Origin: Terasakiella sp. SH-1
GTDB taxonomy: Bacteria; Pseudomonadota; Alphaproteobacteria; Rhodospirillales; Terasakiellaceae
Assembly (NCBI RefSeq): GCF_004564135.1
Contig: NZ_CP038255.1
Location: forward strand, 32,501 to 96,500
Direction of reading: 5' to 3'
Length of the DNA: 64,000 bases
The notes under the pieces were generated by a model. It worked only from the letters and a program-made list of their open reading frames with translations, was not told the origin of the DNA and made no database searches. Below, one piece after another: positions 1 to 64,000 of the stretch (positions are counted from its first letter, which is position 1; every line of letters starts with the position of its first letter). The position numbers and the translations under genes are program-made.

Positions 1-31
1 GAACAGATAATAACCTAAACACAATCGTTAC

Positions 32-59
32 AAAAAAGCCGCCCAGATGGACGGCTTTT
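32..59 (+). terminator. Rho-independent terminator
   Basis: The stem AAAAGCCG/CGGCTTTT closes on a short loop and ends in a T run. It lies just before the tRNA and probably ends a gene upstream of the window. Confidence 0.7.
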
Positions 60-74
60 GCGTTTATATACCAA

Positions 75-151
<77 letters not shown>

Positions 152-157
152 ACAAGA

Positions 158-190
158 CCCTGTTACTTCATTGAAGTAGCAGGGTTTTTT
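158..190 (+). terminator. Terminator of the initiator tRNA gene
   Basis: CCCTGTTACTTCA pairs with TGAAGTAGCAGGG with one mismatch, and six T follow. It starts 6 nt after the tRNA CCA end. Confidence 0.85.
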
Positions 191-210
191 AATGCCTACG
201 GCGCTAAGTT

Positions 211-699
211 TGACAGCGTGAATCTACCCTGATACAAAATGAGGCAAGGAGTTATTCAATGTCCAAATCCTATTTCACCGATGAATTTAAAATTGATGCT
301 GTACAGCAGATTACGGAACGGGGCTATTCAGTGGCAGAAGTTTCCCGGCGTTTAATTCATCATTCTGATCGTGGCGTGCAATATGCTTGTAAGGATTACC
401 GCAAAACCCTTAAGCGGCACCGCATGAAAGCCTCTATGAGCCGCAAAGGAAATTGCTGGGATAATGCTCCCATGGAGAGCTTCTTCAACTCCCTGAAGAC
501 AGAATGTGTCCACCGAAATCACTTCAAAACGCGAAAGCAGGCAAAAGCGGCCTTGTTTGAATATATTGAAATCTTCTACAATCGACAGAGGCTACATTCA
601 GCCATCGGATATAAAACGCCTCTACAAGCTTGCATGGAAATGACCATGAAAGCAGCCTAACAAAAGACCATACTGGTCCGGGATTCTCGAAACAGGTCA
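211..699 (+). mobile_element. Internally deleted IS3-family element (about 489 bp)
   Basis: The element begins TGAC and ends GTCA, as IS3-family termini do, and is flanked on both sides by GTT (208-210 and 700-702), the 3-bp target duplication expected for IS3. Inside it the start of OrfA is joined directly to the end of OrfB, so about half of a normal 1.2-1.3 kb element is missing. Both ends are kept, so a transposase acting in trans might still move it. Confidence 0.7.
259..660 (+). pseudogene. IS3 transposase, OrfA-OrfB deletion fusion
   Basis: The 133-codon frame is open. Residues 1-32 are the OrfA helix-turn-helix start (MSKSYFTDEFKIDAVQQI). From residue 33 it becomes the end of the OrfB DDE domain: HHSDRGVQY with the second catalytic Asp, then WDNAPMESFF with the catalytic Glu, then the usual IS3 end. 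The first catalytic Asp and the helix-turn-helix/DDE linker are deleted, so it should be inactive as a transposase. A good ribosome binding site (AAGGAG) precedes the ATG. Confidence 0.85.
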
Positions 700-925
700 G
701 TTTCTGTTTATCATAAAGTATAGGTCAAAAGGGGGCTTTTACTTCTTTCGTCTAGTCGAAAGTTGGCAGGATATATGCTAAACTGTTGTTATAATTAAAT
801 ATTGAAATAATATTACATTTTTTGGCGAAAAATTTTACATTTATGTTGCTAAATGATGTGTATTTGGTTACAAAAATAGCAACTAAAACGAATGCTATAA
901 GAAATGAAGCGTCTAGGAGATCAAA

Positions 926-1102
926 ATGGACCCGCAAATGGTATGGGACATGATGGACGAAAGCGAAGCAGAGGTGGATACCCACACAACGCTGTGTCAG
1001 TCTATTGAGCCTGAAGTTGAGCGAGAGAGTTTTGAAGAAAAGTCGGCAAGAAAGGTAAGTGCGGGCTGGATGGGGTTCCCTATGTATGGGTTGAACCGCT
1101 AG
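926..1102 (+). CDS. Small acidic hypothetical protein, 58 aa
   Basis: An AGGAGA ribosome site lies 6 nt before the ATG and the frame runs 58 codons to TAG. The product starts MDPQMVWDMMDESEAEVDTH, is rich in Asp and Glu, has one Cys, no signal peptide and no membrane segment. A hairpin terminator follows 22 nt later, so it forms a complete small transcription unit downstream of an AT-rich stretch (730-900) that could hold its promoter. I recognise no family. Confidence 0.55.
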   Translation: MDPQMVWDMMDESEAEVDTHTTLCQSIEPEVERESFEEKSARKVSAGWMGFPMYGLNR

Positions 1103-1124
1103 GCATTTATTGATTGAATTGATG

Positions 1125-1160
1125 AAAACCCCGTGCTGTTTGGTCTGGCGCGGGGTTTTC
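1125..1160 (+). terminator. Rho-independent terminator
   Basis: AAAACCCCGTGC and GCGCGGGGTTTT form a stem with an 11-nt loop and end in a T run. It separates the 58-aa gene from the methyltransferase gene. Confidence 0.8.
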
Positions 1161-1178
1161 TGTTGAAAGAGGTTGAGT

Positions 1179-1709
1179 ATGGAACCATCGCTATGGATTA
1201 AACGTTTTTCTTCTCTTGTCGAATCTGGAGGGAAAGTTCTGGATGTCGCTTGCGGTGGGGGACGCCATGGTCGTTTGTTTTTGCAACAGGGCCATTCAGT
1301 GGTATTCATTGATAAGAATATTGAAAAGCTTCATGACCTCGCGCAGCATGAACGTGCAGACATCAGGGAAATGGACCTTGAAGATGGCAAAATATGGCCG
1401 TTTGAGAGTCGGGCATATGATGCGATTATTGTCACAAATTACCTGTATCGCCCCCATTTAAACGCAATGGTAGGGAGCTTGAAAGAAGGTGGCATACTGC
1501 TTTATGAGACCTTCGCTGTCGGCAATGAACAGTTTGGTCGCCCTCGCAGTCCTGACTTTTTATTACAGGCAGGCGAGCTTTTGGAACTGGTTCAAGGCCG
1601 TTTGCAGGTTGTGGCCTATGAACATGGTATTGACGGTGAAAAAGTGGTGCAGCGCCTGTGCGCTGTTCATAGCGCTGCACCTGAGATGCTTAATCCGGTT
1701 TTAGCGTAA
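1179..1709 (+). CDS. Class I SAM-dependent methyltransferase
   Basis: A 176-aa protein with the Rossmann SAM-binding motif [17 protein letters not shown] at about residues 20-36 and an acidic motif II end (VVFIDKN). [13 protein letters not shown] stretch follows where class I enzymes carry motif IV. It resembles TehB-like small methyltransferases; the substrate cannot be read. ATG 1179 is chosen because GAAAGAGG ends 6 nt before it, whereas an in-frame TTG at 1173 touches the ribosome site. The 3' end overlaps the convergent hydrolase gene by 9 bp. Confidence 0.85.
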
Positions 1710-2330
1710 GAAGGGATTGCTGCGTTTTTCATCACCGATGGTGGAAAGAGGGCCATGACCAGGGATAAAGACCACATCGTCACCGAGCGGGAAAAGTTTG
1801 CTTTTAATGGCATTGATCAGGTCGTCATGATTGCCTTGGGGGAAATCGGTGCGCCCGATTGAGCCCTGAAACAAAACATCGCCCACAATGGCAACGCGTG
1901 TTTCTTGGTCAAAAAAGACCACGTGACCGGGGGTATGGCCGGGGCAGTGCAAGACATCAAGGCTGACATTGCCAAATGTGATGCTGTCCCCATCTTCCAG
2001 CCAACGGGTTGGGGTAAAGGTTTCAGTTTCAGGAAAACCAAATTGAACACATTGGTCTTTGAGTTGGTTTAACCAAAAACTGTCCCCTTTATGAGGGCCT
2101 TCAATGGGTAAATCTTGATAGACAGCCAGTTCTGCAACACCACCCACATGATCAAGATGACCATGGGTACAAAGAATCTTTTCCAGTGTGATGCCTTCCT
2201 TTTTCACGGCTTCCAGAATCGTTTCTACATCGCCGCCTGGATCAACCAGACAACCTTTCATGGTGTCTTCACACCAGATGAGAGAACAGTTTTGGGCAAA
2301 AGGTGTAACCGGGATTAATGTTGCTTTCAT
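1701..2330 (-). CDS. Metallo-beta-lactamase-fold hydrolase, glyoxalase II-like (YcbL type)
   Basis: A 209-aa protein. [10 protein letters not shown] (about residue 55) is the HxHxDH metal-binding motif. [23 protein letters not shown] and PGHGPLS supply the further metal ligands of the glyoxalase II branch. It probably hydrolyses thioesters such as S-lactoylglutathione; the family also includes persulfide dioxygenases. The length fits YcbL rather than the longer GloB, which has an extra C-terminal substrate domain. No signal peptide, so cytoplasmic. Confidence 0.9.
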
Positions 2331-2574
2331 GGGATTAAAATCATTTCCAAATAATATCGTTGCGCTGCAGTATGAAAAGAGGGTTGATGAAAGTCAACGA
2401 AACTAGGGGCAGGACCTGTTCATTTATTGAATTTGGTTTGTAAAAAATGTCGCAAGGCAAGGAAAGGGCTTGCAGGAAGAGTATTTCTCTTTCAAAAGTC
2501 ATTGATGTGGCTTTTGCGTCATTTTCTACAAATCCTGAAGGGACGGGTTAAAAATAAATAGGTCCTGACCCTAA

Positions 2575-2596
2575 GGCCGTAATTTGGATTATGGCC
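2575..2596. promoter_or_regulatory. Dyad symmetry upstream of nnrS
   Basis: GGCCGTAA, 6 nt, TTATGGCC is an inverted repeat with one mismatch, ending 31 nt before the nnrS ATG. It could be an operator or a short hairpin. It does not match an FNR/NNR box, which is what one would look for in front of nnrS. The rest of 2331-2627 shows nothing clear. Confidence 0.35.
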
Positions 2597-2627
2597 CAAA
2601 ATCATATTAATTGGATGAGCAACGATT

Positions 2628-3797
2628 ATGACACGTATTTTTCTGGATGTTGATGAACCCACGCAGGACTATCAAGGTCCGGCCCTTTTTGCATCCGGTC
2701 ATCGGGTGTTTTTTCTTTTTGCCGCACTGAGCGCTGTTGTCTTTTTGGATTTATGGCTTCTGGCTTACATTGATTATATTGACCTTTCTTCGGCCTGGCA
2801 TGGTCACGAGATGGTTTTTGGGTTTGCTTCTGCTGCGATTACAGGTTTTTTGATGGCAGCGGTACCAACATGGACCAATAGTGCAAAGTTTTTGGGGACA
2901 AAGGTCATTTTTATGGCCGCAATCTGGCTTTTGGGGCGTATCGCAATTGGCCTGGGGGAACTGGATGAAGCTTATGAAATGGTCTCCTGGCTTGATTTGC
3001 TCTATCTCCCTCTTCTCGCGTTTGAAATTATTAAACGTCTTGTTGGGGCTGGCAATAAGCGCAACTATATTGTTGGGGTGATTCTGGTTTCCCTGTGTAT
3101 CTGTAATGTGATGTGGCATTTCGGAGACCAAGGCGCTGCGGTGCGTGGTGGTGTCTATGTGATTATTGCCATTGCTGCCTTGATCAGTGCGCGTGTCATT
3201 CCGGCGTTTACCCAAAATGCCTTGCGTATGAAACTGCAAACAGAAATCACCTGCTCTACCCCGCAATGGACACATATGGCCGCTGTGATTTTGGTCTTGT
3301 TAACGGCTTTATGTACCCTTGTGTCTGTTCCAGAAGACATTGCGGGCGCCATTGCTGCACTAACGTGTCTCCTCTTGTTTTATCGCATGTTGGGTTGGCA
3401 TAGTTTTCGGACATGGGATAACCCGATTGTGTGGGTTTTACACGCAGCTTATGTCTGGCTACCAATTGGGTTTGGCTTGAAAGCACTGGCAGATTTTGGC
3501 CTGTGGCAGGATGCCAATGCTGCCTTGCACGCCTTGACAACAGGGGGAATTGGCGTGTTGATCCTGGCCGTTGCGTCTCGTGCGGCCTTGGGGCATTCAG
3601 GGCGTAAGCTGGAAGCATCCAAGACAACGGTGTGTGCCTATATTCTGGTTATTCTTGCTGCGATTACCCGAACCTTTGCGTTGGATGAAAACTGGGTCAT
3701 GCTCTCAGGTACGCTTTGGGTTATTGGCTTTTTGTTATTTACCATTGTCTATACCCCAATCTTGGTTAAGCCCCGGATTGACGGTTTACCGGGTTAA
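2628..3797 (+). CDS. nnrS: NnrS family membrane protein
   Basis: A 389-aa polytopic inner-membrane protein with about 12 hydrophobic segments. The stretch SAWHGHEMVFGFASAAITGF (about residues 57-76), followed by AAVPTWTN, is the signature of NnrS, a haem- and copper-containing protein linked to nitric oxide tolerance and denitrification. Further conserved features include RVIPAFTQNAL and HALTTGGIG with histidines typical of the family. No other denitrification gene is visible nearby, so protection from NO stress is the likelier role. Confidence 0.9.
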   Translation: MTRIFLDVDEPTQDYQGPALFASGHRVFFLFAALSAVVFLDLWLLAYIDYIDLSSAWHGHEMVFGFASAAITGFLMAAVPTWTNSAKFLGTKVIFMAAIWLLGRIAIGLGELDEAYEMVSWLDLLYLPLLAFEIIKRLVGAGNKRNYIVGVILVSLCICNVMWHFGDQGAAVRGGVYVIIAIAALISARVIPAFTQNALRMKLQTEITCSTPQWTHMAAVILVLLTALCTLVSVPEDIAGAIAALTCLLLFYRMLGWHSFRTWDNPIVWVLHAAYVWLPIGFGLKALADFGLWQDANAALHALTTGGIGVLILAVASRAALGHSGRKLEASKTTVCAYILVILAAITRTFALDENWVMLSGTLWVIGFLLFTIVYTPILVKPRIDGLPG

Positions 3798-3915
3798 ATT
3801 CTTACAAGTTGATTAATTCGCTTGTTTGTAAATGTTATTGTTGTAAAAAGTAAGGCATCTGTTTCTCGGAGAGCCATGCAAACTGTATGTGTTCTGCCAT
3901 TATTCGAGGTTTTGG

Positions 3916-5517
3916 ATGCCCAAACGCCTGTTTATCTACCCGATCATTACGTTTGTCGGCATTTTGATACTATGCAGTTCTATCGTACAACTTTTTAATG
4001 AGATAAATAAACAGTCTCGTGAACAAGCTTTGTCATTTGCCAGTTCTGCCATTGCACAGGCTCTGCAACAGCAAATCGTTGTCGGAATTGCCTCAACCAG
4101 TATGCTTGAGGCAACATTACGGCTGGCAGATTTTGATACATCTGATTTTGAGAGCTGGGGGGCTGAAATTTTATCGACGAACCCCTCTGTCAGTACGGTG
4201 CAATTAGCCCCAAAAGGGGTGGTGAGGCAAATTTACCCGATGTCAGGGCATGAAAAAGCGGTTGGTCATGATCTGCTGGCTGATCCCCGGCGTTTGCGTG
4301 CGGCAATGGATGCCATTCAGGAACAGCGTTTGACAATGGTGGGGCCGCTACGATTGATCCAAAACAATCGCATGGCCATTATTGCGCGTAAGCCCGTTAT
4401 GCAAAAAGTCGGGGGACAAGAGGTCTTTTGGGGCTTTTCCATTGCGTTGATCTATATTGAGGATTTGGTGGGCAAGGCGATGCATCGCCTTGATCCAGTA
4501 AAATGGAGCTATCGGCTAGAAGGGGATAACCCGGATACACCGGAACTTAAGCTGATCGCAAAATCAGAAACGAATGTGGGCCCCAATGCCAAGGAATTTC
4601 CCGTTCATGTTCCCAACGGTGTTTGGAAACTAACCGTTGATATGGTGGATGATACTGTCGTGTTTATGAACCAGTATCTGCTGTATCTCATGGTTTTTAT
4701 TGTAGCCTGTTTTGCCACAGCTTTTGTTTTTTATCTGGAAAAGAAATCCTATCGTCAATCACTGGCCTTACGCCAATTAAATGCTGAGCTTCAAGAGGCA
4801 AGAGATGAATTATCCCGTGATAATATTTTAAAGGATAAGTTTTTCTCCATTCTGGCTCATGACATGAGAAATCCGTTCCAGTCCATGATGTTGGTGACGG
4901 AATTGATTAATCAGCATGCGGATAAAATGAGCAAAGAAGAAATCATCACCAAGGTCGGACGCATCCATTTGATCGGGGAGCGTATGGTCGAGCTGTTGGA
5001 AAACCTGCTGGAATGGGCTGGGGGACAGTTGGGAACGCAGGATTTACAGATAGAACAACTGGACTTGAATGAAATGATTCAGGGAAATGTCGAACTTGTC
5101 CGCCCCTTAGTGGAAAGAAAAGGCGTGATGTTGAAAACAGACCAGCAAACCTCAGTGGCTTATGGCAATCCCCATGCCGTCCAAACGGCCCTGCGCAATC
5201 TGATGAATAATGCCATCAAGTTTACCCCAGAAAAAGGACAGATCGAGGTAAAAACCCGGCCTTACGATGGTGGGGTTGCGATTATCGTGGGTGATAATGG
5301 TGTGGGGATGACGCCTGATCAGATGAAAAATATTTTTGCCCTGGATGAGAAAACATCAACAGCAGGGACAAGTGGGGAAAAGGGCACAGGGCTTGGCTTG
5401 CCGTTAAGCTGTGAGCTGCTGGAAAAAAGCGGGGCTAAAATGGTTGTGGAAAGTGAGGCTGGCAAGGGGAGTATCTTCCGGATTATCCTGCCACAGGGAC
5501 CCAAGGCAGAGTATTGA
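3916..5517 (+). CDS. CHASE-domain sensor histidine kinase
   Basis: A 533-aa membrane kinase. An N-terminal membrane segment (LFIYPIITFVGILIL) and a second near residues 255-275 (YLLYLMVFIVACFATAFVFY) enclose a periplasmic CHASE-type domain (STNPSVSTVQLAPKGVV, then IIARKPVM). A coiled coil leads to the HisKA H-box ILAHDMRNPFQ with His315. The ATPase domain has NLMNNAIKFTP (N box), VGDNGVGM (G1) and GEKGTGLGLPLS (G2). No receiver domain or adjacent response regulator is seen, so the partner is elsewhere. ATG 3916 is preferred because GAGG lies 8 nt upstream; a GTG at 3889 would add 9 residues. Confidence 0.88.
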   Translation: MPKRLFIYPIITFVGILILCSSIVQLFNEINKQSREQALSFASSAIAQALQQQIVVGIASTSMLEATLRLADFDTSDFESWGAEILSTNPSVSTVQLAPKGVVRQIYPMSGHEKAVGHDLLADPRRLRAAMDAIQEQRLTMVGPLRLIQNNRMAIIARKPVMQKVGGQEVFWGFSIALIYIEDLVGKAMHRLDPVKWSYRLEGDNPDTPELKLIAKSETNVGPNAKEFPVHVPNGVWKLTVDMVDDTVVFMNQYLLYLMVFIVACFATAFVFYLEKKSYRQSLALRQLNAELQEARDELSRDNILKDKFFSILAHDMRNPFQSMMLVTELINQHADKMSKEEIITKVGRIHLIGERMVELLENLLEWAGGQLGTQDLQIEQLDLNEMIQGNVELVRPLVERKGVMLKTDQQTSVAYGNPHAVQTALRNLMNNAIKFTPEKGQIEVKTRPYDGGVAIIVGDNGVGMTPDQMKNIFALDEKTSTAGTSGEKGTGLGLPLSCELLEKSGAKMVVESEAGKGSIFRIILPQGPKAEY

Positions 5518-5599
5518 GTCTAACCCTACGTATTTGTTGCGATTGAAACAGATGGATAAGCACGTCATAGTTCCAAAGCTTGAATGATGGGAGTTTGAT

Positions 5600-6814
5600 G
5601 TGACACATAGCCCTTTGACCATGGTGTTTCGGGTGTTTCTACCCTTTGCCTTTGGTTACTTTTTGTCTTACCTCTACCGTGTTGTAAATGCGGTGATTGC
5701 ACCTGATCTGGTTTCTGATTTGGGACTGGGGGCTGATGTGTTGGGGTTTCTAACAGCCTCTTACTTCCTGACCTTTGCGGCCTTTCAAATTCCCTTGGGG
5801 GTGTTACTGGATAAACACGGTCCACGCACTGTTGAGGCCGTGTTGTTGCTTTTTGCCGCAGCGGGTGCAGCCCTGTTTGCCATGGCGGAAGATAGTTTGT
5901 CTCTTATTGGCGGTCGTGCCTTGATCGGTTTTGGGGTCTCGGCTTGTCTGATGGCTTCTTTCAAGGCTTTTACATTGTTTTATGAAAGCTCGAAGTTACC
6001 TCTGGTCAATGGGTTTATTATGGCAGCTGGTGGGCTCGGCGCGGTGGCTGGAACAGCACCGACGGAGCTGGTCGTACAGGAATTTGGCTGGCGTGGTGGC
6101 TTTTGGGGCTTGGCTGGGTTGACGCTTCTTTGTGCATTATGTGTCTATCTTTTGGTTCCCCCCAGTGGACGGGTGGCTCAGAACACAAGCCTTCGAGATC
6201 AGATGGTCGGGGTCAAAGAAATTTTTACCAGCCGTTTTTTCTGGCGTGTGGCTCCCATTACCATGATGTCTCAGGCGAGTTTTATTTCCATCCAAAGCTT
6301 GTGGGTTGGCCCCTGGCATCGTGATATTGCCGGGTTGGAACGCGGTGATGTCGCCAATATGTTATTCTGGCTGGCCCTTTGTATGGTCGCAGGTTTTCTG
6401 GGCCTTGGGGTTTTAAGTGAACGTTTGGCCCGACGCGGGATCAGCACATCTTTTATTTCGGGCTTGTGCATGTTGATTTTTATGGTCTGTCAGCTGGCCG
6501 TTATTCTGGAATGGGCCGTGGATTACTCCCTGTTCTGGCTGGGCTTCGGCTTCTTTGGAACAGCCGGTATTTTGCAATATGCCATCCTTTCCCAACATTT
6601 TTCAGCTCATCTGGCCGGGCGGGTCAATACGGCAATTAACTTGCTGGTTTTCATCGCCATCTTCATCTTGCAATCCGTAAGCGGCTGGGTGATCAACCTG
6701 TGGGAACCAACCGCTGAGGGAACTTATGTAAGTGAAGCCTATCAGGGTGCCTTTGTGATGTTTTTGTTGCTACAGGTGGGTAGTTATATCTGGTATGTTT
6801 TACCGAAGAAATAG
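5600..6814 (+). CDS. MFS transporter
   Basis: A 404-aa protein with 12 predicted membrane helices. The loop 2-3 motif reads GVLLDKHGPRTVE, the major facilitator superfamily signature G-x3-D-x2-G-x-R. SYLYRVVNAVIAPDL near the start resembles the anion/nitrate-type MFS branch, but the substrate cannot be assigned. The start is GTG with TGGGAG 6 nt upstream; an ATG seven codons later is the alternative. It follows the histidine kinase on the same strand by 82 nt. Confidence 0.85.
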   Translation: MTHSPLTMVFRVFLPFAFGYFLSYLYRVVNAVIAPDLVSDLGLGADVLGFLTASYFLTFAAFQIPLGVLLDKHGPRTVEAVLLLFAAAGAALFAMAEDSLSLIGGRALIGFGVSACLMASFKAFTLFYESSKLPLVNGFIMAAGGLGAVAGTAPTELVVQEFGWRGGFWGLAGLTLLCALCVYLLVPPSGRVAQNTSLRDQMVGVKEIFTSRFFWRVAPITMMSQASFISIQSLWVGPWHRDIAGLERGDVANMLFWLALCMVAGFLGLGVLSERLARRGISTSFISGLCMLIFMVCQLAVILEWAVDYSLFWLGFGFFGTAGILQYAILSQHFSAHLAGRVNTAINLLVFIAIFILQSVSGWVINLWEPTAEGTYVSEAYQGAFVMFLLLQVGSYIWYVLPKK

Positions 6815-6831
6815 GTTTTGGCCCTAGGGTA

Positions 6832-7662
6832 TTAATTCACTTGGCATGATGGTATTTGCGTTACTTGCGTCACCCAGAATGTTTCCCACCCTTTTGTATG
6901 GCTTGTGTTTGCAGTATGGATCACTTCGATGCAAGAGATATCGGAGAAACGTTTTGCAAACCCATCAGCCACCCATGGGGGAATGGTTCTGTCAGCTTTT
7001 CCTGCATAATGAATTTGGGGTATATTTTCTAAAGCTACAATATAATCAACCGGGTTCAGCGAATGCGAGATTGGTGATACGTTATGGTGGGTATTTATAG
7101 CCTCATGATCCAAATTTCCCGCAATGGTTCTAAGGGAGAGAACATCGCTTCGCGTTGCAGCAAGCAAGCTTGCAATGGCCCCACCACCAGAAAAACCAAC
7201 AAGGTGATACTGCCCCTTAAGGTGATCCAAAATTTCCTGATAGCTGCTTAGGACTTCTTTTGAAAAACGGTGTGAGGTCCAAATCTTACGGGTGCAGTTT
7301 TTTTGTTGAGTAAGGTCCACATATTGGCACGGTCTTGCCAGGTATAGGAGGTTAGGAACAGCATCTAGGGCGCTAAGCTTCATCCCTATAGGGTTTAAGG
7401 GGGTAGGATTGGAAGAGATTGTGCGGCGATTGACCCAGGCGAAACCATCGCCTTCAATATAGACGGTCCATACAGGTAAAACAGAATGATGACGTTTTAA
7501 GCTGAAAATATCAAAAGAGGTCGTTTTGAAAGTTTGCGAAACCAAGTTTGTCTGCTGAGCAATTTTATCTGCAATATGAACACGATGTTCAAGAGAGACC
7601 GTTTGACAGGCTGATAAAATCACAAGCAGACACAGTAGCGTGAATGGTTTTACCCTTCTCAT
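6832..7662 (-). CDS. Lipoprotein with alpha/beta-hydrolase fold
   Basis: A 276-aa protein starting MRRVKPFTLLCLLVILSACQ. The lipobox LSAC puts the lipidated Cys at residue 19. LVGFSGGGAIASLLAA carries the nucleophile elbow GxSxG with the presumed catalytic Ser, and a C-terminal His is available in ANTSHTKGWETFW. WTVYIEGDGFAW fits the oxyanion region of serine esterases. It overlaps the upstream IalB-like gene by 4 bp (ATGA), which indicates translational coupling. Probably an envelope esterase or lipase of unknown substrate. Confidence 0.8.
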   Translation of the reverse strand: MRRVKPFTLLCLLVILSACQTVSLEHRVHIADKIAQQTNLVSQTFKTTSFDIFSLKRHHSVLPVWTVYIEGDGFAWVNRRTISSNPTPLNPIGMKLSALDAVPNLLYLARPCQYVDLTQQKNCTRKIWTSHRFSKEVLSSYQEILDHLKGQYHLVGFSGGGAIASLLAATRSDVLSLRTIAGNLDHEAINTHHNVSPISHSLNPVDYIVALENIPQIHYAGKADRTIPPWVADGFAKRFSDISCIEVIHTANTSHTKGWETFWVTQVTQIPSCQVN

Positions 7663-8153
7663 TTCAGCTTTTTAAATTGTTTGGTAAACCCCTTGAGGGA
7701 AACTTTAACCACGGCTGTTTTTGCACTGTTCCAAGGACGGAAGCCAATTTTCATAACCTCTCCATCCTTGAGAAAATCATGCAGAGCATTACCCGTGATT
7801 TTGAGCCCTGCATCACAGCCTTGTTGAAGGCATCGCAAAAAGGTGAGTTTGTGTTCTTTGCGGTTGTCAATTTTCAAGACAGCACCGGAACGAAGATCAA
7901 TACCTAAAGGAAAACGAATACTGATAAAGGGTTTACGCCTTTTCGTCTTTTGATCTTCCGCATATTGCACGACAAGGCCAAGTAATTTGGAAACCTTTTC
8001 TTTGCCGTCTTTGACAAAGATGTTTTGGACCAATTGACATTTCTTTGGGTCAGGGTCACTACAATTCATGGCCCAATTGCTCTTGGTTTCTTCTGCGAAA
8101 ACCGACAGAGGAAGCAGCAAACAAAAAGAGATCAGGATAAGTTTTATTTTCAT
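7659..8153 (-). CDS. IalB-family (invasion-associated locus B) secreted protein
   Basis: A 164-aa protein with signal peptide MKIKLILISFCLLLPLSVFA. The mature part NWAMNCSDPDPKKCQLVQ and RFPLGIDLRSGAVLKID, the conserved Cys pair (LRCLQQGCDAGL) and the end KVSLKGFTKQFKKL match the IalB/DUF1176-like family common in alphaproteobacteria. I start at ATG 8153, which begins the signal peptide 1 nt after the stop of the autotransporter gene. Transcription with that gene and the lipoprotein is likely. Confidence 0.85.
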   Translation of the reverse strand: MKIKLILISFCLLLPLSVFAEETKSNWAMNCSDPDPKKCQLVQNIFVKDGKEKVSKLLGLVVQYAEDQKTKRRKPFISIRFPLGIDLRSGAVLKIDNRKEHKLTFLRCLQQGCDAGLKITGNALHDFLKDGEVMKIGFRPWNSAKTAVVKVSLKGFTKQFKKLK

Positions 8154-8154
8154 C

Positions 8155-8541
8155 TTAGAAATTATAGCGGAGTTCCAAACGGGCACCATGGCTGATGTAA
8201 TCAGACTTTTTGCGGCCATCATAGTCTGCTGTCAATTCCCACAAACCGTCCGCAGAATGCCATGTTACACCCGCCCCGTAAAGGATGCTGAATTGAGCGA
8301 CGTCTGCCCCTTTGACCTGAAACGCATCGCCCCCACCAACAAACTGCTGATTTGACACCGCCCGATCTCCAGCGAAATCATAGGCTGCCATCAGTTTAAA
8401 TTCAGGTGTCAGGGTGCCATTGTCAATTTGTGCCTGGAAAGCGTATTTGGCCCCCAAGACCAGTTCCGCAATGGTCGTGTCTTCATCATCAACGTTAAGA
8501 TTAAGAGACTCTGCCCCAGTCTCAGTGTAGTGCATGAACAA
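8155..8541 (-). pseudogene. C-terminal end of the autotransporter barrel, out of frame
   Basis: This frame carries the end of the barrel (HYTETGAESLNLNVDDEDTT, then LELRYNF with the terminal Phe typical of outer-membrane barrels). It belongs to the gene that starts at 10858 but is displaced by a frameshift at about 8522-8541: the upstream frame stops at CAC TGA while this one continues as CAC TAC ACT GAG. One extra base, or two lost bases, would join the halves. This could be a real mutation or a sequence error. On its own the fragment has no signal peptide and cannot function. Confidence 0.8.
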
Positions 8542-10858
8542 AATGGAAATAGCCGTTGGGCGTCAGTTGATGGCCGTTTTCCAACAGCAAACGCGAACCG
8601 CCACCTAAGCGAATGCCGGCTTCATAACCGTATGTCTTACCTGTGGCAATACGGTCCAGACCGTTAAAGTTCATTCGCCGTGAAGACGAAATATCGTTAT
8701 ACGCAAAATTGGCTTGCCCTTCGAGGTAATAAGCCCCCATATCCACATCGCTATAAAGTCCGACACGATAGCTATCAAAATCTGTTTGGTTATTCCCACT
8801 ACCTTTGCCATCGACATTCGTTCTGGAATAGGCAAAGCTTACTCCATAACGCCAGTCATCATGGGTCAGGCGATCCATCCCAATCATGAAACCAATGGTA
8901 TTGGCATCAAAACCGGCAATGCCACCGCGATAGCCCTGATCAACTGTGGTGCCGAAGATACGCCCCCATGCCCCGCGATCACCCCAGCCCAATGTTTCAT
9001 CACCTGTGGCAATCCCGGTATGGGAACGAAGAGAACCATCACGTAAAGAAGCCAAACGTTCACTAACCAGGTTAAAGCCTGTCACTGTATTAGCTGCTGC
9101 TGTTTGGTTGCCTGATGCCCCACCTGTTGGATCATTAAGTAGCATTTCACCAACCGTGTTGGCTTGTGCCACCGTTACCCCTTGGATCGCCGATTGGGCT
9201 GTTGGGTCACTCCCCGTTGCCCCCAAGGCTTGGGACAAGGAGTTTGTTGCATTGCCTGTCGTTCCTTGTGGAGAAGACAGGCTGACGATCTTGATTTTCA
9301 AATCTTGGGCATCGGAACTATCATCTTGTACATCGTAAAGCGCATAATCCTGTAAGATGATAGACCCGTTGCTCATCAGGGTTGCATAGCTGGTTGTCGC
9401 ATTCTGGTCTGAATTGATAACCGTAATCGTATCCCCATCACTCCATGATTGACCTGCCGCTGTATCAAGCCCGATAGTTAGGGTTCCTGTGAGGGTAACA
9501 GTATCACCAGCAGCATTAATGACTGTTGTCGTATTGGGGTCAAATGTAGACGTTTTTTTGATCGTCAAAGTATTGGAACGGCTTGCTGCCCCAATAGTAA
9601 TGTTATTGTTGGTGACAATTTGGTTACCAAGAGTGAAAGAACTATCTGATGTAGCGCCAAGGGTAATGGCATTCGTCCCTGCAAGAGTTAATGTTTTCGA
9701 AGCAGCGGTTAATTCTGTGGTGAACGTCCCATTAATCGTCAAATCACCTGTTGCCGTCATGGTCAGGCTATTAGACCCAGCAATGCTGCTTGTCCCGGCA
9801 ATGATAATATCATCACCAGCGGTAATAGAGGCATTATCCGTTGCATTGGAGTTGATGGTGCCGTTGAGTAAAACATCTTGGGCCGCACTTAAGGTTGGAT
9901 CGTTTCCACCCGTGAAAGTGACAGTCCCGTCAATATCCATGCCGCCATTGGTGTCTTGAACTGTTACAGCACCGTTGGTCGTATCAATAACCATGGTGCC
10001 ATCAATGTCATAACCGTAATAACCTCGGCTGGCATTATTATCACTATGCGTGGTAACATTGGATTTAAATGTTGCTGTCGCTCCACTTGTAATGTTGATC
10101 TGATCTAAACGGCCCGTACCACCAATTACACTGTTAAACGTCACATTGGTTGCCCCACCCTCACCAATGGTCAAAATACCTGTACCGTTTCGAGCCGTGC
10201 CAGCACTAATGTCCATGGCATCAATGGTACCGGTAACCGTTTGGGCTGATGTTCCGTAAAATAGCAACGTCACGGTATCTGTTTCATCAAAGTCAGACTC
10301 AATCCAGATAGAACCTGCCCCAATATCAATATCCCCTTGAATCCCAACGACTACATCGCCATCGCCATCAATTGTCGAGCCACCGTTGTTTGTTCCGTAT
10401 GTGCCATTACCTGAGTCGATATAGATATCGAGATCGTTTGCGTCGGTCCCCACATCACCACTGATGTCACCTGTTACATTGAAACGAAAAGTCGTGCCTC
10501 CATCGGCCCCACCATCAGTCGCATCCCCAAAGATTAATCGGTTGGTGCCATTATTATCCAAAACAGTGACAGATCCAATTTCACCGACATTGTTGGCATC
10601 AGTCCCATCAGCATCAATAAAAATAGAATCCGCACCTGTGGTGGCATCGTTGCTGATTGTGATAGAGGTTGCTTGCCCTTCACCATCATTGGTCGCGTCA
10701 ATGGTAATGGTATCAGCGCCATCAACGTTAACCGCAGCCCCAGACTCAATTGACGTGCTCACATCAGCGGCTACCGTGTCGGTCGAAACGAGAGTAGCCA
10801 GAGCCGCCGCAGAAACACCTGCGAAAAGAACTTTACGGAAATTAAATATCAACTTCAT
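8522..10858 (-). CDS. Autotransporter: passenger plus truncated beta-barrel (frameshifted)
   Basis: This frame has 778 codons from ATG 10858, where a signal peptide begins (MKLIFNFRKVLFAGVSAAAL, cleavage near TVAADV). About 500 residues of Thr/Asn/Asp/Gly-rich, Cys-free repetitive sequence follow, as expected for a beta-helix passenger. An autotransporter domain starts near GWGDRGAWGRIFGTTVDQGY. It stops at FHFVHALH before the last strands, which continue in another frame at 8155-8541. Without the last strands the barrel should not insert properly. An ATG at 10915 would add 19 residues ahead of the signal peptide and is less likely. Confidence 0.82.
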   Translation of the reverse strand: MKLIFNFRKVLFAGVSAAALATLVSTDTVAADVSTSIESGAAVNVDGADTITIDATNDGEGQATSITISNDATTGADSIFIDADGTDANNVGEIGSVTVLDNNGTNRLIFGDATDGGADGGTTFRFNVTGDISGDVGTDANDLDIYIDSGNGTYGTNNGGSTIDGDGDVVVGIQGDIDIGAGSIWIESDFDETDTVTLLFYGTSAQTVTGTIDAMDISAGTARNGTGILTIGEGGATNVTFNSVIGGTGRLDQINITSGATATFKSNVTTHSDNNASRGYYGYDIDGTMVIDTTNGAVTVQDTNGGMDIDGTVTFTGGNDPTLSAAQDVLLNGTINSNATDNASITAGDDIIIAGTSSIAGSNSLTMTATGDLTINGTFTTELTAASKTLTLAGTNAITLGATSDSSFTLGNQIVTNNNITIGAASRSNTLTIKKTSTFDPNTTTVINAAGDTVTLTGTLTIGLDTAAGQSWSDGDTITVINSDQNATTSYATLMSNGSIILQDYALYDVQDDSSDAQDLKIKIVSLSSPQGTTGNATNSLSQALGATGSDPTAQSAIQGVTVAQANTVGEMLLNDPTGGASGNQTAAANTVTGFNLVSERLASLRDGSLRSHTGIATGDETLGWGDRGAWGRIFGTTVDQGYRGGIAGFDANTIGFMIGMDRLTHDDWRYGVSFAYSRTNVDGKGSGNNQTDFDSYRVGLYSDVDMGAYYLEGQANFAYNDISSSRRMNFNGLDRIATGKTYGYEAGIRLGGGSRLLLENGHQLTPNGYFHFVHALH

Positions 10859-11136
10859 TGCAATGAGTACTATTCTAATTGAAAGGACTGACGTTAACCT
10901 GAAAACGGATAACACCCTAAACTGTAGATTGCAATATGTACATTTCCCTGCTCTTAAAAGGATTCAGCGCTTGCTTGGTCTGTTAAAAAAGTTGGATGCC
11001 GGTTAAAAACTTATGGAACAGGAAGGCAATCAACTGATCCTGCCGTGTCTGATAAACAAGACCACTTAGACAAACTTGCTCGGACTGGACCTGTACGGAA
11101 CAAGTGGAGTGCGTCTCCTGCTGACTACAGGAGAAT

Positions 11137-11785
11137 ATGATGAGTCGCAAACGCACCCCAGAATTTAGAGAAGAAGCCGCCTGTGTTGCTTTAAACAGTA
11201 ACCAATCCCGCAAAGTGGTCGCCGCCGATTTCGGCATTAGTGTCGGCTCTTCGCCGTGAAGTACGAGAACTGCGGGAGGAGAGGGCTCGCGAAGCGGACG
11301 GAACGGCACATTCTAAAAAAGGCGGCTCGTTACTTTGCGAGCCAAAAGCCGTGAAGTTTCAGTTTGTTCACCAGCACCGTGATATCTACAGTATTGCAGG
11401 TCTGTGTCGTGCCATGAATATTTCTCAGAGCGGCTATTTTGCTTGGCGAAAGCATCCTGCCAGTAAACGCTAACGTAAAGGTATGGTTCTGCTTGCCCGC
11501 ATCAAATCCATTCACTACGCTAATTATCAATCCTATGGACGAGGCCGCATGACAGATGAATTGCAGGAAGAAGGAATTTGCGTCGGTGAACACCGCGTTG
11601 CCCGGATCATGAAGCAGAACAATCTGCGGATCGTGCAAAGCCAGAAATTCAAACGCACAACCGATAGCGATCACAAACATAATATCTCGCCTAATCTGTT
11701 GGATGGTAATTTTGCTGCGACAGCACCGGATCAAAAATGGGCGGGAGATATCACCTACCTGTGAACGGGTGAAGGTTGGCTCTAT
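11137..11785 (+). pseudogene. IS3-family transposase remnant (OrfAB)
   Basis: OrfA begins MMSRKRTPEFREEAACVALN. Relative to the copy at 15921, 80 bp are missing after GTGTCGGC, which shifts the frame. OrfB resumes (KFQFVHQHRDIYSIAGLCRA, then DELQEEGICVGEHRVARIMK), with TAA at about 11471 and TGA at about 11761 interrupting it; the latter replaces the usual Trp in ITYLW. Inactive. Confidence 0.8.
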
Positions 11786-12349
11786 TTGGCGGTTGTTATC
11801 GACCTTTATCTGGGGTCGCAAGACACCTTCTATGTCGGCACGTTAAAAGGTGTGGGACGGGTTTATCAGCAGACTTATGTGGACACCTATTCCAAGATTG
11901 CCTTTGCCAAGCTTTACAGCACCAAAACACCGATTACGGCGGCTGACACCCTGAATGACAAAGTCCTGCCGTTCTATGAGGAAAATGATTTGCCTGTCTT
12001 GCGTATCTTAACAGATCGCGGCACTGAGTTTTGCGGAAAAGCGGATCAGCATGATTACCAACTCTTCTTGGCAATCAACGATATTGAGCACACTAAAACC
12101 AAAGTCAAACACCCGCAGACAAACGGCATTTGTGAACGCTTCCATAAGACCATTTTACAGGAGTTTTATCAGGTCACATTCCGCAAGAAAATTTATGAAA
12201 CCATCGAGCAATTACAAAATGATCTGGACGAATGGCTGGATTATTATAACAATGAACGCACCCACCAAGGAAAAATTTGCTGTGGACGTACACCCATGGA
12301 GACCTTGTTGGATGGAAAGCAAATCTGGCAGGACAAGTTTATAGGCTAA
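11786..12349 (+). pseudogene. IS481-family transposase, C-terminal part
   Basis: After a few IS3-derived codons the frame becomes an IS481-type integrase core: YVDTYSKIAFAKLY carries the first Asp of DDE, ILTDRGTEFCG the second, and TNGICERFHKTILQEFY the Glu. It ends WLDYYNNERTHQGKICCGRT as this family does. The N-terminal helix-turn-helix half is missing, so it is a fragment although the catalytic core is open. Confidence 0.8.
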
Positions 12350-12413
12350 ACTCGACCTGACAGTCACCGCATCAAAGCGGGTAAGTGTCAGATCACATCG
12401 GGACTACTACACA

Positions 12414-12450
12414 TAAAAAAAACCGACCCACTTAGGATCGGTTTTTTTTT
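12414..12450. terminator. Bidirectional terminator
   Basis: AACCGA/TCGGTT is flanked by an A run on one side and nine T on the other, so it can work in both directions. On the minus strand it follows the 57-aa gene by about 25 nt. Confidence 0.75.
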
Positions 12451-12474
12451 ATGTCCAAGAAACCTCTGGGGCTC

Positions 12475-12648
12475 TTAGTTCAAAGAACATTCCTGCTCTT
12501 CTTCGATCACACCGGAATCAACGATTTCGATGATACGGCGGCTTTGTGCATCGGCAGGACAGCCACAAGAGTAGTCACCACTTGCTTCGTGCAAATCAGC
12601 TTGTTTCAGGTGCCACTTAGCTACTTTTCTGTGATCATCAGCTTTCAT
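12475..12648 (-). CDS. Small hypothetical protein, 57 aa, CGC motif
   Basis: The frame runs from ATG 12648 to TAA with a TAAGGT ribosome site about 7 nt upstream. The product starts MKADDHRKVAKWHLKQADLH, has a central YSCGCPADAQSRRI with paired cysteines that could bind a metal, and ends in an acidic tail (GVIEEEQECSLN). It is soluble with no signal peptide. A terminator lies directly downstream. The family is unknown to me. It is flanked by IS debris on both sides but looks intact. Confidence 0.6.
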   Translation of the reverse strand: MKADDHRKVAKWHLKQADLHEASGDYSCGCPADAQSRRIIEIVDSGVIEEEQECSLN

Positions 12649-12746
12649 AATCTTACCTTAAAGTTCTTTTTTAAAATCGTTCTACCTTTAGAACATTGTC
12701 CAAAGGAAATCAACATGGTGTTCACCAAGTTTCACAAAAAACTTTA

Positions 12747-13057
12747 GGGGCTGCCCCAGATAACTACGCTAGCTCCTGTTTAACCCATTGTTTCAAAATA
12801 TGTAATTGGCATTTAGGGTTCGGATTGTTAAAACGCCACTCACATTCCTCTAAAAATAGCGGAAAATGCTCCTTTGGGACACCATTGAATTTCCGCATAT
12901 GTCGCTTCGCCTGATTCCAAAAGTTCTCAATGCCATTGATGTGATTTTGTTGTCTGCAAAGCGTTCTGAATGGTTGATACGGTAGTGTCTGAATTCGGAC
13001 ACATACAGCATGTTGTAACCGTGCCAACTGTCAGAATAAACGATGCTGTCAGGCACA
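12747..13057 (-). mobile_element. IS1595-family remnant, 3' end only
   Basis: The outer end GGGGCTGCCCCAGATAACTA (12747 onward) matches the terminal repeat style of IS1595 elements. The inner boundary is at about 13057, where transposase sequence abuts a serine recombinase gene. Only the last quarter of the transposase remains. Confidence 0.7.
12764..13056 (-). pseudogene. IS1595 transposase C-terminal fragment, frameshifted
   Basis: One frame gives VYSDSWHGYNMLYVSEFRHY followed by RINHSERFADNK. A second gives HINGIENFWNQAKRHMRKFN, then HFPLFLEECEWRFNNP. Together they spell the end of an IS1595 DDE domain, so a frameshift lies between ADNK and HING. Inactive. Confidence 0.8.
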
Positions 13058-13639
13058 ACTTTTTGCTCAATAATCGGTAACGATCATAGATACGCTTGAT
13101 CCATTTACTTTCGTCTTGGTTTTCAACCAGCATTCCATCTTGGATACGGTACCCAAAGGGTGGCGGTCCTCCGTGCAATAGCCACTTTGAACCTTCTTCA
13201 ACTTACCGATCTGACTTCTTTCACGACGTAAAGCATTGTCGTACTGGCTGATCTCACTGAGTATGCCAAGCACTAAGTCATCCATTGGACTACTGAGTGA
13301 AATCACTCCCGATGGCGTATATAATCGAACATCGTTCTGTTTTAACTTCCACCTAATACCACCCCATGTCTTTTGGTTCCTACTTAAACGATCAGTATTG
13401 AAGACGAATAAGTGCGCGACCTTCCCTTCTTCAATTTCAAGCATCAGTTTGCGAAGCACTGGACGATTGTGGAGGTCTTCAAAGCGTGACGACCTTCCCC
13501 CTTCGTTCCAAAGTTTGTATTCGAAACCAAGTTCATTCGCCTTGGCGATACCCAGTTCTTCTTGTGACTGTAATGATGTTCCCTGCGCTTCCTGAACTGC
13601 CGATGAAACGCGGGTGTATATGTGAAGTATATCTGTCAT
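13058..13639 (-). pseudogene. Serine recombinase, truncated and frameshifted
   Basis: The N-terminal catalytic domain is intact (IYTRVSSAVQEAQGTSLQSQ with the nucleophile Ser, then FNTDRLSRNQKTWGG). The frame breaks near codon 155: the expected GYLHGGPPPFGYRI appears in a second frame as HGGPPPFGYRIQDGMLVENQ, consistent with one lost T near 13175. The gene is cut at about 13058 by the IS1595 fragment, so the rest of the DNA-binding region is gone. It resembles larger resolvase/invertase proteins with a recombinase domain. Confidence 0.8.
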
Positions 13640-13661
13640 AAAGCCCAGAATACCGGGCTTT
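13640..13661 (-). terminator. Hairpin terminator after the cupin-LysE pair
   Basis: AAAGCCC and GGGCTTT pair around an 8-nt loop. On the minus strand it lies after the cupin stop and directly before the recombinase ATG. Confidence 0.5.
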
Positions 13662-13696
13662 TCAGATTTTCCGGAGAGAATTTTACGTGTCGCAGG

Positions 13697-14062
13697 CTAT
13701 ACCCATACATCATTTTGTGCAGTTAAATCGCCTCCACTCTCTCCTGTATTTACAACACCCCGTGGTTCAACAAGAAGGACGTGGCATTCCTGCTCTGCAA
13801 CAGGCTTATGTTTAACCCCTTTAGGAACGACGAACATTTCGCCTTCGTTCAATTCAACGGTTTTATCTGTAAACTCAATAGACATCGAACCGTGAATAAC
13901 CAAAAAAACTTCATCAGTATCTTGATGATCGTGCCATACAAACTCATCTTTGAACTTTGCCAACTTGAATTGATAATCATTCATCTCAGCAATTACACGC
14001 GGCGACCAGTGTTCTGAGAATTTGGTCAGTTTGTCTTTCAGATTAATAACGTTGCCGTCCAT
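13697..14062 (-). CDS. Single-domain cupin protein
   Basis: A 121-aa protein. FVWHDHQDTDEVFLVIHGSM is cupin motif 1 with the metal-binding His and Glu. PKGVKHKPVAEQECHVLLVE is motif 2 with a further His. It is a small one-barrel cupin of unknown substrate. It lies 18 nt after a LysE-type exporter gene on the same strand, so the two probably form one operon controlled by the divergent LysR gene. Confidence 0.8.
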   Translation of the reverse strand: MDGNVINLKDKLTKFSEHWSPRVIAEMNDYQFKLAKFKDEFVWHDHQDTDEVFLVIHGSMSIEFTDKTVELNEGEMFVVPKGVKHKPVAEQECHVLLVEPRGVVNTGESGGDLTAQNDVWV

Positions 14063-14080
14063 AGTGCTTGCTCCTATTAA

Positions 14081-14704
14081 TTAATTCGAATGAAAAAGTA
14101 GTTTCAAACCAAGCCCTAAAAGGCAGGCTCCTGTGACTTTTTCTATCACTCGTTTGCTTTTAAGAATAACCGTTTCAAGACGATTGTGGGTCAAAAGTAA
14201 GGCTACGACCGCGAACCACATTAAATGTACCAATGCTATAAAAAGTCCCAAAAACAGTTGGTAGGATAATGTTGTCGTTGGTGAGACGACTTGTGTGAAA
14301 AGCGCAATGAAAAATAAGGCTGTTTTGGGATTTAATGCGTTACTCAAGAAGCCATTTCTAAATGCTGCCATTTTACTGAAATACTCACTTTGACCGACTT
14401 CGGCAGCACTCTTTTCTTCTTGTTTATTCGGAAGGAAAGACGAAATACCAATCCATGCAAGATAACATGCTCCCATAACTTTCATCGTTTCTAAAAGCCA
14501 TGAATTTTCCAAGAGAATGTATGCCAACCCGAACACTGTATACGTGACATGAACTGAAATGCCACATGCGATACCAAGTGCAGTAAGCAAACCAGATGTG
14601 CGCCCATAACGAATGCTATTTCTAAGCGTCATCGCAAAGTCAGGACCGGGGCTAATGACTGCAAGGCATGTGATTGCAAGAATAGATATGACTTGAGCAT
14701 CCAT
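14081..14704 (-). CDS. LysE/RhtB family amino-acid exporter
   Basis: A 207-aa inner-membrane protein with about six hydrophobic segments. ISPGPDFAMTLRNSIRYGRT near residue 18 is the family signature, followed by GLLTALGIACGISVHVTYTV and NPKTALFFIALFTQVV. It is likely to export an amino acid or related metabolite. It is divergent from a LysR regulator with 112 nt between them, the standard layout for inducible LysE exporters. Confidence 0.9.
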   Translation of the reverse strand: MDAQVISILAITCLAVISPGPDFAMTLRNSIRYGRTSGLLTALGIACGISVHVTYTVFGLAYILLENSWLLETMKVMGACYLAWIGISSFLPNKQEEKSAAEVGQSEYFSKMAAFRNGFLSNALNPKTALFFIALFTQVVSPTTTLSYQLFLGLFIALVHLMWFAVVALLLTHNRLETVILKSKRVIEKVTGACLLGLGLKLLFHSN

Positions 14705-14816
14705 CTTTTATGTTCCCATTACTCATAATTCGGTTTCTTCATCTCTATTGAAACACTGATTTATGTGGGATAAAATTCATTATTTGTACGATTTATTGTG
14801 AGTTTTATTCACAGGT

Positions 14817-15692
14817 ATGAAACCGCTACCTTCATTATCTTCACTTCAAAGTTTCAGCGTTGCCGCAAAACACCAAAGTTTTACAAAAGCAGCCAATGAA
14901 CTGAACCAAACACATGGAGCCGTTAGCCGTGCTGTAAAGCAACTGGAAGACTATTTTGGCGTTTTGCTTTTCGAACGTCGAAATCGTCGTTTGTATATTA
15001 CAAGCAAAGGCAAAAAGTTTGCTGAACAGATCACAATACTTCTGGAACAAATCGAAGATGCTTGCGAAGAACTCACGTCTTCACCATCGGACCACAAGTT
15101 AGCCATATCCTGTGAACCTTCGCTTGCCATGCGGTGGTTAATGCCCCGCCTTGAAGAATTTCGAACAATACACGCTGGATTGGATATTCACCTTTCAACT
15201 GCTGGCGGACCTATTGACCTCGCTGAAAACGGTATAGACATTGCGATCCGTCGATCAGATTTCAAATGGGCAGAAGATTATTGGGTTACTGATTTAGGTA
15301 ATGAAGCGATTGGTCCCGTATGTAGCCCTTCATATATCGAAAAACATCCAGATTTAAACTGGACCCTACTACATACAAGAACCCGCACAGAAGCATGGCA
15401 TGACTGGAAACAGTTATCTAATCAAGACATTCAATGTGATAATGAAAAGTTCTTTGACCATTTTTATTTCAGTTTACAAGCAGCCGTCGCAGGAATGGGG
15501 GTAGCGATTGGTCCAAAGATACTTGTTGAAGATGATTTGAAAAACGACCTCTTGATAGCACCGTTTGGCTTCAAAGAAACATCTGTCAATTACGTCGCTT
15601 TGTCATTAAAGAATCCCACTTCAAATGAAAAGGTTCATGCTTTCATCAACTGGATGCAAAACGCATCTACGACCGTGTTTCTGACAATCTAA
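14817..15692 (+). CDS. LysR-family transcriptional regulator (GcvA-like)
   Basis: A 291-aa protein. The N-terminal winged helix-turn-helix reads LSSLQSFSVAAKHQSFTKAA, then ELNQTHGAVSRAVKQLEDYF and LLFERRNRRLYIT. The remainder is a substrate-binding domain of the GcvA branch (EPSLAMRWLMPRL, GIDIAIRRSDF). It is divergent from the LysE/cupin pair and probably controls it. The last residues (NASTTVFLTI) may be altered, because the downstream DNA looks like a remnant. Confidence 0.88.
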   Translation: MKPLPSLSSLQSFSVAAKHQSFTKAANELNQTHGAVSRAVKQLEDYFGVLLFERRNRRLYITSKGKKFAEQITILLEQIEDACEELTSSPSDHKLAISCEPSLAMRWLMPRLEEFRTIHAGLDIHLSTAGGPIDLAENGIDIAIRRSDFKWAEDYWVTDLGNEAIGPVCSPSYIEKHPDLNWTLLHTRTRTEAWHDWKQLSNQDIQCDNEKFFDHFYFSLQAAVAGMGVAIGPKILVEDDLKNDLLIAPFGFKETSVNYVALSLKNPTSNEKVHAFINWMQNASTTVFLTI

Positions 15693-15858
15693 ACACTGAA
15701 CGACAATCGGTACTGGAACAGTTGGAACAGGCTTCAATACGCTACGAACACCAAAGCAACGAGGACGGTTGGTTGTTGAATTTGCAAAGTCTGGTGGTTG
15801 ATTTTGACCATTTAAACGCCTTCAACAAACGTATAAAACAAAAATGGCTGTCACAGGT
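15673..15858 (+). other. Coding-like remnant between LysR and the IS3 copy
   Basis: In a frame different from LysR the DNA reads RIYDRVSDNLNTERQSVLEQ and goes on with QASIRYEHQSNEDGWLLNLQ, open until the IS3 end at 15859. No start codon with a ribosome site is visible. It looks like an internal or C-terminal piece of a gene cut by the IS on one side and by the LysR junction on the other. I do not recognise the family. Confidence 0.35.
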
Positions 15859-16608
15859 TGGACCTGTACGGAAAAAGTGGAGTGTGTCTCCTGAGTTAAC
15901 TATGCTGACTACAGGAGAATATGATGAGTTGCAAACGTACCCCAGAATTTAGAGAAGAAGCCGCCCGTGTTGCTTTAAGCAGTAATCAGCCGCGTAAAGT
16001 GGTCGCCGCCGATTTTGGTGTCAGTGTCGGCAGTTTGAACCGTTGGGTTTCCCAATATCGTGAACGAGAAGGTTCATCCCCTAACGATGATGCTCAAAAG
16101 GAGTTAGCCCGTCTTCGCCGTGAAGTACGAGAACTGCGGGAGGAGAGGGCTCGCGAAGCGGACGGAACGGCACATTCTAAAAAAGGCGGCTCGTTACTTT
16201 GCGAGCCAAAAGCCGTGAAGTTCCAGTTTGTCCACCTGCAACGTGAGAACCATAGCATTGCTGGTCTGTGTCGTGCGATGAGCGTTTCTGAGAGTGGCTA
16301 TTTTGCTTGGCGTAATCGTCCTACCAGCAAACGCCAACGAGAAGATATGGTACTGCTGGCCCATATCAAGTCCATCCATTATGCCAATTACCAATCCTAT
16401 GGGCGAGGCCGTATGAAAGATGAATTGCAGGAAGAGGGAATTTGTGTCGGTGAACACCGCGTTGCCCGTATTATGAAGCAAAACAATTTGCGGATCGTGC
16501 GAAGTCAGAAATTCAAACGCACCACTGACAGCGATCACAAACATAATATTTCGCCTAATCTGTTGGATGGTGACTTTGCCGCGACAGCACCGGATCAAAA
16601 ATGGGCGG
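15859..16608 (+). mobile_element. IS3-family element, 3'-truncated
   Basis: It starts with the same end as the element at 11086 (TGGACCTGTACGG) and lacks that copy's 80-bp deletion. It ends abruptly at about 16608 inside OrfB (DQKWAG), where integrase sequence begins. Several hundred bases including the right end are missing. Confidence 0.8.
15921..16608 (+). pseudogene. IS3 transposase OrfA-OrfB, 3'-truncated
   Basis: OrfA has the helix-turn-helix PEFREEAARVALSSNQPRKV and NRWVSQYRERE. A slippery CTAAAAAAGG lies at the OrfA/OrfB junction, as in IS3 programmed -1 frameshifting. OrfB includes the IS3 N-terminal region (GLCRAMSVSESGYFAWRNRP, GRGRMKDELQEEGICVGEHR) and stops before any catalytic residue of the DDE core. 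Confidence 0.8.
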
Positions 16609-17622
16609 GTGTCGGAATTGTACCGTCGATATATGGATGATCCTGCAAGGCAACGGTCTCGCAAAACAGTGATGACTTATGAAAGCGTCTTTAAGGTTCT
16701 CGTCGAGGTGTTGGGCGAAGACAAGGATATTGGTGAGATTAATCGTGATGATTGTCGGTACGTGCTGGATGTGATCCGGTATCTGCCAGCAAATGCGAAA
16801 AAGAAGTTTCCAAAGAAAACGCTGGTGCAAATTTCTGAGATCGCACGGAAGCGGAAGATGTCACCGATGGCACCACTGACCATTAACAAATACATATCGA
16901 AGTTAGCAGCCATGTTGAGTTGGGCTGTAGAAGAAGAATTGCTGGATCATAATCCTGCGAAGAATTTGTCGGTGGCTGATCCAATTCATCAGCAGGGCAA
17001 GCGATTACCATTTTCGGATTGGCAATTGAAGAAGATATTCACTGCATTGGAAGGCAAGTCAGGGGCTGAATATTGGGTGCCTTACATCGGGTTTTACAAT
17101 GGTATGCGGCTAAATGAAATCTGCCAGTTGAATGTTGAAGATGTGCAGCAGCATGACGGTATTTGGTGCTTTGCTATTACTCGTGATCGCACAATTGGTG
17201 TCGATGATAAAATTCTTAAAACGAAAGCATCAGAGCGAACAATTCCAATCCACCCACGGCTTATTGAAATGGGCTTTATGAAATATCTGAAACGATTTGA
17301 GCGAAAACCACGTTCAAAGTTATTTCCTGATATTCCTGCGGGTACCACGGGTTATCGTTCAGATACATTCTCAAAAAACTTCCGTCGCTTCTTACGATCT
17401 ATTGAAGCAGATGCAGACCGGACTTCTTTTCATTCATTTCGCCACAATTTTCGTGATGCACTTCGCGAGGGTAATGTTAGGCATGAAATCGCAATGCTGC
17501 TTGGTGGCTGGTCAGACCGATCAAGATCACAGGCCACACAGATGTTTTATGGGCGAGGGTTTTCAATAGAAACAATTTACGAAGAATTGGCGAAAGTAGT
17601 TTATACAGAACTAGATAACTAA
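16609..17622 (+). pseudogene. Tyrosine integrase, C-terminal part fused to IS3
   Basis: From GTG TCG GAA TTG TAC the sequence matches the second half of the full integrase at 48667. It has the core-binding domain (SELYRRYMDDPARQRSRKTV), the catalytic Arg in YNGMRLNEICQLNVED, the HSFRHNFRDALREG box and a Tyr in MFYGRGFS. The N-terminal 140 or so residues are missing. The protein diverges clearly from the other integrases here, so it is a paralogue and not a recent copy. Confidence 0.85.
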
Positions 17623-17845
17623 TAACTAAGCAACATTTTTTATGAGTTACAAGATGTTGTAATTTCTCCAGTAGTAAGAATTTGGGAAGATTAAGACTTC
17701 TTGCGTTCAATCAAGGTCATTATTCAATCTGAGTCTCTAATTATTGTTAATATTTTCAATTATGCAATTAAAGGAGGTTGGCTCATTGCTATGCAATAAA
17801 TCTTATGGCAGCATGGCGGCGAACAATGATATTAGGAGAAGTAAT

Positions 17846-18025
17846 ATGCCCCTTGATCAAAGCACAAATAAACAATCCGCTCGTGTATGGTCTGAACGTT
17901 TAAACGACTGGATCGAAATTTCCAATATTCAGGCTAAAGAAGCAGTCGATGAATTACTGTTAACTGGTGTTGGCACTCGGATGCTCGTTCCAGATTGGGA
18001 TACTCCTAATACAGTAAAAGACTAA
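17846..18025 (+). CDS. Small peptide, 59 aa, putative radical-SAM substrate
   Basis: ATG 17846 follows AGGAGA by 6 nt. The peptide starts MPLDQSTNKQSARVWSERLN, has DWIEISNIQAKEAVDELLL in the middle and ends TGVGTRMLVPDWDTPNTVKD. It has no Cys, signal peptide or membrane segment. The radical SAM gene begins 45 nt later and a kinase-like gene follows, a layout like precursor peptide plus modifying enzymes. A second ribosome site (AAAGGAGG at 17771-17778), with an in-frame TTG about 8 nt later, could give a longer form of about 79 aa. Function is inferred from position only. Confidence 0.6.
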   Translation: MPLDQSTNKQSARVWSERLNDWIEISNIQAKEAVDELLLTGVGTRMLVPDWDTPNTVKD

Positions 18026-18070
18026 AGTTAACAGGTGAACTCGTACCTCTCGCTATTAACTGGGTGTGAA

Positions 18071-19006
18071 ATGAATATAAAAAGCTTAAACTTCTTGCCT
18101 GATAATGGGCCTCGTCAAGTATATTTCACCCCCAGTTATTACTGTAACAGCGATTGCATTATGTGTGGTGTAGCTAAATGGAAGAGAGAGCAAAAACAAG
18201 GGTTCCCTATTGAAAAAGCAAAATTACTAATTGATAACATGAAGCTTTGCGAAGAGGATGCTGTAGAACTTTCTGGTGGAGAACCTACTGTTTACAAAGG
18301 CTTCAAGGAACTGGTTGAATATATAAAGCACAATTATGGATCACGTGTTGTTGTGCTCTCACATGGCAGAAGTTTAAAAAATAAGAAATTCGTTGAAAGC
18401 ATTGCAAATTGTGGGATTGACCGTTTTGTTATTCCATTATTTAGTCATTTAAGCGATGTACATGATCAAATCACACAAGTTAAGGGAAGTTTTGAAGAAA
18501 CGGTTTCGGGTTTTCGTGCGTTAGAAGAATTTAATATACCTTTTTCTCTAAAATTCATCACGATGAAACCTAATTTCCAACATGCGTTAAAAACTTACGA
18601 GTTTAAAAACCAAAACTTTCCAAATGCTCGATTTATCATTTCTGGGTATCAGTTAATGGGAGAAGCCATCACCAATGATAATGAAGTTTCAATTATGCAT
18701 TCTCAGGCTGGCCCAGAGATTGAGAAAGTTTTGGAACAAGCTGAAAATAATGGAGAAGTCGTACCTGTTTTCATGTTCCCTATGTGCCACATTGACCCTT
18801 CTTTTTGGAAATTTTATGGAGTTGGTGTCTGGCATGAGGAGGTTGTTGCTCCAGATGCGGAAAATATCAATCTAAGTAGTGAACTGAATTATGAAGAGAA
18901 ACACCCTAAATGCACAGATTGTTTAGTGAGCCAGAAGTGTGTATGGGCATGGAAAAAATACACTCAGCGTTTTGGTAGCAATGAATTGAAACCGTATGCG
19001 AGTTGA
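18071..19006 (+). CDS. Radical SAM protein with C-terminal Cys cluster
   Basis: A 311-aa enzyme. SYYCNSDCIMCGVAKWKREQ gives the CxxxCxxC iron-sulfur motif at about residues 25-32. ELSGGEPTVYKGF is the GGEP SAM-binding motif. The C-terminal cysteines FPMCHIDPSFW and KCTDCLVSQKCVWAWKKY resemble a SPASM or twitch auxiliary-cluster region, typical of peptide- and protein-modifying radical SAM enzymes. ATG 18071 is chosen; a GTG at 18035 would add 12 residues. The gene is AT-rich compared with the flanks and overlaps the next gene by 11 bp. Confidence 0.85.
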   Translation: MNIKSLNFLPDNGPRQVYFTPSYYCNSDCIMCGVAKWKREQKQGFPIEKAKLLIDNMKLCEEDAVELSGGEPTVYKGFKELVEYIKHNYGSRVVVLSHGRSLKNKKFVESIANCGIDRFVIPLFSHLSDVHDQITQVKGSFEETVSGFRALEEFNIPFSLKFITMKPNFQHALKTYEFKNQNFPNARFIISGYQLMGEAITNDNEVSIMHSQAGPEIEKVLEQAENNGEVVPVFMFPMCHIDPSFWKFYGVGVWHEEVVAPDAENINLSSELNYEEKHPKCTDCLVSQKCVWAWKKYTQRFGSNELKPYAS

Positions 19007-19679
19007 TCCAAAAGTTAGTAGGAAGCAAAAAATTGAATATGTAATTTCCGTTATTATTATGGAAATTCGAAGACACACAGAAACCTCGGTAATGCCTAAG
19101 ATTATTTCAACAAGAGGAAGAGGGGTGGTTCATTTATACCCTTTTGATCTTGTAGCCAAAATAAGCTTTCTTGATGAGTTTTGTGACTTAGGGGCCATAT
19201 ATAACGAAAATGCGATTTTCAACAAATTATATAAAACAGTCTCTTCCTTCCCTCAGCTTAAACCTATTCAAATAGACGAATGTCTAGTAACGTTTTCAAA
19301 ATTTATACATGGTCGAACAGCTACAGAAGATGATCATTACATTATTTCAGCATCCTTAAAATGCATGCACAGATCATTAAATGAAATAAAATTTGAAAAA
19401 CTCAATTATTTCTATTTTGAGGTTGAGCAACTCATACAGTTGATCAAACAATTTCACCCAGAAAAATTACCGTCTCTTCGTGAGCAGTTGAAACAATTAT
19501 GTGAACGCATAATTTGTGAAACAGAAAGACACATTATTTGCCATGGAGACACCAATTTAGGGAATCTCCTAATTTCAAAGAATAAAGGCAATTGGATTGA
19601 TTTTGAATGTGTGTGTAAAGCTCCTATCGAATGGGACCTCTGTATTCTAATCATCCACGGCCTTCCGGTATTGGTTTGA
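18996..19679 (+). CDS. APH-like phosphotransferase, 3'-truncated
   Basis: HIICHGDTNLGNLLISKNKG is the catalytic HGDxxxxN loop of the aminoglycoside phosphotransferase/choline kinase fold, and NWIDFECVCKAP supplies the metal-binding DFE. The N-lobe (VAKISFLDEFCDLGAIYNEN, with Lys and Glu) is short but recognisable. After EWDLCILII the frame runs into unrelated DNA at about 19655, so the last helices of the C-lobe are lost. The start overlaps the radical SAM gene, so the two are translationally coupled. A peptide or small-molecule kinase is plausible; no resistance role is implied. Confidence 0.75.
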   Translation: MRVDPKVSRKQKIEYVISVIIMEIRRHTETSVMPKIISTRGRGVVHLYPFDLVAKISFLDEFCDLGAIYNENAIFNKLYKTVSSFPQLKPIQIDECLVTFSKFIHGRTATEDDHYIISASLKCMHRSLNEIKFEKLNYFYFEVEQLIQLIKQFHPEKLPSLREQLKQLCERIICETERHIICHGDTNLGNLLISKNKGNWIDFECVCKAPIEWDLCILIIHGLPVLV

Positions 19680-21394
19680 GACCAGAAGGTTACATCATTC
19701 ATTTTTACAATGATGAACAGGATCAAAATCCTGCCAGCTACATGGCCGGAGATCATGATCGTTTGGTATTGCAAGGTACTATTCGGAGCAATATGCAGGA
19801 TTATTTCTTGCCCATATCCGTGAATGAGTTGGTGGAGAATTTCCTGATTAATGACCGTCTTGTATTAGACGACGAAGATCAGGAAATACCACGATGGGCA
19901 GAACGCCTGTTTGATAAGGTCGTTAGTAGCCCACAAGACGTGCGTGACCATTTGGGGGAATATGCTTTATTTGCGGCTCGTTCTCAGACCAGTTGTATCT
20001 TTGGCGGAGAAGGTGCAGGCAAAACGACTTCGATAATGAAGGCCATTCCCCAATTTGACGAACCTCACGAGGGGCACATTATCATCGCATGCCAAAGCTA
20101 CGATCAAGCTGAACAGAAGTGTCGTGAGTATAATGAACTGAACGACGGCGATGATTATCAAGGCATTTTTCTGCTTTCCTTGAGCCAGTATATCACAGAC
20201 GGATGTCAGGTTTTGGATATTAAGAAGCCAACTTCCGCCATTATTGCCGAAGCCGGTTTTAGCAATATGCTGGACTACATCTACTGCCAAGGCGGTGCAT
20301 TGGTTGATTACCTTGAGGATCGTAAGAAGGAATTGTGGGACTCTTTACGTATCGACGAAACCAGAAAGAAGCGACCTGTCTGGTTCACCGTACATAGTGT
20401 TGTTCAGAGATGGCACCTTCACGGTGGTACACGCCTGTGGCTACATCATGAATTTGCAAATGAATATGCCAAGGGAAAGAAAGATCGGGATACGGCCCGT
20501 TTATATAATGCCATGGCGGCACAATGGGTCATCCATGATGAAGTCCGTATGTCTGATCTTATGGTTCAGTATCCGGCACCGGAAGTGGATCGTGTCCGTG
20601 AACTTGGTGATGATTACCTAAAAATGAGGAATAGAGAACGACTTGCTCTTTGCCGTCAATTCGGTTTCAAAGACGAAGAATTTGATGATGTAAGGAAGGT
20701 TGCCGAATATCAGTTTACTGACGATGACATCATCACCATTGAACCTGATTGTGAAACCATCGGTGTCAAAACAGCAATCTCGCCATATGAAACGGTTAAG
20801 GGCAATACACATTACGCAAAGCTCAAGAATTGGTGGAATGAGAACCCGGCTCGCATCACGTTTCTAACGACAGAGCATCGTATTGCGAATGCCATGGACC
20901 ATATGGATAACGGACCCGTCGTGTTTAATTTTGATCGACCTGAATTGTTCGGTGAAGAAGAAACCACTGTTAATCTCATTCTTGATAAAAACGCCCGGAA
21001 AGCTGATGTGAAGAAGCTAGTGAAGGAAATTCAACAGCAGCACCCGAATGGGTTAGTCATCTCAAATATGACAAATGGTTTGGCGAGCACACACGATAAA
21101 GCGAAAGGCTCAAATAATTTCAATCAGGGCAATGTTGATTGTGTCACATCCGTTTTTACCATGCTGGCTCCACAGCAGTATGAACAGTTACTGGTCGAGA
21201 ATGCACTATTTGGAACCGAGAACATGGTTCAACTTTTCTACTTGGATCAGTTCAATCAGTCGTGTGGTCGCACACTTGGGTACCGCTATAAATCGAATAT
21301 CAAAACTCAAGCTGTCATGTCCAAGCGTTTGTGGAAGGAAATAGCACTCGAAATTTACGCGAACAGTCGCTACCGGGTGCGATTATCTCCATAA
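19631..21394 (+). pseudogene. Plasmid/phage-type replication helicase, 5'-truncated
   Basis: From about 19670 (RPEGYIIHFYNDEQDQNP) the frame encodes a P-loop protein: SCIFGGEGAGKTTSIMKAIP is Walker A at about residue 130. HGGTRLWLHHEFANEYAKGK and WVIHDEVRMSDLMV lie in the middle, and a C-terminal RecA-like half includes NGLVISNMTNGLAST and QFNQSCGRTLGYRYKS. It resembles the helicase half of plasmid or phage primase-helicases. The start codon at 19631 lies in kinase-derived DNA, so the native N-terminus is missing. Confidence 0.65.
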
Positions 21395-21456
21395 CGATTG
21401 CATCTTCAAAAATATATTATATTATAGTATAGTAATTTTTAGCACAGAAGGTTTTG

Positions 21457-21813
21457 ATGCGGGTCTTTACATCACGGCAGTTCGATAAATGGTGCAAGCA
21501 AACCGATATCACTGATGCAAAGCTGGTTAAAGCTGCTTTAGAGGTCAATGAAGGACAATATGAGGCAAGTTTGGGCGGTATGGTCTTCAAGAAGCGGATC
21601 GCTGCTGTCGGTCAGGGTAAAAGCGGCTCGTACAGAACCATTATCGCATTGAAGATTGATGATAAGGCTTTCTTTATCCACGGCTTCAAGAAGAACCAAA
21701 AGGCAAATATTTCGAGTGGTGAAAAGCAAGACCTGAAAGCTGCCGCCAAGGTCATCATGCAATTGGATGAAAGCGGTTTGAAAGTGTTTCGGGAATTGGA
21801 GGTTATACAATGA
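21457..21813 (+). CDS. Type II toxin, RelE/HigB-like
   Basis: A 118-aa protein starting MRVFTSRQFDKWCKQTDITD. GQYEASLGGMVFKKRIA, GKSGSYRTIIALKIDDKAFF and IHGFKKNQKANIS match the RelE-like family of small basic mRNA interferases. ATG 21457 follows AGAAGG by 5 nt. It overlaps the next gene by 4 bp, giving the toxin-first order typical of HigBA/NadS-type pairs. An AT-rich palindromic stretch (TATATTATATTATAGTATAG) at about 21412-21432 could hold the promoter and operator. Confidence 0.85.
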   Translation: MRVFTSRQFDKWCKQTDITDAKLVKAALEVNEGQYEASLGGMVFKKRIAAVGQGKSGSYRTIIALKIDDKAFFIHGFKKNQKANISSGEKQDLKAAAKVIMQLDESGLKVFRELEVIQ

Positions 21814-22124
21814 GTGTTTATAAATCTGATCTATCAAAATCATTGCACGGCATGATGTCTGATCTTCATGCTGCCGGTGCCATTCCAAAAACAACCATGC
21901 GGGAGTTTGATGAACGCTGCTTGCACCAAGCTGACTTTGATCGAAAAAAAATCAAGGAACTGCGAGAACGTGAGCATATCAGCCAAGCTGTACTGGCAAA
22001 ACTCATCGGTGTTTCTACGAAAACAGTTGTAAAGTGGGAGGCCAAAGACGGCACCCCGCCCAAGGGGGCTGCCGCCCGTCTACTTGATCTGATTGACCGT
22101 AAAGGGTTGGAAGTTCTGGCCTAA
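21810..22124 (+). CDS. Antitoxin with HTH, HigA/NadS-like
   Basis: A 104-aa protein. KIKELREREHISQAVLAKLI followed by GVSTKTVVKWEAKDGTPPKG is a Cro/C1-type helix-turn-helix in the C-terminal two thirds. The N-terminal part (KSLHGMMSDLHAAGAIPKTT) probably contacts the toxin. The ATG overlaps the toxin stop (ATGA), so the pair is coupled. It should neutralise the toxin and repress the operon. Confidence 0.87.
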   Translation: MSVYKSDLSKSLHGMMSDLHAAGAIPKTTMREFDERCLHQADFDRKKIKELREREHISQAVLAKLIGVSTKTVVKWEAKDGTPPKGAAARLLDLIDRKGLEVLA

Positions 22125-22300
22125 CCTTTTTCATCCAAGCTCGATATGAAGTCATTGAGGCTGTCCGGGGTTACTTCTTCATAACGCCCGGCGGCAACAT
22201 CATCCAGCCCTGCTTGAATACCACGCTCAATAACATCACGTTGTACCCGGCTCATTTCACGAATGTTATCAAACACAGTGACACCATTAACGCCATGACC
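22121..22300 (-). pseudogene. Antitoxin-like C-terminal remnant
   Basis: The minus-strand frame gives VQRDVIERGIQAGLDDVAAG followed by RYEEVTPDSLNDFISSLDEK, which resembles the tail of a stability-determinant or ribbon-helix-helix antitoxin. Integrase-derived DNA begins at about 22300, so the native start is lost. It converges with the HTH antitoxin with a 4-bp overlap. Confidence 0.45.
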
Positions 22301-23402
22301 AGCACCACAGTATGACCACGACGGTCTAAAAACGTTAATCAAAACGATCGTTGAAGAGGTTTTAGAACGTCATGCACCCAAGAAGGCATCCATTACGCTG
22401 GACGACCTCTACCATCGTTATATGGATGATCCGGCACGACAGCGATCACGCAAAACGGTTATGACATACCAATCTGTTTATAACGTGCTGATGGATATAT
22501 TCGGTAAAGATCGATTGATTGAGGAGATTAAACGGGATGATTGTCGCCAATTCATGGATGTTGTGCGTCACCTCCCTGCGAATGCTAAGAAAAGGTTTCC
22601 ACGGAAATCATTGTTGGAAATATCTACGTTGGCACGGGAACGTGGAATAAAACCGATGGCTCCGCTGACCATCAACAAATACGTAAACAAATTGTCGGCG
22701 ATGTTAAATTGGGCGGTCGAAGAAGAATTGTTGGACCATAACCCTGCAAAGAATTTATCCGTCGCCGATCCCGTGCATGCTCAGGATAAACGATTGCCGT
22801 TCTCGGACCATCAATTACAGAAGATATTTTCGGCATTATCCGATAAATCAGGTGCTGAATATTGGGTGCCGCATATCGGTCTATATAACGGTCTTCGGCT
22901 CAATGAAATCTGCCAACTGAATGTCGAAGATGTAATCGTTCGAGATGAGGTCTGGTGCTTCAACATCACCCGTGAATCGGACCGTGGAATTGACGATAAA
23001 GTTCTCAAAACGAAATCATCGGAACGTGTGGTTCCCATTCATCCGCAATTATTGGAACTCGGCTTCATGCGGTATCTGAAACAGTTTCAACGTAAGCCAA
23101 GAGGGAAATTATTTCCTGACATTCGTGCTGGTACCACGGGCTACCGATCTGACCAATTCTCAAAGTGGTTCAGTAGGTTCCTCAAATCCATTGATGCCGA
23201 TTCTGACCGTACGTCGTACCATAGTTTCCGACATAACTTCCGTGATGCATTGCGTGAAGCGGATGTTCGTCATGAAATTGCTATGTTGCTTGGGGGGTGG
23301 GCAGATGGTTCACGGGGAAAGTCGGCCCAGTTATATTACGGCAGAGGCTATTCATTGGACATCATTCTAAAGGAATTAACATTTATAAAGTTTTCCCTAT
23401 AG
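22301..23402 (+). pseudogene. Tyrosine integrase, N-terminally truncated
   Basis: The integrase frame is readable from about 22301 (APQYDHDGLKTLIKTIVEEV); the first ATG is at 22422. It has the core-binding domain and a complete catalytic domain: NGLRLNEICQLNVED, HSFRHNFRDALREADVRHEI and LYYGRGYS with the Tyr nucleophile. About 110 N-terminal residues, including the arm-binding part, are missing. Positions 22387-22573 match 27222-27408 in inverted orientation with a single difference. Confidence 0.85.
22387..22573 (+). repeat. 187-bp inverted repeat, copy 1 (integrase core)
   Basis: Identical to the reverse complement of 27222-27408 except for one base (CTC versus CTG in the Asp-Leu-Tyr codons). 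Sequence to the left of it is diverged integrase, so identity is confined to this patch. With its partner it brackets the second radical SAM and phosphoesterase genes. Confidence 0.9.
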
Positions 23403-23523
23403 AGAATAAGCTATCAAAAATAACAATTTTAAATTGCCAATAGAATCAAACTTACATAATCTATTCTATAATAGAAACTGAGAAGCAAATAAACTATAAG
23501 CTGTATATGGAGAGAGAGCGAGA

Positions 23524-24918
23524 ATGGATTTAAGACACTCTTATAAAGATGAAAATATATTACCTGATCGCAAATTAGATGTGCTTTTTATCGCAGCACC
23601 ATCTTTCTATAGAGACGCATCAATCCAGCACTACATCAAAGAAAAAGAAAGCAATATAACATCCAGAAGCGGTGCTTTATTAATGGGAGATCAAGACCAT
23701 GAACCAAGTCATGGTATTTTTTGTTTGAAATCTAGTTGCGATCAGGCAGGTCTATCAACTTTCGCAATAGATATGAATTTGTTATACTTCTTGAAAACGA
23801 TAAACGAAGATTTTTCGCCGAATCAATTTCTAGAAAATTGCATAAAAGCAGGTCAGCCCGATTTTATCGCTTTAACTTCGATGCGGTCAAATTATCAAGA
23901 GGCAGTCAAAATATTCTCGCTTATTAAGGAGTTGAATCACGAAATTCCAGTCATATTTGGAGGAAGTGCAGCAGTTGATACCACGCTTCCTTTTTCGGAA
24001 AAGTTTGATTACATCATTCGCGATCAGCTACATATGACTGTTGTAGCTAAAATATTTTCCATCGTTAACTCGTCTAATGGAAAGAATAATATTCTGAGTG
24101 AGTTAACCAAGGACACATTTCCAACGTATATAAATATACCTAAAGAAATAGATTTAATCCCAAGATTATTTCAAGCTACAGGGTGTCCTACTGGTTGTGA
24201 CTTTTGTTTTCCTGCGGCATCCAAAAATTTCAAGGTATTTATGCATAAAAATGAGACTATAGAAACTAACATAAACAAATTGCATAAAGAATATGACTTT
24301 AGCTATTTTCTAATTGGTGATTTAACTTATTTTATAAATTCAAAGCCTTCAAAATTATTAAATGAATATATTGCAGCGAATAACTTCAAGCCTTGGTGGT
24401 GTCAAACACAAGCAAAGATGTTGAATGAAACTTCGATAAAGAGGTTGAAATCGGCAAATTGTCGTCAAATAGCTTTTGCTGTGGAGGATTTGGAAACATC
24501 AAATTCCTCTATCCGTTTAAAAAATAAAAGCTTTCGAGAAACAGAGAGAATACTTACAGATTTGAGAAGTGCTCAAATTGATAGCCAAATGTATTGGATA
24601 TTTGGTTTACCTGACGACACTCATGCGTCTTGTATGAAAAAAATTGAAGATATTTCATACTTTGTATCAAGTGGCTTGGTCAGTTCGATGCATCTTTCAT
24701 ATCTGATGCCATATCCCGGAACGAGCTATGGTGACCAACCAGAACAATATGGCATCAGAATGATTAATACTCTTGATCACCATTTTGCAGGTGTCAAAAC
24801 TGATTTCTATGATGTTCTTCCAATCTATGAAACAAAACACTTAAAGTGCCATGAAATTTTCCACTATTTCAACGAGGCTAGGCGTATTTGCTCAAGAAAA
24901 TTGAGTGAACCTGCTTGA
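23524..24918 (+). CDS. B12-binding-type radical SAM protein
   Basis: A 464-aa protein. Residues 1-190 resemble a cobalamin-binding-like Rossmann domain (LDVLFIAAPSFYRDAS, DFIALTSMRSNYQEAVKIFS, HEIPVIFGGSAAV), although the DxHxxG cobalamin signature is not evident. The radical SAM core starts at ATGCPTGCDFCFPAASKNFK with CxxxCxxC. FLIGDLTYFINSKP, AFAVEDLETSNSSIRLKNKS and LMPYPGTSYGD match the core of methylthiotransferase and B12-radical-SAM enzymes. GGAGAGAGAGCGAGA precedes the ATG. Low GC and isolation between integrase pieces suggest transfer. The substrate is unknown. Confidence 0.82.
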   Translation: MDLRHSYKDENILPDRKLDVLFIAAPSFYRDASIQHYIKEKESNITSRSGALLMGDQDHEPSHGIFCLKSSCDQAGLSTFAIDMNLLYFLKTINEDFSPNQFLENCIKAGQPDFIALTSMRSNYQEAVKIFSLIKELNHEIPVIFGGSAAVDTTLPFSEKFDYIIRDQLHMTVVAKIFSIVNSSNGKNNILSELTKDTFPTYINIPKEIDLIPRLFQATGCPTGCDFCFPAASKNFKVFMHKNETIETNINKLHKEYDFSYFLIGDLTYFINSKPSKLLNEYIAANNFKPWWCQTQAKMLNETSIKRLKSANCRQIAFAVEDLETSNSSIRLKNKSFRETERILTDLRSAQIDSQMYWIFGLPDDTHASCMKKIEDISYFVSSGLVSSMHLSYLMPYPGTSYGDQPEQYGIRMINTLDHHFAGVKTDFYDVLPIYETKHLKCHEIFHYFNEARRICSRKLSEPA

Positions 24919-25179
24919 TTTTTAAAAATACCCAGTGACGATTAATGCAGGTAAGGCACTCGCTTTTAATTATGGAAAAAACATGCTAATACAATCTAAG
25001 AGATGTTGAGGAGTGTCAGTTCGATAAGCTGCCGATTTTCAATTGGTTTTATTTTTTGAAGAACTATCGATTGTCAATAATAGCGAGTGGCAAATGCCGC
25101 CCCTCCAATATTGGCTATAGTAATTTCTGATTCCTTAGTACAATGGATTCAGTGTGTGGGAGGCATTGAGAGAGGCTAT

Positions 25180-27243
25180 ATGGAACTATCTTTTTTGCAC
25201 GTCTCAGACGTTCATTTTGGTGTCACTGACAACGACGGTGAACACGAGAGAATCACAAAGGCCATTGTTACCGCAGTAAAAAACAATTCACTTTCTTATG
25301 ACTACATATTGTTCACAGGTGACCTTGCACAAAAAGCGACTGCTACAGAATTCCAACAAGGACTTCACTGGCTAGAACAATTATCGGAATTTGCGAAAAA
25401 GGGTATAGTTCTGTGTCCGGGACATCATGACACCAATCGGACAAAAGTAGATTCAAAATGTTTACGATTGGCATACGGACAAGCTGAAAATTTCAATTTA
25501 AGTAAAAATACGATTGAGAACAGCCATGCTCATATGGAAGATTTCTTAAACTGGTGTAAAGATACTCACGATGAAAGAAGTTTCTTCCTAAACACATGGA
25601 ATGATAACCCATTCATTGATCACGTAACCCATAGCACTGAATGTGGAACTGTACATTTCATTTGCTTAAATTCAGCAGTGTTATCCTGTGATAATGAGGA
25701 TCATCAGAAATTATGCGTTGATATTAAAAGTTTAAATGAAGCATTAAATAAAACGAATACTAAAGAAGAACTTGTGGTTGTCTTAAGCCACCATCCGTCT
25801 GATTGGTTAGTGGAATGGAACAAAACGAAATTTAACACTTTGCTGGGGCAAGAAACAGGCCCACATATTTTTTGTCATGGCCATGTCCATGAAATTGATG
25901 TGATTTCATCTTCGAATTCGCAAGGGCAATCACTGTTTGTCTCAGGAGCAGGTGCTGCTTATCAAGGAAGTAAGTGGCCTCAGTTTTTCACGCATTTAAA
26001 GGTCGATTTTACAGCAAACCAAACTCATCCCACAGTTTTTAAATATTCGACAGAAAGTGGTCAATGGTTAAAGAACGATGAGAAATCTCGACCTGTAATG
26101 GTTCAGTTGCCAAAGATTAAGGCAACAAAACAAGAGGATGTTGATGGCATCAATGTCACAGAAGCGAACTATTCCCTTTTAATTAATCAACTTATCGAAT
26201 TATACCCTAATGATTTGAAAGATTTTTTTTACAAAACAAGTAACAAGAGGCGTTTACCGTTTTACTTATCTGAATTTAAACCGTCTTTTCCATTTAATGT
26301 AGATCATCAGCAAAAGTGTTCTTCGCCTGATAGAGGAGAGACATCCTTAGCAGAACAGAGGAGGCAAGAAGCTCTAGCAAAGAAACGGGTGTTTTATCCG
26401 GGAAATATCTTTCGATTAGTAAGTATTAACAATGAAAAAACCATCATAGCACCGTCAAGATACGATCACATCCTTGATGATTGTGATTATTTACGAGAGA
26501 ATATTTTTAAGGGATGGGGTGTTTGTAAAGATGAGACTGCTCAGAAATCTTTTTTAAAAAATGCACCTATAATTCAAGAGTGGTTAGAAAAAATTAAAAA
26601 CATAAAGAAAGGTGATTTTTCAATTTATGAAGCCGGAATCGCCTTCACAATCCCAATCATAAGTCACGAAAACACAGGTAAACTTAAGCTTTTACGGGCA
26701 AAAAGTTCTGATGCCAAATCCGCAGGAGCTAAGAAATTCCACTGTTGTCCAGCAGGAATGCTGGAATTCAGTTCAATGGATCATTTTAAAGAAATTAACT
26801 TTAATAATTTTAAACAATATATCTTAAAAGAAGTTTTGGAAGAAACTCAAGGTCACAACGAACTAGAAAAGGAGACACGCTCACTTTTGGCTTTAAAAAG
26901 GCGAATCGATCAGATCGTATATAATAATAGTGAGCAAATTAACCCGGTTGAAATAATTGAAAAAGTTGTAGACCTTAAACAGTTGGACGAGGTCTACTTC
27001 ATCGTTGATGCGTTTCGTCTAAGACCTGAATTTATTATACCAATAGACCTTATGGGGGGATTCGACGTTAATACTAATTGGGAATATCAAGAGCTTGAGG
27101 CAAACCCAGTGATAATTAATAGTGAAAATGATTTAGATATTTTGGCCAACGAATTTAACTTTTGGGCAGAACCCGGCATAGCTGCCGCTTATTTAAGTTT
27201 AGCGGAAAGACTTAAGCCGGAAGGTGACGCACAACATCCATGA
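25180..27243 (+). CDS. Calcineurin-like phosphoesterase with C-terminal Nudix-like region
   Basis: About 687 aa. The N-terminal 290 residues are a metallophosphoesterase: SFLHVSDVHFGV (DxH), FTGDLAQ (GDxx), LCPGHHDTNR (GNHD variant with His for Asn), VLSHHPSDW and CHGHVHEID. The C-terminal part has HCCPAGMLEFSSMDHF and YILKEVLEETQGHNELEKE, a degenerate Nudix box. ATG 25180 follows GAGAGAGG by 5 nt. The last codons (after LKP) are read from inverted integrase DNA, so the native end is lost or altered. Such a fusion suggests action on a nucleotide or nucleotide-derived signal; this is inference. Confidence 0.7.
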   Translation: MELSFLHVSDVHFGVTDNDGEHERITKAIVTAVKNNSLSYDYILFTGDLAQKATATEFQQGLHWLEQLSEFAKKGIVLCPGHHDTNRTKVDSKCLRLAYGQAENFNLSKNTIENSHAHMEDFLNWCKDTHDERSFFLNTWNDNPFIDHVTHSTECGTVHFICLNSAVLSCDNEDHQKLCVDIKSLNEALNKTNTKEELVVVLSHHPSDWLVEWNKTKFNTLLGQETGPHIFCHGHVHEIDVISSSNSQGQSLFVSGAGAAYQGSKWPQFFTHLKVDFTANQTHPTVFKYSTESGQWLKNDEKSRPVMVQLPKIKATKQEDVDGINVTEANYSLLINQLIELYPNDLKDFFYKTSNKRRLPFYLSEFKPSFPFNVDHQQKCSSPDRGETSLAEQRRQEALAKKRVFYPGNIFRLVSINNEKTIIAPSRYDHILDDCDYLRENIFKGWGVCKDETAQKSFLKNAPIIQEWLEKIKNIKKGDFSIYEAGIAFTIPIISHENTGKLKLLRAKSSDAKSAGAKKFHCCPAGMLEFSSMDHFKEINFNNFKQYILKEVLEETQGHNELEKETRSLLALKRRIDQIVYNNSEQINPVEIIEKVVDLKQLDEVYFIVDAFRLRPEFIIPIDLMGGFDVNTNWEYQELEANPVIINSENDLDILANEFNFWAEPGIAAAYLSLAERLKPEGDAQHP

Positions 27244-27751
27244 ATTGGCGACAATCATCCCGTTTAATCTCCTCAATCAATCGATCTTTACCGAATATAT
27301 CCATCAGCACGTTATAAACAGATTGGTATGTCATAACCGTTTTGCGTGATCGCTGTCGTGCCGGATCATCCATATAACGATGGTACAGGTCGTCCAGCGT
27401 AATGGATGGTTTCTTCGGTGAATGCTTTTCCAGAACCTCTTCTACGACCGTTTTGATTAGCGTTCTGAGACCGTCTTGGTCGGATGTTGGTGGAGCTTTG
27501 ACTGTAGCAAATTCCTGTAGCAAACCGGAGCAGTCGTAATCGTCGTTCAGACGTTGTTCTGATGCTTGTTGAAGTAACTGGTCAACATGGTCAATGACGG
27601 TTCGATAACGTTGTTTGGCGGTGCTGTAATCGGCAGTGTGTAAGGACTTGGTGATTTCGGTACGACCGACACGTTCACGCAGATGCAGCGGCACCCAACG
27701 ACGATAATGCCAGATGTCACCACGACGATGTAGACCAGAGAACCTACGCAT
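27212..27751 (-). pseudogene. Tyrosine integrase, N-terminal third only
   Basis: ATG 27751 with GGAGG 5 nt upstream starts MRRFSGLHRRGDIWHYRRWV, an arm/SAM-like N-terminal domain like that of the full gene at 48667. The core-binding region follows, up to MDVVRHLPA, where the frame enters the phosphoesterase DNA and stops. The catalytic domain is absent. An attachment-core-like site lies about 180 bp upstream, in the same arrangement as the intact integrase. Confidence 0.85.
27222..27408 (-). repeat. 187-bp inverted repeat, copy 2 (integrase core)
   Basis: Inverted partner of 22387-22573. Identity ends at 27222, the junction with the phosphoesterase gene. The 4.65 kb between the copies could be inverted by homologous recombination. 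Confidence 0.9.
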
Positions 27752-27889
27752 GGCGACCTCCACTGTAGCAGTCGCCTGTAGCAAATTCACGATTCTGACC
27801 TGAATTTGTCGTCAAATTACGCTGTGAAATACCGTCACAACCACCGTCGCCGACCGTCATATTCAGCAGCATTCTGCGGGTGATAACAA

Positions 27890-27922
27890 AAAACCACGCT
27901 GCGTCACCGCATGCGTGGTTTT
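27890..27922 (-). terminator. Hairpin terminator next to attachment core 1
   Basis: AAAACCACGC and GCGTGGTTTT form a 10-bp stem. Read on the minus strand it follows the GCTCCACCA-like core at 27929-27950 by a few bases, as a terminator follows a tRNA gene. Its sequence differs from the hairpins after the other cores. Confidence 0.75.
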
Positions 27923-27928
27923 GTATAT

Positions 27929-27950
27929 TGGTGGAGCTATGCGGGAACAT
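27929..27950 (-). other. Attachment-core-like site 1 (tRNA/tmRNA 3' end)
   Basis: On the minus strand it reads ATGTTCCCGCATAGCTCCACCA, which looks like the T-arm and acceptor end of a tRNA or tmRNA with CCA. A terminator follows, then the N-terminal integrase fragment. The matching site at 48456-48477 has the same core but a different terminator after it, so the two DNA contexts switch exactly here. Confidence 0.65.
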
Positions 27951-28071
27951 GAATGCAAGGCGTACAGTGGCTTTGCGAACTTCCGACGCAATCACACCAC
28001 AGACGTTTTCAGCACCGTTCACACGCCATTTCTGACGATCTGACGGATATGTCATCGGGGTAAAAACAAAA

Positions 28072-28106
28072 CAGCCACAGCACGTCACCGTGTCTATGGC
28101 TGATTG
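28072..28106 (-). terminator. Hairpin terminator next to attachment core 2
   Basis: CAGCCA...TGGCTG encloses a second stem CACG/CGTG, with a T-rich tail on the minus strand. It lies directly after core 2 in that orientation. Confidence 0.6.
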
Positions 28107-28111
28107 TATAA

Positions 28112-28133
28112 TGGTGGAGCCTAGCGGGAACAT
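28112..28133 (-). other. Attachment-core-like site 2
   Basis: The minus strand reads ATGTTCCCGCTAGGCTCCACCA, a variant of the core at 27929-27950. It is followed by its own terminator. The two cores are about 180 bp apart with no clear gene between them. Confidence 0.6.
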
Positions 28134-28200
28134 TTCTGGATTGGGCCGGATTAATTCAACGGGGCCAAGAAAAACCAGAAGGCTTTGTTTTGAACGCCTT

Positions 28201-28428
28201 TCAATCTAACGGAATGAGTTCTGAACCAAATTCGTCCATAAAGAATTCACTACAGTTTTTATGGGAGACAAACACATTGCGGGTACATCCAATTGCCCAA
28301 TCATCATCCACTGACAAAATGACATACTCATCGTCGCCAAAATCAACGTAGTAGTCACCAAACCCATTCTGCTTGGTCTTCATTAATTCCATCGAGATTG
28401 GTGGTTCCAAATCGTAGTAAGTAGACAT
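28201..28428 (-). CDS. Hypothetical acidic protein, 75 aa (left copy)
   Basis: Identical to the product of 47978-48205. It starts MSTYYDLEPPISMELMKTKQ and is very acidic (DFGDDEYVILSVDDDW), with one Cys in the middle and one near the end. GGACAG lies upstream of the ATG. It is small, soluble and follows the 170-aa gene by 49 nt. I recognise no family. DNA-mimic or regulatory roles are possible for such acidic element-borne proteins but nothing shows this directly. Confidence 0.6.
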   Translation of the reverse strand: MSTYYDLEPPISMELMKTKQNGFGDYYVDFGDDEYVILSVDDDWAIGCTRNVFVSHKNCSEFFMDEFGSELIPLD

Positions 28429-28477
28429 TTTACTGTCCTTTCATTTTTTTTTGGGGGGGAACGAAGCCCTATCAGTT

Positions 28478-28990
28478 TTAATGTCCATCGACATACAGAT
28501 CGAGAAGACGGTTTTGGTCATCCAGATAACGGACTGCCACACCAAGATCGCCGTATTCTTCTACGATCTCTTCGGCAACCATTTTAAGGTCAGCTTCTTC
28601 ATCACTGAACGGACGTAAGAAGATACGTCCCGTGAGATAGGCGATGTCGTCATCACCTTCCTGAACACGGTAATTGGCCTGAATATCGAACTGACTATAA
28701 CTCTTGCGGATTTGATATGACAGATCACTGAACGTGCGTTCTGTCGGCACAAAAGTAATGCGACGATCTGCACCATTCACATGTAAGTGTGGTGTTGCCG
28801 CCAATCGCACAGCATCACCATCAGATTGAACTGCGATCCGACCATATTCTTCTTCGATGCAAAATGGTCCTTTACAGATTTCTTGAAGCGCATCATGCCA
28901 ATTGCCCAAGTTTTCTGGATCATCTGCAACAAAGAACTGATGCCAGCGATTGGTCGCGAGGGCATGGTTAAAAGGGTAATCTTGTCCCAT
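28478..28990 (-). CDS. Hypothetical protein, 170 aa (left copy)
   Basis: Identical to the product of 47417-47929. From MGQDYPFNHALATNRWHQFF it has VADDPENLGNWHDALQEICK and an acidic second half (RPFSDEEADLKMVAEEIVEE). ATG 28990 is chosen because AGAAGG lies 9 nt upstream; longer frames start at 29053. No signal peptide or membrane segment. It sits between the resolvase and the 75-aa gene in both copies, suggesting a conserved element module. The family is unknown to me. Confidence 0.65.
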   Translation of the reverse strand: MGQDYPFNHALATNRWHQFFVADDPENLGNWHDALQEICKGPFCIEEEYGRIAVQSDGDAVRLAATPHLHVNGADRRITFVPTERTFSDLSYQIRKSYSQFDIQANYRVQEGDDDIAYLTGRIFLRPFSDEEADLKMVAEEIVEEYGDLGVAVRYLDDQNRLLDLYVDGH

Positions 28991-29095
28991 GTGTTTCATC
29001 CTTCTTATTGGGAGGTTTATAACTGAGACAATGGTACGGCCGTGTTTAATCAAAAGTCATAAAAAATCGACCAAGTAAAAAAACATACCCCGGGA

Positions 29096-29317
29096 TTAGA
29101 CTGCTGCCTTGAGAGCGTTGTAATAAGTTGATTTACTGATGTTCAGATGACGGCATGTATCCATCATTGTTGTTGAGGGATCATCATGAGCGATCTGAAT
29201 CTGACGAGCCAACGCGGTCGTTAGTTTCTTTGGGCGACCGAAGGTTTTACCATTCTCACGGGCGACTGCCTGTCCGGCTTTGGTGCGCTCAATTAAGAGG
29301 TTCTTTTCGAACTCTGC
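29096..29317 (-). pseudogene. Resolvase C-terminal fragment (repeat copy)
   Basis: Identical to the last 74 codons of the resolvase at 46745-47311 (LAEFEKNLLIERTKAGQAVA onward, with the helix-turn-helix TCRHLNISKSTYYNALKAAV). It begins exactly at the repeat boundary, so the catalytic domain was never part of this copy. Confidence 0.9.
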
Positions 29318-30142
29318 GACCTATACGATACACAAGGTGCAATCTTCGACGTTTCTGCCGTAGATACTCTTATTGAGCAACTTCATGATGCGTGGCAGAC
29401 AACTTATGCGAAGAAGAAAGATAACCATCTGGTGTCATCAGCGGTGTTTAATCCAGCCCTTTCTGAAAAGACAGATCGTGGGTTAAAAAACGTCGAGAAT
29501 ACATGGGGTGTCTGGCTGGATAACGACGATCCAAACGGCATTGCATGGCAAGACTTCAAGAAGGTGTTTGCGCACTTGAAAATGGTCGGTTGCAATTCCC
29601 ATTCTGGCAATGGTCGCTATCGGGTGTTTCTGCCAACGACAACGGCTATGACTGCCGAAGTCCACCAAATCGCCGTTGACCACATCTTCCAGATATTGAC
29701 CGATCATGGGTTTAGGCATCACGGCTTTGATTTATCCAAACGTCATGCGGCATCACTTTTCTACCTCCCGTGTCAGGCAAAAGACGGTGATAGTTTCTTT
29801 GATGTTTGCGATGGTGATCTACTGGACCCGATTGCAGTTCTGAACGTGGTGGAATTTTCTGATAAACCAATGCAAAAACCGTCAGTGGGAAAAGCCGTGT
29901 CACCCCAATCCATCCAAGCTTCTATCGACCACTATCGGAATGTTCAGGCTGGAAGTGGACAGCGTAATGAAGAATTTTTCAAGCTTGGTTTTGTTCTTTT
30001 AAGGAAAGGTTGTGACCTCGCTACTATTGAGGAAGCGTTGGAAGCTGCTGACTACGATAACAGCCGTCGTGCAAAAGGACAGATTGTCAGCGTGATCAAA
30101 AGCCTTGAAACTGGCAAATATGGATACGTTGCTGCCATTTAA
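29318..30142 (+). pseudogene. Primase-like replication protein, 5'-truncated
   Basis: The frame is open from the repeat boundary (DLYDTQGAIFDVSAVDTLIE) with no start there; the first GTG is at 29432. NTWGVWLDNDDPNGIAWQDF, NSHSGNGRYRVFLPTTTAMT and SKRHAASLFYLPCQAKDGDS look like the core of an archaeo-eukaryotic-type primase from plasmids or phages. NEEFFKLGFVLLRKGCDLAT resembles a primase C-terminal helical domain. The N-terminus was lost when the inverted repeat formed. The assignment rests on motif resemblance only. Confidence 0.55.
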
Positions 30143-30166
30143 AACAACACGATCCAGTCTGCATAA

Positions 30167-30197
30167 ATAGGTGTATCTAAAGAGGAGATACACCTAT
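30167..30197 (+). promoter_or_regulatory. Perfect 12-bp hairpin with ribosome site in its loop
   Basis: ATAGGTGTATCT (30167-30178) pairs perfectly with AGATACACCTAT (30186-30197). The 7-nt loop AAAGAGG contains the ribosome site, and the stem runs into the ATG at 30196. In RNA the start codon would be partly paired while the ribosome site is looped out, a likely translational control or protein-binding site. Confidence 0.65.
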
Positions 30198-30675
30198 GCG
30201 ATTAACTGAATTTGACTATCAGATTGATGAACCCAAGGGACCAAAATCAATTGATGTCTGGGCCGGACAGCAGACACGGATATACTGCATGTTCCTTCGT
30301 ATCACGGGCGTAATTAATCTATCGTACCAGCCAGAACTTACCGAAATATGGATTGATCAATATCCAATCCATGAAACAGGTAGCAGCATCTCAATTAACT
30401 GTTTGGGAGGCAAAGACGGTTACACAGTTATATGCGACTGTTTTGGACTTTATCCGATGGTGATTGAACCGCCACGAGACTTCAAAACTGTGGAACTAAA
30501 TTGTCGGGCCTTAGCCCCTGAATTGGTGACCGAACGTGACCGCTACAAAATCCCGGAAGCGGAAATCATTCTTGGTAGCTGCAATATGGTCGATTTTGAT
30601 AACCGCTGCTCCATGACTTTGATCCGTAGTGCCGACAAGCGTGAAATCGATGGAGGCGAGTATGCGAATGTATGA
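30196..30675 (+). CDS. Hypothetical protein, 159 aa
   Basis: The protein starts MRLTEFDYQIDEPKGPKSID and contains WAGQQTRIYCMFLRITGVIN and four or five Cys (NCLGGKDGYTVICDCFGLYP). It looks like a soluble beta-rich domain; no signal peptide or membrane segment. The start is fixed by the AGAGGAG hairpin loop just before the ATG. It overlaps the next gene by 14 bp, so the two are probably cotranscribed. I recognise no family. Confidence 0.6.
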   Translation: MRLTEFDYQIDEPKGPKSIDVWAGQQTRIYCMFLRITGVINLSYQPELTEIWIDQYPIHETGSSISINCLGGKDGYTVICDCFGLYPMVIEPPRDFKTVELNCRALAPELVTERDRYKIPEAEIILGSCNMVDFDNRCSMTLIRSADKREIDGGEYANV

Positions 30676-31060
30676 ATTTCTTCCCGAAGTCGCTTCAACG
30701 TTCATTTATGCTATCGAGTTTATGGAAGTCCCGGTGGATTTAAAGGACATAGATGATGAAGAGTGGCCTGTGGCACAAATTAACGGTTCAGATTGTGTGA
30801 CTATCAGCAAACGGATTGATCACAAACAGCCCCACGGCTTTATGGTGAGGGTTTGCACATTTGGGAGCGATATTTCAGAAATTCAAAAGCACGTTCGCGC
30901 ATCTGAGCTTCGTTGGGGCAAACAGCACTTTGACGGTGTTCGCTGTAATCCAACCTTGGCAAGTGATGTGATGGAGGTCAAGCGTATGGATTGGCACTCG
31001 ACCGAGGTTGTTTACCATGACTTACGTCGCCAAATTGAGGAATTGGTGGATAAATTGTAA
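30662..31060 (+). CDS. Hypothetical protein, 132 aa
   Basis: It starts MRMYEFLPEVASTFIYAIEF at an ATG preceded by GGAGGCG. The middle is VAQINGSDCVTISKRIDHKQ followed by PHGFMVRVCTFGSDI. The end is basic-acidic mixed (MDWHSTEVVYHDLRRQIEEL). It is soluble, of no known family, and lies 16 nt before the isochorismatase-fold gene on the same strand. Confidence 0.55.
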   Translation: MRMYEFLPEVASTFIYAIEFMEVPVDLKDIDDEEWPVAQINGSDCVTISKRIDHKQPHGFMVRVCTFGSDISEIQKHVRASELRWGKQHFDGVRCNPTLASDVMEVKRMDWHSTEVVYHDLRRQIEELVDKL

Positions 31061-31076
31061 GCGAAGGCTGTAAGAA

Positions 31077-32066
31077 ATGACAGATATTGAAGTTCCTGAA
31101 TTCTTTGATCCTGCTAATGGGGCAAACAGGAGCTTCTCTCCTGCGTTGCCAGAGATTATGGGTCACGCCAAAGAATATGTGGCATCACACAACATTCAGA
31201 AGGCTCAAGCTGACAAAATACGCATTGAACTATTGCTTATTGATTGTCAGAAAGACTTTTGTTTCCCATCGGCATTTATTCCAGAAGAACGTGAAGTAAG
31301 CGAGAAAACCGTTCGCATTGTAGAATTTATCTACAGAAACCTGCCGCACATTTCCTACATCACCACAATGATGCGGAGCCATTTCCCTTATCAAATATTC
31401 CTGCCTTTATGGTGGATGGATAAGTGCGGTAGAAATGTCGAAGCTGCGACAGTTATTACCAGCGAAGATGTTTGGTCTGAAAAATACAAGCCTTCCCCCG
31501 AAGTTTCTCAGTTCGCGGGTGGTACTTACAATTGGGTGTGTAAACAATCTGAATATTACGCCAAATCAATTGAAAGTATGGGGCATCAACTTCATATCAA
31601 GCCTTTCCATTGTCTAATGGGAAGTGATGGTTGGAATTTGGCAGGTGTTATCCAAGAAGCCTGTTGGTTTCATGCCGTAACGCGAGGCATTCAGCCCGGT
31701 CTGCAATTGTATGACACGAACCCGTGGACCGAATGCTATTCCATATTTGGTCCCGATTGTTTGACTCGATGGGATGGTAAGGGAGCTTTAGATCAAAGAA
31801 ACACCGCACTCTTCCAAAAATTACGGCATAACGATTTTCTTGTTTTTGCAGGTGGTTCGACCTTTCATTCGATTATTCCTACAGTCGATGATTTGATAAA
31901 TGAAATCTTTTCAACGGACCCAATGCTGGCAAGAAAGGTCTACCTGTTAAAGGATTGCATAGGTTACGGGGAAGAAGAGAAAGGCAAGATATGCGAAAAG
32001 TATGAAACCGCTGGTATCAACGTTGTAAAATCGGCGGTATTCATAGAAATGTGTAATAAGAAATAA
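31077..32066 (+). CDS. Isochorismatase-fold (cysteine hydrolase-like) protein
   Basis: A 329-aa protein. ELLLIDCQKDFCFPSAFIPE carries the N-terminal Asp of the isochorismatase/nicotinamidase triad. IKPFHCLMGSDGWNLAGVIQ matches the conserved HCxxGT region, and DFLVFAGGSTFHSIIPTVDD sits where the nucleophile Cys normally occurs (GxATxxCV). Here that position appears to be His or Ser, so the usual cysteine chemistry may be lost. It is longer than typical nicotinamidases (about 210 aa). It lies 64 nt upstream of the Ssp genes on the same strand; a link to that module is speculation. Confidence 0.65.
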   Translation: MTDIEVPEFFDPANGANRSFSPALPEIMGHAKEYVASHNIQKAQADKIRIELLLIDCQKDFCFPSAFIPEEREVSEKTVRIVEFIYRNLPHISYITTMMRSHFPYQIFLPLWWMDKCGRNVEAATVITSEDVWSEKYKPSPEVSQFAGGTYNWVCKQSEYYAKSIESMGHQLHIKPFHCLMGSDGWNLAGVIQEACWFHAVTRGIQPGLQLYDTNPWTECYSIFGPDCLTRWDGKGALDQRNTALFQKLRHNDFLVFAGGSTFHSIIPTVDDLINEIFSTDPMLARKVYLLKDCIGYGEEEKGKICEKYETAGINVVKSAVFIEMCNKK

Positions 32067-32071
32067 ATCCC

Positions 32072-32091
32072 AGAACAATATGTTTTGTTCT
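32072..32091. promoter_or_regulatory. Inverted repeat between the hydrolase gene and sspB
   Basis: AGAACAA, 6 nt, TTGTTCT is a perfect dyad shortly after the upstream stop codon. It is either a weak terminator or an operator. A possible -35 box TTGACA lies at 32103-32108, ahead of sspB. Confidence 0.4.
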
Positions 32092-32130
32092 TGTTCATTT
32101 CATTGACAACTACAACCTTTAGAGACTAAT

Positions 32131-33075
32131 TTGCGAACTGGAGAAGTTGTCCAGTTTGGAGATTTAGAAGTAGTGTCTATCGACGATTTAAGTTCGGTTC
32201 AGTTTTCAGGTCATGAAACCTTTCCGTTGCGACACGGTTGGCTGACTAAAGCCACGACAGAGATTTATAAGAAAGAAACCGACAATCGCGGCATTTTTGC
32301 GGATGCCGACGCAATCGTGAGATTTGGCGTTGGTAAGAATATGGTGAGTTCAATTCGCCATTGGGCTACCGCTACTCAAATCATTGAAACACAGAATAAT
32401 ACTTGGAAAGTAACAGAGTTAGGTGATTTCCTGTTCGGTGAAGATGGTGTCGATGTTTACGCTGAAACCCACTCTACTCTTTGGTTGTTGCATTGGAAGC
32501 TTTGTTCCACACCAAATAAAAGCACAACGTGGTATTGGGTTTTTAATTTACTTTTAGATGATAAATTTGAAAAACATGATCTAATTTCTTCATTGCTGAC
32601 ATTTTGTTCTGATAAGAATATTTCCCGGACTTCTGAATCCACAATCAAGAATGATGTTGATTGCTTTATTGGTTGTTATGCCAAAAAGCGTGGGAAAACG
32701 GCAGGGGATGATCTCGAATCAGCACTCGGGGATTTGAATATTATTCAGCCTATTAAGCATGGGACGCGATACGTCCTACAAAAAGGTGATAAACCGACAC
32801 TCCACTCTGCAATATTTAACTTCTGTTTGTTCGAGTATATGAAGTCAGCAGGTACATCGAATACAATTTCGGTTGATAAAATTGTTTATGGAGAAGGTTC
32901 TCCCGGTCGTGTCTTTAAGCTTGATGAACAATCAACAGTAAGACGTTTAGTAGATATTGCGGATAGTTCAAACGGTGTCTTCGAATGGTCTGAAACCGCC
33001 GGGTTAAGGCAAGTTGCTTTGGTGAATGAACCTTCCTCTCCAATCGAATTATTACGCCCTGCGTTTGAGATTTAA
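32131..33075 (+). CDS. sspB: SspB-like DUF4007 protein (DNA nickase of the Ssp system)
   Basis: A 314-aa protein. VQFSGHETFPLRHGWLTKAT (about residue 22) and DADAIVRFGVGKNMVSSIRH are the DUF4007 signature. In the SspABCD system this protein is reported as the nickase needed for single-stranded DNA phosphorothioate modification. SspC and SspD genes follow at once, which supports the call. The first possible start is TTG 32131 with AGAGA about 6 nt upstream; a GTG at 32173 is the alternative, and neither is strong. Confidence 0.85.
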   Translation: MRTGEVVQFGDLEVVSIDDLSSVQFSGHETFPLRHGWLTKATTEIYKKETDNRGIFADADAIVRFGVGKNMVSSIRHWATATQIIETQNNTWKVTELGDFLFGEDGVDVYAETHSTLWLLHWKLCSTPNKSTTWYWVFNLLLDDKFEKHDLISSLLTFCSDKNISRTSESTIKNDVDCFIGCYAKKRGKTAGDDLESALGDLNIIQPIKHGTRYVLQKGDKPTLHSAIFNFCLFEYMKSAGTSNTISVDKIVYGEGSPGRVFKLDEQSTVRRLVDIADSSNGVFEWSETAGLRQVALVNEPSSPIELLRPAFEI

Positions 33076-33076
33076 A

Positions 33077-36000
33077 ATGCCAAAAGATCAATTAAGTCAT
33101 AGCGTTAAAGTCGTTTCTCGGTTCCAGAGATCAATCCGTGTAGATACGGATATGTATGATACAGAAGCTTTGGAAGGTTATGTATGTCCTCCATCTGCTT
33201 CCAACGCATTAATCTCTATATCCAAACAAGTCGCTTCCGGCCCACAAAGAGCCTTTACACTCACGGGTCCATTTGGGGGCGGTAAATCAAGTTTGGCAGT
33301 CGTATTGGGAAGCTTGTTAGGCAAACGACAAGAAAATCATGACAAAGCTTGTTCCGTTTTGGGAGAGCAAACCACCACTCCTCTATTGAATAACTTACCC
33401 CGAGGAGAAGATGGATGGATCGTTCTTCCAATCGTAGGCTCCCAACAAACACCTGATGAAGCTATTGTAAATGCCCTAATCAAGTCTGAACTGATTTCAG
33501 AAAAAGACAGAAAGAAAGGTGCGCTTACATTATTGGAAGAAATCGCAAATAAAACCTCAGATCAAAATGGTGTAATCCTACTGATCGATGAAATGGGTAA
33601 GTTTCTTGAATATGCGGCAACGAATTCAGGTGATCTTTTCTTCTTTCAAGAACTTGCAGAACGTTCTGCTCGACATGAAAAGAAAATAGTTACTGTTGGT
33701 TTCTTGCACCAAGCATTTGATCAATATGCCAGCAAGTTAAGTCAAACTGCACGGGATGAATGGGCAAAAATCCAAGGTCGTTTCATCGATATTCCGTTCA
33801 TTCAAACCCATGATGAAACGGTTGATCTCATTAGTCGCGCAATTGAAGCTGATGAAGTACCTACGAAGTTTCAAAATGTTACCGATGATGTTGCTAATGA
33901 AATCATAAAACGTCGACCGGGAACTACAGCCGATCTTTCAAACCGATTATGTGGGGCATGGCCGCTCCATCCTGTGGTTACAGCGTTACTTGGTCCAATC
34001 TCACGAAGACGCTTTGGTCAAAACCAACGTAGCACATTTGGTTTTCTCACCTCTGGAGAACCGGGTGCGTTCCAAGAGTTTCTAAGTAAATTCAGTCTTG
34101 AAGATAATCAATCCTTCAATCCTGCAAGGCTCTGGGACTACCTCCAACTTAACCTTGAACCACTGATCATTTCTTCACCGGATGGACACAGATGGGCAAC
34201 GGCAAGTGATGCGATCTCACGGGTGAATAGTTTAGGTAGTGACCTCCATATTTCTTTGGCGAAATCAATTGGCCTAATCGAAGTGTTTCGTGGCCAAACA
34301 GGGCTTGTCGCCTCTTCTGAGATTTTGTCTGCATGTCATCCAAACGTTTCTATAAAAGAAGTCGAACAAGCACTTGAAGACCTTCGCAAATGGTCTGCTG
34401 CGGTTTATCGAAAACACTTAGGAGCTTTCGCTCTTTTCGAAGGTAGCGATTTCGATATTGAAGCTGCTATTGAAGAAGAAATTTTAAGTGGCTTATCAAT
34501 TGAATTTGATGACCTTGAAGCTCGGGCTAACTTGCGTCCTGCCGTAGCTAAGAAGCACTATATCAACACGGGTTCATTGCGATGGTTCCGAGTGGAGCTT
34601 TGTGAATTCTATGAATTGAAAAAACGTGTTTCAGAATTCAAACCATCAGCCGGAGAAATGGGACTATTCTTATTGGCTCTAACGACTGATGATATTGAGC
34701 AAGAAAAGGTTTTTGCAGAAATAACCAAACTCACCAAAACACGAGCTAATTCATCCATTTCGATTGCTGGCCTTCCAAATGCAGATCAAATTCGTTCGTT
34801 ATCACGCGAAAAGAATGCCTTGGAAAGCATTCTGGAGAACCACCCCGCACTACATGGTGACAGCATTGCACGAAACGAAGTAGACACTCGCATTGGTCAA
34901 ACTGAACAAGCCCTTGCAGAAGCGTTAAACAATTCGATTTTGCAGGCTGACTGGTATTGGAGAGGTAAATCCCAAGGTATCAAACGTTTAGATACTTTGA
35001 GTCAGTTTGCTTCCGAAATTGCTGAAAGCTACTATAGTCAAACTCCAATCATCAGTAGTGAGCTATTAAACCGAGGAAAACCTTCTTCAAGTGCAGCGTC
35101 AGCACGACGTTCTCTTATGGAGGTCATGCTGGAACGAGAGCATGAAGAAAACCTTGGATACGAAGGCTTCCCTGCTGATGCTGGTTTGTATTATACGGTT
35201 CTCAAGGCTACAGGCTTACATTCCCAAACATCTGATAAACAATGGGAATTCACAGAAAAGAAATGTTCTGACAAGAACCTTCAAAAGCTATTCAAAAAGA
35301 CTGATGAACTTTTGGATGACGGTCAACTGACAGACCTCACAGAACTATATAATTTGTGGTCATTGCCTCCTTTTGGTTTGGCAAATGGCGTTCTTCCTGT
35401 TCTTGCTCTCACATACATGCTTTCAAGACGTTCTGAACTTGCCATTCACTTGCACGGTAAGTTTAGGCCCCGCTGGGAAACGATCATTGTCCATGACATG
35501 CTGGCTGATCCTAAGCTTCTGACAGTCCGTAAAACCAAGCTGAGTGGTTTCCGTGAAAAGGTTCTTATAAACCTCCACGAAACAATGGAGCGTTTGCTCA
35601 ACAAGAAAATCAAGCGAGAAGCTTTTGATGTTGCAAAAGCAATGGTGACTTTCTTCATGCGTTTACCTGAATGGGTCCATGCAACAAATGATTTGTCTGA
35701 AGATGCTAAAACTATTCGCGCAATATTAAAATTGGCATCAGACCCGAACAAACTCTTGTTTGAAGACTTAGCGTCAGCGTTTGAAAATGTTGCCGCTGAT
35801 AACGAAGACATGGGCGCACAGTTGATTGCGCAAAAGGTTGGTGAAGCTCTTTCTGAAATGTCACAAGCTTATCCAACTATGATTCAAGGTCTTAAACAAC
35901 ATTTACTCATTGAAGTTGGTGCCGAAGGTGATGGTTTAACGAACCTTGCAGACCTACAAAATCGGGCAAAAGGCGTTGAAGAAGAAACAGGCGACTTCCG

Positions 36001-36409
36001 CCTCAAGAGCTTCGCCTCTCGTCTGTCTAATTTCTCAGGTGACAATAATCAGGTTGAAAGCATTGCAGGTCTGGTTGGTGAAGCGATCCCTAAGAAGTGG
36101 CGTGATGGCGATTTAAAGAAAGCGAAGATGGAACTGACTGCCATTGCAACCCAGTTCCGCCGTGAAGAAGCTTTAGCCCATGTCAAAACAGACATGTCAG
36201 AAGGTCATCAGGCAATCGCTGTAGTGGTTGGAACGGGTAAAGAAGCAGAAACCCATATGGAGTCAGCAAACCTTACTAAGCAGCAAGCCAAAGACGTTCA
36301 AATGTATGCTGAACAGTTGAATGATTTGCTTGGTAAACTATCTGATAACAGAACCATCCAGATTGCCACGTTGGCCGAGGCTGGATTAAAGATTATTTCG
36401 AGTAAGTAA
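33077..36409 (+). CDS. sspC: SspC-like large ATPase of the phosphorothioate system
   Basis: A 1110-aa protein. AFTLTGPFGGGKSSLAVVLG at about residue 63 is Walker A and GVILLIDEMGKFLEYA is Walker B. A long helical C-terminal region follows with no other enzyme motif that I can read. The size, the P-loop and the position between the DUF4007 and PAPS-reductase-like genes fit SspC. The start is ATG 33077, one nucleotide after the sspB stop; longer frames reach back into sspB. Confidence 0.85.
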   Translation: MPKDQLSHSVKVVSRFQRSIRVDTDMYDTEALEGYVCPPSASNALISISKQVASGPQRAFTLTGPFGGGKSSLAVVLGSLLGKRQENHDKACSVLGEQTTTPLLNNLPRGEDGWIVLPIVGSQQTPDEAIVNALIKSELISEKDRKKGALTLLEEIANKTSDQNGVILLIDEMGKFLEYAATNSGDLFFFQELAERSARHEKKIVTVGFLHQAFDQYASKLSQTARDEWAKIQGRFIDIPFIQTHDETVDLISRAIEADEVPTKFQNVTDDVANEIIKRRPGTTADLSNRLCGAWPLHPVVTALLGPISRRRFGQNQRSTFGFLTSGEPGAFQEFLSKFSLEDNQSFNPARLWDYLQLNLEPLIISSPDGHRWATASDAISRVNSLGSDLHISLAKSIGLIEVFRGQTGLVASSEILSACHPNVSIKEVEQALEDLRKWSAAVYRKHLGAFALFEGSDFDIEAAIEEEILSGLSIEFDDLEARANLRPAVAKKHYINTGSLRWFRVELCEFYELKKRVSEFKPSAGEMGLFLLALTTDDIEQEKVFAEITKLTKTRANSSISIAGLPNADQIRSLSREKNALESILENHPALHGDSIARNEVDTRIGQTEQALAEALNNSILQADWYWRGKSQGIKRLDTLSQFASEIAESYYSQTPIISSELLNRGKPSSSAASARRSLMEVMLEREHEENLGYEGFPADAGLYYTVLKATGLHSQTSDKQWEFTEKKCSDKNLQKLFKKTDELLDDGQLTDLTELYNLWSLPPFGLANGVLPVLALTYMLSRRSELAIHLHGKFRPRWETIIVHDMLADPKLLTVRKTKLSGFREKVLINLHETMERLLNKKIKREAFDVAKAMVTFFMRLPEWVHATNDLSEDAKTIRAILKLASDPNKLLFEDLASAFENVAADNEDMGAQLIAQKVGEALSEMSQAYPTMIQGLKQHLLIEVGAEGDGLTNLADLQNRAKGVEEETGDFRLKSFASRLSNFSGDNNQVESIAGLVGEAIPKKWRDGDLKKAKMELTAIATQFRREEALAHVKTDMSEGHQAIAVVVGTGKEAETHMESANLTKQQAKDVQMYAEQLNDLLGKLSDNRTIQIATLAEAGLKIISSK

Positions 36410-36412
36410 GTT

Positions 36413-37273
36413 ATGTCAGAAAAAAAAGAAGTGCATGTATTAGGTCTATCTGGTGGTCGTGATTCAGCGGCTCTCGCCATCTACATGCGCGATAACTACC
36501 CTGACATCCTGTTACAGTATTTCTTTACTGACACAGGAAGTGAACTCCCGGAAGTGCATTCCTATCTTCATAAACTGAGTGGTTATTTAGGTCAGGAAGT
36601 CAAACAACTAAACCCGGATCACGACTTTGATCATTGGTTGCGCCGCTACAATCACTTCTTACCTTCCGCACAAACCCGCTGGTGTACACGCCAGTTAAAA
36701 CTCAAGCCTTTTGAAGAGTGGGTCAAAAGTGAATATCTGGAAAAAGGATATACGGTATATTCGTATGTCGCCATTCGAGGCGATGAAGATTATCGTGAGG
36801 GATACGCTGCGACCGATCCTAACTTGAAAGTGGTTCTACCGTTTCGTGATGATGACATCGACAAGGCTGGTGTTATTGATATTCTTGATTCATCCGGTTT
36901 GGGTTTGCCCGATTATTATCGCTGGCGTTCAAGAAGTGGCTGTACATTCTGCTTCTTCCAGCAGAAAATCGAATGGGTTCGTTTGATGCGTGAACACCCA
37001 GAAGCTTTTGAACATGCAAAAAGCCTCGAAAAAAATGCCGCTGATCACGGGTGCCCATTTACTTGGACCCAAGGTGAGCCCCTGACAGACCTTGAAAAAC
37101 CCGAACGTATTCAAGCTATCGAAGATGATTTTGCCAAACGTGTAGAGCGTGAAAAGAAATTGCGCGAACGCTACCCCAACCCTCTTCTGGAAGACTTGGA
37201 CCCTGAGTTAGAAATTGACGAACTCTACGGTGTCGATGAAGGGGCTGGAGCGTGCGTTGTGTGTCATAAATAG
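36413..37273 (+). CDS. sspD: SspD-like PAPS-reductase-family protein
   Basis: A 286-aa protein. VLGLSGGRDSAALAIYMRDN is the PP-loop (SGGxDS) of the ATP pyrophosphatase/PAPS reductase family, to which SspD and DndC belong. QTRWCTRQLKLKPFEEW and RSGCTFCFFQQKIEWVRLMR give Cys that could bind an iron-sulfur cluster, and the protein ends GACVVCHK. It would activate the DNA backbone by adenylation for sulfur transfer. It starts 3 nt after sspC and ends 5 nt before the convergent sspE. Confidence 0.88.
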   Translation: MSEKKEVHVLGLSGGRDSAALAIYMRDNYPDILLQYFFTDTGSELPEVHSYLHKLSGYLGQEVKQLNPDHDFDHWLRRYNHFLPSAQTRWCTRQLKLKPFEEWVKSEYLEKGYTVYSYVAIRGDEDYREGYAATDPNLKVVLPFRDDDIDKAGVIDILDSSGLGLPDYYRWRSRSGCTFCFFQQKIEWVRLMREHPEAFEHAKSLEKNAADHGCPFTWTQGEPLTDLEKPERIQAIEDDFAKRVEREKKLRERYPNPLLEDLDPELEIDELYGVDEGAGACVVCHK

Positions 37274-37278
37274 TTTTT

Positions 37279-39606
37279 TTAGTTGAGCCAAGGCCAAACG
37301 TGATCCCAACATAATTCTGCTATATTGCGCCCACGATTTACAACAATACTTTTATTCCACTCTTCAACATTTTCCAAAGGTTGTAACAGCGTTAATCGCG
37401 TTCCTTCTCGCATCAATTTTAAAGTAGAGTTTTTAAACACGATACCAGCAGCTTTTGCTTCTTCAACTCTTTGCCGTTGCTCTTCAAGGGTTGCTGCTGA
37501 AAAAGCTGAATAGAACTTTTTCTTCTTTTCCCAACTATCATTACCAATAGCAGAATTCTCTTTTGCAGGTAGTAATGCTAAATTTCCAAGGGAGTGGCGT
37601 AGAATATTATCAGAATATAACTCATCTGTATTCCATCCTCTCTCAGGCATAGTATCTGGCGCAATATGCTCGACTGTTGCATATGTGTTTGCACACCAAG
37701 TCTCATAATTCAAAAAGTTGTTTGCATTTGCATCGTGCCTAACCCCCTCTTTGCTCCATAAACCCGCGTTGATTGGGTCGGGGATTGCTTGGTGTGACGC
37801 CGTTAGCACCATGAATCTTACAAGTTCACGAGATTGTTCATATAATGGATTTGCAATCGCTTGGCTTACCCATGTTTCTTTGCTTAGAGATTTAATCTTA
37901 TGCTCCAATAAAGTTCTAAACGCTGCTTTTAGGTCGTTTGGAGACAGAAGGGGGGTTGAATGATCAACTCCAGCATAGAGACCGTACTTACGCGTTGCTC
38001 CTCTACCCGTTTTAGGTGCCATAATGGCTCTAAAATCACTGTCAATGCCTGCGGTTCCCCCAGTAGCCGCCCTTCTTAATACTAAAAAAGCAGTCAAAGA
38101 TTTCAGAACTCGTACAAAATCATTTTCACCATTTTCTTTTAAATCGGGGTTCCAGTACCTGAACAAAATTGGCAGGGCCAAGCTCGTCTTCATATCACGT
38201 ATTAAAGACATAAGGAGTTGAACTTCATCAAGGGAAGAAGCCTGATGATACCGGCTCAGTTCTTCGATACCGTTTGGTTCCCAATAGTATCGTCTAAATA
38301 ATGCTGATTGGGCTACGGCATGAACGAACTTACGAGCGGAGTTAGTTCCGTTTCTTGTAGCTCCGTCATAACTTGTTCTTAGAAAATTTCGTTGTGCTGC
38401 AAGGTCCTTTGGGAGTTTTTTACCTTCAAGGTATAGAGCAAATGTTACAATCAAATCTTTTGTTTCATTTTGTTTTTTCGAGGTTTCAGCAAAGCGTTTA
38501 TCAATATATTTATCAATTATTTTGAAAGCTTCTTCTGATGGAGACCCCGCATATGCCCCATCTTTATTTTCATAGTTAATAACCCGAGGCTTTAGGGTTT
38601 CTAAGGCTGTCAGCGGTTCGCCTGTTGTATTAAGAGCATCAAAAATATCAAAGGCAGCAGACTCGTCCTCGGTTATCACTCGCGTTAATACAATACATTT
38701 ACAGAAATACGCCGAGTAGAGTAATGTTCGAACCAATGGGTGTAATTTATTATTTGAGATGAGTTCTTCAATGGCTCTGCTAGCCTCAGCATCACCTTTC
38801 ATAAAATCGGTTAAACGTCCCAGAAGTGTCCGACATTGACTGCGACGGAGCCAATCAATATCGAACTGTTCACATTCGCTGTCGTCTGAATACCAAGTGG
38901 GATTGTTTAACTGACTGATTAAATTTTGGATGATACTATAATTTACAGCGAGTTTTTCCGCATCAGTCCCTGTCCCTAATGCAGGCGGAGTGTAGATGGT
39001 CTTGTCACTATCAAAGTAGTCTGCAAAACCTTCGAGAAATTTTCCAAGAGGGGATGTATATTCTGAATTCGCTGTACTTTTACCTCGTGTATCGCATTTT
39101 CGAACCATTCGGGGGAAAGGAAACGATTGTGTTGAGCTTACTCGCTGTGCACCTATTGAGCATTCATATAAATCGTACAGCCTTGTATTGATTTCTTCAT
39201 TGAGCCAGTCGTTAAGCTCAGCAGGTTCAATTATAGCTTTTTGGTGTCTTATTTCAGCAATCAAAGCACATGCAAAGAGCATTAAAGTAGTCAATCGTTG
39301 TTGACCATCAATTACGGCGACCGAAACACCGGAGAAATCGCTTTCTTGGTTTTGTTCTTCCACTAAAATCAAGGTGCCGAGAAATGTAAAAGCATTAGCA
39401 TCTCCACTTTCAGAGAGCCTGTGGAAACCATTCAGTGAATCAAAATATAAACGTCTAATATTTTCTTCCGACCAATCATACTGACGTTGATATTCAGGAA
39501 TCACAAAACCTACGCTTCCGTTATATAACATAGCGGTCTCTAACGGACTTGAAGCTTGAGCTTTGAATAAATCTCCTACTTTTTTCATTAATTTGCCCCC
39601 ACTCAT
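37279..39606 (-). CDS. sspE: SspE-like DUF262/DUF1524 effector
   Basis: About 775 aa. The N-terminal DUF262 domain has FVIPEYQRQYDWSEENIRRL and SVAVIDGQQRLTTLMLFACA with the conserved DGQQR motif used for nucleotide hydrolysis. The C-terminal DUF1524 HNH-type nuclease has ATVEHIAPDTMPERGW and RHSLGNLALLPAKENSAIGN. SspE senses phosphorothioates and nicks unmodified phage DNA; the length and both domains fit. It is encoded convergently to sspBCD. ATG 39606 follows AAAGG; an ATG at 39588 is also possible. The XRE regulator gene lies upstream on the same strand. Confidence 0.88.
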   Translation of the reverse strand: MSGGKLMKKVGDLFKAQASSPLETAMLYNGSVGFVIPEYQRQYDWSEENIRRLYFDSLNGFHRLSESGDANAFTFLGTLILVEEQNQESDFSGVSVAVIDGQQRLTTLMLFACALIAEIRHQKAIIEPAELNDWLNEEINTRLYDLYECSIGAQRVSSTQSFPFPRMVRKCDTRGKSTANSEYTSPLGKFLEGFADYFDSDKTIYTPPALGTGTDAEKLAVNYSIIQNLISQLNNPTWYSDDSECEQFDIDWLRRSQCRTLLGRLTDFMKGDAEASRAIEELISNNKLHPLVRTLLYSAYFCKCIVLTRVITEDESAAFDIFDALNTTGEPLTALETLKPRVINYENKDGAYAGSPSEEAFKIIDKYIDKRFAETSKKQNETKDLIVTFALYLEGKKLPKDLAAQRNFLRTSYDGATRNGTNSARKFVHAVAQSALFRRYYWEPNGIEELSRYHQASSLDEVQLLMSLIRDMKTSLALPILFRYWNPDLKENGENDFVRVLKSLTAFLVLRRAATGGTAGIDSDFRAIMAPKTGRGATRKYGLYAGVDHSTPLLSPNDLKAAFRTLLEHKIKSLSKETWVSQAIANPLYEQSRELVRFMVLTASHQAIPDPINAGLWSKEGVRHDANANNFLNYETWCANTYATVEHIAPDTMPERGWNTDELYSDNILRHSLGNLALLPAKENSAIGNDSWEKKKKFYSAFSAATLEEQRQRVEEAKAAGIVFKNSTLKLMREGTRLTLLQPLENVEEWNKSIVVNRGRNIAELCWDHVWPWLN

Positions 39607-39706
39607 ATTCAACACCTTTGTTTAATTTGACCAAAGAGAATTATCATACCCGCAAGAGTAAGGCCAGATAATACACGCTGTGATAGGTGTAAAAGATATT
39701 ATGTGA

Positions 39707-40048
39707 CTACCTACGTTTCTCCAACGCATCAACCAGCTCAGCAAGAACTTCAAGGTCACCATCAGGAAAGGTTTTGAGGGCATATTGAATTTTTTGTGCA
39801 GCTTTTGTGAGTTCTCTTTCCTCAGTCGGAAGTTCACAATCATCGAAAAAAGCCGAAATAGGACATTCGAGCTTCCTTGCAATTTCTTCCAGCGTTCCAA
39901 TAGATGGGGAAACATGACCGTTTTCTATCTTGGAGATTGTCTCGACTGTTTTCAATGTAGCACGGGCGAGTTTCGCCTGTGTGAAGCCTTTTTGCTTTCG
40001 TAGTGCCTTTATGCGGCGACCAATCTGTTTTGTTAGTGAATCCATCAT
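39707..40048 (-). CDS. XRE-family transcriptional regulator
   Basis: A 113-aa protein. IGRRIKALRKQKGFTQAKLA followed by TVETISKIENGHVSPSIGTL is a Cro/C1 helix-turn-helix near the N-terminus. The C-terminal half (FPDGDLEVLAELVDALEKRR) is helical and may dimerise. It starts with two adjacent ATG. It lies 100 nt upstream of sspE on the same strand and may control sspE or itself; direct repeats in front of it are candidate operators. Confidence 0.82.
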   Translation of the reverse strand: MMDSLTKQIGRRIKALRKQKGFTQAKLARATLKTVETISKIENGHVSPSIGTLEEIARKLECPISAFFDDCELPTEERELTKAAQKIQYALKTFPDGDLEVLAELVDALEKRR

Positions 40049-40083
40049 GTGATGGATATTGCTCTAATTATTCAACTTTAACT

Positions 40084-40119
40084 ATTGACGCAATAAGTCA
40101 TTATTTTTTATTGTCGCAA
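40084..40119. promoter_or_regulatory. Direct-repeat operator candidates in front of the XRE gene
   Basis: ATTGACGCAA (40084-40093) and ATTGTCGCAA (40110-40119) are spaced 26 nt start to start. A further ATTCAACTT repeat occurs on both sides (about 40069 and 40122). They lie between the divergent XRE gene and the membrane-protein gene. Confidence 0.4.
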
Positions 40120-40212
40120 ATATTCAACTTTTCTGATTGCTGAATTTATTCAAGTTCAGATAGGCAGGAGATGAAACTTCAAAAGACCCTCACGGTCATC
40201 ACGGGGCCAATA

Positions 40213-41091
40213 ATGAGTAATGTGCTACATTTTAAAAATCCAAACACCGGTGAAGTCAAAGTCTTGAAACCCGGTTTCAATTGGTTGGCTTTTGTGTCGC
40301 CGCTTCTTTTGGGAATTCCTTTGTTCATACGCCGTCAGTGGATGTTTGCGGTGTTGGCATTGCTGATTTTCCCGGTGACGCTTATCATGGGGGCTATGGC
40401 AGGTTTCAAACCAAGCCCGGCTATTACGATTGCTCTACTGTGCAGTGTAGGATTGGGAACGGCATTTGGTTTTCTTGCCCATGAAAATTACATCAAATCA
40501 CTTATCGGGCGCGGCTTTAAACAAGTAAAACAAGATCAAGAAGATCATTCTCAAATTCAGCAGGAAACGACTGAAAAGCCAAAACGAAGACCCAAAATGG
40601 TCATGATCGGCGGGGCATTGACTGGTGTGGTGTTGATAGCTGTAGTGGTCTTTTCGCAAATGAATGACTCGGGTTCATCCTCAATGAAAGTTGATCCAAG
40701 CACGGGATTAATCGAACCAAGCCAATATACCATTGATAATCATTACCTCCCGCTTTGCCAGACCAAAATCGCAAACCTCATGCTTAACCCAGAAACGGCT
40801 GAGTTTTATGAAGCTGAATACCGCTATTGGGATAAGCCAAGACGCACCAGTATGCGCGGCGATATCACATTAACGGCTTTTGAAAACCTTCCTTCTGATG
40901 AACAGGATGAACGTCAGAAAAAAGAAATGGAGAGAGGCGGCTTGGTTTTTGCTCAAAACCTTTCAAACCTGCCCTTGGTGAACTTGAAAGTGCGGGTCAA
41001 AGGTCACAACCGCTACGGTCAGATGATTACGAGTTACGGCACCTGTAAGTTCAGGGAACGTGGGCAGCCAACTGCGGAATTGGAGGAATAG
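40213..41091 (+). CDS. DUF2628-like membrane protein
   Basis: About 292 aa. The start MSNVLHFKNPNTGEVKVLKP followed by GFNWLAFVSPLLLGIPLFIR resembles DUF2628 inner-membrane proteins. Three hydrophobic segments lie in the first 100 residues and a fourth near residues 143-160 (MIGGALTGVVLIAVVVFSQ). A soluble C-terminal domain of about 130 residues with paired Cys follows. ATG 40213 opens the conserved N-terminus; ATG 40171 would add 14 residues but touches its ribosome site. Function unknown. Confidence 0.65.
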   Translation: MSNVLHFKNPNTGEVKVLKPGFNWLAFVSPLLLGIPLFIRRQWMFAVLALLIFPVTLIMGAMAGFKPSPAITIALLCSVGLGTAFGFLAHENYIKSLIGRGFKQVKQDQEDHSQIQQETTEKPKRRPKMVMIGGALTGVVLIAVVVFSQMNDSGSSSMKVDPSTGLIEPSQYTIDNHYLPLCQTKIANLMLNPETAEFYEAEYRYWDKPRRTSMRGDITLTAFENLPSDEQDERQKKEMERGGLVFAQNLSNLPLVNLKVRVKGHNRYGQMITSYGTCKFRERGQPTAELEE

Positions 41092-41095
41092 AAAT

Positions 41096-41404
41096 ATGAT
41101 GAAATCAATAATGACTGCTATCGCATTTATGACCTTGGCATCAACCGCAAACGCATTTGAATGGTCATCTCAAGCACGAAAAGACTTTGCAGACCTGTGC
41201 CATGTACAAGGGTTCGAGAAAAATGTTTGTTCCTGCACGGCATCCGCGATGAAAGCCTACATCCCCGAAGATGGCATCCAAAAATGGATGGCGGATTACA
41301 ACAGCAATGCCCTGCTTCCAAAGGGGCAAATTCCTTACATTTTCACGGCTTTGGCGTGTCGTAATGGGGATGACTGGCTGCAACGCGCAGGACGCACGGA
41401 ATAA
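41096..41404 (+). CDS. Small secreted Cys protein, 102 aa
   Basis: Signal peptide MMKSIMTAIAFMTLASTANA. The mature part is FEWSSQARKDFADLCHVQGF then KNVCSCTASAMKAYI, with a Cys-Ser-Cys pair and a last Cys in FTALACRNGDDW. GGAGGA lies 8 nt before the ATG. It starts 4 nt after the DUF2628-like gene. The C-x-C pattern resembles the next gene product, so the two may be distant paralogues. Periplasmic, unknown function. Confidence 0.65.
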   Translation: MMKSIMTAIAFMTLASTANAFEWSSQARKDFADLCHVQGFEKNVCSCTASAMKAYIPEDGIQKWMADYNSNALLPKGQIPYIFTALACRNGDDWLQRAGRTE

Positions 41405-41422
41405 GAAAAAAGGAAATTTGAA

Positions 41423-41971
41423 ATGAAAACATTACTGATAGCCTTTGCCTTCATACTGGCAACATATAATGCCAATGCAGAAGAAGTACGTGCGGGATGG
41501 ATCATTGCAGAATTAGAAGACAAATGTATGAAACAACCCGGGGCAACAAGCTCCTTCTGTGGCTGTGCAATCAACAAAATCTTTGATGCAGGATACACAG
41601 ACAAGCAACTTGAAATTTACCTTGGAGAATTTGACGATAATCAGCGTCATTTGATCAGGAAAATCAATGAATACTTCAAAGCGACGGCTAAGAATTCTTG
41701 TGCTTCAAAAAGAGGTTTTGTTCACACCAAGATGTACAATGTATGCAGCGGTTCTTTGGCAGACCAAATGTTTGAGCATGATAAATTCGATTTAAACACT
41801 GAGCAGATTTGTAACTGCCGTGCAGAAGAAGGCTTTGAACTCAGCATCACTGATATTCTCTACGATTACTTTACCTCAGATCGAAAACAAACCTTTGCAG
41901 GGCATGAAGGTTTAATCGCCATGCTTGAAGGTAAAGATGCTTCGGTGAATAAAAGATGCGGTGGCTTTTGA
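41423..41971 (+). CDS. Secreted Cys-rich protein, 182 aa
   Basis: Signal peptide MKTLLIAFAFILATYNANA. The mature part contains two copies of a small motif: SSFCGCAINKIFDAGYTDKQ and EQICNCRAEEGFELSITDIL. This is a C-x-C pair followed by a helix, as in the 102-aa neighbour. Eight Cys in total suggest disulfides. It overlaps the next gene by 16 bp. No family recognised. Confidence 0.65.
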   Translation: MKTLLIAFAFILATYNANAEEVRAGWIIAELEDKCMKQPGATSSFCGCAINKIFDAGYTDKQLEIYLGEFDDNQRHLIRKINEYFKATAKNSCASKRGFVHTKMYNVCSGSLADQMFEHDKFDLNTEQICNCRAEEGFELSITDILYDYFTSDRKQTFAGHEGLIAMLEGKDASVNKRCGGF

Positions 41972-42453
41972 TATGGCTGATTGCGTGGACGACCTTCCCC
42001 GTTCATGCAACCAGCGAACAAGAACTACTGGACCCTGACTATTGGCTTGAGCAACAGCGTCAAGCCAACGGTGGGGATCATGATGGTGAACATATCCGCC
42101 ATCGGGCATTTTACTGTGATGAAGTGAAAAACCAGATCAGCGATACCTTTACGCGAAATGCAAACCGTGTCTGGTCTTTCTCGCAGTTCAAACCGAACGG
42201 CTTTATGACAATGACTGATATTCAGAAGTTTGAACGTAAAATGCGCTATGCCTCTGAGTACGCATATAAACAAATCAATAAAATCATGCACAACGGTTCA
42301 ACCAAATCTGAGTGCGATGCACAGAGTGATGATGCAGTAAAGACAATGGCATGTATTATGAATATCCTGCCGCGTTTTCAGCCTGTTGGCATTAGTATGA
42401 AAGAATTCCAAGCTGCTGATTGCGCTTGGCAATTGAACCCAAACCGCCCTTAG
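41956..42453 (+). CDS. Secreted hypothetical protein, 165 aa
   Basis: Signal peptide MRWLLIWLIAWTTFPVHATS. The mature part has DYWLEQQRQANGGDHDGEHI and RHRAFYCDEVKNQISDTFTR, and four Cys. The start overlaps the end of the previous gene, consistent with an operon of secreted proteins. It converges with the 101-aa gene (4-bp overlap). No family recognised. Confidence 0.6.
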   Translation: MRWLLIWLIAWTTFPVHATSEQELLDPDYWLEQQRQANGGDHDGEHIRHRAFYCDEVKNQISDTFTRNANRVWSFSQFKPNGFMTMTDIQKFERKMRYASEYAYKQINKIMHNGSTKSECDAQSDDAVKTMACIMNILPRFQPVGISMKEFQAADCAWQLNPNRP

Positions 42454-42755
42454 CTTGCCAATTCCACAACATGCTGCCACACCCGGGTTTGCAATTTACG
42501 AAGCTCTTCCAACCCTGCAAAATATTCACTGCGTTCTTCATTAAGTGCGGTTTTAATAGCCGATTTGGTATCATTAGCAATCTCATTCAGAGCAAACCAG
42601 AAGCGAACCCATGCCCCTAAATCTGGTGAAATCCCTTTCGCGAATTGGGAACGAATTGTACTATCTCCATATCCGAATAAATTACTGAAACTATCGGCGT
42701 TATCGACAGTTCCAAGGTTACGTAAAACTTCATACAGTTCACGGGTGTCCATCAT
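42450..42755 (-). CDS. Hypothetical protein, 101 aa
   Basis: It starts MMDTRELYEVLRNLGTVDNA and includes DSFSNLFGYGDSTIRSQFAK, which could be a helix-turn-helix-like region. The C-terminal half is helical (NEERSEYFAGLEELRKLQTR). AAGGAG lies 5 nt before the ATG. Soluble. Possibly DNA-binding, but this is weak. Confidence 0.55.
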   Translation of the reverse strand: MMDTRELYEVLRNLGTVDNADSFSNLFGYGDSTIRSQFAKGISPDLGAWVRFWFALNEIANDTKSAIKTALNEERSEYFAGLEELRKLQTRVWQHVVELAS

Positions 42756-42858
42756 TTCATCTCCTTGATTTCTAAATATTTATCACCTCAGAACCGTTGT
42801 GCTGCCTCGGGAGCAGAAATTGATAAATAAAATCAGATAATTTTTTGAGGAGAAAAAA

Positions 42859-43995
42859 ATGCACCATGAAGACTATGCTTCCAGCATCACTGACAAATAC
42901 CCATATAGCTTCCACCTAGCCAATGCGCCTAAATTCCCCAAAAAGTCCAAAGCACAAATGGATAAAATGTGGGAGCAGGTTGCTGAGAATAAAAAGGCAA
43001 AAACCACACAGGAAGCCTTGCAAGGTTTGATGAAGAACCCGCTTTATCAGAAGAAGGATCAGGCTTATGTCAAGCATGTGCAAGATGAATTCAAACGCGC
43101 TTATCCCGGCAATGTACAATATGACGAAACTGGTAAAATGGTTGAGGTAGAATCCGCGATTGGTCCCCATGAGGTTCGTGCCTTCGCTCAGCCGCAACAG
43201 GTAAGTGCGGGGCATCCAACTCACTATTCTGAACAAACAGAAAAGGCAATTCGTGAGAAACGATATAGCGGCAATGAAGAAGAAGCCTTTGCCGATATGC
43301 AAAATATTCTGATGAAAGACCCGGATGGTTTCAAAAACTTCTCACAAGAAGATCGTGCGGCTTATCAAGCCTACCAGAAGAAACGTCGCCAACATTGGCG
43401 ACCAGATCGCAAACCTCATGAAGAAGAACAGGTGAAGCGTAACGCCATTGAAGCATCACGGGATGCGGGTGCAGGGACACATATTGTTCCAGAGGCAAAA
43501 CGCGAGTTCTGGAATAACGCTGCTGATGCTGCACATGGTGCTGTCGTTGTCTCTGGTGGCGGTCAGGATCAACTTGATGCCATTGAGAAGACACGTCAGC
43601 GTAAGATGGAAGAAAATCCACTGCCTGACATCTATAAAGGTCGTACACCGGGTCGTTTTGCTGATGATGTTGCCAATCTCAATCCATTGCAGGGAGCGTT
43701 AAGTGCTGCTGGTAAAGCGGCAAAGGATTTAGAGAAGATGGGTATTTCAAAGGATGGTCAGCAAATTGGCGGTGCCATTATGGGACTTGTTGGTCTTGGT
43801 GGTACTGGTGGAGCCAAACTTGGTGCGGGTGAGATTAAGGATTATCTCGCTAAACGGTTTGGCAAAAACTGGTCAAAACGTCTCACACCTAAAGATGTGG
43901 AGGTATTGAACGATCAATTGATCGGTCAAGGGCTTCAAGTTGGGACAAGTGCTAGCATACGTGCTGCTGGAAAAGATGACACGTTTGAGAACTAA
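42859..43995 (+). CDS. Hypothetical protein, 378 aa, Gly-rich hydrophobic stretch
   Basis: The first 240 residues are highly charged and helical (KFPKKSKAQMDKMWEQVAEN, YQKKRRQHWRPDRKPHEEEQ). A Gly/Ala-rich hydrophobic stretch follows (GAIMGLVGLGGTGGAKLGAG) and a basic end (YLAKRFGKNWSKRL). There is no signal peptide and no Cys. The layout recalls phage internal virion or membrane-active proteins, but nothing decisive is visible. GAGGAG lies before the ATG. It converges with the Sel1-type gene (4-bp overlap). Confidence 0.6.
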   Translation: MHHEDYASSITDKYPYSFHLANAPKFPKKSKAQMDKMWEQVAENKKAKTTQEALQGLMKNPLYQKKDQAYVKHVQDEFKRAYPGNVQYDETGKMVEVESAIGPHEVRAFAQPQQVSAGHPTHYSEQTEKAIREKRYSGNEEEAFADMQNILMKDPDGFKNFSQEDRAAYQAYQKKRRQHWRPDRKPHEEEQVKRNAIEASRDAGAGTHIVPEAKREFWNNAADAAHGAVVVSGGGQDQLDAIEKTRQRKMEENPLPDIYKGRTPGRFADDVANLNPLQGALSAAGKAAKDLEKMGISKDGQQIGGAIMGLVGLGGTGGAKLGAGEIKDYLAKRFGKNWSKRLTPKDVEVLNDQLIGQGLQVGTSASIRAAGKDDTFEN

Positions 43996-44576
43996 TCATC
44001 ACAAGTTAGCCAGTCTTTATCCAATATCATGTTGTTAAAAAATACACATGCGATTTCGCTGAATTTAACAGGAGGAATATTATCATCCAAATTTGACATC
44101 CAAAGTGAAACTCTGGCTGTTGCATTATTTTGTGCAGCAGCCTTTTCCCCCCATAGCTGGGCTAACTTCTTATTGGTATCCATGTACCAAAACATTAGGC
44201 GAAGTTGGGCACGTAAGTGTGACTGTTCACCTGCTTTTGTAAGCCAATTAAGATGTTCTTTGATGTTCTCCTTACGGCCACCTAATTCATGAAAGCAATT
44301 GGCAAAGTTATATTGAGAAGGAACATACCCTGCCTTGGCTGCTTTCTCTAACCAGTCACATGCTTTTTTCCTACTTTTTTCAACAATAATGCCTTCATGG
44401 TGCCATTTCCCCATCGCGTTCATGGCTATTGGATCGCCTTGTTCTGCCAGTGAAGGTATGATGGCTTTAGCTTTTTCATAATCACCAGCATCATAGGCTT
44501 TGTAGCCATCTATAGCGGTTTGCGCAAAAGTGGTTGGAGCAATTAAAATCGTAAAAATGAAAAGCACAAAACGCAT
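43992..44576 (-). CDS. Sel1-repeat secreted protein
   Basis: A 194-aa protein with signal peptide MRFVLFIFTILIAPTTFAQT. Repeats with the Sel1/TPR-like pattern follow: AIDGYKAYDAGDYEKAKAII, DPIAMNAMGKWHHEGIIVEK, KACDWLEKAAKAGYVPSQYN and HLNWLTKAGEQSHLRAQLRL. Such periplasmic solenoids mediate protein contacts. Confidence 0.8.
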   Translation of the reverse strand: MRFVLFIFTILIAPTTFAQTAIDGYKAYDAGDYEKAKAIIPSLAEQGDPIAMNAMGKWHHEGIIVEKSRKKACDWLEKAAKAGYVPSQYNFANCFHELGGRKENIKEHLNWLTKAGEQSHLRAQLRLMFWYMDTNKKLAQLWGEKAAAQNNATARVSLWMSNLDDNIPPVKFSEIACVFFNNMILDKDWLTCDD

Positions 44577-44778
44577 CTTATAGAACCTTTAAATATCCTG
44601 AACGGAACTATGGCAGGTTTAGGTGCTTTTTTACAAGAAAACTACTCCACTACCTTCAAATGCGGAACATGGCTGGGTTTGAGACGTGTCTTTTTCTGAC
44701 CCTATATTTTTCAAACTCATCCTGAATAAATTTTCCGGTCACGATCCCACAATTGAATAACACTTATGACAATGATTT

Positions 44779-45402
44779 CTAATCATAATCTGTTTTGGCA
44801 AAAACAATGATCACCACCGCATTCGGTGGGCAGCATTCCGTATCAAAAGTTGGACTATCTGGAATAGCTAAATCCAGCCCATATTCAAAGGTAGAGCTAT
44901 CTTTCGGAATTTCTTTCATAATTCGCGAAAAGTTATCGACCTTTTCCAATAACTCTTCCGAGGGAGTTCCGTTTTTTGCCTCAGCATTGAAACGTTTAAG
45001 GTCTCCATCCAGAAGGTCTAATTCAATGTACACCCAACCGATTTTGTCACTGCCATAAGGAGAGCTGTCATGCAGGTTAAAGTAAAAGCTTTCTTCATAG
45101 CTGACCTTGTTTTTAGGGAACTTTTTGCGCATTTGGTCAGCAAGGTCTTTAAGTACATTCTGGTCTTCGAAACGATGAAGGATGTATTGTTTCCTATCAA
45201 ATGCGATCTTCTTTTGGTCCAGCATACGTTCCGCATCATTTTCTTGCAGCATTACGCGATTTTGGTTCACATAAAATCCTTCTTCGCAAAAAACTTCCAA
45301 GGCATCACAAACATTCATATCATTCCACTCACGGCCCGTGATCGTAAAGGCGATCCAAGACGAGTCATATTTTGTAGTTTGTTTAGTTTCTCGTACTGTC
45401 AT
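44779..45402 (-). CDS. Hypothetical protein, 207 aa
   Basis: ATG 45402 lies 1 nt after the stop of the upstream gene, so the pair is coupled; a longer frame starts at 45486. The protein starts MTVRETKQTTKYDSSWIAFT and is acidic, with a Cys pair in TFDTECCPPNAVVIIVFAKT. No signal peptide. The family is not recognised. Confidence 0.6.
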   Translation of the reverse strand: MTVRETKQTTKYDSSWIAFTITGREWNDMNVCDALEVFCEEGFYVNQNRVMLQENDAERMLDQKKIAFDRKQYILHRFEDQNVLKDLADQMRKKFPKNKVSYEESFYFNLHDSSPYGSDKIGWVYIELDLLDGDLKRFNAEAKNGTPSEELLEKVDNFSRIMKEIPKDSSTFEYGLDLAIPDSPTFDTECCPPNAVVIIVFAKTDYD

Positions 45403-45403
45403 A

Positions 45404-45790
45404 TCAAGCACCCTTCTGACCAGATGGGGCATTACAATCGCTTTTAACCCGGCGGAAGATGGCCTTAACGAACCGTGGCTTGGCATATTTCTTCTGTTTG
45501 CCTGCGAGTGGACGAGAAATCATCTGCTGAAAAGTCAAAATAAGATTGGGGTCAGCATCAATCGAAACCTTGCCTTCCTCGACAAGTTCTTCAATCGCGT
45601 AAATCCCTTCGAGTGACATGAGCCAAATCAGGCGGTTCGACCCCACTTGTTGTTCGAACGGAAAAATCCCATCAGTTTCAGGAACCTCTTTCACTAGATT
45701 AGCTGGTAAAACTTCATCATGTTCTTGTAGATATTCCCATACTGCTCTTTTGATTTCTTCCTTTAAAGCGTCATCAATTTGAACACTCAT
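45404..45790 (-). CDS. Hypothetical protein, 128 aa
   Basis: From MSVQIDDALKEEIKRAVWEY it has EVPETDGIFPFEQQVGSNRL and a basic end (KKYAKPRFVKAIFRRVKSD). GAGGA lies about 9-10 nt before ATG 45790; an upstream ATG at 45823 is possible. It is the first gene of a two-gene minus-strand operon. Unknown function. Confidence 0.55.
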   Translation of the reverse strand: MSVQIDDALKEEIKRAVWEYLQEHDEVLPANLVKEVPETDGIFPFEQQVGSNRLIWLMSLEGIYAIEELVEEGKVSIDADPNLILTFQQMISRPLAGKQKKYAKPRFVKAIFRRVKSDCNAPSGQKGA

Positions 45791-45922
45791 AATCCAATTA
45801 TCCTCATAAATCATAACACCCATCGAGGGCGTTTTCTGACTATGACGTTACCTGTGCAAACCAGTCCGTGCCAATATCTATTTAATTTGAAAAATCAATT
45901 GGTTATGATCAAAATAAAACGA

Positions 45923-45991
45923 CAACTACACTTCAAAAAAACACTTGCATGCCTTTTTGAAATATAGATGTCTTCATTTGAAATGTAGTTG
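45923..45991. repeat. Inverted repeat with 39-nt spacer
   Basis: CAACTACACTTCAAA (45923-45937) pairs with TTTGAAATGTAGTTG (45977-45991) with one mismatch. An inner TTCAAAAA/TTTTTGAA pair lies within the spacer. It is in the intergenic region upstream of both flanking genes and may be an operator pair or a degenerate small element end. Confidence 0.5.
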
Positions 45992-46111
45992 GGGAAACCC
46001 GGGGGAAATTATGAGGGCAATGACTTGAAGTGAGGTCCGTGTAATCGGTTATTTCGTGCCATTGGTGCCACAGTGATCTTAGAAAATAATGGTCAGTGAA
46101 ATACAGGTAAA

Positions 46112-46381
46112 ATGAAAATGTTTCCGCAAGTGAAATTCCACCAAGAATATCCTGATCTGATCATCACAGCAGAAATCCCGGTAATTCCGATTGATGATTG
46201 TCCGTTGCTTCTTGTGATCAGATATGGCGAAGAACGAGAGGTGGTGACATCGCCCGTGGAAATCACTACGGAATCATTCCCACTGATTTGTGGTGCGATT
46301 TGGGATAGGTATCACACAGATCCAAGTCATTTCTGGATAATGGAAGCTTTAGGTCAGTTATCACTGAAAATAAAGGCGTAG
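46112..46381 (+). CDS. Hypothetical protein, 89 aa
   Basis: It starts MKMFPQVKFHQEYPDLIITA, contains DDCPLLLVIRYGEEREVVTS and ends QLSLKIKA. The pattern suggests a small beta-rich protein. Followed by a hairpin ending in T residues. Family not recognised. Confidence 0.5.
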   Translation: MKMFPQVKFHQEYPDLIITAEIPVIPIDDCPLLLVIRYGEEREVVTSPVEITTESFPLICGAIWDRYHTDPSHFWIMEALGQLSLKIKA

Positions 46382-46422
46382 CTGGTTAGAAACTCACGCC
46401 TATATATTTGAATTATCTAATG

Positions 46423-46464
46423 CGTTACGAAAATACTATAGTAAGGGAATAACGTAACGTTTTT
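46423..46464 (+). terminator. Possible terminator after the 89-aa gene
   Basis: CGTTACG and CGTAACG pair around a 23-nt loop that itself contains ACTATAGT, and five T follow. Confidence 0.45.
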
Positions 46465-46573
46465 GTTCTGACAGACACCAATGCCCCCATCCATCTGCGT
46501 GAGCTTCTATTCATGATGTCATTTAAAAGGACAAAACCTTTCTTGCCGTGTCATTTAAAACAACACGCCCTTC

Positions 46574-46604
46574 TTTATGGGAACATCCCCCTTGTTCCCA
46601 TAAA
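46574..46604 (+). promoter_or_regulatory. Perfect 12-bp inverted repeat
   Basis: TTTATGGGAACA and TGTTCCCATAAA pair perfectly around 7 nt, the same stem and loop lengths as the hairpin at 30167-30197. It lies about 140 nt upstream of the resolvase gene. Confidence 0.5.
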
Positions 46605-46744
46605 TAGGTATTCCAAAAAATGAACACTTCTTGGAACCCGGCTTGGCCCCAGTGAAAATCGGCCGTACCATGTACAAAAAGTATGTCTGAAAAGTCATTG
46701 CTGATTTTTCTTTTTGGAAACGTTTTTTGGAAATGGGGTGTGTT

Positions 46745-47311
46745 ATGTCCAGACTATTCGGTTATTCACGGGTCAGTACAAGCGATCAAGATTGGTCATT
46801 GCAAAAAGAAGCACTCTTGAAACACGGGTGTGATGAGCGCGATATTTTTTGTGAGAAAGCTTCCGGTACAAATGTTGATCGCATTGAACTGAACAAGGTT
46901 TTGGAGTTATTGCGCTCTGGTGACAAATTGGTGGTTTGGAGGTTGGATCGTCTGTGCCGCAGTCAGATGCAGCTTTTAAAAGTCTCAGAACAGATTGAAG
47001 CAAAGGGTGCTGAACTTGTATCCATCATGGATAATATTGATACATCCACTGCAACTGGAAAGTTGTTGTTCTCGATGTTGGGTGCGTTAGCAGAGTTCGA
47101 AAAGAACCTCTTAATTGAGCGCACCAAAGCCGGACAGGCAGTCGCCCGTGAGAATGGTAAAACCTTCGGTCGCCCAAAGAAACTAACGACCGCGTTGGCT
47201 CGTCAGATTCAGATCGCTCATGATGATCCCTCAACAACAATGATGGATACATGCCGTCATCTGAACATCAGTAAATCAACTTATTACAACGCTCTCAAGG
47301 CAGCAGTCTAA
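46745..47311 (+). CDS. Serine resolvase/invertase (Tn3/Gin-type)
   Basis: A 188-aa protein. LFGYSRVSTSDQDWSLQKEA contains the nucleophile Ser near residue 10. LVVWRLDRLCRSQMQLLKV and LLFSMLGALAEFEKNLLIER are the catalytic Arg region and dimer helix. FGRPKKLTTALARQIQIAHD and TCRHLNISKSTYYNALKAAV form the C-terminal helix-turn-helix. ATG 46745 has GGGG about 7 nt upstream. Its 3' end lies inside the 1.39-kb inverted repeat. It could resolve or invert DNA, but no matching res site is identified. Confidence 0.9.
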   Translation: MSRLFGYSRVSTSDQDWSLQKEALLKHGCDERDIFCEKASGTNVDRIELNKVLELLRSGDKLVVWRLDRLCRSQMQLLKVSEQIEAKGAELVSIMDNIDTSTATGKLLFSMLGALAEFEKNLLIERTKAGQAVARENGKTFGRPKKLTTALARQIQIAHDDPSTTMMDTCRHLNISKSTYYNALKAAV

Positions 47312-47416
47312 TCCCGGGGTATGTTTTTTTACTTGGTCGATTTTTTATGACTTTTGATTAAACACGGCCGTACCATTGTCTCAGTTATAAACCTCCCAAT
47401 AAGAAGGATGAAACAC

Positions 47417-47929
47417 ATGGGACAAGATTACCCTTTTAACCATGCCCTCGCGACCAATCGCTGGCATCAGTTCTTTGTTGCAGATGATCCAGAAAACTTG
47501 GGCAATTGGCATGATGCGCTTCAAGAAATCTGTAAAGGACCATTTTGCATCGAAGAAGAATATGGTCGGATCGCAGTTCAATCTGATGGTGATGCTGTGC
47601 GATTGGCGGCAACACCACACTTACATGTGAATGGTGCAGATCGTCGCATTACTTTTGTGCCGACAGAACGCACGTTCAGTGATCTGTCATATCAAATCCG
47701 CAAGAGTTATAGTCAGTTCGATATTCAGGCCAATTACCGTGTTCAGGAAGGTGATGACGACATCGCCTATCTCACGGGACGTATCTTCTTACGTCCGTTC
47801 AGTGATGAAGAAGCTGACCTTAAAATGGTTGCCGAAGAGATCGTAGAAGAATACGGCGATCTTGGTGTGGCAGTCCGTTATCTGGATGACCAAAACCGTC
47901 TTCTCGATCTGTATGTCGATGGACATTAA
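47417..47929 (+). CDS. Hypothetical protein, 170 aa (right copy)
   Basis: Identical to the product of 28478-28990. ATG 47417 is chosen for its 9-nt spacing from AGAAGG; the frame extends back to 47354. It lies about 105 nt after the resolvase stop and 48 nt before the 75-aa gene. The spacer contains a C6A9 homopolymer that differs by one base between the two repeat copies. Confidence 0.65.
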   Translation: MGQDYPFNHALATNRWHQFFVADDPENLGNWHDALQEICKGPFCIEEEYGRIAVQSDGDAVRLAATPHLHVNGADRRITFVPTERTFSDLSYQIRKSYSQFDIQANYRVQEGDDDIAYLTGRIFLRPFSDEEADLKMVAEEIVEEYGDLGVAVRYLDDQNRLLDLYVDGH

Positions 47930-47977
47930 AACTGATAGGGCTTCGTTCCCCCCAAAAAAAAATGAAAGGACAGTAAA

Positions 47978-48205
47978 ATGTCTACTTACTACGATTTGGA
48001 ACCACCAATCTCGATGGAATTAATGAAGACCAAGCAGAATGGGTTTGGTGACTACTACGTTGATTTTGGCGACGATGAGTATGTCATTTTGTCAGTGGAT
48101 GATGATTGGGCAATTGGATGTACCCGCAATGTGTTTGTCTCCCATAAAAACTGTAGTGAATTCTTTATGGACGAATTTGGTTCAGAACTCATTCCGTTAG
48201 ATTGA
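47978..48205 (+). CDS. Hypothetical acidic protein, 75 aa (right copy)
   Basis: Identical to the product of 28201-28428. AAAGGACAG lies before the ATG. The protein is strongly acidic with a central GFGDYYVDFGDDEYVILSVD. It ends shortly before the attachment-core array. Confidence 0.6.
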   Translation: MSTYYDLEPPISMELMKTKQNGFGDYYVDFGDDEYVILSVDDDWAIGCTRNVFVSHKNCSEFFMDEFGSELIPLD

Positions 48206-48272
48206 AAGGCGTTCAAAACAAAGCCTTCTGGTTTTTCTTGGCCCCGTTGAATTAATCCGGCCCAATCCAGAA

Positions 48273-48294
48273 ATGTTCCCGCTAGGCTCCACCA
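48273..48294 (+). other. Attachment-core-like site 3
   Basis: ATGTTCCCGCTAGGCTCCACCA, a tRNA/tmRNA-3'-end-like core, is the counterpart of site 2 in the other repeat copy. It is followed by a terminator. Confidence 0.6.
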
Positions 48295-48300
48295 TTATAC

Positions 48301-48343
48301 AATCAGCCATAGACACGGTGACGTGCTGTGGCTGTTTTGTTTT
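48301..48343 (+). terminator. Terminator after attachment core 3
   Basis: CAGCCA/TGGCTG encloses CACG/CGTG, then TTTTGTTTTT. It starts a few bases after the CCA of core 3, as terminators do after tRNA genes. Confidence 0.7.
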
Positions 48344-48455
48344 TACCCCGATGACATATCCGTCAGATCGTCAGAAATGGCGTGTGAACGGTGCTGAAAA
48401 CGTCTGTGGTGTGATTGCGTCGGAAGTTCGCAAAGCCACTGTACGCCTTGCATTC

Positions 48456-48477
48456 ATGTTCCCGCATAGCTCCACCA
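48456..48477 (+). other. Attachment-core-like site 4, next to the intact integrase
   Basis: ATGTTCCCGCATAGCTCCACCA. The 1.39-kb repeat ends 1 nt later. A terminator and the complete integrase gene follow, the usual order att-int of an integrative element. Confidence 0.65.
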
Positions 48478-48482
48478 AAATT

Positions 48483-48521
48483 CACAGGTACCGATGCTGC
48501 AACGCTCGGTACCTGTTTTAC
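48483..48521 (+). terminator. Terminator after attachment core 4
   Basis: ACAGGTACCGA pairs with TCGGTACCTGT and ends TTTTACTTTT. It is unrelated in sequence to the hairpin next to core 1, although the cores are identical. Confidence 0.75.
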
Positions 48522-48666
48522 TTTTACCCTTATATTCTGCTGATTACAGACCGTTACAATGACGGTGTATGGACGATTCTTGATGCCGGTTTGAAGGCTA
48601 TTTTCAATCAGAATCGGCAAAGTGATACACAAAACTGGTACACACCGTGTATCGGGAATGGTCATT

Positions 48667-50055
48667 ATGGCTAATCTCCCCAACCTATATCGGCGTGGAA
48701 ATATCTGGCGATACCGTCGTCGGGTGCCCCATGATATTCAAGATAATATTGGTCGCAAAGAGTTCCTTAAATCGCTGAATACTGCCGATTACAGTACCGC
48801 TGTGCGACGTTATCGAACCGTATGCAATAATGTTGAGCAGATCATCGCCGAAGCCCGTGGAGTGGTTTTAAATGACACAACTGAACGATACACGGTGATA
48901 CACAAAAGTGATACACACGAACCACAAATCAAAGCTCCACCAACATCCGACGATGACGGTCTCAGAACGTTAATTCAAACGGTCGTAGAGGAAGTATTAT
49001 CGGTATCTGCACCACGGAAGCCATCCCTCACTCTGGATGAACTGTACCACCGTTATATGGACGATCCGGCACGTTCCAGAAGCAGAAAGACCATCATGAC
49101 GTATCAATCTGTTTATAACGTGTTGATGGAAATATTTGGTGACGATAAACCGATTGGAGATATTGATCGCGAAGACTGCCGTCAATTCATGAATGTTGTT
49201 CGTCACCTGCCTGCAAATGCGAAGAAACGCTTTCCACGGAAATCACTGGTGGAAATATCTGAATTGGCGAAAGAGCGTCGCATGAAACCGATGGCACCAC
49301 TTACCATCAACAAATATGTCAACAAGTTGTCGGCGATGTTGAATTGGGCTGTGGAAGAAGAATTGTTGGACCATAACCCAGCGATTGGATTGAAAGTCGC
49401 CGACCCTATTCATGCCCAGGATAAACGATTGCCGTTCTCAGATCATCAATTGATTAAAATATTTGAAGGGCTAGCTGATAAATTTGGTGCCGAATACTGG
49501 GTTCCACACATCGGACTTTATAATGGTCTTCGTTTGAACGAAATCTGTCAGTTGAATGTCGAAGATGTTGTTCAGAAGGATGAAACCTGGTGCTTTAATA
49601 TTACCTGCGAAACGGATCGTGGGATTGATGACAAAATCTTGAAGACCAAAGCATCGGAACGAGTCATTCCCATTCACCCGCAGTTATTGGAATTGGGTTT
49701 TATGCGATATCTGAAACAGTTTGAGAAAAATACCCGTTTAAAATTATTTCCTGATATCAAACTCGGGACCACAGGGTATAGATCAGATACATTCTCCAAG
49801 CGGTTCGCCCGATTTCTTAAATCAATTGATGCCGATGCCCCAAAAACATCGTTCCATTCGTTCCGCCACAACTTCCGGGATGCTCTGCGGGAAGCCGATG
49901 TGCGGCATGAAATTGCAATGCAATTGGGAGGATGGGCAGACGGATCACGCGGAAAGTCTGCCCAACTGTTTTATGGTAAAGGCTTTACCATAAAGGCTGT
50001 TCTGACTGAGCTGAATAAAGTCAGATATGTGATGTTAAATGACATTCGGCCATAA
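48667..50055 (+). CDS. int: Tyrosine integrase, full length
   Basis: A 462-aa protein. The N-terminal domain is MANLPNLYRRGNIWRYRRRV then LKSLNTADYSTAVRRYRTV. The core-binding domain is LDELYHRYMDDPARSRSRKT. The catalytic domain has Arg in YNGLRLNEICQLNVEDVVQ, HSFRHNFRDALREADVRHEI, and the Tyr nucleophile in LFYGKGFT. It is the only complete member of four related integrases in the window and could act on the GCTCCACCA-like cores upstream. The 3' end overlaps the next, convergent gene by 21 bp. Confidence 0.92.
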   Translation: MANLPNLYRRGNIWRYRRRVPHDIQDNIGRKEFLKSLNTADYSTAVRRYRTVCNNVEQIIAEARGVVLNDTTERYTVIHKSDTHEPQIKAPPTSDDDGLRTLIQTVVEEVLSVSAPRKPSLTLDELYHRYMDDPARSRSRKTIMTYQSVYNVLMEIFGDDKPIGDIDREDCRQFMNVVRHLPANAKKRFPRKSLVEISELAKERRMKPMAPLTINKYVNKLSAMLNWAVEEELLDHNPAIGLKVADPIHAQDKRLPFSDHQLIKIFEGLADKFGAEYWVPHIGLYNGLRLNEICQLNVEDVVQKDETWCFNITCETDRGIDDKILKTKASERVIPIHPQLLELGFMRYLKQFEKNTRLKLFPDIKLGTTGYRSDTFSKRFARFLKSIDADAPKTSFHSFRHNFRDALREADVRHEIAMQLGGWADGSRGKSAQLFYGKGFTIKAVLTELNKVRYVMLNDIRP

Positions 50056-50385
50056 CACATCAATGCCTTCAATGACATCATACCCCTTCTCCTTGAGGAT
50101 TTCTGTCATCTCTTGAGCATGCTGATCGCTCTTGGCCAATAAAGCCATATGATGCCATGTAGGGTCATGACGACAGTCCAGGGAACAGTCGTTGTAAGCT
50201 GTTGTAGTGAATTCATCTACTGCCATTTCCAACTTAAGGGATTCGCCTTTACTGACAGAGCACGTCTGAAACGTACCCCAACATGTTTCATGAACATCTG
50301 AATGGACGAAAACATATTGGTTCTCGCCATCGTGGGGAAGATGGCTGCGATAAGGGGCTTCTTCGTGATGAATGATTTCTACCAT
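50035..50385 (-). CDS. Hypothetical protein, 116 aa
   Basis: It starts MVEIIHHEEAPYRSHLPHDG and contains ETCWGTFQTCSVSKGESLKL and DCSLDCRHDPTWHHMALLAK, so it is rich in Cys and His and may bind a metal. GGAGTAA lies upstream of the ATG. Soluble. It converges with the integrase. The family is not recognised. Confidence 0.6.
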   Translation of the reverse strand: MVEIIHHEEAPYRSHLPHDGENQYVFVHSDVHETCWGTFQTCSVSKGESLKLEMAVDEFTTTAYNDCSLDCRHDPTWHHMALLAKSDQHAQEMTEILKEKGYDVIEGIDVLWPNVI

Positions 50386-50479
50386 CGGATTTACTCCTTG
50401 TTATTTTTTGTGTAACTCGATGGTATTTTGACGCAGCAATGCAAAGAAAGTCGATAAACTTATCTTCAAGTATAGATCG

Positions 50480-50779
50480 TCAAATACATGGAATTGGATT
50501 TTCTTGACGCAGGGATTTTAGTTTTGCGGCTTCTGTATTTTGTCGAGCACCCGCTGTCGGTTTTTCACCCTCTATTAAAATTCCGACAACGGTACAGGCT
50601 CTGAATGCATCTGAGTAGCTTGTGTGCTTGATCATAAAATTTCCATTCCAGTGATGAAATAGTTTATCAACTGGTCCCGGATGCGCGAAACAGGTCAATC
50701 TTTGGGTTTTTGTGATTTCTAAACCAAGCTCGTCTTTTCCCTTAAAGCCAATCTTTGATGTTGAAACTGGGAAAATCAT
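50480..50779 (-). CDS. Hypothetical protein downstream of citF, 99 aa
   Basis: It starts MIFPVSTSKIGFKGKDELGL and includes RLTCFAHPGPVDKLFHHWNG and DAFRACTVVGILIEGEKPTA. It overlaps the CitF-like gene by 4 bp and is probably translated with it. It does not look like the citrate lyase acyl carrier CitD or the CitX transferase. Role unknown, presumably linked to its neighbour. Confidence 0.6.
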   Translation of the reverse strand: MIFPVSTSKIGFKGKDELGLEITKTQRLTCFAHPGPVDKLFHHWNGNFMIKHTSYSDAFRACTVVGILIEGEKPTAGARQNTEAAKLKSLRQENPIPCI

Positions 50780-52218
50780 AAAACCTGCGAATTGATTTCG
50801 TCGATTATCTGTCCTTCACGCCCTTCCATTAAAGCGCAGACCTTTCCTGTCGCTTTATAAGGTGCTTTCGTGGCAAGGCTTTTCGCTTTATCAACAAGAT
50901 CGCTCATCTCGACTACTGGTAAATTTGCCGTTATCAAACGCTCTTTGAGGTTCTCACGCTTTGGATTAACAGCGATCCCATGATCTGTTACCAAAACATC
51001 TACTGTATCTCCAGGCGTTGTAATACAGCCTACTTTATCGGCAACTTTCGGATAGCCCCCACCTGTCAGGCGCGTCGTAACCACAGCCAAGCGGGATCCC
51101 GCAGCAGTATCTGGATGGCCACCAGGACCACCAATAATCCGTCCGTCACCACCTGTTGTAACATTCACATTGAATTCATGATCAATTTCAGCTGCCCCAA
51201 GCAACATAACCCCCAACTGATCCACAATTGCTTCAGAGTTTGCAGGACTCGCATATTTTGAAGCGGACATTGTTTCATGCCAACTGTCTATTTTATATGA
51301 TTTAACGGCATCTTGGTCAAAGCTTTGAACATTGACGACTCTTTTAAAAATGCCCTTTTTAACGAGATCAATTTGCGATTTTGTTATACCACCAGCGATA
51401 AAGTCGCCTTTAATTCCACGCTCTTTCATCATTTCACCAATCTGTTTGGTGACTGCAAGTGAGATCCCACCTGCACCTGTCTGAAAAGAAAAACCCTCTG
51501 TCATTACGCCTGCGGCTGCAATTACTTCTGCTGCTTGTTCGGCAACTTTGACACTAACAGGATCGGTAGCAACTTGAGTTGCACCCGATTTGATTCCAGA
51601 TGCATCGCCGATACTATCAACTTTAACAACATAATCCACTCGACTAGCAGGAATATCGACAACATCCAGAGCTGAAGTTTTCACTTCCTCTGTAATCACG
51701 ACAACCTTATCGGCATAATCAACATCAACTTTTGGATATCCTAAAGGGCCACAAGCATTTTTACCAATTGCGCCTGAAATATTACCAAACATATCTGCAC
51801 ACGGCGCACCGACAAAAGCAATATCAATTGTATATTCACCAGTTTCAAGAGCCCGAGCTCGACCACCATGTGATTGAAATAGGGCGGGCTCTTTTAACGT
51901 TCCATTACAGATTTCATCTGCTACAGGCCCTAGAGCATAATCAGTTCGAATACGTGCGATCACTCCTGATCGAATAAGTTGAACCATAGGTTCATGTACG
52001 GGAAAGATTGAACTAATTGCGATGCAAAGGTCTTTAAGTCCTCTATTTTCTGCAACATGCAGAACCTGATTAACAACAGCATCGCCATTTCGTAAATGAT
52101 GATGAAAAGAAAGTGTCATACCATCAGTTATTTTACATGCATCAAATGCATTTTCTATGCTTCCAAGGACTTTTCTTTCAAAAGCACGATCTGGCGTTTT
52201 GTCTATGAGATGAAACAA
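50776..52218 (-). CDS. citF: Citrate lyase alpha subunit-like CoA transferase (CitF)
   Basis: A 480-aa protein. MTLSFHHHLRNGDAVVNQVL, GNISGAIGKNACGPLGYPKV, GAGGISLAVTKQIGEMMKER, GGDGRIIGGPGGHPDTAAGS and the end REGQIIDEINSQVL match CitF throughout. CitF transfers the acyl-carrier thioester to citrate; no citD or adjacent citE is present, although a CitE-like gene lies at 61184. It may therefore act as a CoA transferase for a related acid such as citramalate or itaconate (inference). The start is TTG 52218 with GGAGAG about 8 nt upstream. Confidence 0.85.
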   Translation of the reverse strand: MFHLIDKTPDRAFERKVLGSIENAFDACKITDGMTLSFHHHLRNGDAVVNQVLHVAENRGLKDLCIAISSIFPVHEPMVQLIRSGVIARIRTDYALGPVADEICNGTLKEPALFQSHGGRARALETGEYTIDIAFVGAPCADMFGNISGAIGKNACGPLGYPKVDVDYADKVVVITEEVKTSALDVVDIPASRVDYVVKVDSIGDASGIKSGATQVATDPVSVKVAEQAAEVIAAAGVMTEGFSFQTGAGGISLAVTKQIGEMMKERGIKGDFIAGGITKSQIDLVKKGIFKRVVNVQSFDQDAVKSYKIDSWHETMSASKYASPANSEAIVDQLGVMLLGAAEIDHEFNVNVTTGGDGRIIGGPGGHPDTAAGSRLAVVTTRLTGGGYPKVADKVGCITTPGDTVDVLVTDHGIAVNPKRENLKERLITANLPVVEMSDLVDKAKSLATKAPYKATGKVCALMEGREGQIIDEINSQVL

Positions 52219-52398
52219 AACTTCTCTCCAAATTTTATTTGGGTGTTAACAAACGCAGGTATCATCGTTTGTGTTCCTTCGTCTATAATATTCAAGAACC
52301 TGCTCCCAAAAAAGCAGTCTATTCAGATTAAAACCTCATAGATGGTTTCTAAATTTGATAGATGCAATTTTGGAAGCAACAGCTCAAGAAGAGTCGTC

Positions 52399-53799
52399 TT
52401 ACTTGTACCCTCGCATTTGATCGAAGAATTCCGGCAGGAAGAGGGAAATCTGCGGGATGTAGGTGATCAGAATGAGGAAGAACAGCAGCAGCGACAGCCA
52501 TGGTAGGGCGGCTTTTACAGCCCAGCCGATGGAATGGCCCGTAATACCAGCGGTGACGAACAGGTTGAGCCCCACGGGTGGCGTGATCATACCGATTTCC
52601 ATGTTTACCACCATGATGATACCGAGGTGGATCGGATCGATACCCAGCTGGACAGCAATCGGAAACAGGATCGGGGCCATGATCAGGATGATAGCAGACG
52701 GTTCCATGAAGTTACCGGCAGCCAGCAGCAGCAGGTTGACCACGATCAGGAAGCCCCACCAGGGCAGACCCCAGCCGACAATATATTCAGCAATAGTGTG
52801 CGGGATACGCTCTGTTGTCAGTACATGGGCAAACAGCATGGCATTGGCGATGATGAACAAAAGCATGATAGAAACTTTTGTGGCATCAATCAGGACCTTG
52901 CGAATATCCGGATCATTGAAACATTTCGGTAGAGCGATAATGGATTGAACGACGGAGCGCCCAAATGCACTGACAGCATTTTCTCCTTTATGAGACCAGT
53001 TCTTGTCTTTAAGAGGTCCCATGTCACGATAGACAAAACAGGATACCCAGAATGCATAAACAGCAGAGACAGCCGCAGCTTCGGTTGGGGATGCGATGCC
53101 GCCATAAATGGAACCAAGAACGATCACAATTAACATGATCCCGCCCAAGGCGGACAACAAAGAATTGAATAGTTCCTTGACACCGGGGAAAGGCTCAGAC
53201 GGTAATTTCATGACGCGTGCAGCGATATAGATGGCAATCATTAGGATCAACCCCATCATGATACCCGGAATAAAACCAGCCATGAACATTTTGGAGGCAG
53301 AGACTTCGGTTGCTGCGGAATAAACCAGCATCACGATGGATGGCGGGATCAGGATACCGAGTGTACCGGCGTTGGCGATAACACCGGCACCGAACTTTTC
53401 CGGATAGCCGGATTTCACCATACCGGCAATAACGATGGACCCAATAGCGGCCACAGTGGCCGGGCTTGAGCCGGAAACTGCTGCGAACAGCATACAGGCG
53501 AGAACCGACGCCATCGCCAAGCCCCCTTTAATATGACCGACAAGCGCAACGGCAAAACGGATAAGACGTTTCGCCACACCACCTGTAGACAGAAAGGCAG
53601 ACGACAAAATAAAGAAGGGGATTGCCAAGAGGGTATAGTGCTCAGACAGGGCTTCAAATAATTTGAGGGCAACAGAAGCCAACGAGTCACTGGAGAACAA
53701 CAAAATTGTGCTGACAGAGGATAGGCCGAGTGCAACAGCAATCGGCATGCCTAGGAACATACAGCCGAACAGGGCGATAAACAGGAATGCGATGGTCAT
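52399..53799 (-). CDS. dctM: TRAP transporter large permease (DctM)
   Basis: A 466-aa inner-membrane protein with about 12 hydrophobic segments. CMFLGMPIAVALGLSSVSTI, SGSSPATVAAIGSIVIAGMV, LGILIPPSIVMLVYSAATEV and NMEIGMITPPVGLNLFVTAG are DctM signatures. It has a longer central loop than usual (FVYRDMGPLKDKNWSHKGEN). It overlaps dctQ by 1 bp. Together with DctP and DctQ it takes up an organic acid using an ion gradient. Confidence 0.95.
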   Translation of the reverse strand: MTIAFLFIALFGCMFLGMPIAVALGLSSVSTILLFSSDSLASVALKLFEALSEHYTLLAIPFFILSSAFLSTGGVAKRLIRFAVALVGHIKGGLAMASVLACMLFAAVSGSSPATVAAIGSIVIAGMVKSGYPEKFGAGVIANAGTLGILIPPSIVMLVYSAATEVSASKMFMAGFIPGIMMGLILMIAIYIAARVMKLPSEPFPGVKELFNSLLSALGGIMLIVIVLGSIYGGIASPTEAAAVSAVYAFWVSCFVYRDMGPLKDKNWSHKGENAVSAFGRSVVQSIIALPKCFNDPDIRKVLIDATKVSIMLLFIIANAMLFAHVLTTERIPHTIAEYIVGWGLPWWGFLIVVNLLLLAAGNFMEPSAIILIMAPILFPIAVQLGIDPIHLGIIMVVNMEIGMITPPVGLNLFVTAGITGHSIGWAVKAALPWLSLLLFFLILITYIPQISLFLPEFFDQMRGYK

Positions 53800-54458
53800 T
53801 ATTTGGCTCCCTCTTTCATTCTATTTTCGTCTTCTTCATCGGAAATGATTTCAGCATCAATCCCGGCTTCTTCCAAAGCTTCTTTGGCTTCATCTGCCAT
53901 ATGCATGGAATGCCATTCACCGGTAGCCAGTTTCTTAAAAACTTCAAGAAAGCGATAACCCAACAGGATAAAACCGATCAGTAGTGGGCCATGAGCAAAC
54001 CACATGGGCAGGAGCGGTTCTTCCGGGTCAATTTTAAACAAGTCCCACTGCAAGTCTTCCGGGATAAGCCAGAGAAAAACAGCTGGTGTCGGGGTGTCTT
54101 CCATGAAGAGACCGATTTTATAGACCTTGGCCAGATAGACCCAAGCGCCCATCAAGATCAGCGCGCAGTAAGCTAAGCAAAGAAGGACGGCAACGATACT
54201 GACAATACGTTTTACTTTCGGTGTCAGCAAACGGATGACGGCATCAACACCAATATGGGCCCCGACTTTGACCCCGTAGGACGCACCAAACAGAACAAAC
54301 CAGGCTGACGCATGAAGGGTAACTTCCTGTGCCCAGTGGATACCGGTGTTAAAGCCAAAACGTAAGACAACTTCGATAAAGACGAGAAGGGTCATGAAAA
54401 CGAGTAGAAAACTCAGAACACCTTCTTCTAACTGGCGTGTATAATTTGCAACCATCAC
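53799..54458 (-). CDS. dctQ: TRAP transporter small permease (DctQ)
   Basis: A 219-aa protein with four membrane segments. LLVFMTLLVFIEVVLRFGFN and HWAQEVTLHASAWFVLFGAS match the DctQ family. The C-terminal tail is long and charged (EALEEAGIDAEIISDEEDEN). It lies between dctP and dctM, with a hairpin upstream. Confidence 0.92.
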   Translation of the reverse strand: MMVANYTRQLEEGVLSFLLVFMTLLVFIEVVLRFGFNTGIHWAQEVTLHASAWFVLFGASYGVKVGAHIGVDAVIRLLTPKVKRIVSIVAVLLCLAYCALILMGAWVYLAKVYKIGLFMEDTPTPAVFLWLIPEDLQWDLFKIDPEEPLLPMWFAHGPLLIGFILLGYRFLEVFKKLATGEWHSMHMADEAKEALEEAGIDAEIISDEEDENRMKEGAK

Positions 54459-54495
54459 AGTGCCCTTGAAAAAGTTTGTAAGTTATTTTGGATAA

Positions 54496-54539
54496 AAAAC
54501 ACCCCTTAGGCGAGTTCGCTCTTCCTAAGGGGTGTTTTA
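54496..54539 (-). terminator. Strong hairpin between dctP and dctQ
   Basis: AAAACACCCCTTAGG pairs perfectly with CCTAAGGGGTGTTTT. It sits inside the dctPQM operon and probably acts as an attenuator or mRNA stabiliser, giving more binding protein than permease. Confidence 0.85.
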
Positions 54540-54548
54540 ACTGGCAGC

Positions 54549-55535
54549 TTAGTTATTGGCTGCAATAGCGGCGTCTAAAAGATCTTTACCTACGGCACCT
54601 TCAAATTGAGACCAAACCGGCTTCATGGCATCTACCCATTGCTGACGTTCAGCATCAGACAGGTCGAGGATTTTAGAGCGTCCAGATTTTTCAATTGCTT
54701 TACGATCACCTGTTGCTTTTTGCGCAGCGATCATATTGCCATGTTCAATTGCTTCATCCAGTGCTTGTTTAACGTCACCACGGATGTCACTTGGCAGGCT
54801 GTCCCAGAATTCAGTAGAAGTCACAACCAGATAATCAATCAAGCCGTGATCGGATGCTGTGATGTAGTCCTGAACTTCGAAGAATTTCTTGGAGTAAATG
54901 TTAGACCAGGTGTTTTCCTGACCATCGATGGCTTTGGTTTGTAGCAGCGTGAAGACTTCTGAGAATGGCTTTTTAAGTGGAACAGCGTCTACGGCTTCAA
55001 ACTGTGCAGACAGAACGTCAGAGCTCATGATGCGGAATTTCAGACCGGAAGCATCAGCAGGTACACGCAATGGTTTGGAAGCTGAAATCTGCTTCATACC
55101 GTTGTGCAGGTAACCCAGGCCAAGGATGCCTTTTTTCTTCATGGAGCTGAGAAGTTTCTGACCAGCTGGACCTTGTTGGAAACGCTCAGCAGCCGCCATA
55201 TCTTTAAACAGGAACGGCAGATCGAACAGTTGCAGTTTCTTTGTGTACTTTTTGAATTTCGACAAAGACGGTGCAGCGATCTGAACGTCACCCAACAGCA
55301 TCGCTTCCAGAACTTTGTTATCACCGTAGAGCTGAGAGCTTGGATAAACCTCAACCTCGACTTTACCGCCAAGACGTTCCGAAACAAGATCACGAAACTT
55401 ATTGGCCATTTGACCTTTAGGTGTGTTCTCAGCAACAACGTGAGACAGTTTAATTACGATTGGATCAGCAGCTAATGCTACAGTTGAAGTCATCATGGCA
55501 GCCGCCATGAAAAGGCCAGCAGTAAGTTTACGCAT
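54549..55535 (-). CDS. dctP: TRAP transporter periplasmic binding protein (DctP)
   Basis: A 328-aa protein with signal peptide MRKLTAGLFMAAAMMTSTVA, cut near LAADP. KLSHVVAENTPKGQMANKFR, LKFRIMSSDVLSAQFEAVDA and VDGQENTWSNIYSKKF-like residues (AIDGQENTW) are typical, including the Arg that binds carboxylate. ATG 55535 is chosen with GGGAGG about 8 nt upstream. Given the flanking pathway genes the ligand may be itaconate or a C4/C5 dicarboxylate. Confidence 0.93.
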   Translation of the reverse strand: MRKLTAGLFMAAAMMTSTVALAADPIVIKLSHVVAENTPKGQMANKFRDLVSERLGGKVEVEVYPSSQLYGDNKVLEAMLLGDVQIAAPSLSKFKKYTKKLQLFDLPFLFKDMAAAERFQQGPAGQKLLSSMKKKGILGLGYLHNGMKQISASKPLRVPADASGLKFRIMSSDVLSAQFEAVDAVPLKKPFSEVFTLLQTKAIDGQENTWSNIYSKKFFEVQDYITASDHGLIDYLVVTSTEFWDSLPSDIRGDVKQALDEAIEHGNMIAAQKATGDRKAIEKSGRSKILDLSDAERQQWVDAMKPVWSQFEGAVGKDLLDAAIAANN

Positions 55536-55858
55536 ATTTTTTCCTCCCAATTATGGAAAAGCACCGTATTTTATGACTGATTAAAAAGAACAGGTTATTC
55601 ATCAATACGACGTTAGAATTACATTAAAGAATGAGATATTCATTCTCTGTTTCATACTGCATAAAGTTACGTTTTAGTGACTGCTGAAACAATAATCATT
55701 ATTGTCTAACAGCTATATCCAGATTATATACCAAGCATGCAAGGTATGTATTTTTGAAAGAGGCAAAGAGGGGGATGCCTTAAAAGATCAGGCAGCTGAT
55801 AAGAGAGGTTCTCTAGTTTTTTTGTTGCATACGATCTTAAAATCCCCATCAAAAAGTT
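55536..55858. promoter_or_regulatory. Control region upstream of dctP with three dyads
   Basis: No gene is seen. Three dyads are: GAATGA, GATAT, TCATTC (55629-55645); the 17-bp palindrome ACAATAATCATTATTGT (55689-55705); and ATACC, 10 nt, GGTAT (55728-55747). They are good candidates for operators of a LysR- or GntR-type regulator of the transporter operon. Confidence 0.5.
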
Positions 55859-56539
55859 CTATACCTTTTTAAGGATATTAACCCTCATCGGCTGTGAAAA
55901 TTCATAACCTTTAAAGGTTTTTTGAGCGTGCTCATCAAATAAAGCCCTTATTTCTTTGTCTTTAGATTCAAAAATTCTTTTACGATCCTCATTCGGCGCA
56001 ATAATCGCGCTTCTGAAGCTTTCATATGATTTATAAAAGACAGTATGTATGTACAAAATTTCCTGGTCTTCGCGGAGACCAATTTCTGCACAGCGTTTTA
56101 TTTGCCGATAGGCATCAGCACGTACTTCTGTTTCGTCTTCGATGAGCTTCATCGTTTCAAAGTAGCTGCCTTGAGCTAAAGGCTCACTAATGTAGATAAG
56201 GCCAGTTTCATTGATGATTTCGGAAACGTTTTTCAAGGATGTAAAGCGAATATCTTCAGGAATATGATGAAGACTGTTAAAAAAGATTACGCTGTCGAAG
56301 TTACCTTTTTCAAAATCCAGATTTTCAGCACCACCGCAGATATAAGATGCACCGGGCACAGCTTCTGCGGCGTGAGCTTTTTCAAGTTGTAGGGGGGATG
56401 GCTCCAAGCCTGTTACAGTTGCCCCAAGCCGGGCCATAAAACGAGTTAATCCTCCATTGCCAGAGCCAATATCGAGGATCTTTTTCCCAGCAAAAACGAT
56501 GTTTTCTTTGAGAACTTCACTATTCTGTTTTCTATCCAT
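55859..56539 (-). CDS. Class I SAM-dependent methyltransferase
   Basis: A 226-aa protein. GKKILDIGSGNGGLTRFMAR is SAM motif I, GATVTGLEPSPLQLEKAHAA motif II, and FDSVIFFNSLHHIPEDI motif IV. It resembles small-molecule methyltransferases of the UbiE/Methyltransf_11 group; the substrate is unknown. It is divergent from the LysR gene and upstream of dctP on the same strand, but over 300 nt away. Confidence 0.85.
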   Translation of the reverse strand: MDRKQNSEVLKENIVFAGKKILDIGSGNGGLTRFMARLGATVTGLEPSPLQLEKAHAAEAVPGASYICGGAENLDFEKGNFDSVIFFNSLHHIPEDIRFTSLKNVSEIINETGLIYISEPLAQGSYFETMKLIEDETEVRADAYRQIKRCAEIGLREDQEILYIHTVFYKSYESFRSAIIAPNEDRKRIFESKDKEIRALFDEHAQKTFKGYEFSQPMRVNILKKV

Positions 56540-56706
56540 CCTGACATTGTAACAAGATTAATAAGCGAGCTGTCAATTGAGAATTCTATATAATTTATCT
56601 ATATTTGATATTGAAAAATTATATACTTTTAAAGATGAAATATGTCGTAATTTTATACGTTTGATCGCATGATGGTTGTGGCGATAGCAAAAAATGGAAG
56701 ACAGTT

Positions 56707-57648
56707 ATGGATGTTAATCAGTTAAAAACATTAATCCATGTGGCGGAGTTGGGAAGCCTGAGTAAAACGGCAGATCGTTTAAATATTGCCCAACCCGCAT
56801 TGAGCCGACAAATTCGACTTCTTGAAGAGGAGTTGGGTGTACAGGTATTTGAACGACATGGTCGTGGGATGGTGCTAACAAGTATGGGCGCAGAAATACT
56901 TGAACATGCAACCCATATCATGAGTGAGATGGATGCTATTAGGAATACGGCCCTGGATGGCAAGTCATCTTTTCGTGGTATTGTGAAAATCGGTGTAACC
57001 CCGACAGTCTCTCAAGTCTTAAGCGTGCCACTCGTTCAGAAGATTAGAGAAGCACACCCTCAATTAAAAGTGCGCATCATCCCTGTATTGAGTGGCTTTC
57101 TGATTGATTGGCTCAAACGTGGTGATCTGGATGTCATTGTTTCCTACAATCCGCCAGCTCAGCGATCTCTGCGGACCATTCCTATTATGATGGAGAATTT
57201 ATTTCTCGTTGGTGGCGCAAGCAGTGGCTTAAGTCAGGATAAGGCGGTGCAATTCACTGAGCTTGCTGACAAAGAACTCATTCTGCCTTGTCCGCGTCAT
57301 GGATTAAGAACTCTGATGGATGAATATGCACGACGGGCGGGAATTGAATTAAATATAAATGTTGAAGTTGATTCATTTTCTGCACTGGTAGGCTTGGCTC
57401 AGAATGAACTGGGTGTGACAGTCTTGCCGATTGCCTCTATTCACTCCTTAATTGATCAGGGTGAATTGCGTGTTGCGCCCCTGGTTGATCCAGCACCGGA
57501 AAGAAAACTTGTTCTCGCCTTTGCTGCGGATCATTCCATCAACCCTGCTGCACGCTTTGCCGGGGAAGTGATAATTGAGACTGCACGCGATCTTGTGAGG
57601 CGAAACCTTTGGTCAGGTCATATGTTAGACGACCCCAAAGGTATATAA
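56707..57648 (+). CDS. LysR-family regulator of the acid-catabolic operon
   Basis: A 313-aa protein. MDVNQLKTLIHVAELGSLSK then TADRLNIAQPALSRQIRLLE is the helix-turn-helix, followed by ELGVQVFERHGRGMVLT. The ligand domain includes KIGVTPTVSQVLSVPLVQKI and NELGVTVLPIASIHSLI. It stands directly ahead of the acyl-CoA dehydrogenase operon and near dctPQM, so it probably controls them. Confidence 0.88.
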   Translation: MDVNQLKTLIHVAELGSLSKTADRLNIAQPALSRQIRLLEEELGVQVFERHGRGMVLTSMGAEILEHATHIMSEMDAIRNTALDGKSSFRGIVKIGVTPTVSQVLSVPLVQKIREAHPQLKVRIIPVLSGFLIDWLKRGDLDVIVSYNPPAQRSLRTIPIMMENLFLVGGASSGLSQDKAVQFTELADKELILPCPRHGLRTLMDEYARRAGIELNINVEVDSFSALVGLAQNELGVTVLPIASIHSLIDQGELRVAPLVDPAPERKLVLAFAADHSINPAARFAGEVIIETARDLVRRNLWSGHMLDDPKGI

Positions 57649-57864
57649 TTTCCTTATAGCTCCTTTTCAAAATAGATATTTGTTGTATCGATTTATCCTC
57701 CATATACTTACCGACAGATACACAAGATTAACAGGATAAGAGGCCTAGTCGAGAAAGCATAATTACTCGACAACATCGTCTCCTTATTCCCATCATGCTT
57801 CCGTTTCAAAGCAATGCAACATTGCTCATGTGTCAGGAAAGCATTTTTTGAGAAAGGTGAAAAA

Positions 57865-59028
57865 ATGCAGTCTACTATTGGTGAAGGTTTTGACGATATT
57901 CGCGACGCAGTGCGTGCCCTTTGTGCAGATTTCCCTGCAGAATACCATCGCAAAATTGATGAAGATAAAGCGTACCCAGAAGAGTTTGTGGATGCACTAA
58001 CCCGTGACGGCTGGATGGCAGCTCTTATCCCTGAAGAATATGGGGGGGCAGGTCTCGGTTTGACAGAAGCCTCTGTCATTATGGAAGAAATCAACCGTGC
58101 AGGCGGCAATTCAGGTGCCTGCCATGGTCAAATGTACAACATGAACACTTTGGTCCGTCATGGGTCTGAGGCTCAGAAAAACCTGTATCTGCCAAAAATT
58201 GCCAGTGGTGAACTTCGTTTACAGTCCATGGGCGTGACAGAACCGACAACAGGTACTGATACCACCAAGATCAAAACTACAGCTGTAAAAAAAGACGGTC
58301 GCTATGTTGTGAACGGACAGAAAGTTTGGATTTCACGTGTACAGCATTCAGACCTTATGATCCTTTTGGCCCGTACGACCCCGCTGAAAGATGTAAAGAA
58401 AAAATCTGAAGGCCTGTCCATTTTCCTTGTCGATATCAAAGAGGCGATGAAAAAAGGCATGGTGGTTCAACCCATTCCGAACATGGTCAATCATGAAACA
58501 AATGAACTGTTCTTTGATGACCTGGAGATCCCTGAAGAAAATCTGATCGGTGAAGAAGGTCAAGGTTTCAAATACATTCTAACCGGTCTGAATGCAGAAC
58601 GGACCTTGATTGCTGCGGAATGTATCGGGGATGGCTATTGGTTCGTTGATAAGGTCAGCCAGTATGTTACAGATCGCGTTGTATTTGGCCGTCCCATTGG
58701 TCAGAACCAGGGTGTACAGTTCCCCATCGCCGAAAGCTTCATTGAAGTCGAGGCTGCAAATCTCATGCGCTATGAAGCCTGTCGTCTCTACGACAATGGC
58801 GAAGCATGTGGTGCGCAAGCCAATATGGCAAAATATCTGGCCGCAAAAGCATCATGGGAAGCAGCGAACGCATGTTTGCAATTCCACGGCGGTTTCGGTT
58901 TTGCCAATGAATACGATGTAGAGCGTAAATTCCGCGAAACTCGCCTCTATCAGGTTGCGCCAATTTCTACAAATTTGATTTTAAGCTATGTCGCAGAACA
59001 TATTCTGGGTATGCCGAGGTCCTTCTAA
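57865..59028 (+). CDS. Acyl-CoA dehydrogenase
   Basis: A 387-aa FAD enzyme. LIPEEYGGAGLGLTEASVIM, LQSMGVTEPTTGTDTTKIKT and FIEVEAANLMRYEACRLYDN fit the three domains, and CLQFHGGFGFANEYDVERKF is the C-terminal signature. Where many family members have YEGT with the catalytic Glu, this one has YQVAPIS, so its base lies elsewhere or its role differs. The nearby ETF genes supply the electron acceptor. ATG 57865 follows GAAAGGTG. The stop overlaps the next ATG by 1 bp (TAATG). Confidence 0.9.
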   Translation: MQSTIGEGFDDIRDAVRALCADFPAEYHRKIDEDKAYPEEFVDALTRDGWMAALIPEEYGGAGLGLTEASVIMEEINRAGGNSGACHGQMYNMNTLVRHGSEAQKNLYLPKIASGELRLQSMGVTEPTTGTDTTKIKTTAVKKDGRYVVNGQKVWISRVQHSDLMILLARTTPLKDVKKKSEGLSIFLVDIKEAMKKGMVVQPIPNMVNHETNELFFDDLEIPEENLIGEEGQGFKYILTGLNAERTLIAAECIGDGYWFVDKVSQYVTDRVVFGRPIGQNQGVQFPIAESFIEVEAANLMRYEACRLYDNGEACGAQANMAKYLAAKASWEAANACLQFHGGFGFANEYDVERKFRETRLYQVAPISTNLILSYVAEHILGMPRSF

Positions 59029-60158
59029 TGTCAGCAAATACACATCTTCCTTTAAAAGGCTTAAACGTTGTAGCTATTGAGCAGGCTGTAGCAGCACCAT
59101 ATTGTTCAGCTCGACTGGCTGATGCGGGGGCAAGCGTCATCAAAATTGAACGACCCGAAGGTGATTTTGCACGTGGTTATGATGATGCCGCCTCCGGCCA
59201 AAGCAGCTACTTTGTCTGGCTTAATCGTGGCAAAAAATCTGTTATTGTCGATTTGGCATCCGCTGAAGGGAAAGCCTCTCTTCGCGACTTGTTGGAAAAT
59301 GCAGACGTCCTTCTGCAAAATCTCAAGCCCGGCGCGTTGGAGCGTTTAGGCTTCGGTTTTGAAGAACTCAGAAAAACCCATCCCGGTTTGATTATCTGCT
59401 CTATTAGCGGTTACGGTGAAACGGGCCCGATGGTGAACCGTAAGGCTTATGACCTTTTGATACAGGCCGAAGCCGGACTATGTTCATTAACAGGCAATGC
59501 TGATGCCCCTGCCAGAGTCGGGATCTCAATCGTTGATATTGCAACCGGCGCAGTCGCTTACTCTGCCATTTTGGAAGCCTTACTTGCACGTGGTATCAGT
59601 GGTGAAGGTGCCAATATCAGTGTCTCCATGTTTGATGTAATGGCTGATTGGCTGACGGTTCCATTGATGCAGTATGAAGGAACGGGTAAGCTACCGCCAC
59701 GCATTGGCATGGCACACCCATCCATTGCCCCTTATGGCGTCTTTAAAACAAAAGATGATCAATTGATTTTAATCGCGATCCAAAGTGATCGGGAATGGGT
59801 CATTCTGTGTAAAGATTTTTTACACAATGAAAGCGCTGCGACAGACCCTCAGTTTAATACGAACGTGGCACGAGTTAAAAATCGTGAAGCTACGGATGTA
59901 TTGGTACGAACGGCTTTTGCGAATATTGACATTGCTGAAGCACGAAATCTTTTGGATAAATCCAAAATTGCCTATGCATCGGTCAATGATATGGACGGTC
60001 TGTCCAACCACCCCCATTTACGCAAGGTTGAAGTTGAAACGCCAAATGGTCCTGTTTCCTATCCTGCACCGGCGCCTGTGTTTACAAATCAAACAAGAAG
60101 TTACGGTTCTGTTCCCGCCCTTGGGGCTGATAACTCCATTTTAAACAAAGGAGAGTAA
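59028..60158 (+). CDS. CaiB/BaiF family (type III) CoA transferase
   Basis: A 376-aa protein. LKGLNVVAIEQAVAAPYCSA, ADAGASVIKIERPEGDFARG, NRGKKSVIVDLASAEGK and RKAYDLLIQAEAGLCSLTGN are family signatures, with the catalytic Asp in KAYDLLIQ. Given the hydratase and lyase next to it, the substrate may be itaconate or mesaconate (inference). Confidence 0.92.
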   Translation: MSANTHLPLKGLNVVAIEQAVAAPYCSARLADAGASVIKIERPEGDFARGYDDAASGQSSYFVWLNRGKKSVIVDLASAEGKASLRDLLENADVLLQNLKPGALERLGFGFEELRKTHPGLIICSISGYGETGPMVNRKAYDLLIQAEAGLCSLTGNADAPARVGISIVDIATGAVAYSAILEALLARGISGEGANISVSMFDVMADWLTVPLMQYEGTGKLPPRIGMAHPSIAPYGVFKTKDDQLILIAIQSDREWVILCKDFLHNESAATDPQFNTNVARVKNREATDVLVRTAFANIDIAEARNLLDKSKIAYASVNDMDGLSNHPHLRKVEVETPNGPVSYPAPAPVFTNQTRSYGSVPALGADNSILNKGE

Positions 60159-60164
60159 CGGTCG

Positions 60165-61022
60165 ATGGTATCGCAAAATAAATCTATAAATATAGACCAT
60201 TTAAGCAGCTGGATTGGCCGTGAGGAAAATGTGTCAGATGTTATTTCTCTGGATTTGGTAAACAAGTTCCGGGCAACAATAGGCTTACCAATGCAAGATA
60301 CTGCTGTGGGGCAAGCGGTACCGAGACTTCTGCATTTTTGCTTGGCTCAACCCGTTCTTCCCGCAGATATGTTGGGGGGAGATGGTCATCCGAAAAAAGG
60401 CGGTTTTCTACCTCCCGTTCCTCTGCCACGTCGTATGTGGGCGGGGGGTAGTTTGGAATTCAATGGAGACCTCCGTGTGGGTGATACGGTTACACGTAAA
60501 TCCACAATAGCCGACCTTAAAGTCAAGGAAGGCCGCACGGGAACGCTTTGTTTTGTGACAGTTGACCATAATGTTATGGTCGGTGAACAATCTATTCTTA
60601 GCGAACGTCAAAATATCGTCTATCGCGAAGAAGATACAGGCACATCTGCGAAAAAGGAATTACCTGTAGCAGAAAACGGCCAGCATCAACGCATGATAGT
60701 CCCGACATCAACGCTTCTCTTTCGCTATTCAGCGCTAACATTTAATGGCCATAGAATTCATTATGATCGCCCTTATGCCATTGAAGTTGAAGGCTATGAT
60801 GGATTGGTCGTTCATGGCCCTCTTCAAGCAACCATGATGTTGCATTTTGCCGCTGAGCTGTATGGCAAGGAGCCTGATAAATTCACTTTTCGTGGTGCTA
60901 CGCCGCTGGTTGATAATGAACCATTTTATCTTCATGCCCGTGAGGAGAATGGAAAAATGCAACTCTGGACAGCTCGTAAAAATGGTCCGATTGCCATGAT
61001 GGGAGAAGCCGAATGGCACTGA
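60165..61022 (+). CDS. FAS1-like/MaoC-type hydratase (itaconyl- or mesaconyl-CoA hydratase-like)
   Basis: A 285-aa double hot-dog protein. LPRRMWAGGSLEFNGDLRVG is characteristic of the mesaconyl-C4-CoA hydratase/HTD2 group. In the second half SALTFNGHRIHYDRPYAIEV contains the hydratase catalytic Asp/His pattern, followed by GYDGLVVHGPLQATMMLHFA. It would add water to itaconyl- or mesaconyl-CoA to give citramalyl-CoA. It lies 6 nt after the CoA transferase. Confidence 0.88.
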   Translation: MVSQNKSINIDHLSSWIGREENVSDVISLDLVNKFRATIGLPMQDTAVGQAVPRLLHFCLAQPVLPADMLGGDGHPKKGGFLPPVPLPRRMWAGGSLEFNGDLRVGDTVTRKSTIADLKVKEGRTGTLCFVTVDHNVMVGEQSILSERQNIVYREEDTGTSAKKELPVAENGQHQRMIVPTSTLLFRYSALTFNGHRIHYDRPYAIEVEGYDGLVVHGPLQATMMLHFAAELYGKEPDKFTFRGATPLVDNEPFYLHAREENGKMQLWTARKNGPIAMMGEAEWH

Positions 61023-61183
61023 TCAAAATTGGTCTGTGGATTGAAGCTATACTAGCTTTTCTTCACCAGTATAGTACTGACGCGCCATCTGATTCATTTC
61101 TTGAACCCATCTTGACTATAGACTGCAATAACACCTTCATTTTGCGAATTGAAGAATAATAACTTTATGGGGAAGGACATGTC

Positions 61184-61984
61184 ATGACACAGACTCATGA
61201 TTTAGATTTTGTTGCTCCACTTTTTGTCCCAGCGAGCCGACCAGAAATTTTCGATAAAGCTGCGACTTCCGGGGCTGATGCAATTATTTTGGATTTGGAA
61301 GATGCTGTGGCAGATGAGGCAAAAGAAGAGGCACGCAAGTCCTTATCCAGTGATTTCACAAGTTTGCCGGTTCTTGTACGTGTCAACAGCATTTCCTCGC
61401 CTTGGCATGAGGAAGATATCAAAGCTGTATCCAAGTTATCTCTTAGTGCAATTGTTGTTCCTAAAGCCGAGCTAAGCCCTGAATTTGAACAGCTTTGTTC
61501 TTCGTTGGCAGAGGTGTCTCTACCAGTTATCGCCCTTGTTGAAACGGCAAAAGGGTTAGCCGATACGCGTCAACTGTCCGCCTTGGAAAACGTGAAGCGA
61601 TTGATATTCGGTTCAATTGATTTTTGTGCTGATTTAGGTTGCGCCCATACACGTGAAACTCTGTTGTTTGCGAGAAACGAACTGGTTTTGGCATCGCGGT
61701 TAAACAACATCTTAAAACCAGTAGATGGGGTCACCACCTCACTCCAAGACGTTCAAGGAATCACAGATGATGCTCGTTATTCTTGTGATTTGGGTTTCGG
61801 TGGCAAACTGTGCATTCATCCAAAACATGTCTCCCCTACGCTCAATGGTTTTAAACCAAGTGAAGCTGAAATTGAGTGGGCGAATAGAGTACTTGAAGCA
61901 GGAGAAGGTGCCGTAACAGTAGATGGTGCCATGGTTGATAAACCTGTTCGCATACGAGCACGTAACATCTTAAAACGTAAATGA
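61184..61984 (+). CDS. CitE-like lyase (citramalyl-CoA lyase-like)
   Basis: A 266-aa TIM-barrel protein of the HpcH/HpaI and CitE family. PLFVPASRPEIFDKAATSGA, DAIILDLEDAVADEAKEEAR (metal-binding Asp/Glu), PVLVRVNSISSPWHEEDIK (catalytic Arg) and VPKAELSPEFEQL are signatures. KLCIHPKHVSPTLNGFKPS closes the barrel. It would split citramalyl-CoA into acetyl-CoA and pyruvate. GGGGAAGG lies before the ATG. Confidence 0.9.
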   Translation: MTQTHDLDFVAPLFVPASRPEIFDKAATSGADAIILDLEDAVADEAKEEARKSLSSDFTSLPVLVRVNSISSPWHEEDIKAVSKLSLSAIVVPKAELSPEFEQLCSSLAEVSLPVIALVETAKGLADTRQLSALENVKRLIFGSIDFCADLGCAHTRETLLFARNELVLASRLNNILKPVDGVTTSLQDVQGITDDARYSCDLGFGGKLCIHPKHVSPTLNGFKPSEAEIEWANRVLEAGEGAVTVDGAMVDKPVRIRARNILKRK

Positions 61985-61995
61985 GGTAAAAAGTG

Positions 61996-62745
61996 ATGAA
62001 GATCCTCGTCGCAGTAAAGCGCGTCATTGATTATAACGTGAAAATCCGCGTTAAATCAGACAACACAGGTGTAGAAACCGCCAACGTCAAAATGTCTATG
62101 AACCCGTTTGACGAAATCGCGGTTGAAGAAGCCATTCGTCTCAAAGAAGCAGGTGCCGCTGAAGAAGTTGTGGTTGTTTCCATGGGTGAGAAAAAATGTC
62201 AGGAAACCATCCGAACCGCTCTGGCTATGGGCGCTGATCGTGGTATTTTGGTTGAAATTGACGAAGACCTACAGCCGCTGGCCGTTGCCAAGCTGCTCAA
62301 AGGCATCGTTGAAAAAGAAAACCCGGATATGATCATCCTGGGTAAACAGGCAATTGATGACGACAATGGTCAAACCGGTCAGATGCTCGGCGCTTTGCTG
62401 GGTTGGCCGCAAGGCACATTTGCTTCCAAAGTCGAAATGGCCGACGGTTCCGTCAATGTCACCCGTGAAGTTGACGGTGGCCTGCAGACTGTGAAACTGG
62501 CCCTGCCTGCAATTGTGACAACTGACCTGCGCCTCAATGAGCCTCGTTTTGCATCATTGCCCAATATTATGAAGGCCAAGAAGAAACCGCTTGAAACAGT
62601 CACTCCAGCTGACTTTGGTGTGAATACAACACCAGGCCTGAAAACTCTGAAAGTTGAAGAACCTGCGACACGTTCTGCTGGCGTAAAAGTGGAAACAGTC
62701 GCCGAATTGGTCGACAAACTGAAAAACGAAGCGAAGGTGATCTAA
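61996..62745 (+). CDS. etfB: Electron transfer flavoprotein beta subunit
   Basis: A 249-aa protein starting [40 protein letters not shown] and [20 protein letters not shown] are EtfB signatures, the latter near the AMP site. ATG 61996 is chosen over a GTG at 61993. It accepts electrons from acyl-CoA dehydrogenases. One nucleotide separates it from etfA. Confidence 0.96.
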
Positions 62746-62746
62746 G

Positions 62747-63676
62747 ATGAGCATTCTTGTTATTGCGGAACACGATAATGCGTCCATCAAAGACGCAACG
62801 TTAAACACAGTTACGGCTGCAAAAGAGCTCGGTGACGTAACAGTTCTGGTTGCCGGTAACGGTTGTGCTGCTGCCGGTGAAGTCGCTGCAAAAATCGACG
62901 GTGTCGCCAAAGTATTGCTGGCGGATGACGCCGCTTACGATCATGAAATCGCTGAAAACATGGGTACCCTTGTTGTATCTTTGGCAGGCGATTACACACA
63001 TATTCTGGCACCGGCGACAACAAACGGCAAAAACTTCATGCCGCGCGTTGCGGCCCTTCTTGATGTTGCTCAAATTTCTGACATCACCAAGATTGAGTCT
63101 GCTGACACATTTGTGCGTCCGATCTATGCCGGTAACGCCATGGCGACCGTTCAGTCTTCGGACGAAAAGAAGGTCATCACGGTTCGTACCACAGCCTTTG
63201 ATGCGGCCGCAAGCGAAGGTGGTTCTGCGGCTGTTGAAGCTGTGGCATCCCAAGGTGACTCCGGCAAGTCTTCCTTCGTTGGTGAAGAACTGTCTGTTTC
63301 TGAACGCCCTGAACTGACATCCGCCAAGATTGTGATTTCAGGTGGTCGTGGTATGGGCAGCGGTGAAAACTTCAAGATCCTTGAAGCTGTTGCAGACAAG
63401 CTTGGTGCGGCCATTGGTGCATCACGTGCTGCTGTTGATGCAGGTTTTGTCCCGAACGACCTTCAGGTTGGTCAAACAGGTAAGATTGTTGCCCCTGAGC
63501 TCTACATCGCAGTTGGTATCTCCGGTGCGATCCAGCACCTGGCAGGTATGAAAGACTCCAAAGTGATTGTTGCGATCAACAAAGACGAAGAAGCCCCTAT
63601 CTTCCAGGTGGCAGACTACGGCCTAGTTGCGGACCTCTTCGACGCGGTACCTGAACTGGAAAAAGAGCTGGGTTAA
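62747..63676 (+). CDS. etfA: Electron transfer flavoprotein alpha subunit
   Basis: A 309-aa protein. [60 protein letters not shown] and [20 protein letters not shown] form the FAD-binding C-terminal domain. The heterodimer hands electrons to ETF-quinone oxidoreductase. A terminator follows. Confidence 0.97.
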
Positions 63677-63719
63677 ATTTGACAATTTCACCTGCGGCGC
63701 TCCCTAGACGCAGGAAACT

Positions 63720-63745
63720 ACCGTATCTAGTCCTCGGGTTAGATA
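63720..63745 (+). terminator. Terminator of the etf operon
   Basis: CCGTATCTA and TAGATACGG pair around an 8-nt loop and run into ATTTTC. An extra short stem CCTGCG/CGCAGG lies about 20 nt upstream. Confidence 0.75.
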
Positions 63746-63830
63746 CGGGATTTTCATAGAGTTGTACCTTTAAAGCAACTTATAGTACTGCACACGTTTT
63801 AAACTTTCTGAAAGCATGTGCCTGACTTAC

Positions 63831-63874
63831 CCAAAGGCTAAAAGGTCGGTTCCCGTACTTCTTTTAGCCTTTGG
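63831..63874 (+). promoter_or_regulatory. Perfect 14-bp hairpin upstream of the last gene
   Basis: CCAAAGGCTAAAAG pairs perfectly with CTTTTAGCCTTTGG around 16 nt. It ends 74 nt before the pyruvate-carboxylase-like ATG. It could be a second terminator in either direction or a leader structure. Confidence 0.6.
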
Positions 63875-63948
63875 ACACCTTTTCAATTTCTAGAAGAAAA
63901 ATGAATGTGCCTAAAGTCATTCTGACATGCAGGAAATGAGCCTTTAAA

Positions 63949-64000
63949 ATGATCAATCGTCCCAAAAAAATTCGCCGTTTATTGGCAGCCAATCGTGGTG
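63949..64000 (+). CDS. Start of a biotin-carboxylase-domain protein, probably pyruvate carboxylase (partial)
   Basis: The 17 visible codons read MINRPKKIRRLLAANRG. The (L)ANRGE motif opens the biotin carboxylase domain of pyruvate, propionyl-CoA and acetyl-CoA carboxylases. The short N-terminal extension fits pyruvate carboxylase best, and pyruvate is a product of the lyase in this region. AGGAAATGAG lies upstream. The rest is outside the window. Confidence 0.6.
   Translation, partial: MINRPKKIRRLLAANRG

What the first reader, a model, noticed from the sequence alone, without database searches (positions are those of the whole stretch)
17765..19679. Candidate radical-SAM peptide modification cassette: 59-aa peptide, radical SAM enzyme, APH-like kinase
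A small peptide gene with a strong ribosome site sits 45 nt before a radical SAM gene that has CNSDCIMC, GGEP and a C-terminal Cys cluster. That gene overlaps an APH-fold kinase gene with HGDTNLGN and DFE. Peptide plus cluster-bearing radical SAM is the usual layout of ribosomally made, modified peptides. A kinase as third partner is unusual and could phosphorylate the peptide or a small molecule. I know of no described family with this trio.
Basis: partly seen in the sequence, partly recalled or inferred. Interest (0 to 1): 0.78.

Follow-up and report, generated by a model that had tools for sequence, protein, structure and literature searches.

The report
Truncated peptide-maturase cassette in mobile island
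A lone radical enzyme related to known peptide-modifying enzymes sits after a small unmatched peptide gene and before a kinase gene that has lost its end, so this looks like a damaged peptide-modification cassette left in a patchwork island of mobile DNA.

Summary
(1) The radical SAM protein (18071-19006, 311 aa) is a short, deep-branching member of the HxsC superfamily. Its best hits by E-value are ~300-aa archaeal rSAMs (up to 30% over residues 21-309), many of them next to HxsB-like genes. The Cys residues of a C-terminal auxiliary-cluster region are conserved. Peptide modification is therefore likely, but no HxsB was found in the genome and no HxsA-type peptide beside the gene. (2) The 59-aa ORF is longer than chance (34 of 5000 shuffles) but has no relative in the collections searched and no HxsA leader. 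(3) The kinase is 3'-truncated: from nt 19650 the DNA is the middle of a 933-aa gene that is whole in a same-genus genome, so the APH fold lacks about 67 residues. The left edge is also a junction. Most likely this is a relic of a RiPP-type cassette. APH kinases in RiPP pathways are already described.

The parts
16619..17622 (+). C-terminal part of a tyrosine recombinase (int1; full-length kin carries DUF6538); N-terminal part missing, fused to a transposase fragment that I read by eye as IS3-type (ORF 16567-17622)
   Evidence: 71% identical to int2; DNA homology to int2, int3 and the 477-aa integrase at 48622-50055 begins at 16621, 16619 and 16729, and homology to a second transposase copy ends at 16609; Phage_integrase in int1, DUF6538 in the full-length copy
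17846..18025 (+). 59-aa peptide ORF, candidate substrate; alternative in-frame starts at 17744 (TTG) and 17762 (ATG)
   Evidence: longer than chance; no relatives; HxsA-leader test negative
18071..19006 (+). short HxsC-superfamily radical SAM enzyme, 311 aa; cluster Cys 25/29/32, auxiliary Cys 239, 281, 284, 290
   Evidence: Pfam Radical_SAM 58 bits; NCBIfam HxsC 129 bits, below cut-off; alignments A1, A4, A5; trees; AlphaFold2 and PDB matches
18996..19649 (+). APH-like kinase, 3'-truncated: 218 genuine codons, catalytic HGDTNLGN and DFE present, about 67 C-terminal residues missing
   Evidence: Pfam APH 33 bits; alignment to a 283-aa APH protein stops at its residue 216; thiamine kinase model matched to 187 of 256; junction at 19650
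19650..21394 (+). 3' part of a 933-aa-type P-loop gene (5' part lost at the same junction); not part of the cassette, it marks its right edge
   Evidence: same-genus genomes G001 and G003 hold 933-aa and 936-aa ORFs that match from residue 7 and 8 of the window ORF

Best explanation
This is the remnant of a horizontally acquired RiPP-type cassette inside a mosaic defence/mobile-element island. Shown: the rSAM is a short HxsC-superfamily enzyme with a conserved auxiliary-cluster Cys set; the kinase has lost its 3' end at a recombination junction; the left edge is a junction too; no HxsB was found in the genome and no HxsA-like peptide is encoded beside the gene. Inferred: with electrons from a reductase, the rSAM cluster cleaves SAM, and the 5'-deoxyadenosyl radical takes a hydrogen from a side chain of a peptide (most simply the 59-aa product of the gene before it), while the auxiliary cluster takes up the leftover electron or holds the peptide, giving a cross-link or similar change. 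The intact ancestor's kinase would have phosphorylated Ser/Thr of that peptide, or a small molecule; in this strain that step is most likely lost.
Confidence: 0.5

Rival explanations
1. The rSAM is a maturase, or other enzyme, that works alone on a substrate coded elsewhere; the 59-aa ORF is an unrelated small gene (for example a regulator of the mobile element) or a gene fragment, and the kinase fragment is a dead neighbour.
For: No relatives of the peptide; no HxsA leader signature: score -1.7, 242 of 2000 shuffles as high, held-out leaders 33-69. Short relatives without an HxsB nearby exist, e.g. G1054:C37 among genes that I read by eye as housekeeping. The ORF start is ambiguous.
Against: Peptide ORF, rSAM and kinase lie in one direction with a 45-nt gap and an 11-nt overlap, and share AT-rich composition (GC 0.39, 0.37, 0.34 against 0.44-0.45 in the ORFs around them).
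Confidence: 0.28
2. A small-molecule pathway fragment: the rSAM acts on a sugar or nucleoside and the APH-like kinase phosphorylates the product or gave self-resistance, as radical SAM and kinase genes do in some antibiotic clusters (recalled).
For: APH folds mostly act on small molecules (recalled); BlsE (cytosylglucuronate decarboxylase) is among the best PDB matches (E 1.4e-10; E 9e-10 by profile). Short archaeal relatives beside glycosyltransferase-like genes (L148-L150; read by eye).
Against: Sequence families place the rSAM with HxsC (129 bits against 36 for BlsE). The auxiliary Cys set CxxCx5C plus C239 is shared with HxsC.
Confidence: 0.15
3. An antiviral module: a viperin-like nucleotide enzyme with a kinase, lying in a defence island.
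For: PADLOC pVip hits ('Viperins associated with kinases', 36.7 bits); the fold is close to viperin; an Ssp system lies in the same window.
Against: Viperin model NF038283 scores 26 bits against a cut-off of 180, and HxsC scores 129; the last three C-terminal Cys lie beyond the viperin alignments; the kinase is truncated.
Confidence: 0.05

Closest known systems
HxsC (TIGR03977), radical SAM maturase of the His-Xaa-Ser repeat peptide system
   Same: Best family hit; same cluster Cys, GGEP and C239/C281/C284/C290; likely peptide modification
   Different: Score below the family cut-off (129.4 against 267.9); lacks the N-terminal extension that 18 of 22 HxsC proteins compared here have (370 aa or more); falls outside the canonical HxsC clade (100/98 support); no HxsB found in the genome, no HxsA-like or HxsD-like gene beside it
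Short HxsC-like rSAMs of archaea (near NF038332, HxsC4)
   Same: Length (~300 aa), up to 30% identity over the whole length, C-terminal CxxCx5C..WKxYxxxFGxxELKP; a C-terminal stretch shared with L138_6186 and L139_2063
   Different: Those are archaeal, often in multi-copy arrays and often with HxsB/HxsD; neither this peptide nor this kinase was found in their loci
Class V lanthipeptide CaoK/LanK and thioamitide TsaC APH-like kinases (PMC9486802, PMC8153245; passages)
   Same: APH-fold kinase beside a putative precursor peptide
   Different: There the kinase works with a HopA1-type lyase; here it is truncated and the other enzyme is a radical SAM protein
SuiB, anSME, SkfB, ChlB (peptide- or protein-acting radical SAM enzymes of the PDB)
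   Same: Predicted fold matches; SuiB, anSME and ChlB align through the C-terminal Cys region, SkfB to residue 277
   Different: Only 11-21% identity; product chemistry cannot be inferred
Prokaryotic viperin (pVip)
   Same: Radical SAM core fold; PADLOC has a pVip model for kinase-associated viperins
   Different: Far below the viperin cut-off; has an extra C-terminal Cys cluster

Membership tests
HxsC (TIGR03977) | Score above curated cut-off 267.9 bits | tested here: not met
   129.4 bits
HxsC (TIGR03977) | N-terminal extension before the cluster motif | tested here: inconclusive
   24 residues before C25. Of 22 HxsC proteins compared, 18 have 370-411 aa, but 4 have 296-333 aa, so the feature does not define the family (start codons as chosen there)
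HxsC (TIGR03977) | CxxxCxxC and C-terminal Cys set | tested here: met
   All invariant in A1 (8 sequences)
His-Xaa-Ser system | HxsB partner | tested here: not met
   Own genome: best 33.5 bits against cut-off 370; 12 of 14 control genomes give matches likewise, none over the cut-off
His-Xaa-Ser system | HxsA repeat peptide beside the rSAM | tested here: not met
   No HxS repeat in the 59-aa peptide; leader profile score -1.7. HxsA elsewhere in the genome was not searched.
HxsC4 (NF038332) | Score above curated cut-off 500 bits | tested here: not met
   76.6 bits
RiPP gene cluster | Precursor peptide conserved with the maturase, leader plus variable core | tested here: inconclusive
   No relative of the peptide in 200 non-own loci, viral contigs or plasmids; closest rSAM relatives only ~30% identical, so no close locus to compare
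RiPP gene cluster | Enzyme modifies the peptide | not testable with these tools
   Needs expression and mass spectrometry
SPASM/twitch radical SAM | Auxiliary cluster domain after the core | tested here: inconclusive
   Cys set conserved; matches to SuiB/anSME run to residue 307-308 but tie with viperin rows; residues 255-274 have pLDDT under 50
APH phosphotransferase (PF01636) | Score above gathering threshold 23.2 | tested here: met
   33.4 bits
APH phosphotransferase (PF01636) | Complete domain including C-terminal helices | tested here: not met
   Ends at profile 210/239, at residue 216 of a 283-aa relative; junction at 19650
Class V lanthipeptide / thioamitide | HopA1-type lyase partner | not tested
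   No HopA1 search of the genome was run
Viperin (NF038283) | Score above curated cut-off 180 bits | tested here: not met
   26 bits

The most novel reading that the evidence does not exclude
Intact relatives of this locus, somewhere unsampled, form a new RiPP type: a short HxsC-like radical SAM maturase that works without HxsB on a non-repetitive ~59-aa peptide, together with an APH-fold kinase that phosphorylates the same peptide. The enzyme type would have moved between archaea, phages and an alphaproteobacterial island, where a damaged copy is seen here.
Probability: 0.12. Interest if true: 0.65.

Novelty: new variant of a known kind. Interest (0 to 1): 0.3.

Why it matters
The radical SAM enzyme is a bacterial outlier of an HxsC-related group whose nearest members here are archaeal, with one viral contig. 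It suggests that short HxsC-like maturases occur outside the His-Xaa-Ser system. As far as I recall, HxsC has not been characterised in vitro; the one paper of which I saw abstract and passages names HxsB and HxsC only as putative maturases. The truncation matters as a caution: the striking part of the trio, the kinase, is a broken gene. That the host is an alphaproteobacterium is inferred from its gene content, not from a named record.

Tried and rejected
Searches for a close relative of the rSAM that found none: genome contigs with the single protein (35 pattern hits, none confirmed), viral contigs with the single protein (4 pattern hits, none), same family (1 of 6 genomes, own only), class (2 of 385, the other with a 396-aa frame beside HxsB), phylum (7 of 398, the 6 others in 374-433-aa open frames), phylum of G752, Bacteroidota by its locus title (3 of 198: 306, 336 and 383-aa frames). 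The class search with profile A3 gave 9 of 385, apart from the own genome in open frames of 376 aa or more; I checked the neighbours of the 9 places outside the own genome with references for HxsB and HxsD (HxsB seen beside 4). Alignment scans gave 47 and 44 and 19 viral loci and 23 genome loci; I read neighbours of only part of them. Two further possible short forms, L084 (cut) and L201, are not among the 16 loci that I counted.

Kinase relatives: plasmids 1 record (Nonomuraea, 24%), viral contigs none, PDB nothing under E 0.02, class 2 of 385, the other a 42-residue match with no rSAM ORF in its 1.8-kb locus. APH-motif scan: 0 hits in 116 loci held until then; it did not include L138-L150, and its pattern demands HGD-type Asp, so it would miss HGE-type relatives. 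tblastn of the kinase over 200 non-own loci found only the two loci that kinase searches had brought in.

HxsA-leader idea: a by-eye likeness of the peptide to HxsA leaders failed a profile test made from 8 of 25 leaders, chosen by eye as alike (1047 of 2001 sequences got a score at all). Viperin: rejected on scores.

Promoter/terminator scan 17500-19800: 3 promoter-like sites against 7.2 in shuffles, 0 terminators; nothing usable. Literature: radical SAM with aminoglycoside phosphotransferase, precursor peptide and RiPP: 0 papers; radical SAM with Woesearchaeota and RiPP: 0 papers. Only open-licence PMC text was searched; the other listings were seen as listings only, apart from the three papers named.

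Full report
Observation. The window lies in a single 3.83-Mb contig (G000). The three ORFs are present on the + strand: 17846-18025 (59 aa), 18071-19006 (311 aa, or 323 aa from a GTG at 18035) and 18996-19679 (227 aa). The peptide ORF is more than chance: 34 of 5000 dinucleotide shuffles of the 448-nt gap gave an ATG ORF as long, and 33 of 5000 an SD plus an ORF of at least 59 codons; its codon score is like that of in-frame pieces of two nearby genes.

The radical SAM enzyme. Pfam gives Radical_SAM (58 bits). In NCBIfam the first hit is HxsC (129.4 bits, cut-off 267.9), then HxsC4 (76.6, cut-off 500), then haem and other rSAM families (63 bits and below). It keeps all Cys that are invariant in the HxsC alignment: C25, C29, C32 for the SAM cluster and C239, C281, C284, C290 near the end. 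It lacks the N-terminal extension that 18 of 22 HxsC proteins compared here have. In plasmids 445 records match, 330 of them Klebsiella; of the 60 rows spread over the ranking, 43 bear the name HxsC, at 21-27% identity. Class and phylum searches with the protein gave frames of 374-433 aa only. The best relatives by E-value came from the phylum of G749 (Woesearchaeota by the title of L077; that this is a DPANN group is recalled): 12 of 147 genomes at E 1e-15, best 30% over residues 21-309 in a ~300-aa protein. A higher identity over a shorter stretch, 32% over residues 23-250, was seen in an HxsC of G752. A 59-row tree places the window protein outside the canonical HxsC clade (100/98) and outside the archaeal group next to HxsB (99/93), on a long branch; no well-supported small group holds it, and the nearest rows by path are archaeal short forms. 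An earlier 38-row tree put it nearer to HxsC (97/83 with HxsC and two archaeal forms). An alignment with L138 and L139 members shows a shared C-terminal stretch that HxsC lacks.

Context of the short relatives. I counted 16 loci. Nine have an HxsB-like or SPASM-like rSAM gene: directly beside a short form in G749, G909, G1054:C33, G978, G990, G1033 and G1090; in the same 16 kb in G1087; and beside it in viral contig L154. Seven do not: G982:C11, G982:C19 (short contigs), G1054:C37, G1069, G1072, G995, G1005. G749 and G1087 encode His-Xaa-Ser repeat proteins; L154 encodes a protein with Cys/Asn/Tyr-rich repeats. So the group is tied to peptide modification in many cases, not in all.

Partners in the window. 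No HxsB was found in G000: best 33.5 bits against a cut-off of 370, and 12 of 14 control genomes give matches, none over the cut-off. The 59-aa peptide has no HxS repeats and fails an HxsA-leader profile. It has no relatives in four family libraries, plasmids, viral contigs or 200 non-own loci. It was not searched in whole genomes.

The kinase is broken. Pfam APH scores 33 bits and ends at profile position 210 of 239. BLASTP to a 283-aa APH protein aligns residues 44-216 to 37-216 and then stops. The ORF that follows (587 aa) matches the middle and end of a 933-aa ORF in same-genus genome G001 and a 936-aa ORF in G003, starting at its residue 7 and 8 (3 of 21 genomes match, own included). DNA homology with G001 begins at 19650; G003 is too distant for a DNA match at that place. 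So 218 codons of kinase are joined to the inside of another gene; both genes are truncated. About 67 residues of the kinase are missing, with the catalytic motifs kept.

The left edge and the island. Homology to a second transposase copy (11086-11745; IS3-type by eye) ends at 16609; integrase homology starts at 16619-16621. int1 has no N-terminal part. The 3.0-kb piece 16619-19649 is therefore a mosaic fragment. A similar integrase fragment (int2, 71% identical) is followed by another AT-rich pair, a B12-binding rSAM and a metallophosphatase related at its N-terminus to an anti-phage protein. An SspB-SspC-SspD-SspE set lies at 32131-39615.

Judgement. The rSAM is very likely an HxsC-superfamily maturase. 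The peptide as its substrate is plausible but unproven (about 0.4). The kinase as a working partner is very unlikely in this strain. A kinase in RiPP biosynthesis is not new: CaoK phosphorylates CaoA (PMC9486802, passages, one from the abstract) and TsaC is proposed to phosphorylate Thr8 of its peptide (PMC8153245, passages). HxsB and HxsC are described as putative maturases of His-Xaa-Ser peptides in PMC9062424 (abstract and passages), citing Haft and Basu, whose paper I did not see. For the union of radical SAM enzyme, APH kinase and precursor peptide a four-term search found no paper; this is weak, since the library is partial and most listed papers were not read.

Noticed in passing
32131-39615: SspB, SspC, SspD (+) and SspE (-): a phosphorothioation-type defence system, all with very strong PADLOC scores
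   Followed up: partly
22422-27243: A second integrase fragment followed by a B12-binding radical SAM protein (PADLOC candidate PDC-M51A 33 bits, ApyD-like 45 bits) and a metallophosphatase with an N-terminus like the DS8 anti-phage protein: same layout as int1 plus cassette
   Followed up: partly
27216-29317 and 47090-49214: Inverted copies, 88% identical over 2.1 kb, flank the Ssp region; among the integrase ORFs that I scanned with Pfam (int1, int2 and 48622-50055) only 48622-50055 (477 aa) has the N-terminal DUF6538 together with the catalytic domain
   Followed up: partly
L021 (G000:C1:100610-101581, outside the window): Another copy of the integrase with the same score against int2 as the copy at 48622, reversed, next to what reads by eye as a tRNA-Ala gene; possible attachment site
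   Followed up: no
L138, L116/L117, L143: Archaeal genomes carry arrays of several short HxsC-like radical SAM genes, some fused in pairs, in two cases near His-Xaa-Ser repeat proteins
   Followed up: partly
L154 3971-6886: A 179-kb viral contig encodes a short HxsC-like rSAM, an HxsB-related rSAM and a protein of Cys/Asn/Tyr-rich repeats: a possible phage-borne RiPP-like set
   Followed up: no
L004 (MT837156.1): A record deposited as 'Bacteriophage sp.' carries an Hxs gene set about 99% identical in protein to that of a Faecalibacterium prausnitzii contig (L075), so it may be bacterial DNA
   Followed up: no
21454-22124: Gene pair, by eye toxin-antitoxin-like, that follows the 933-aa-type P-loop gene in the same order in two same-genus genomes
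   Followed up: no
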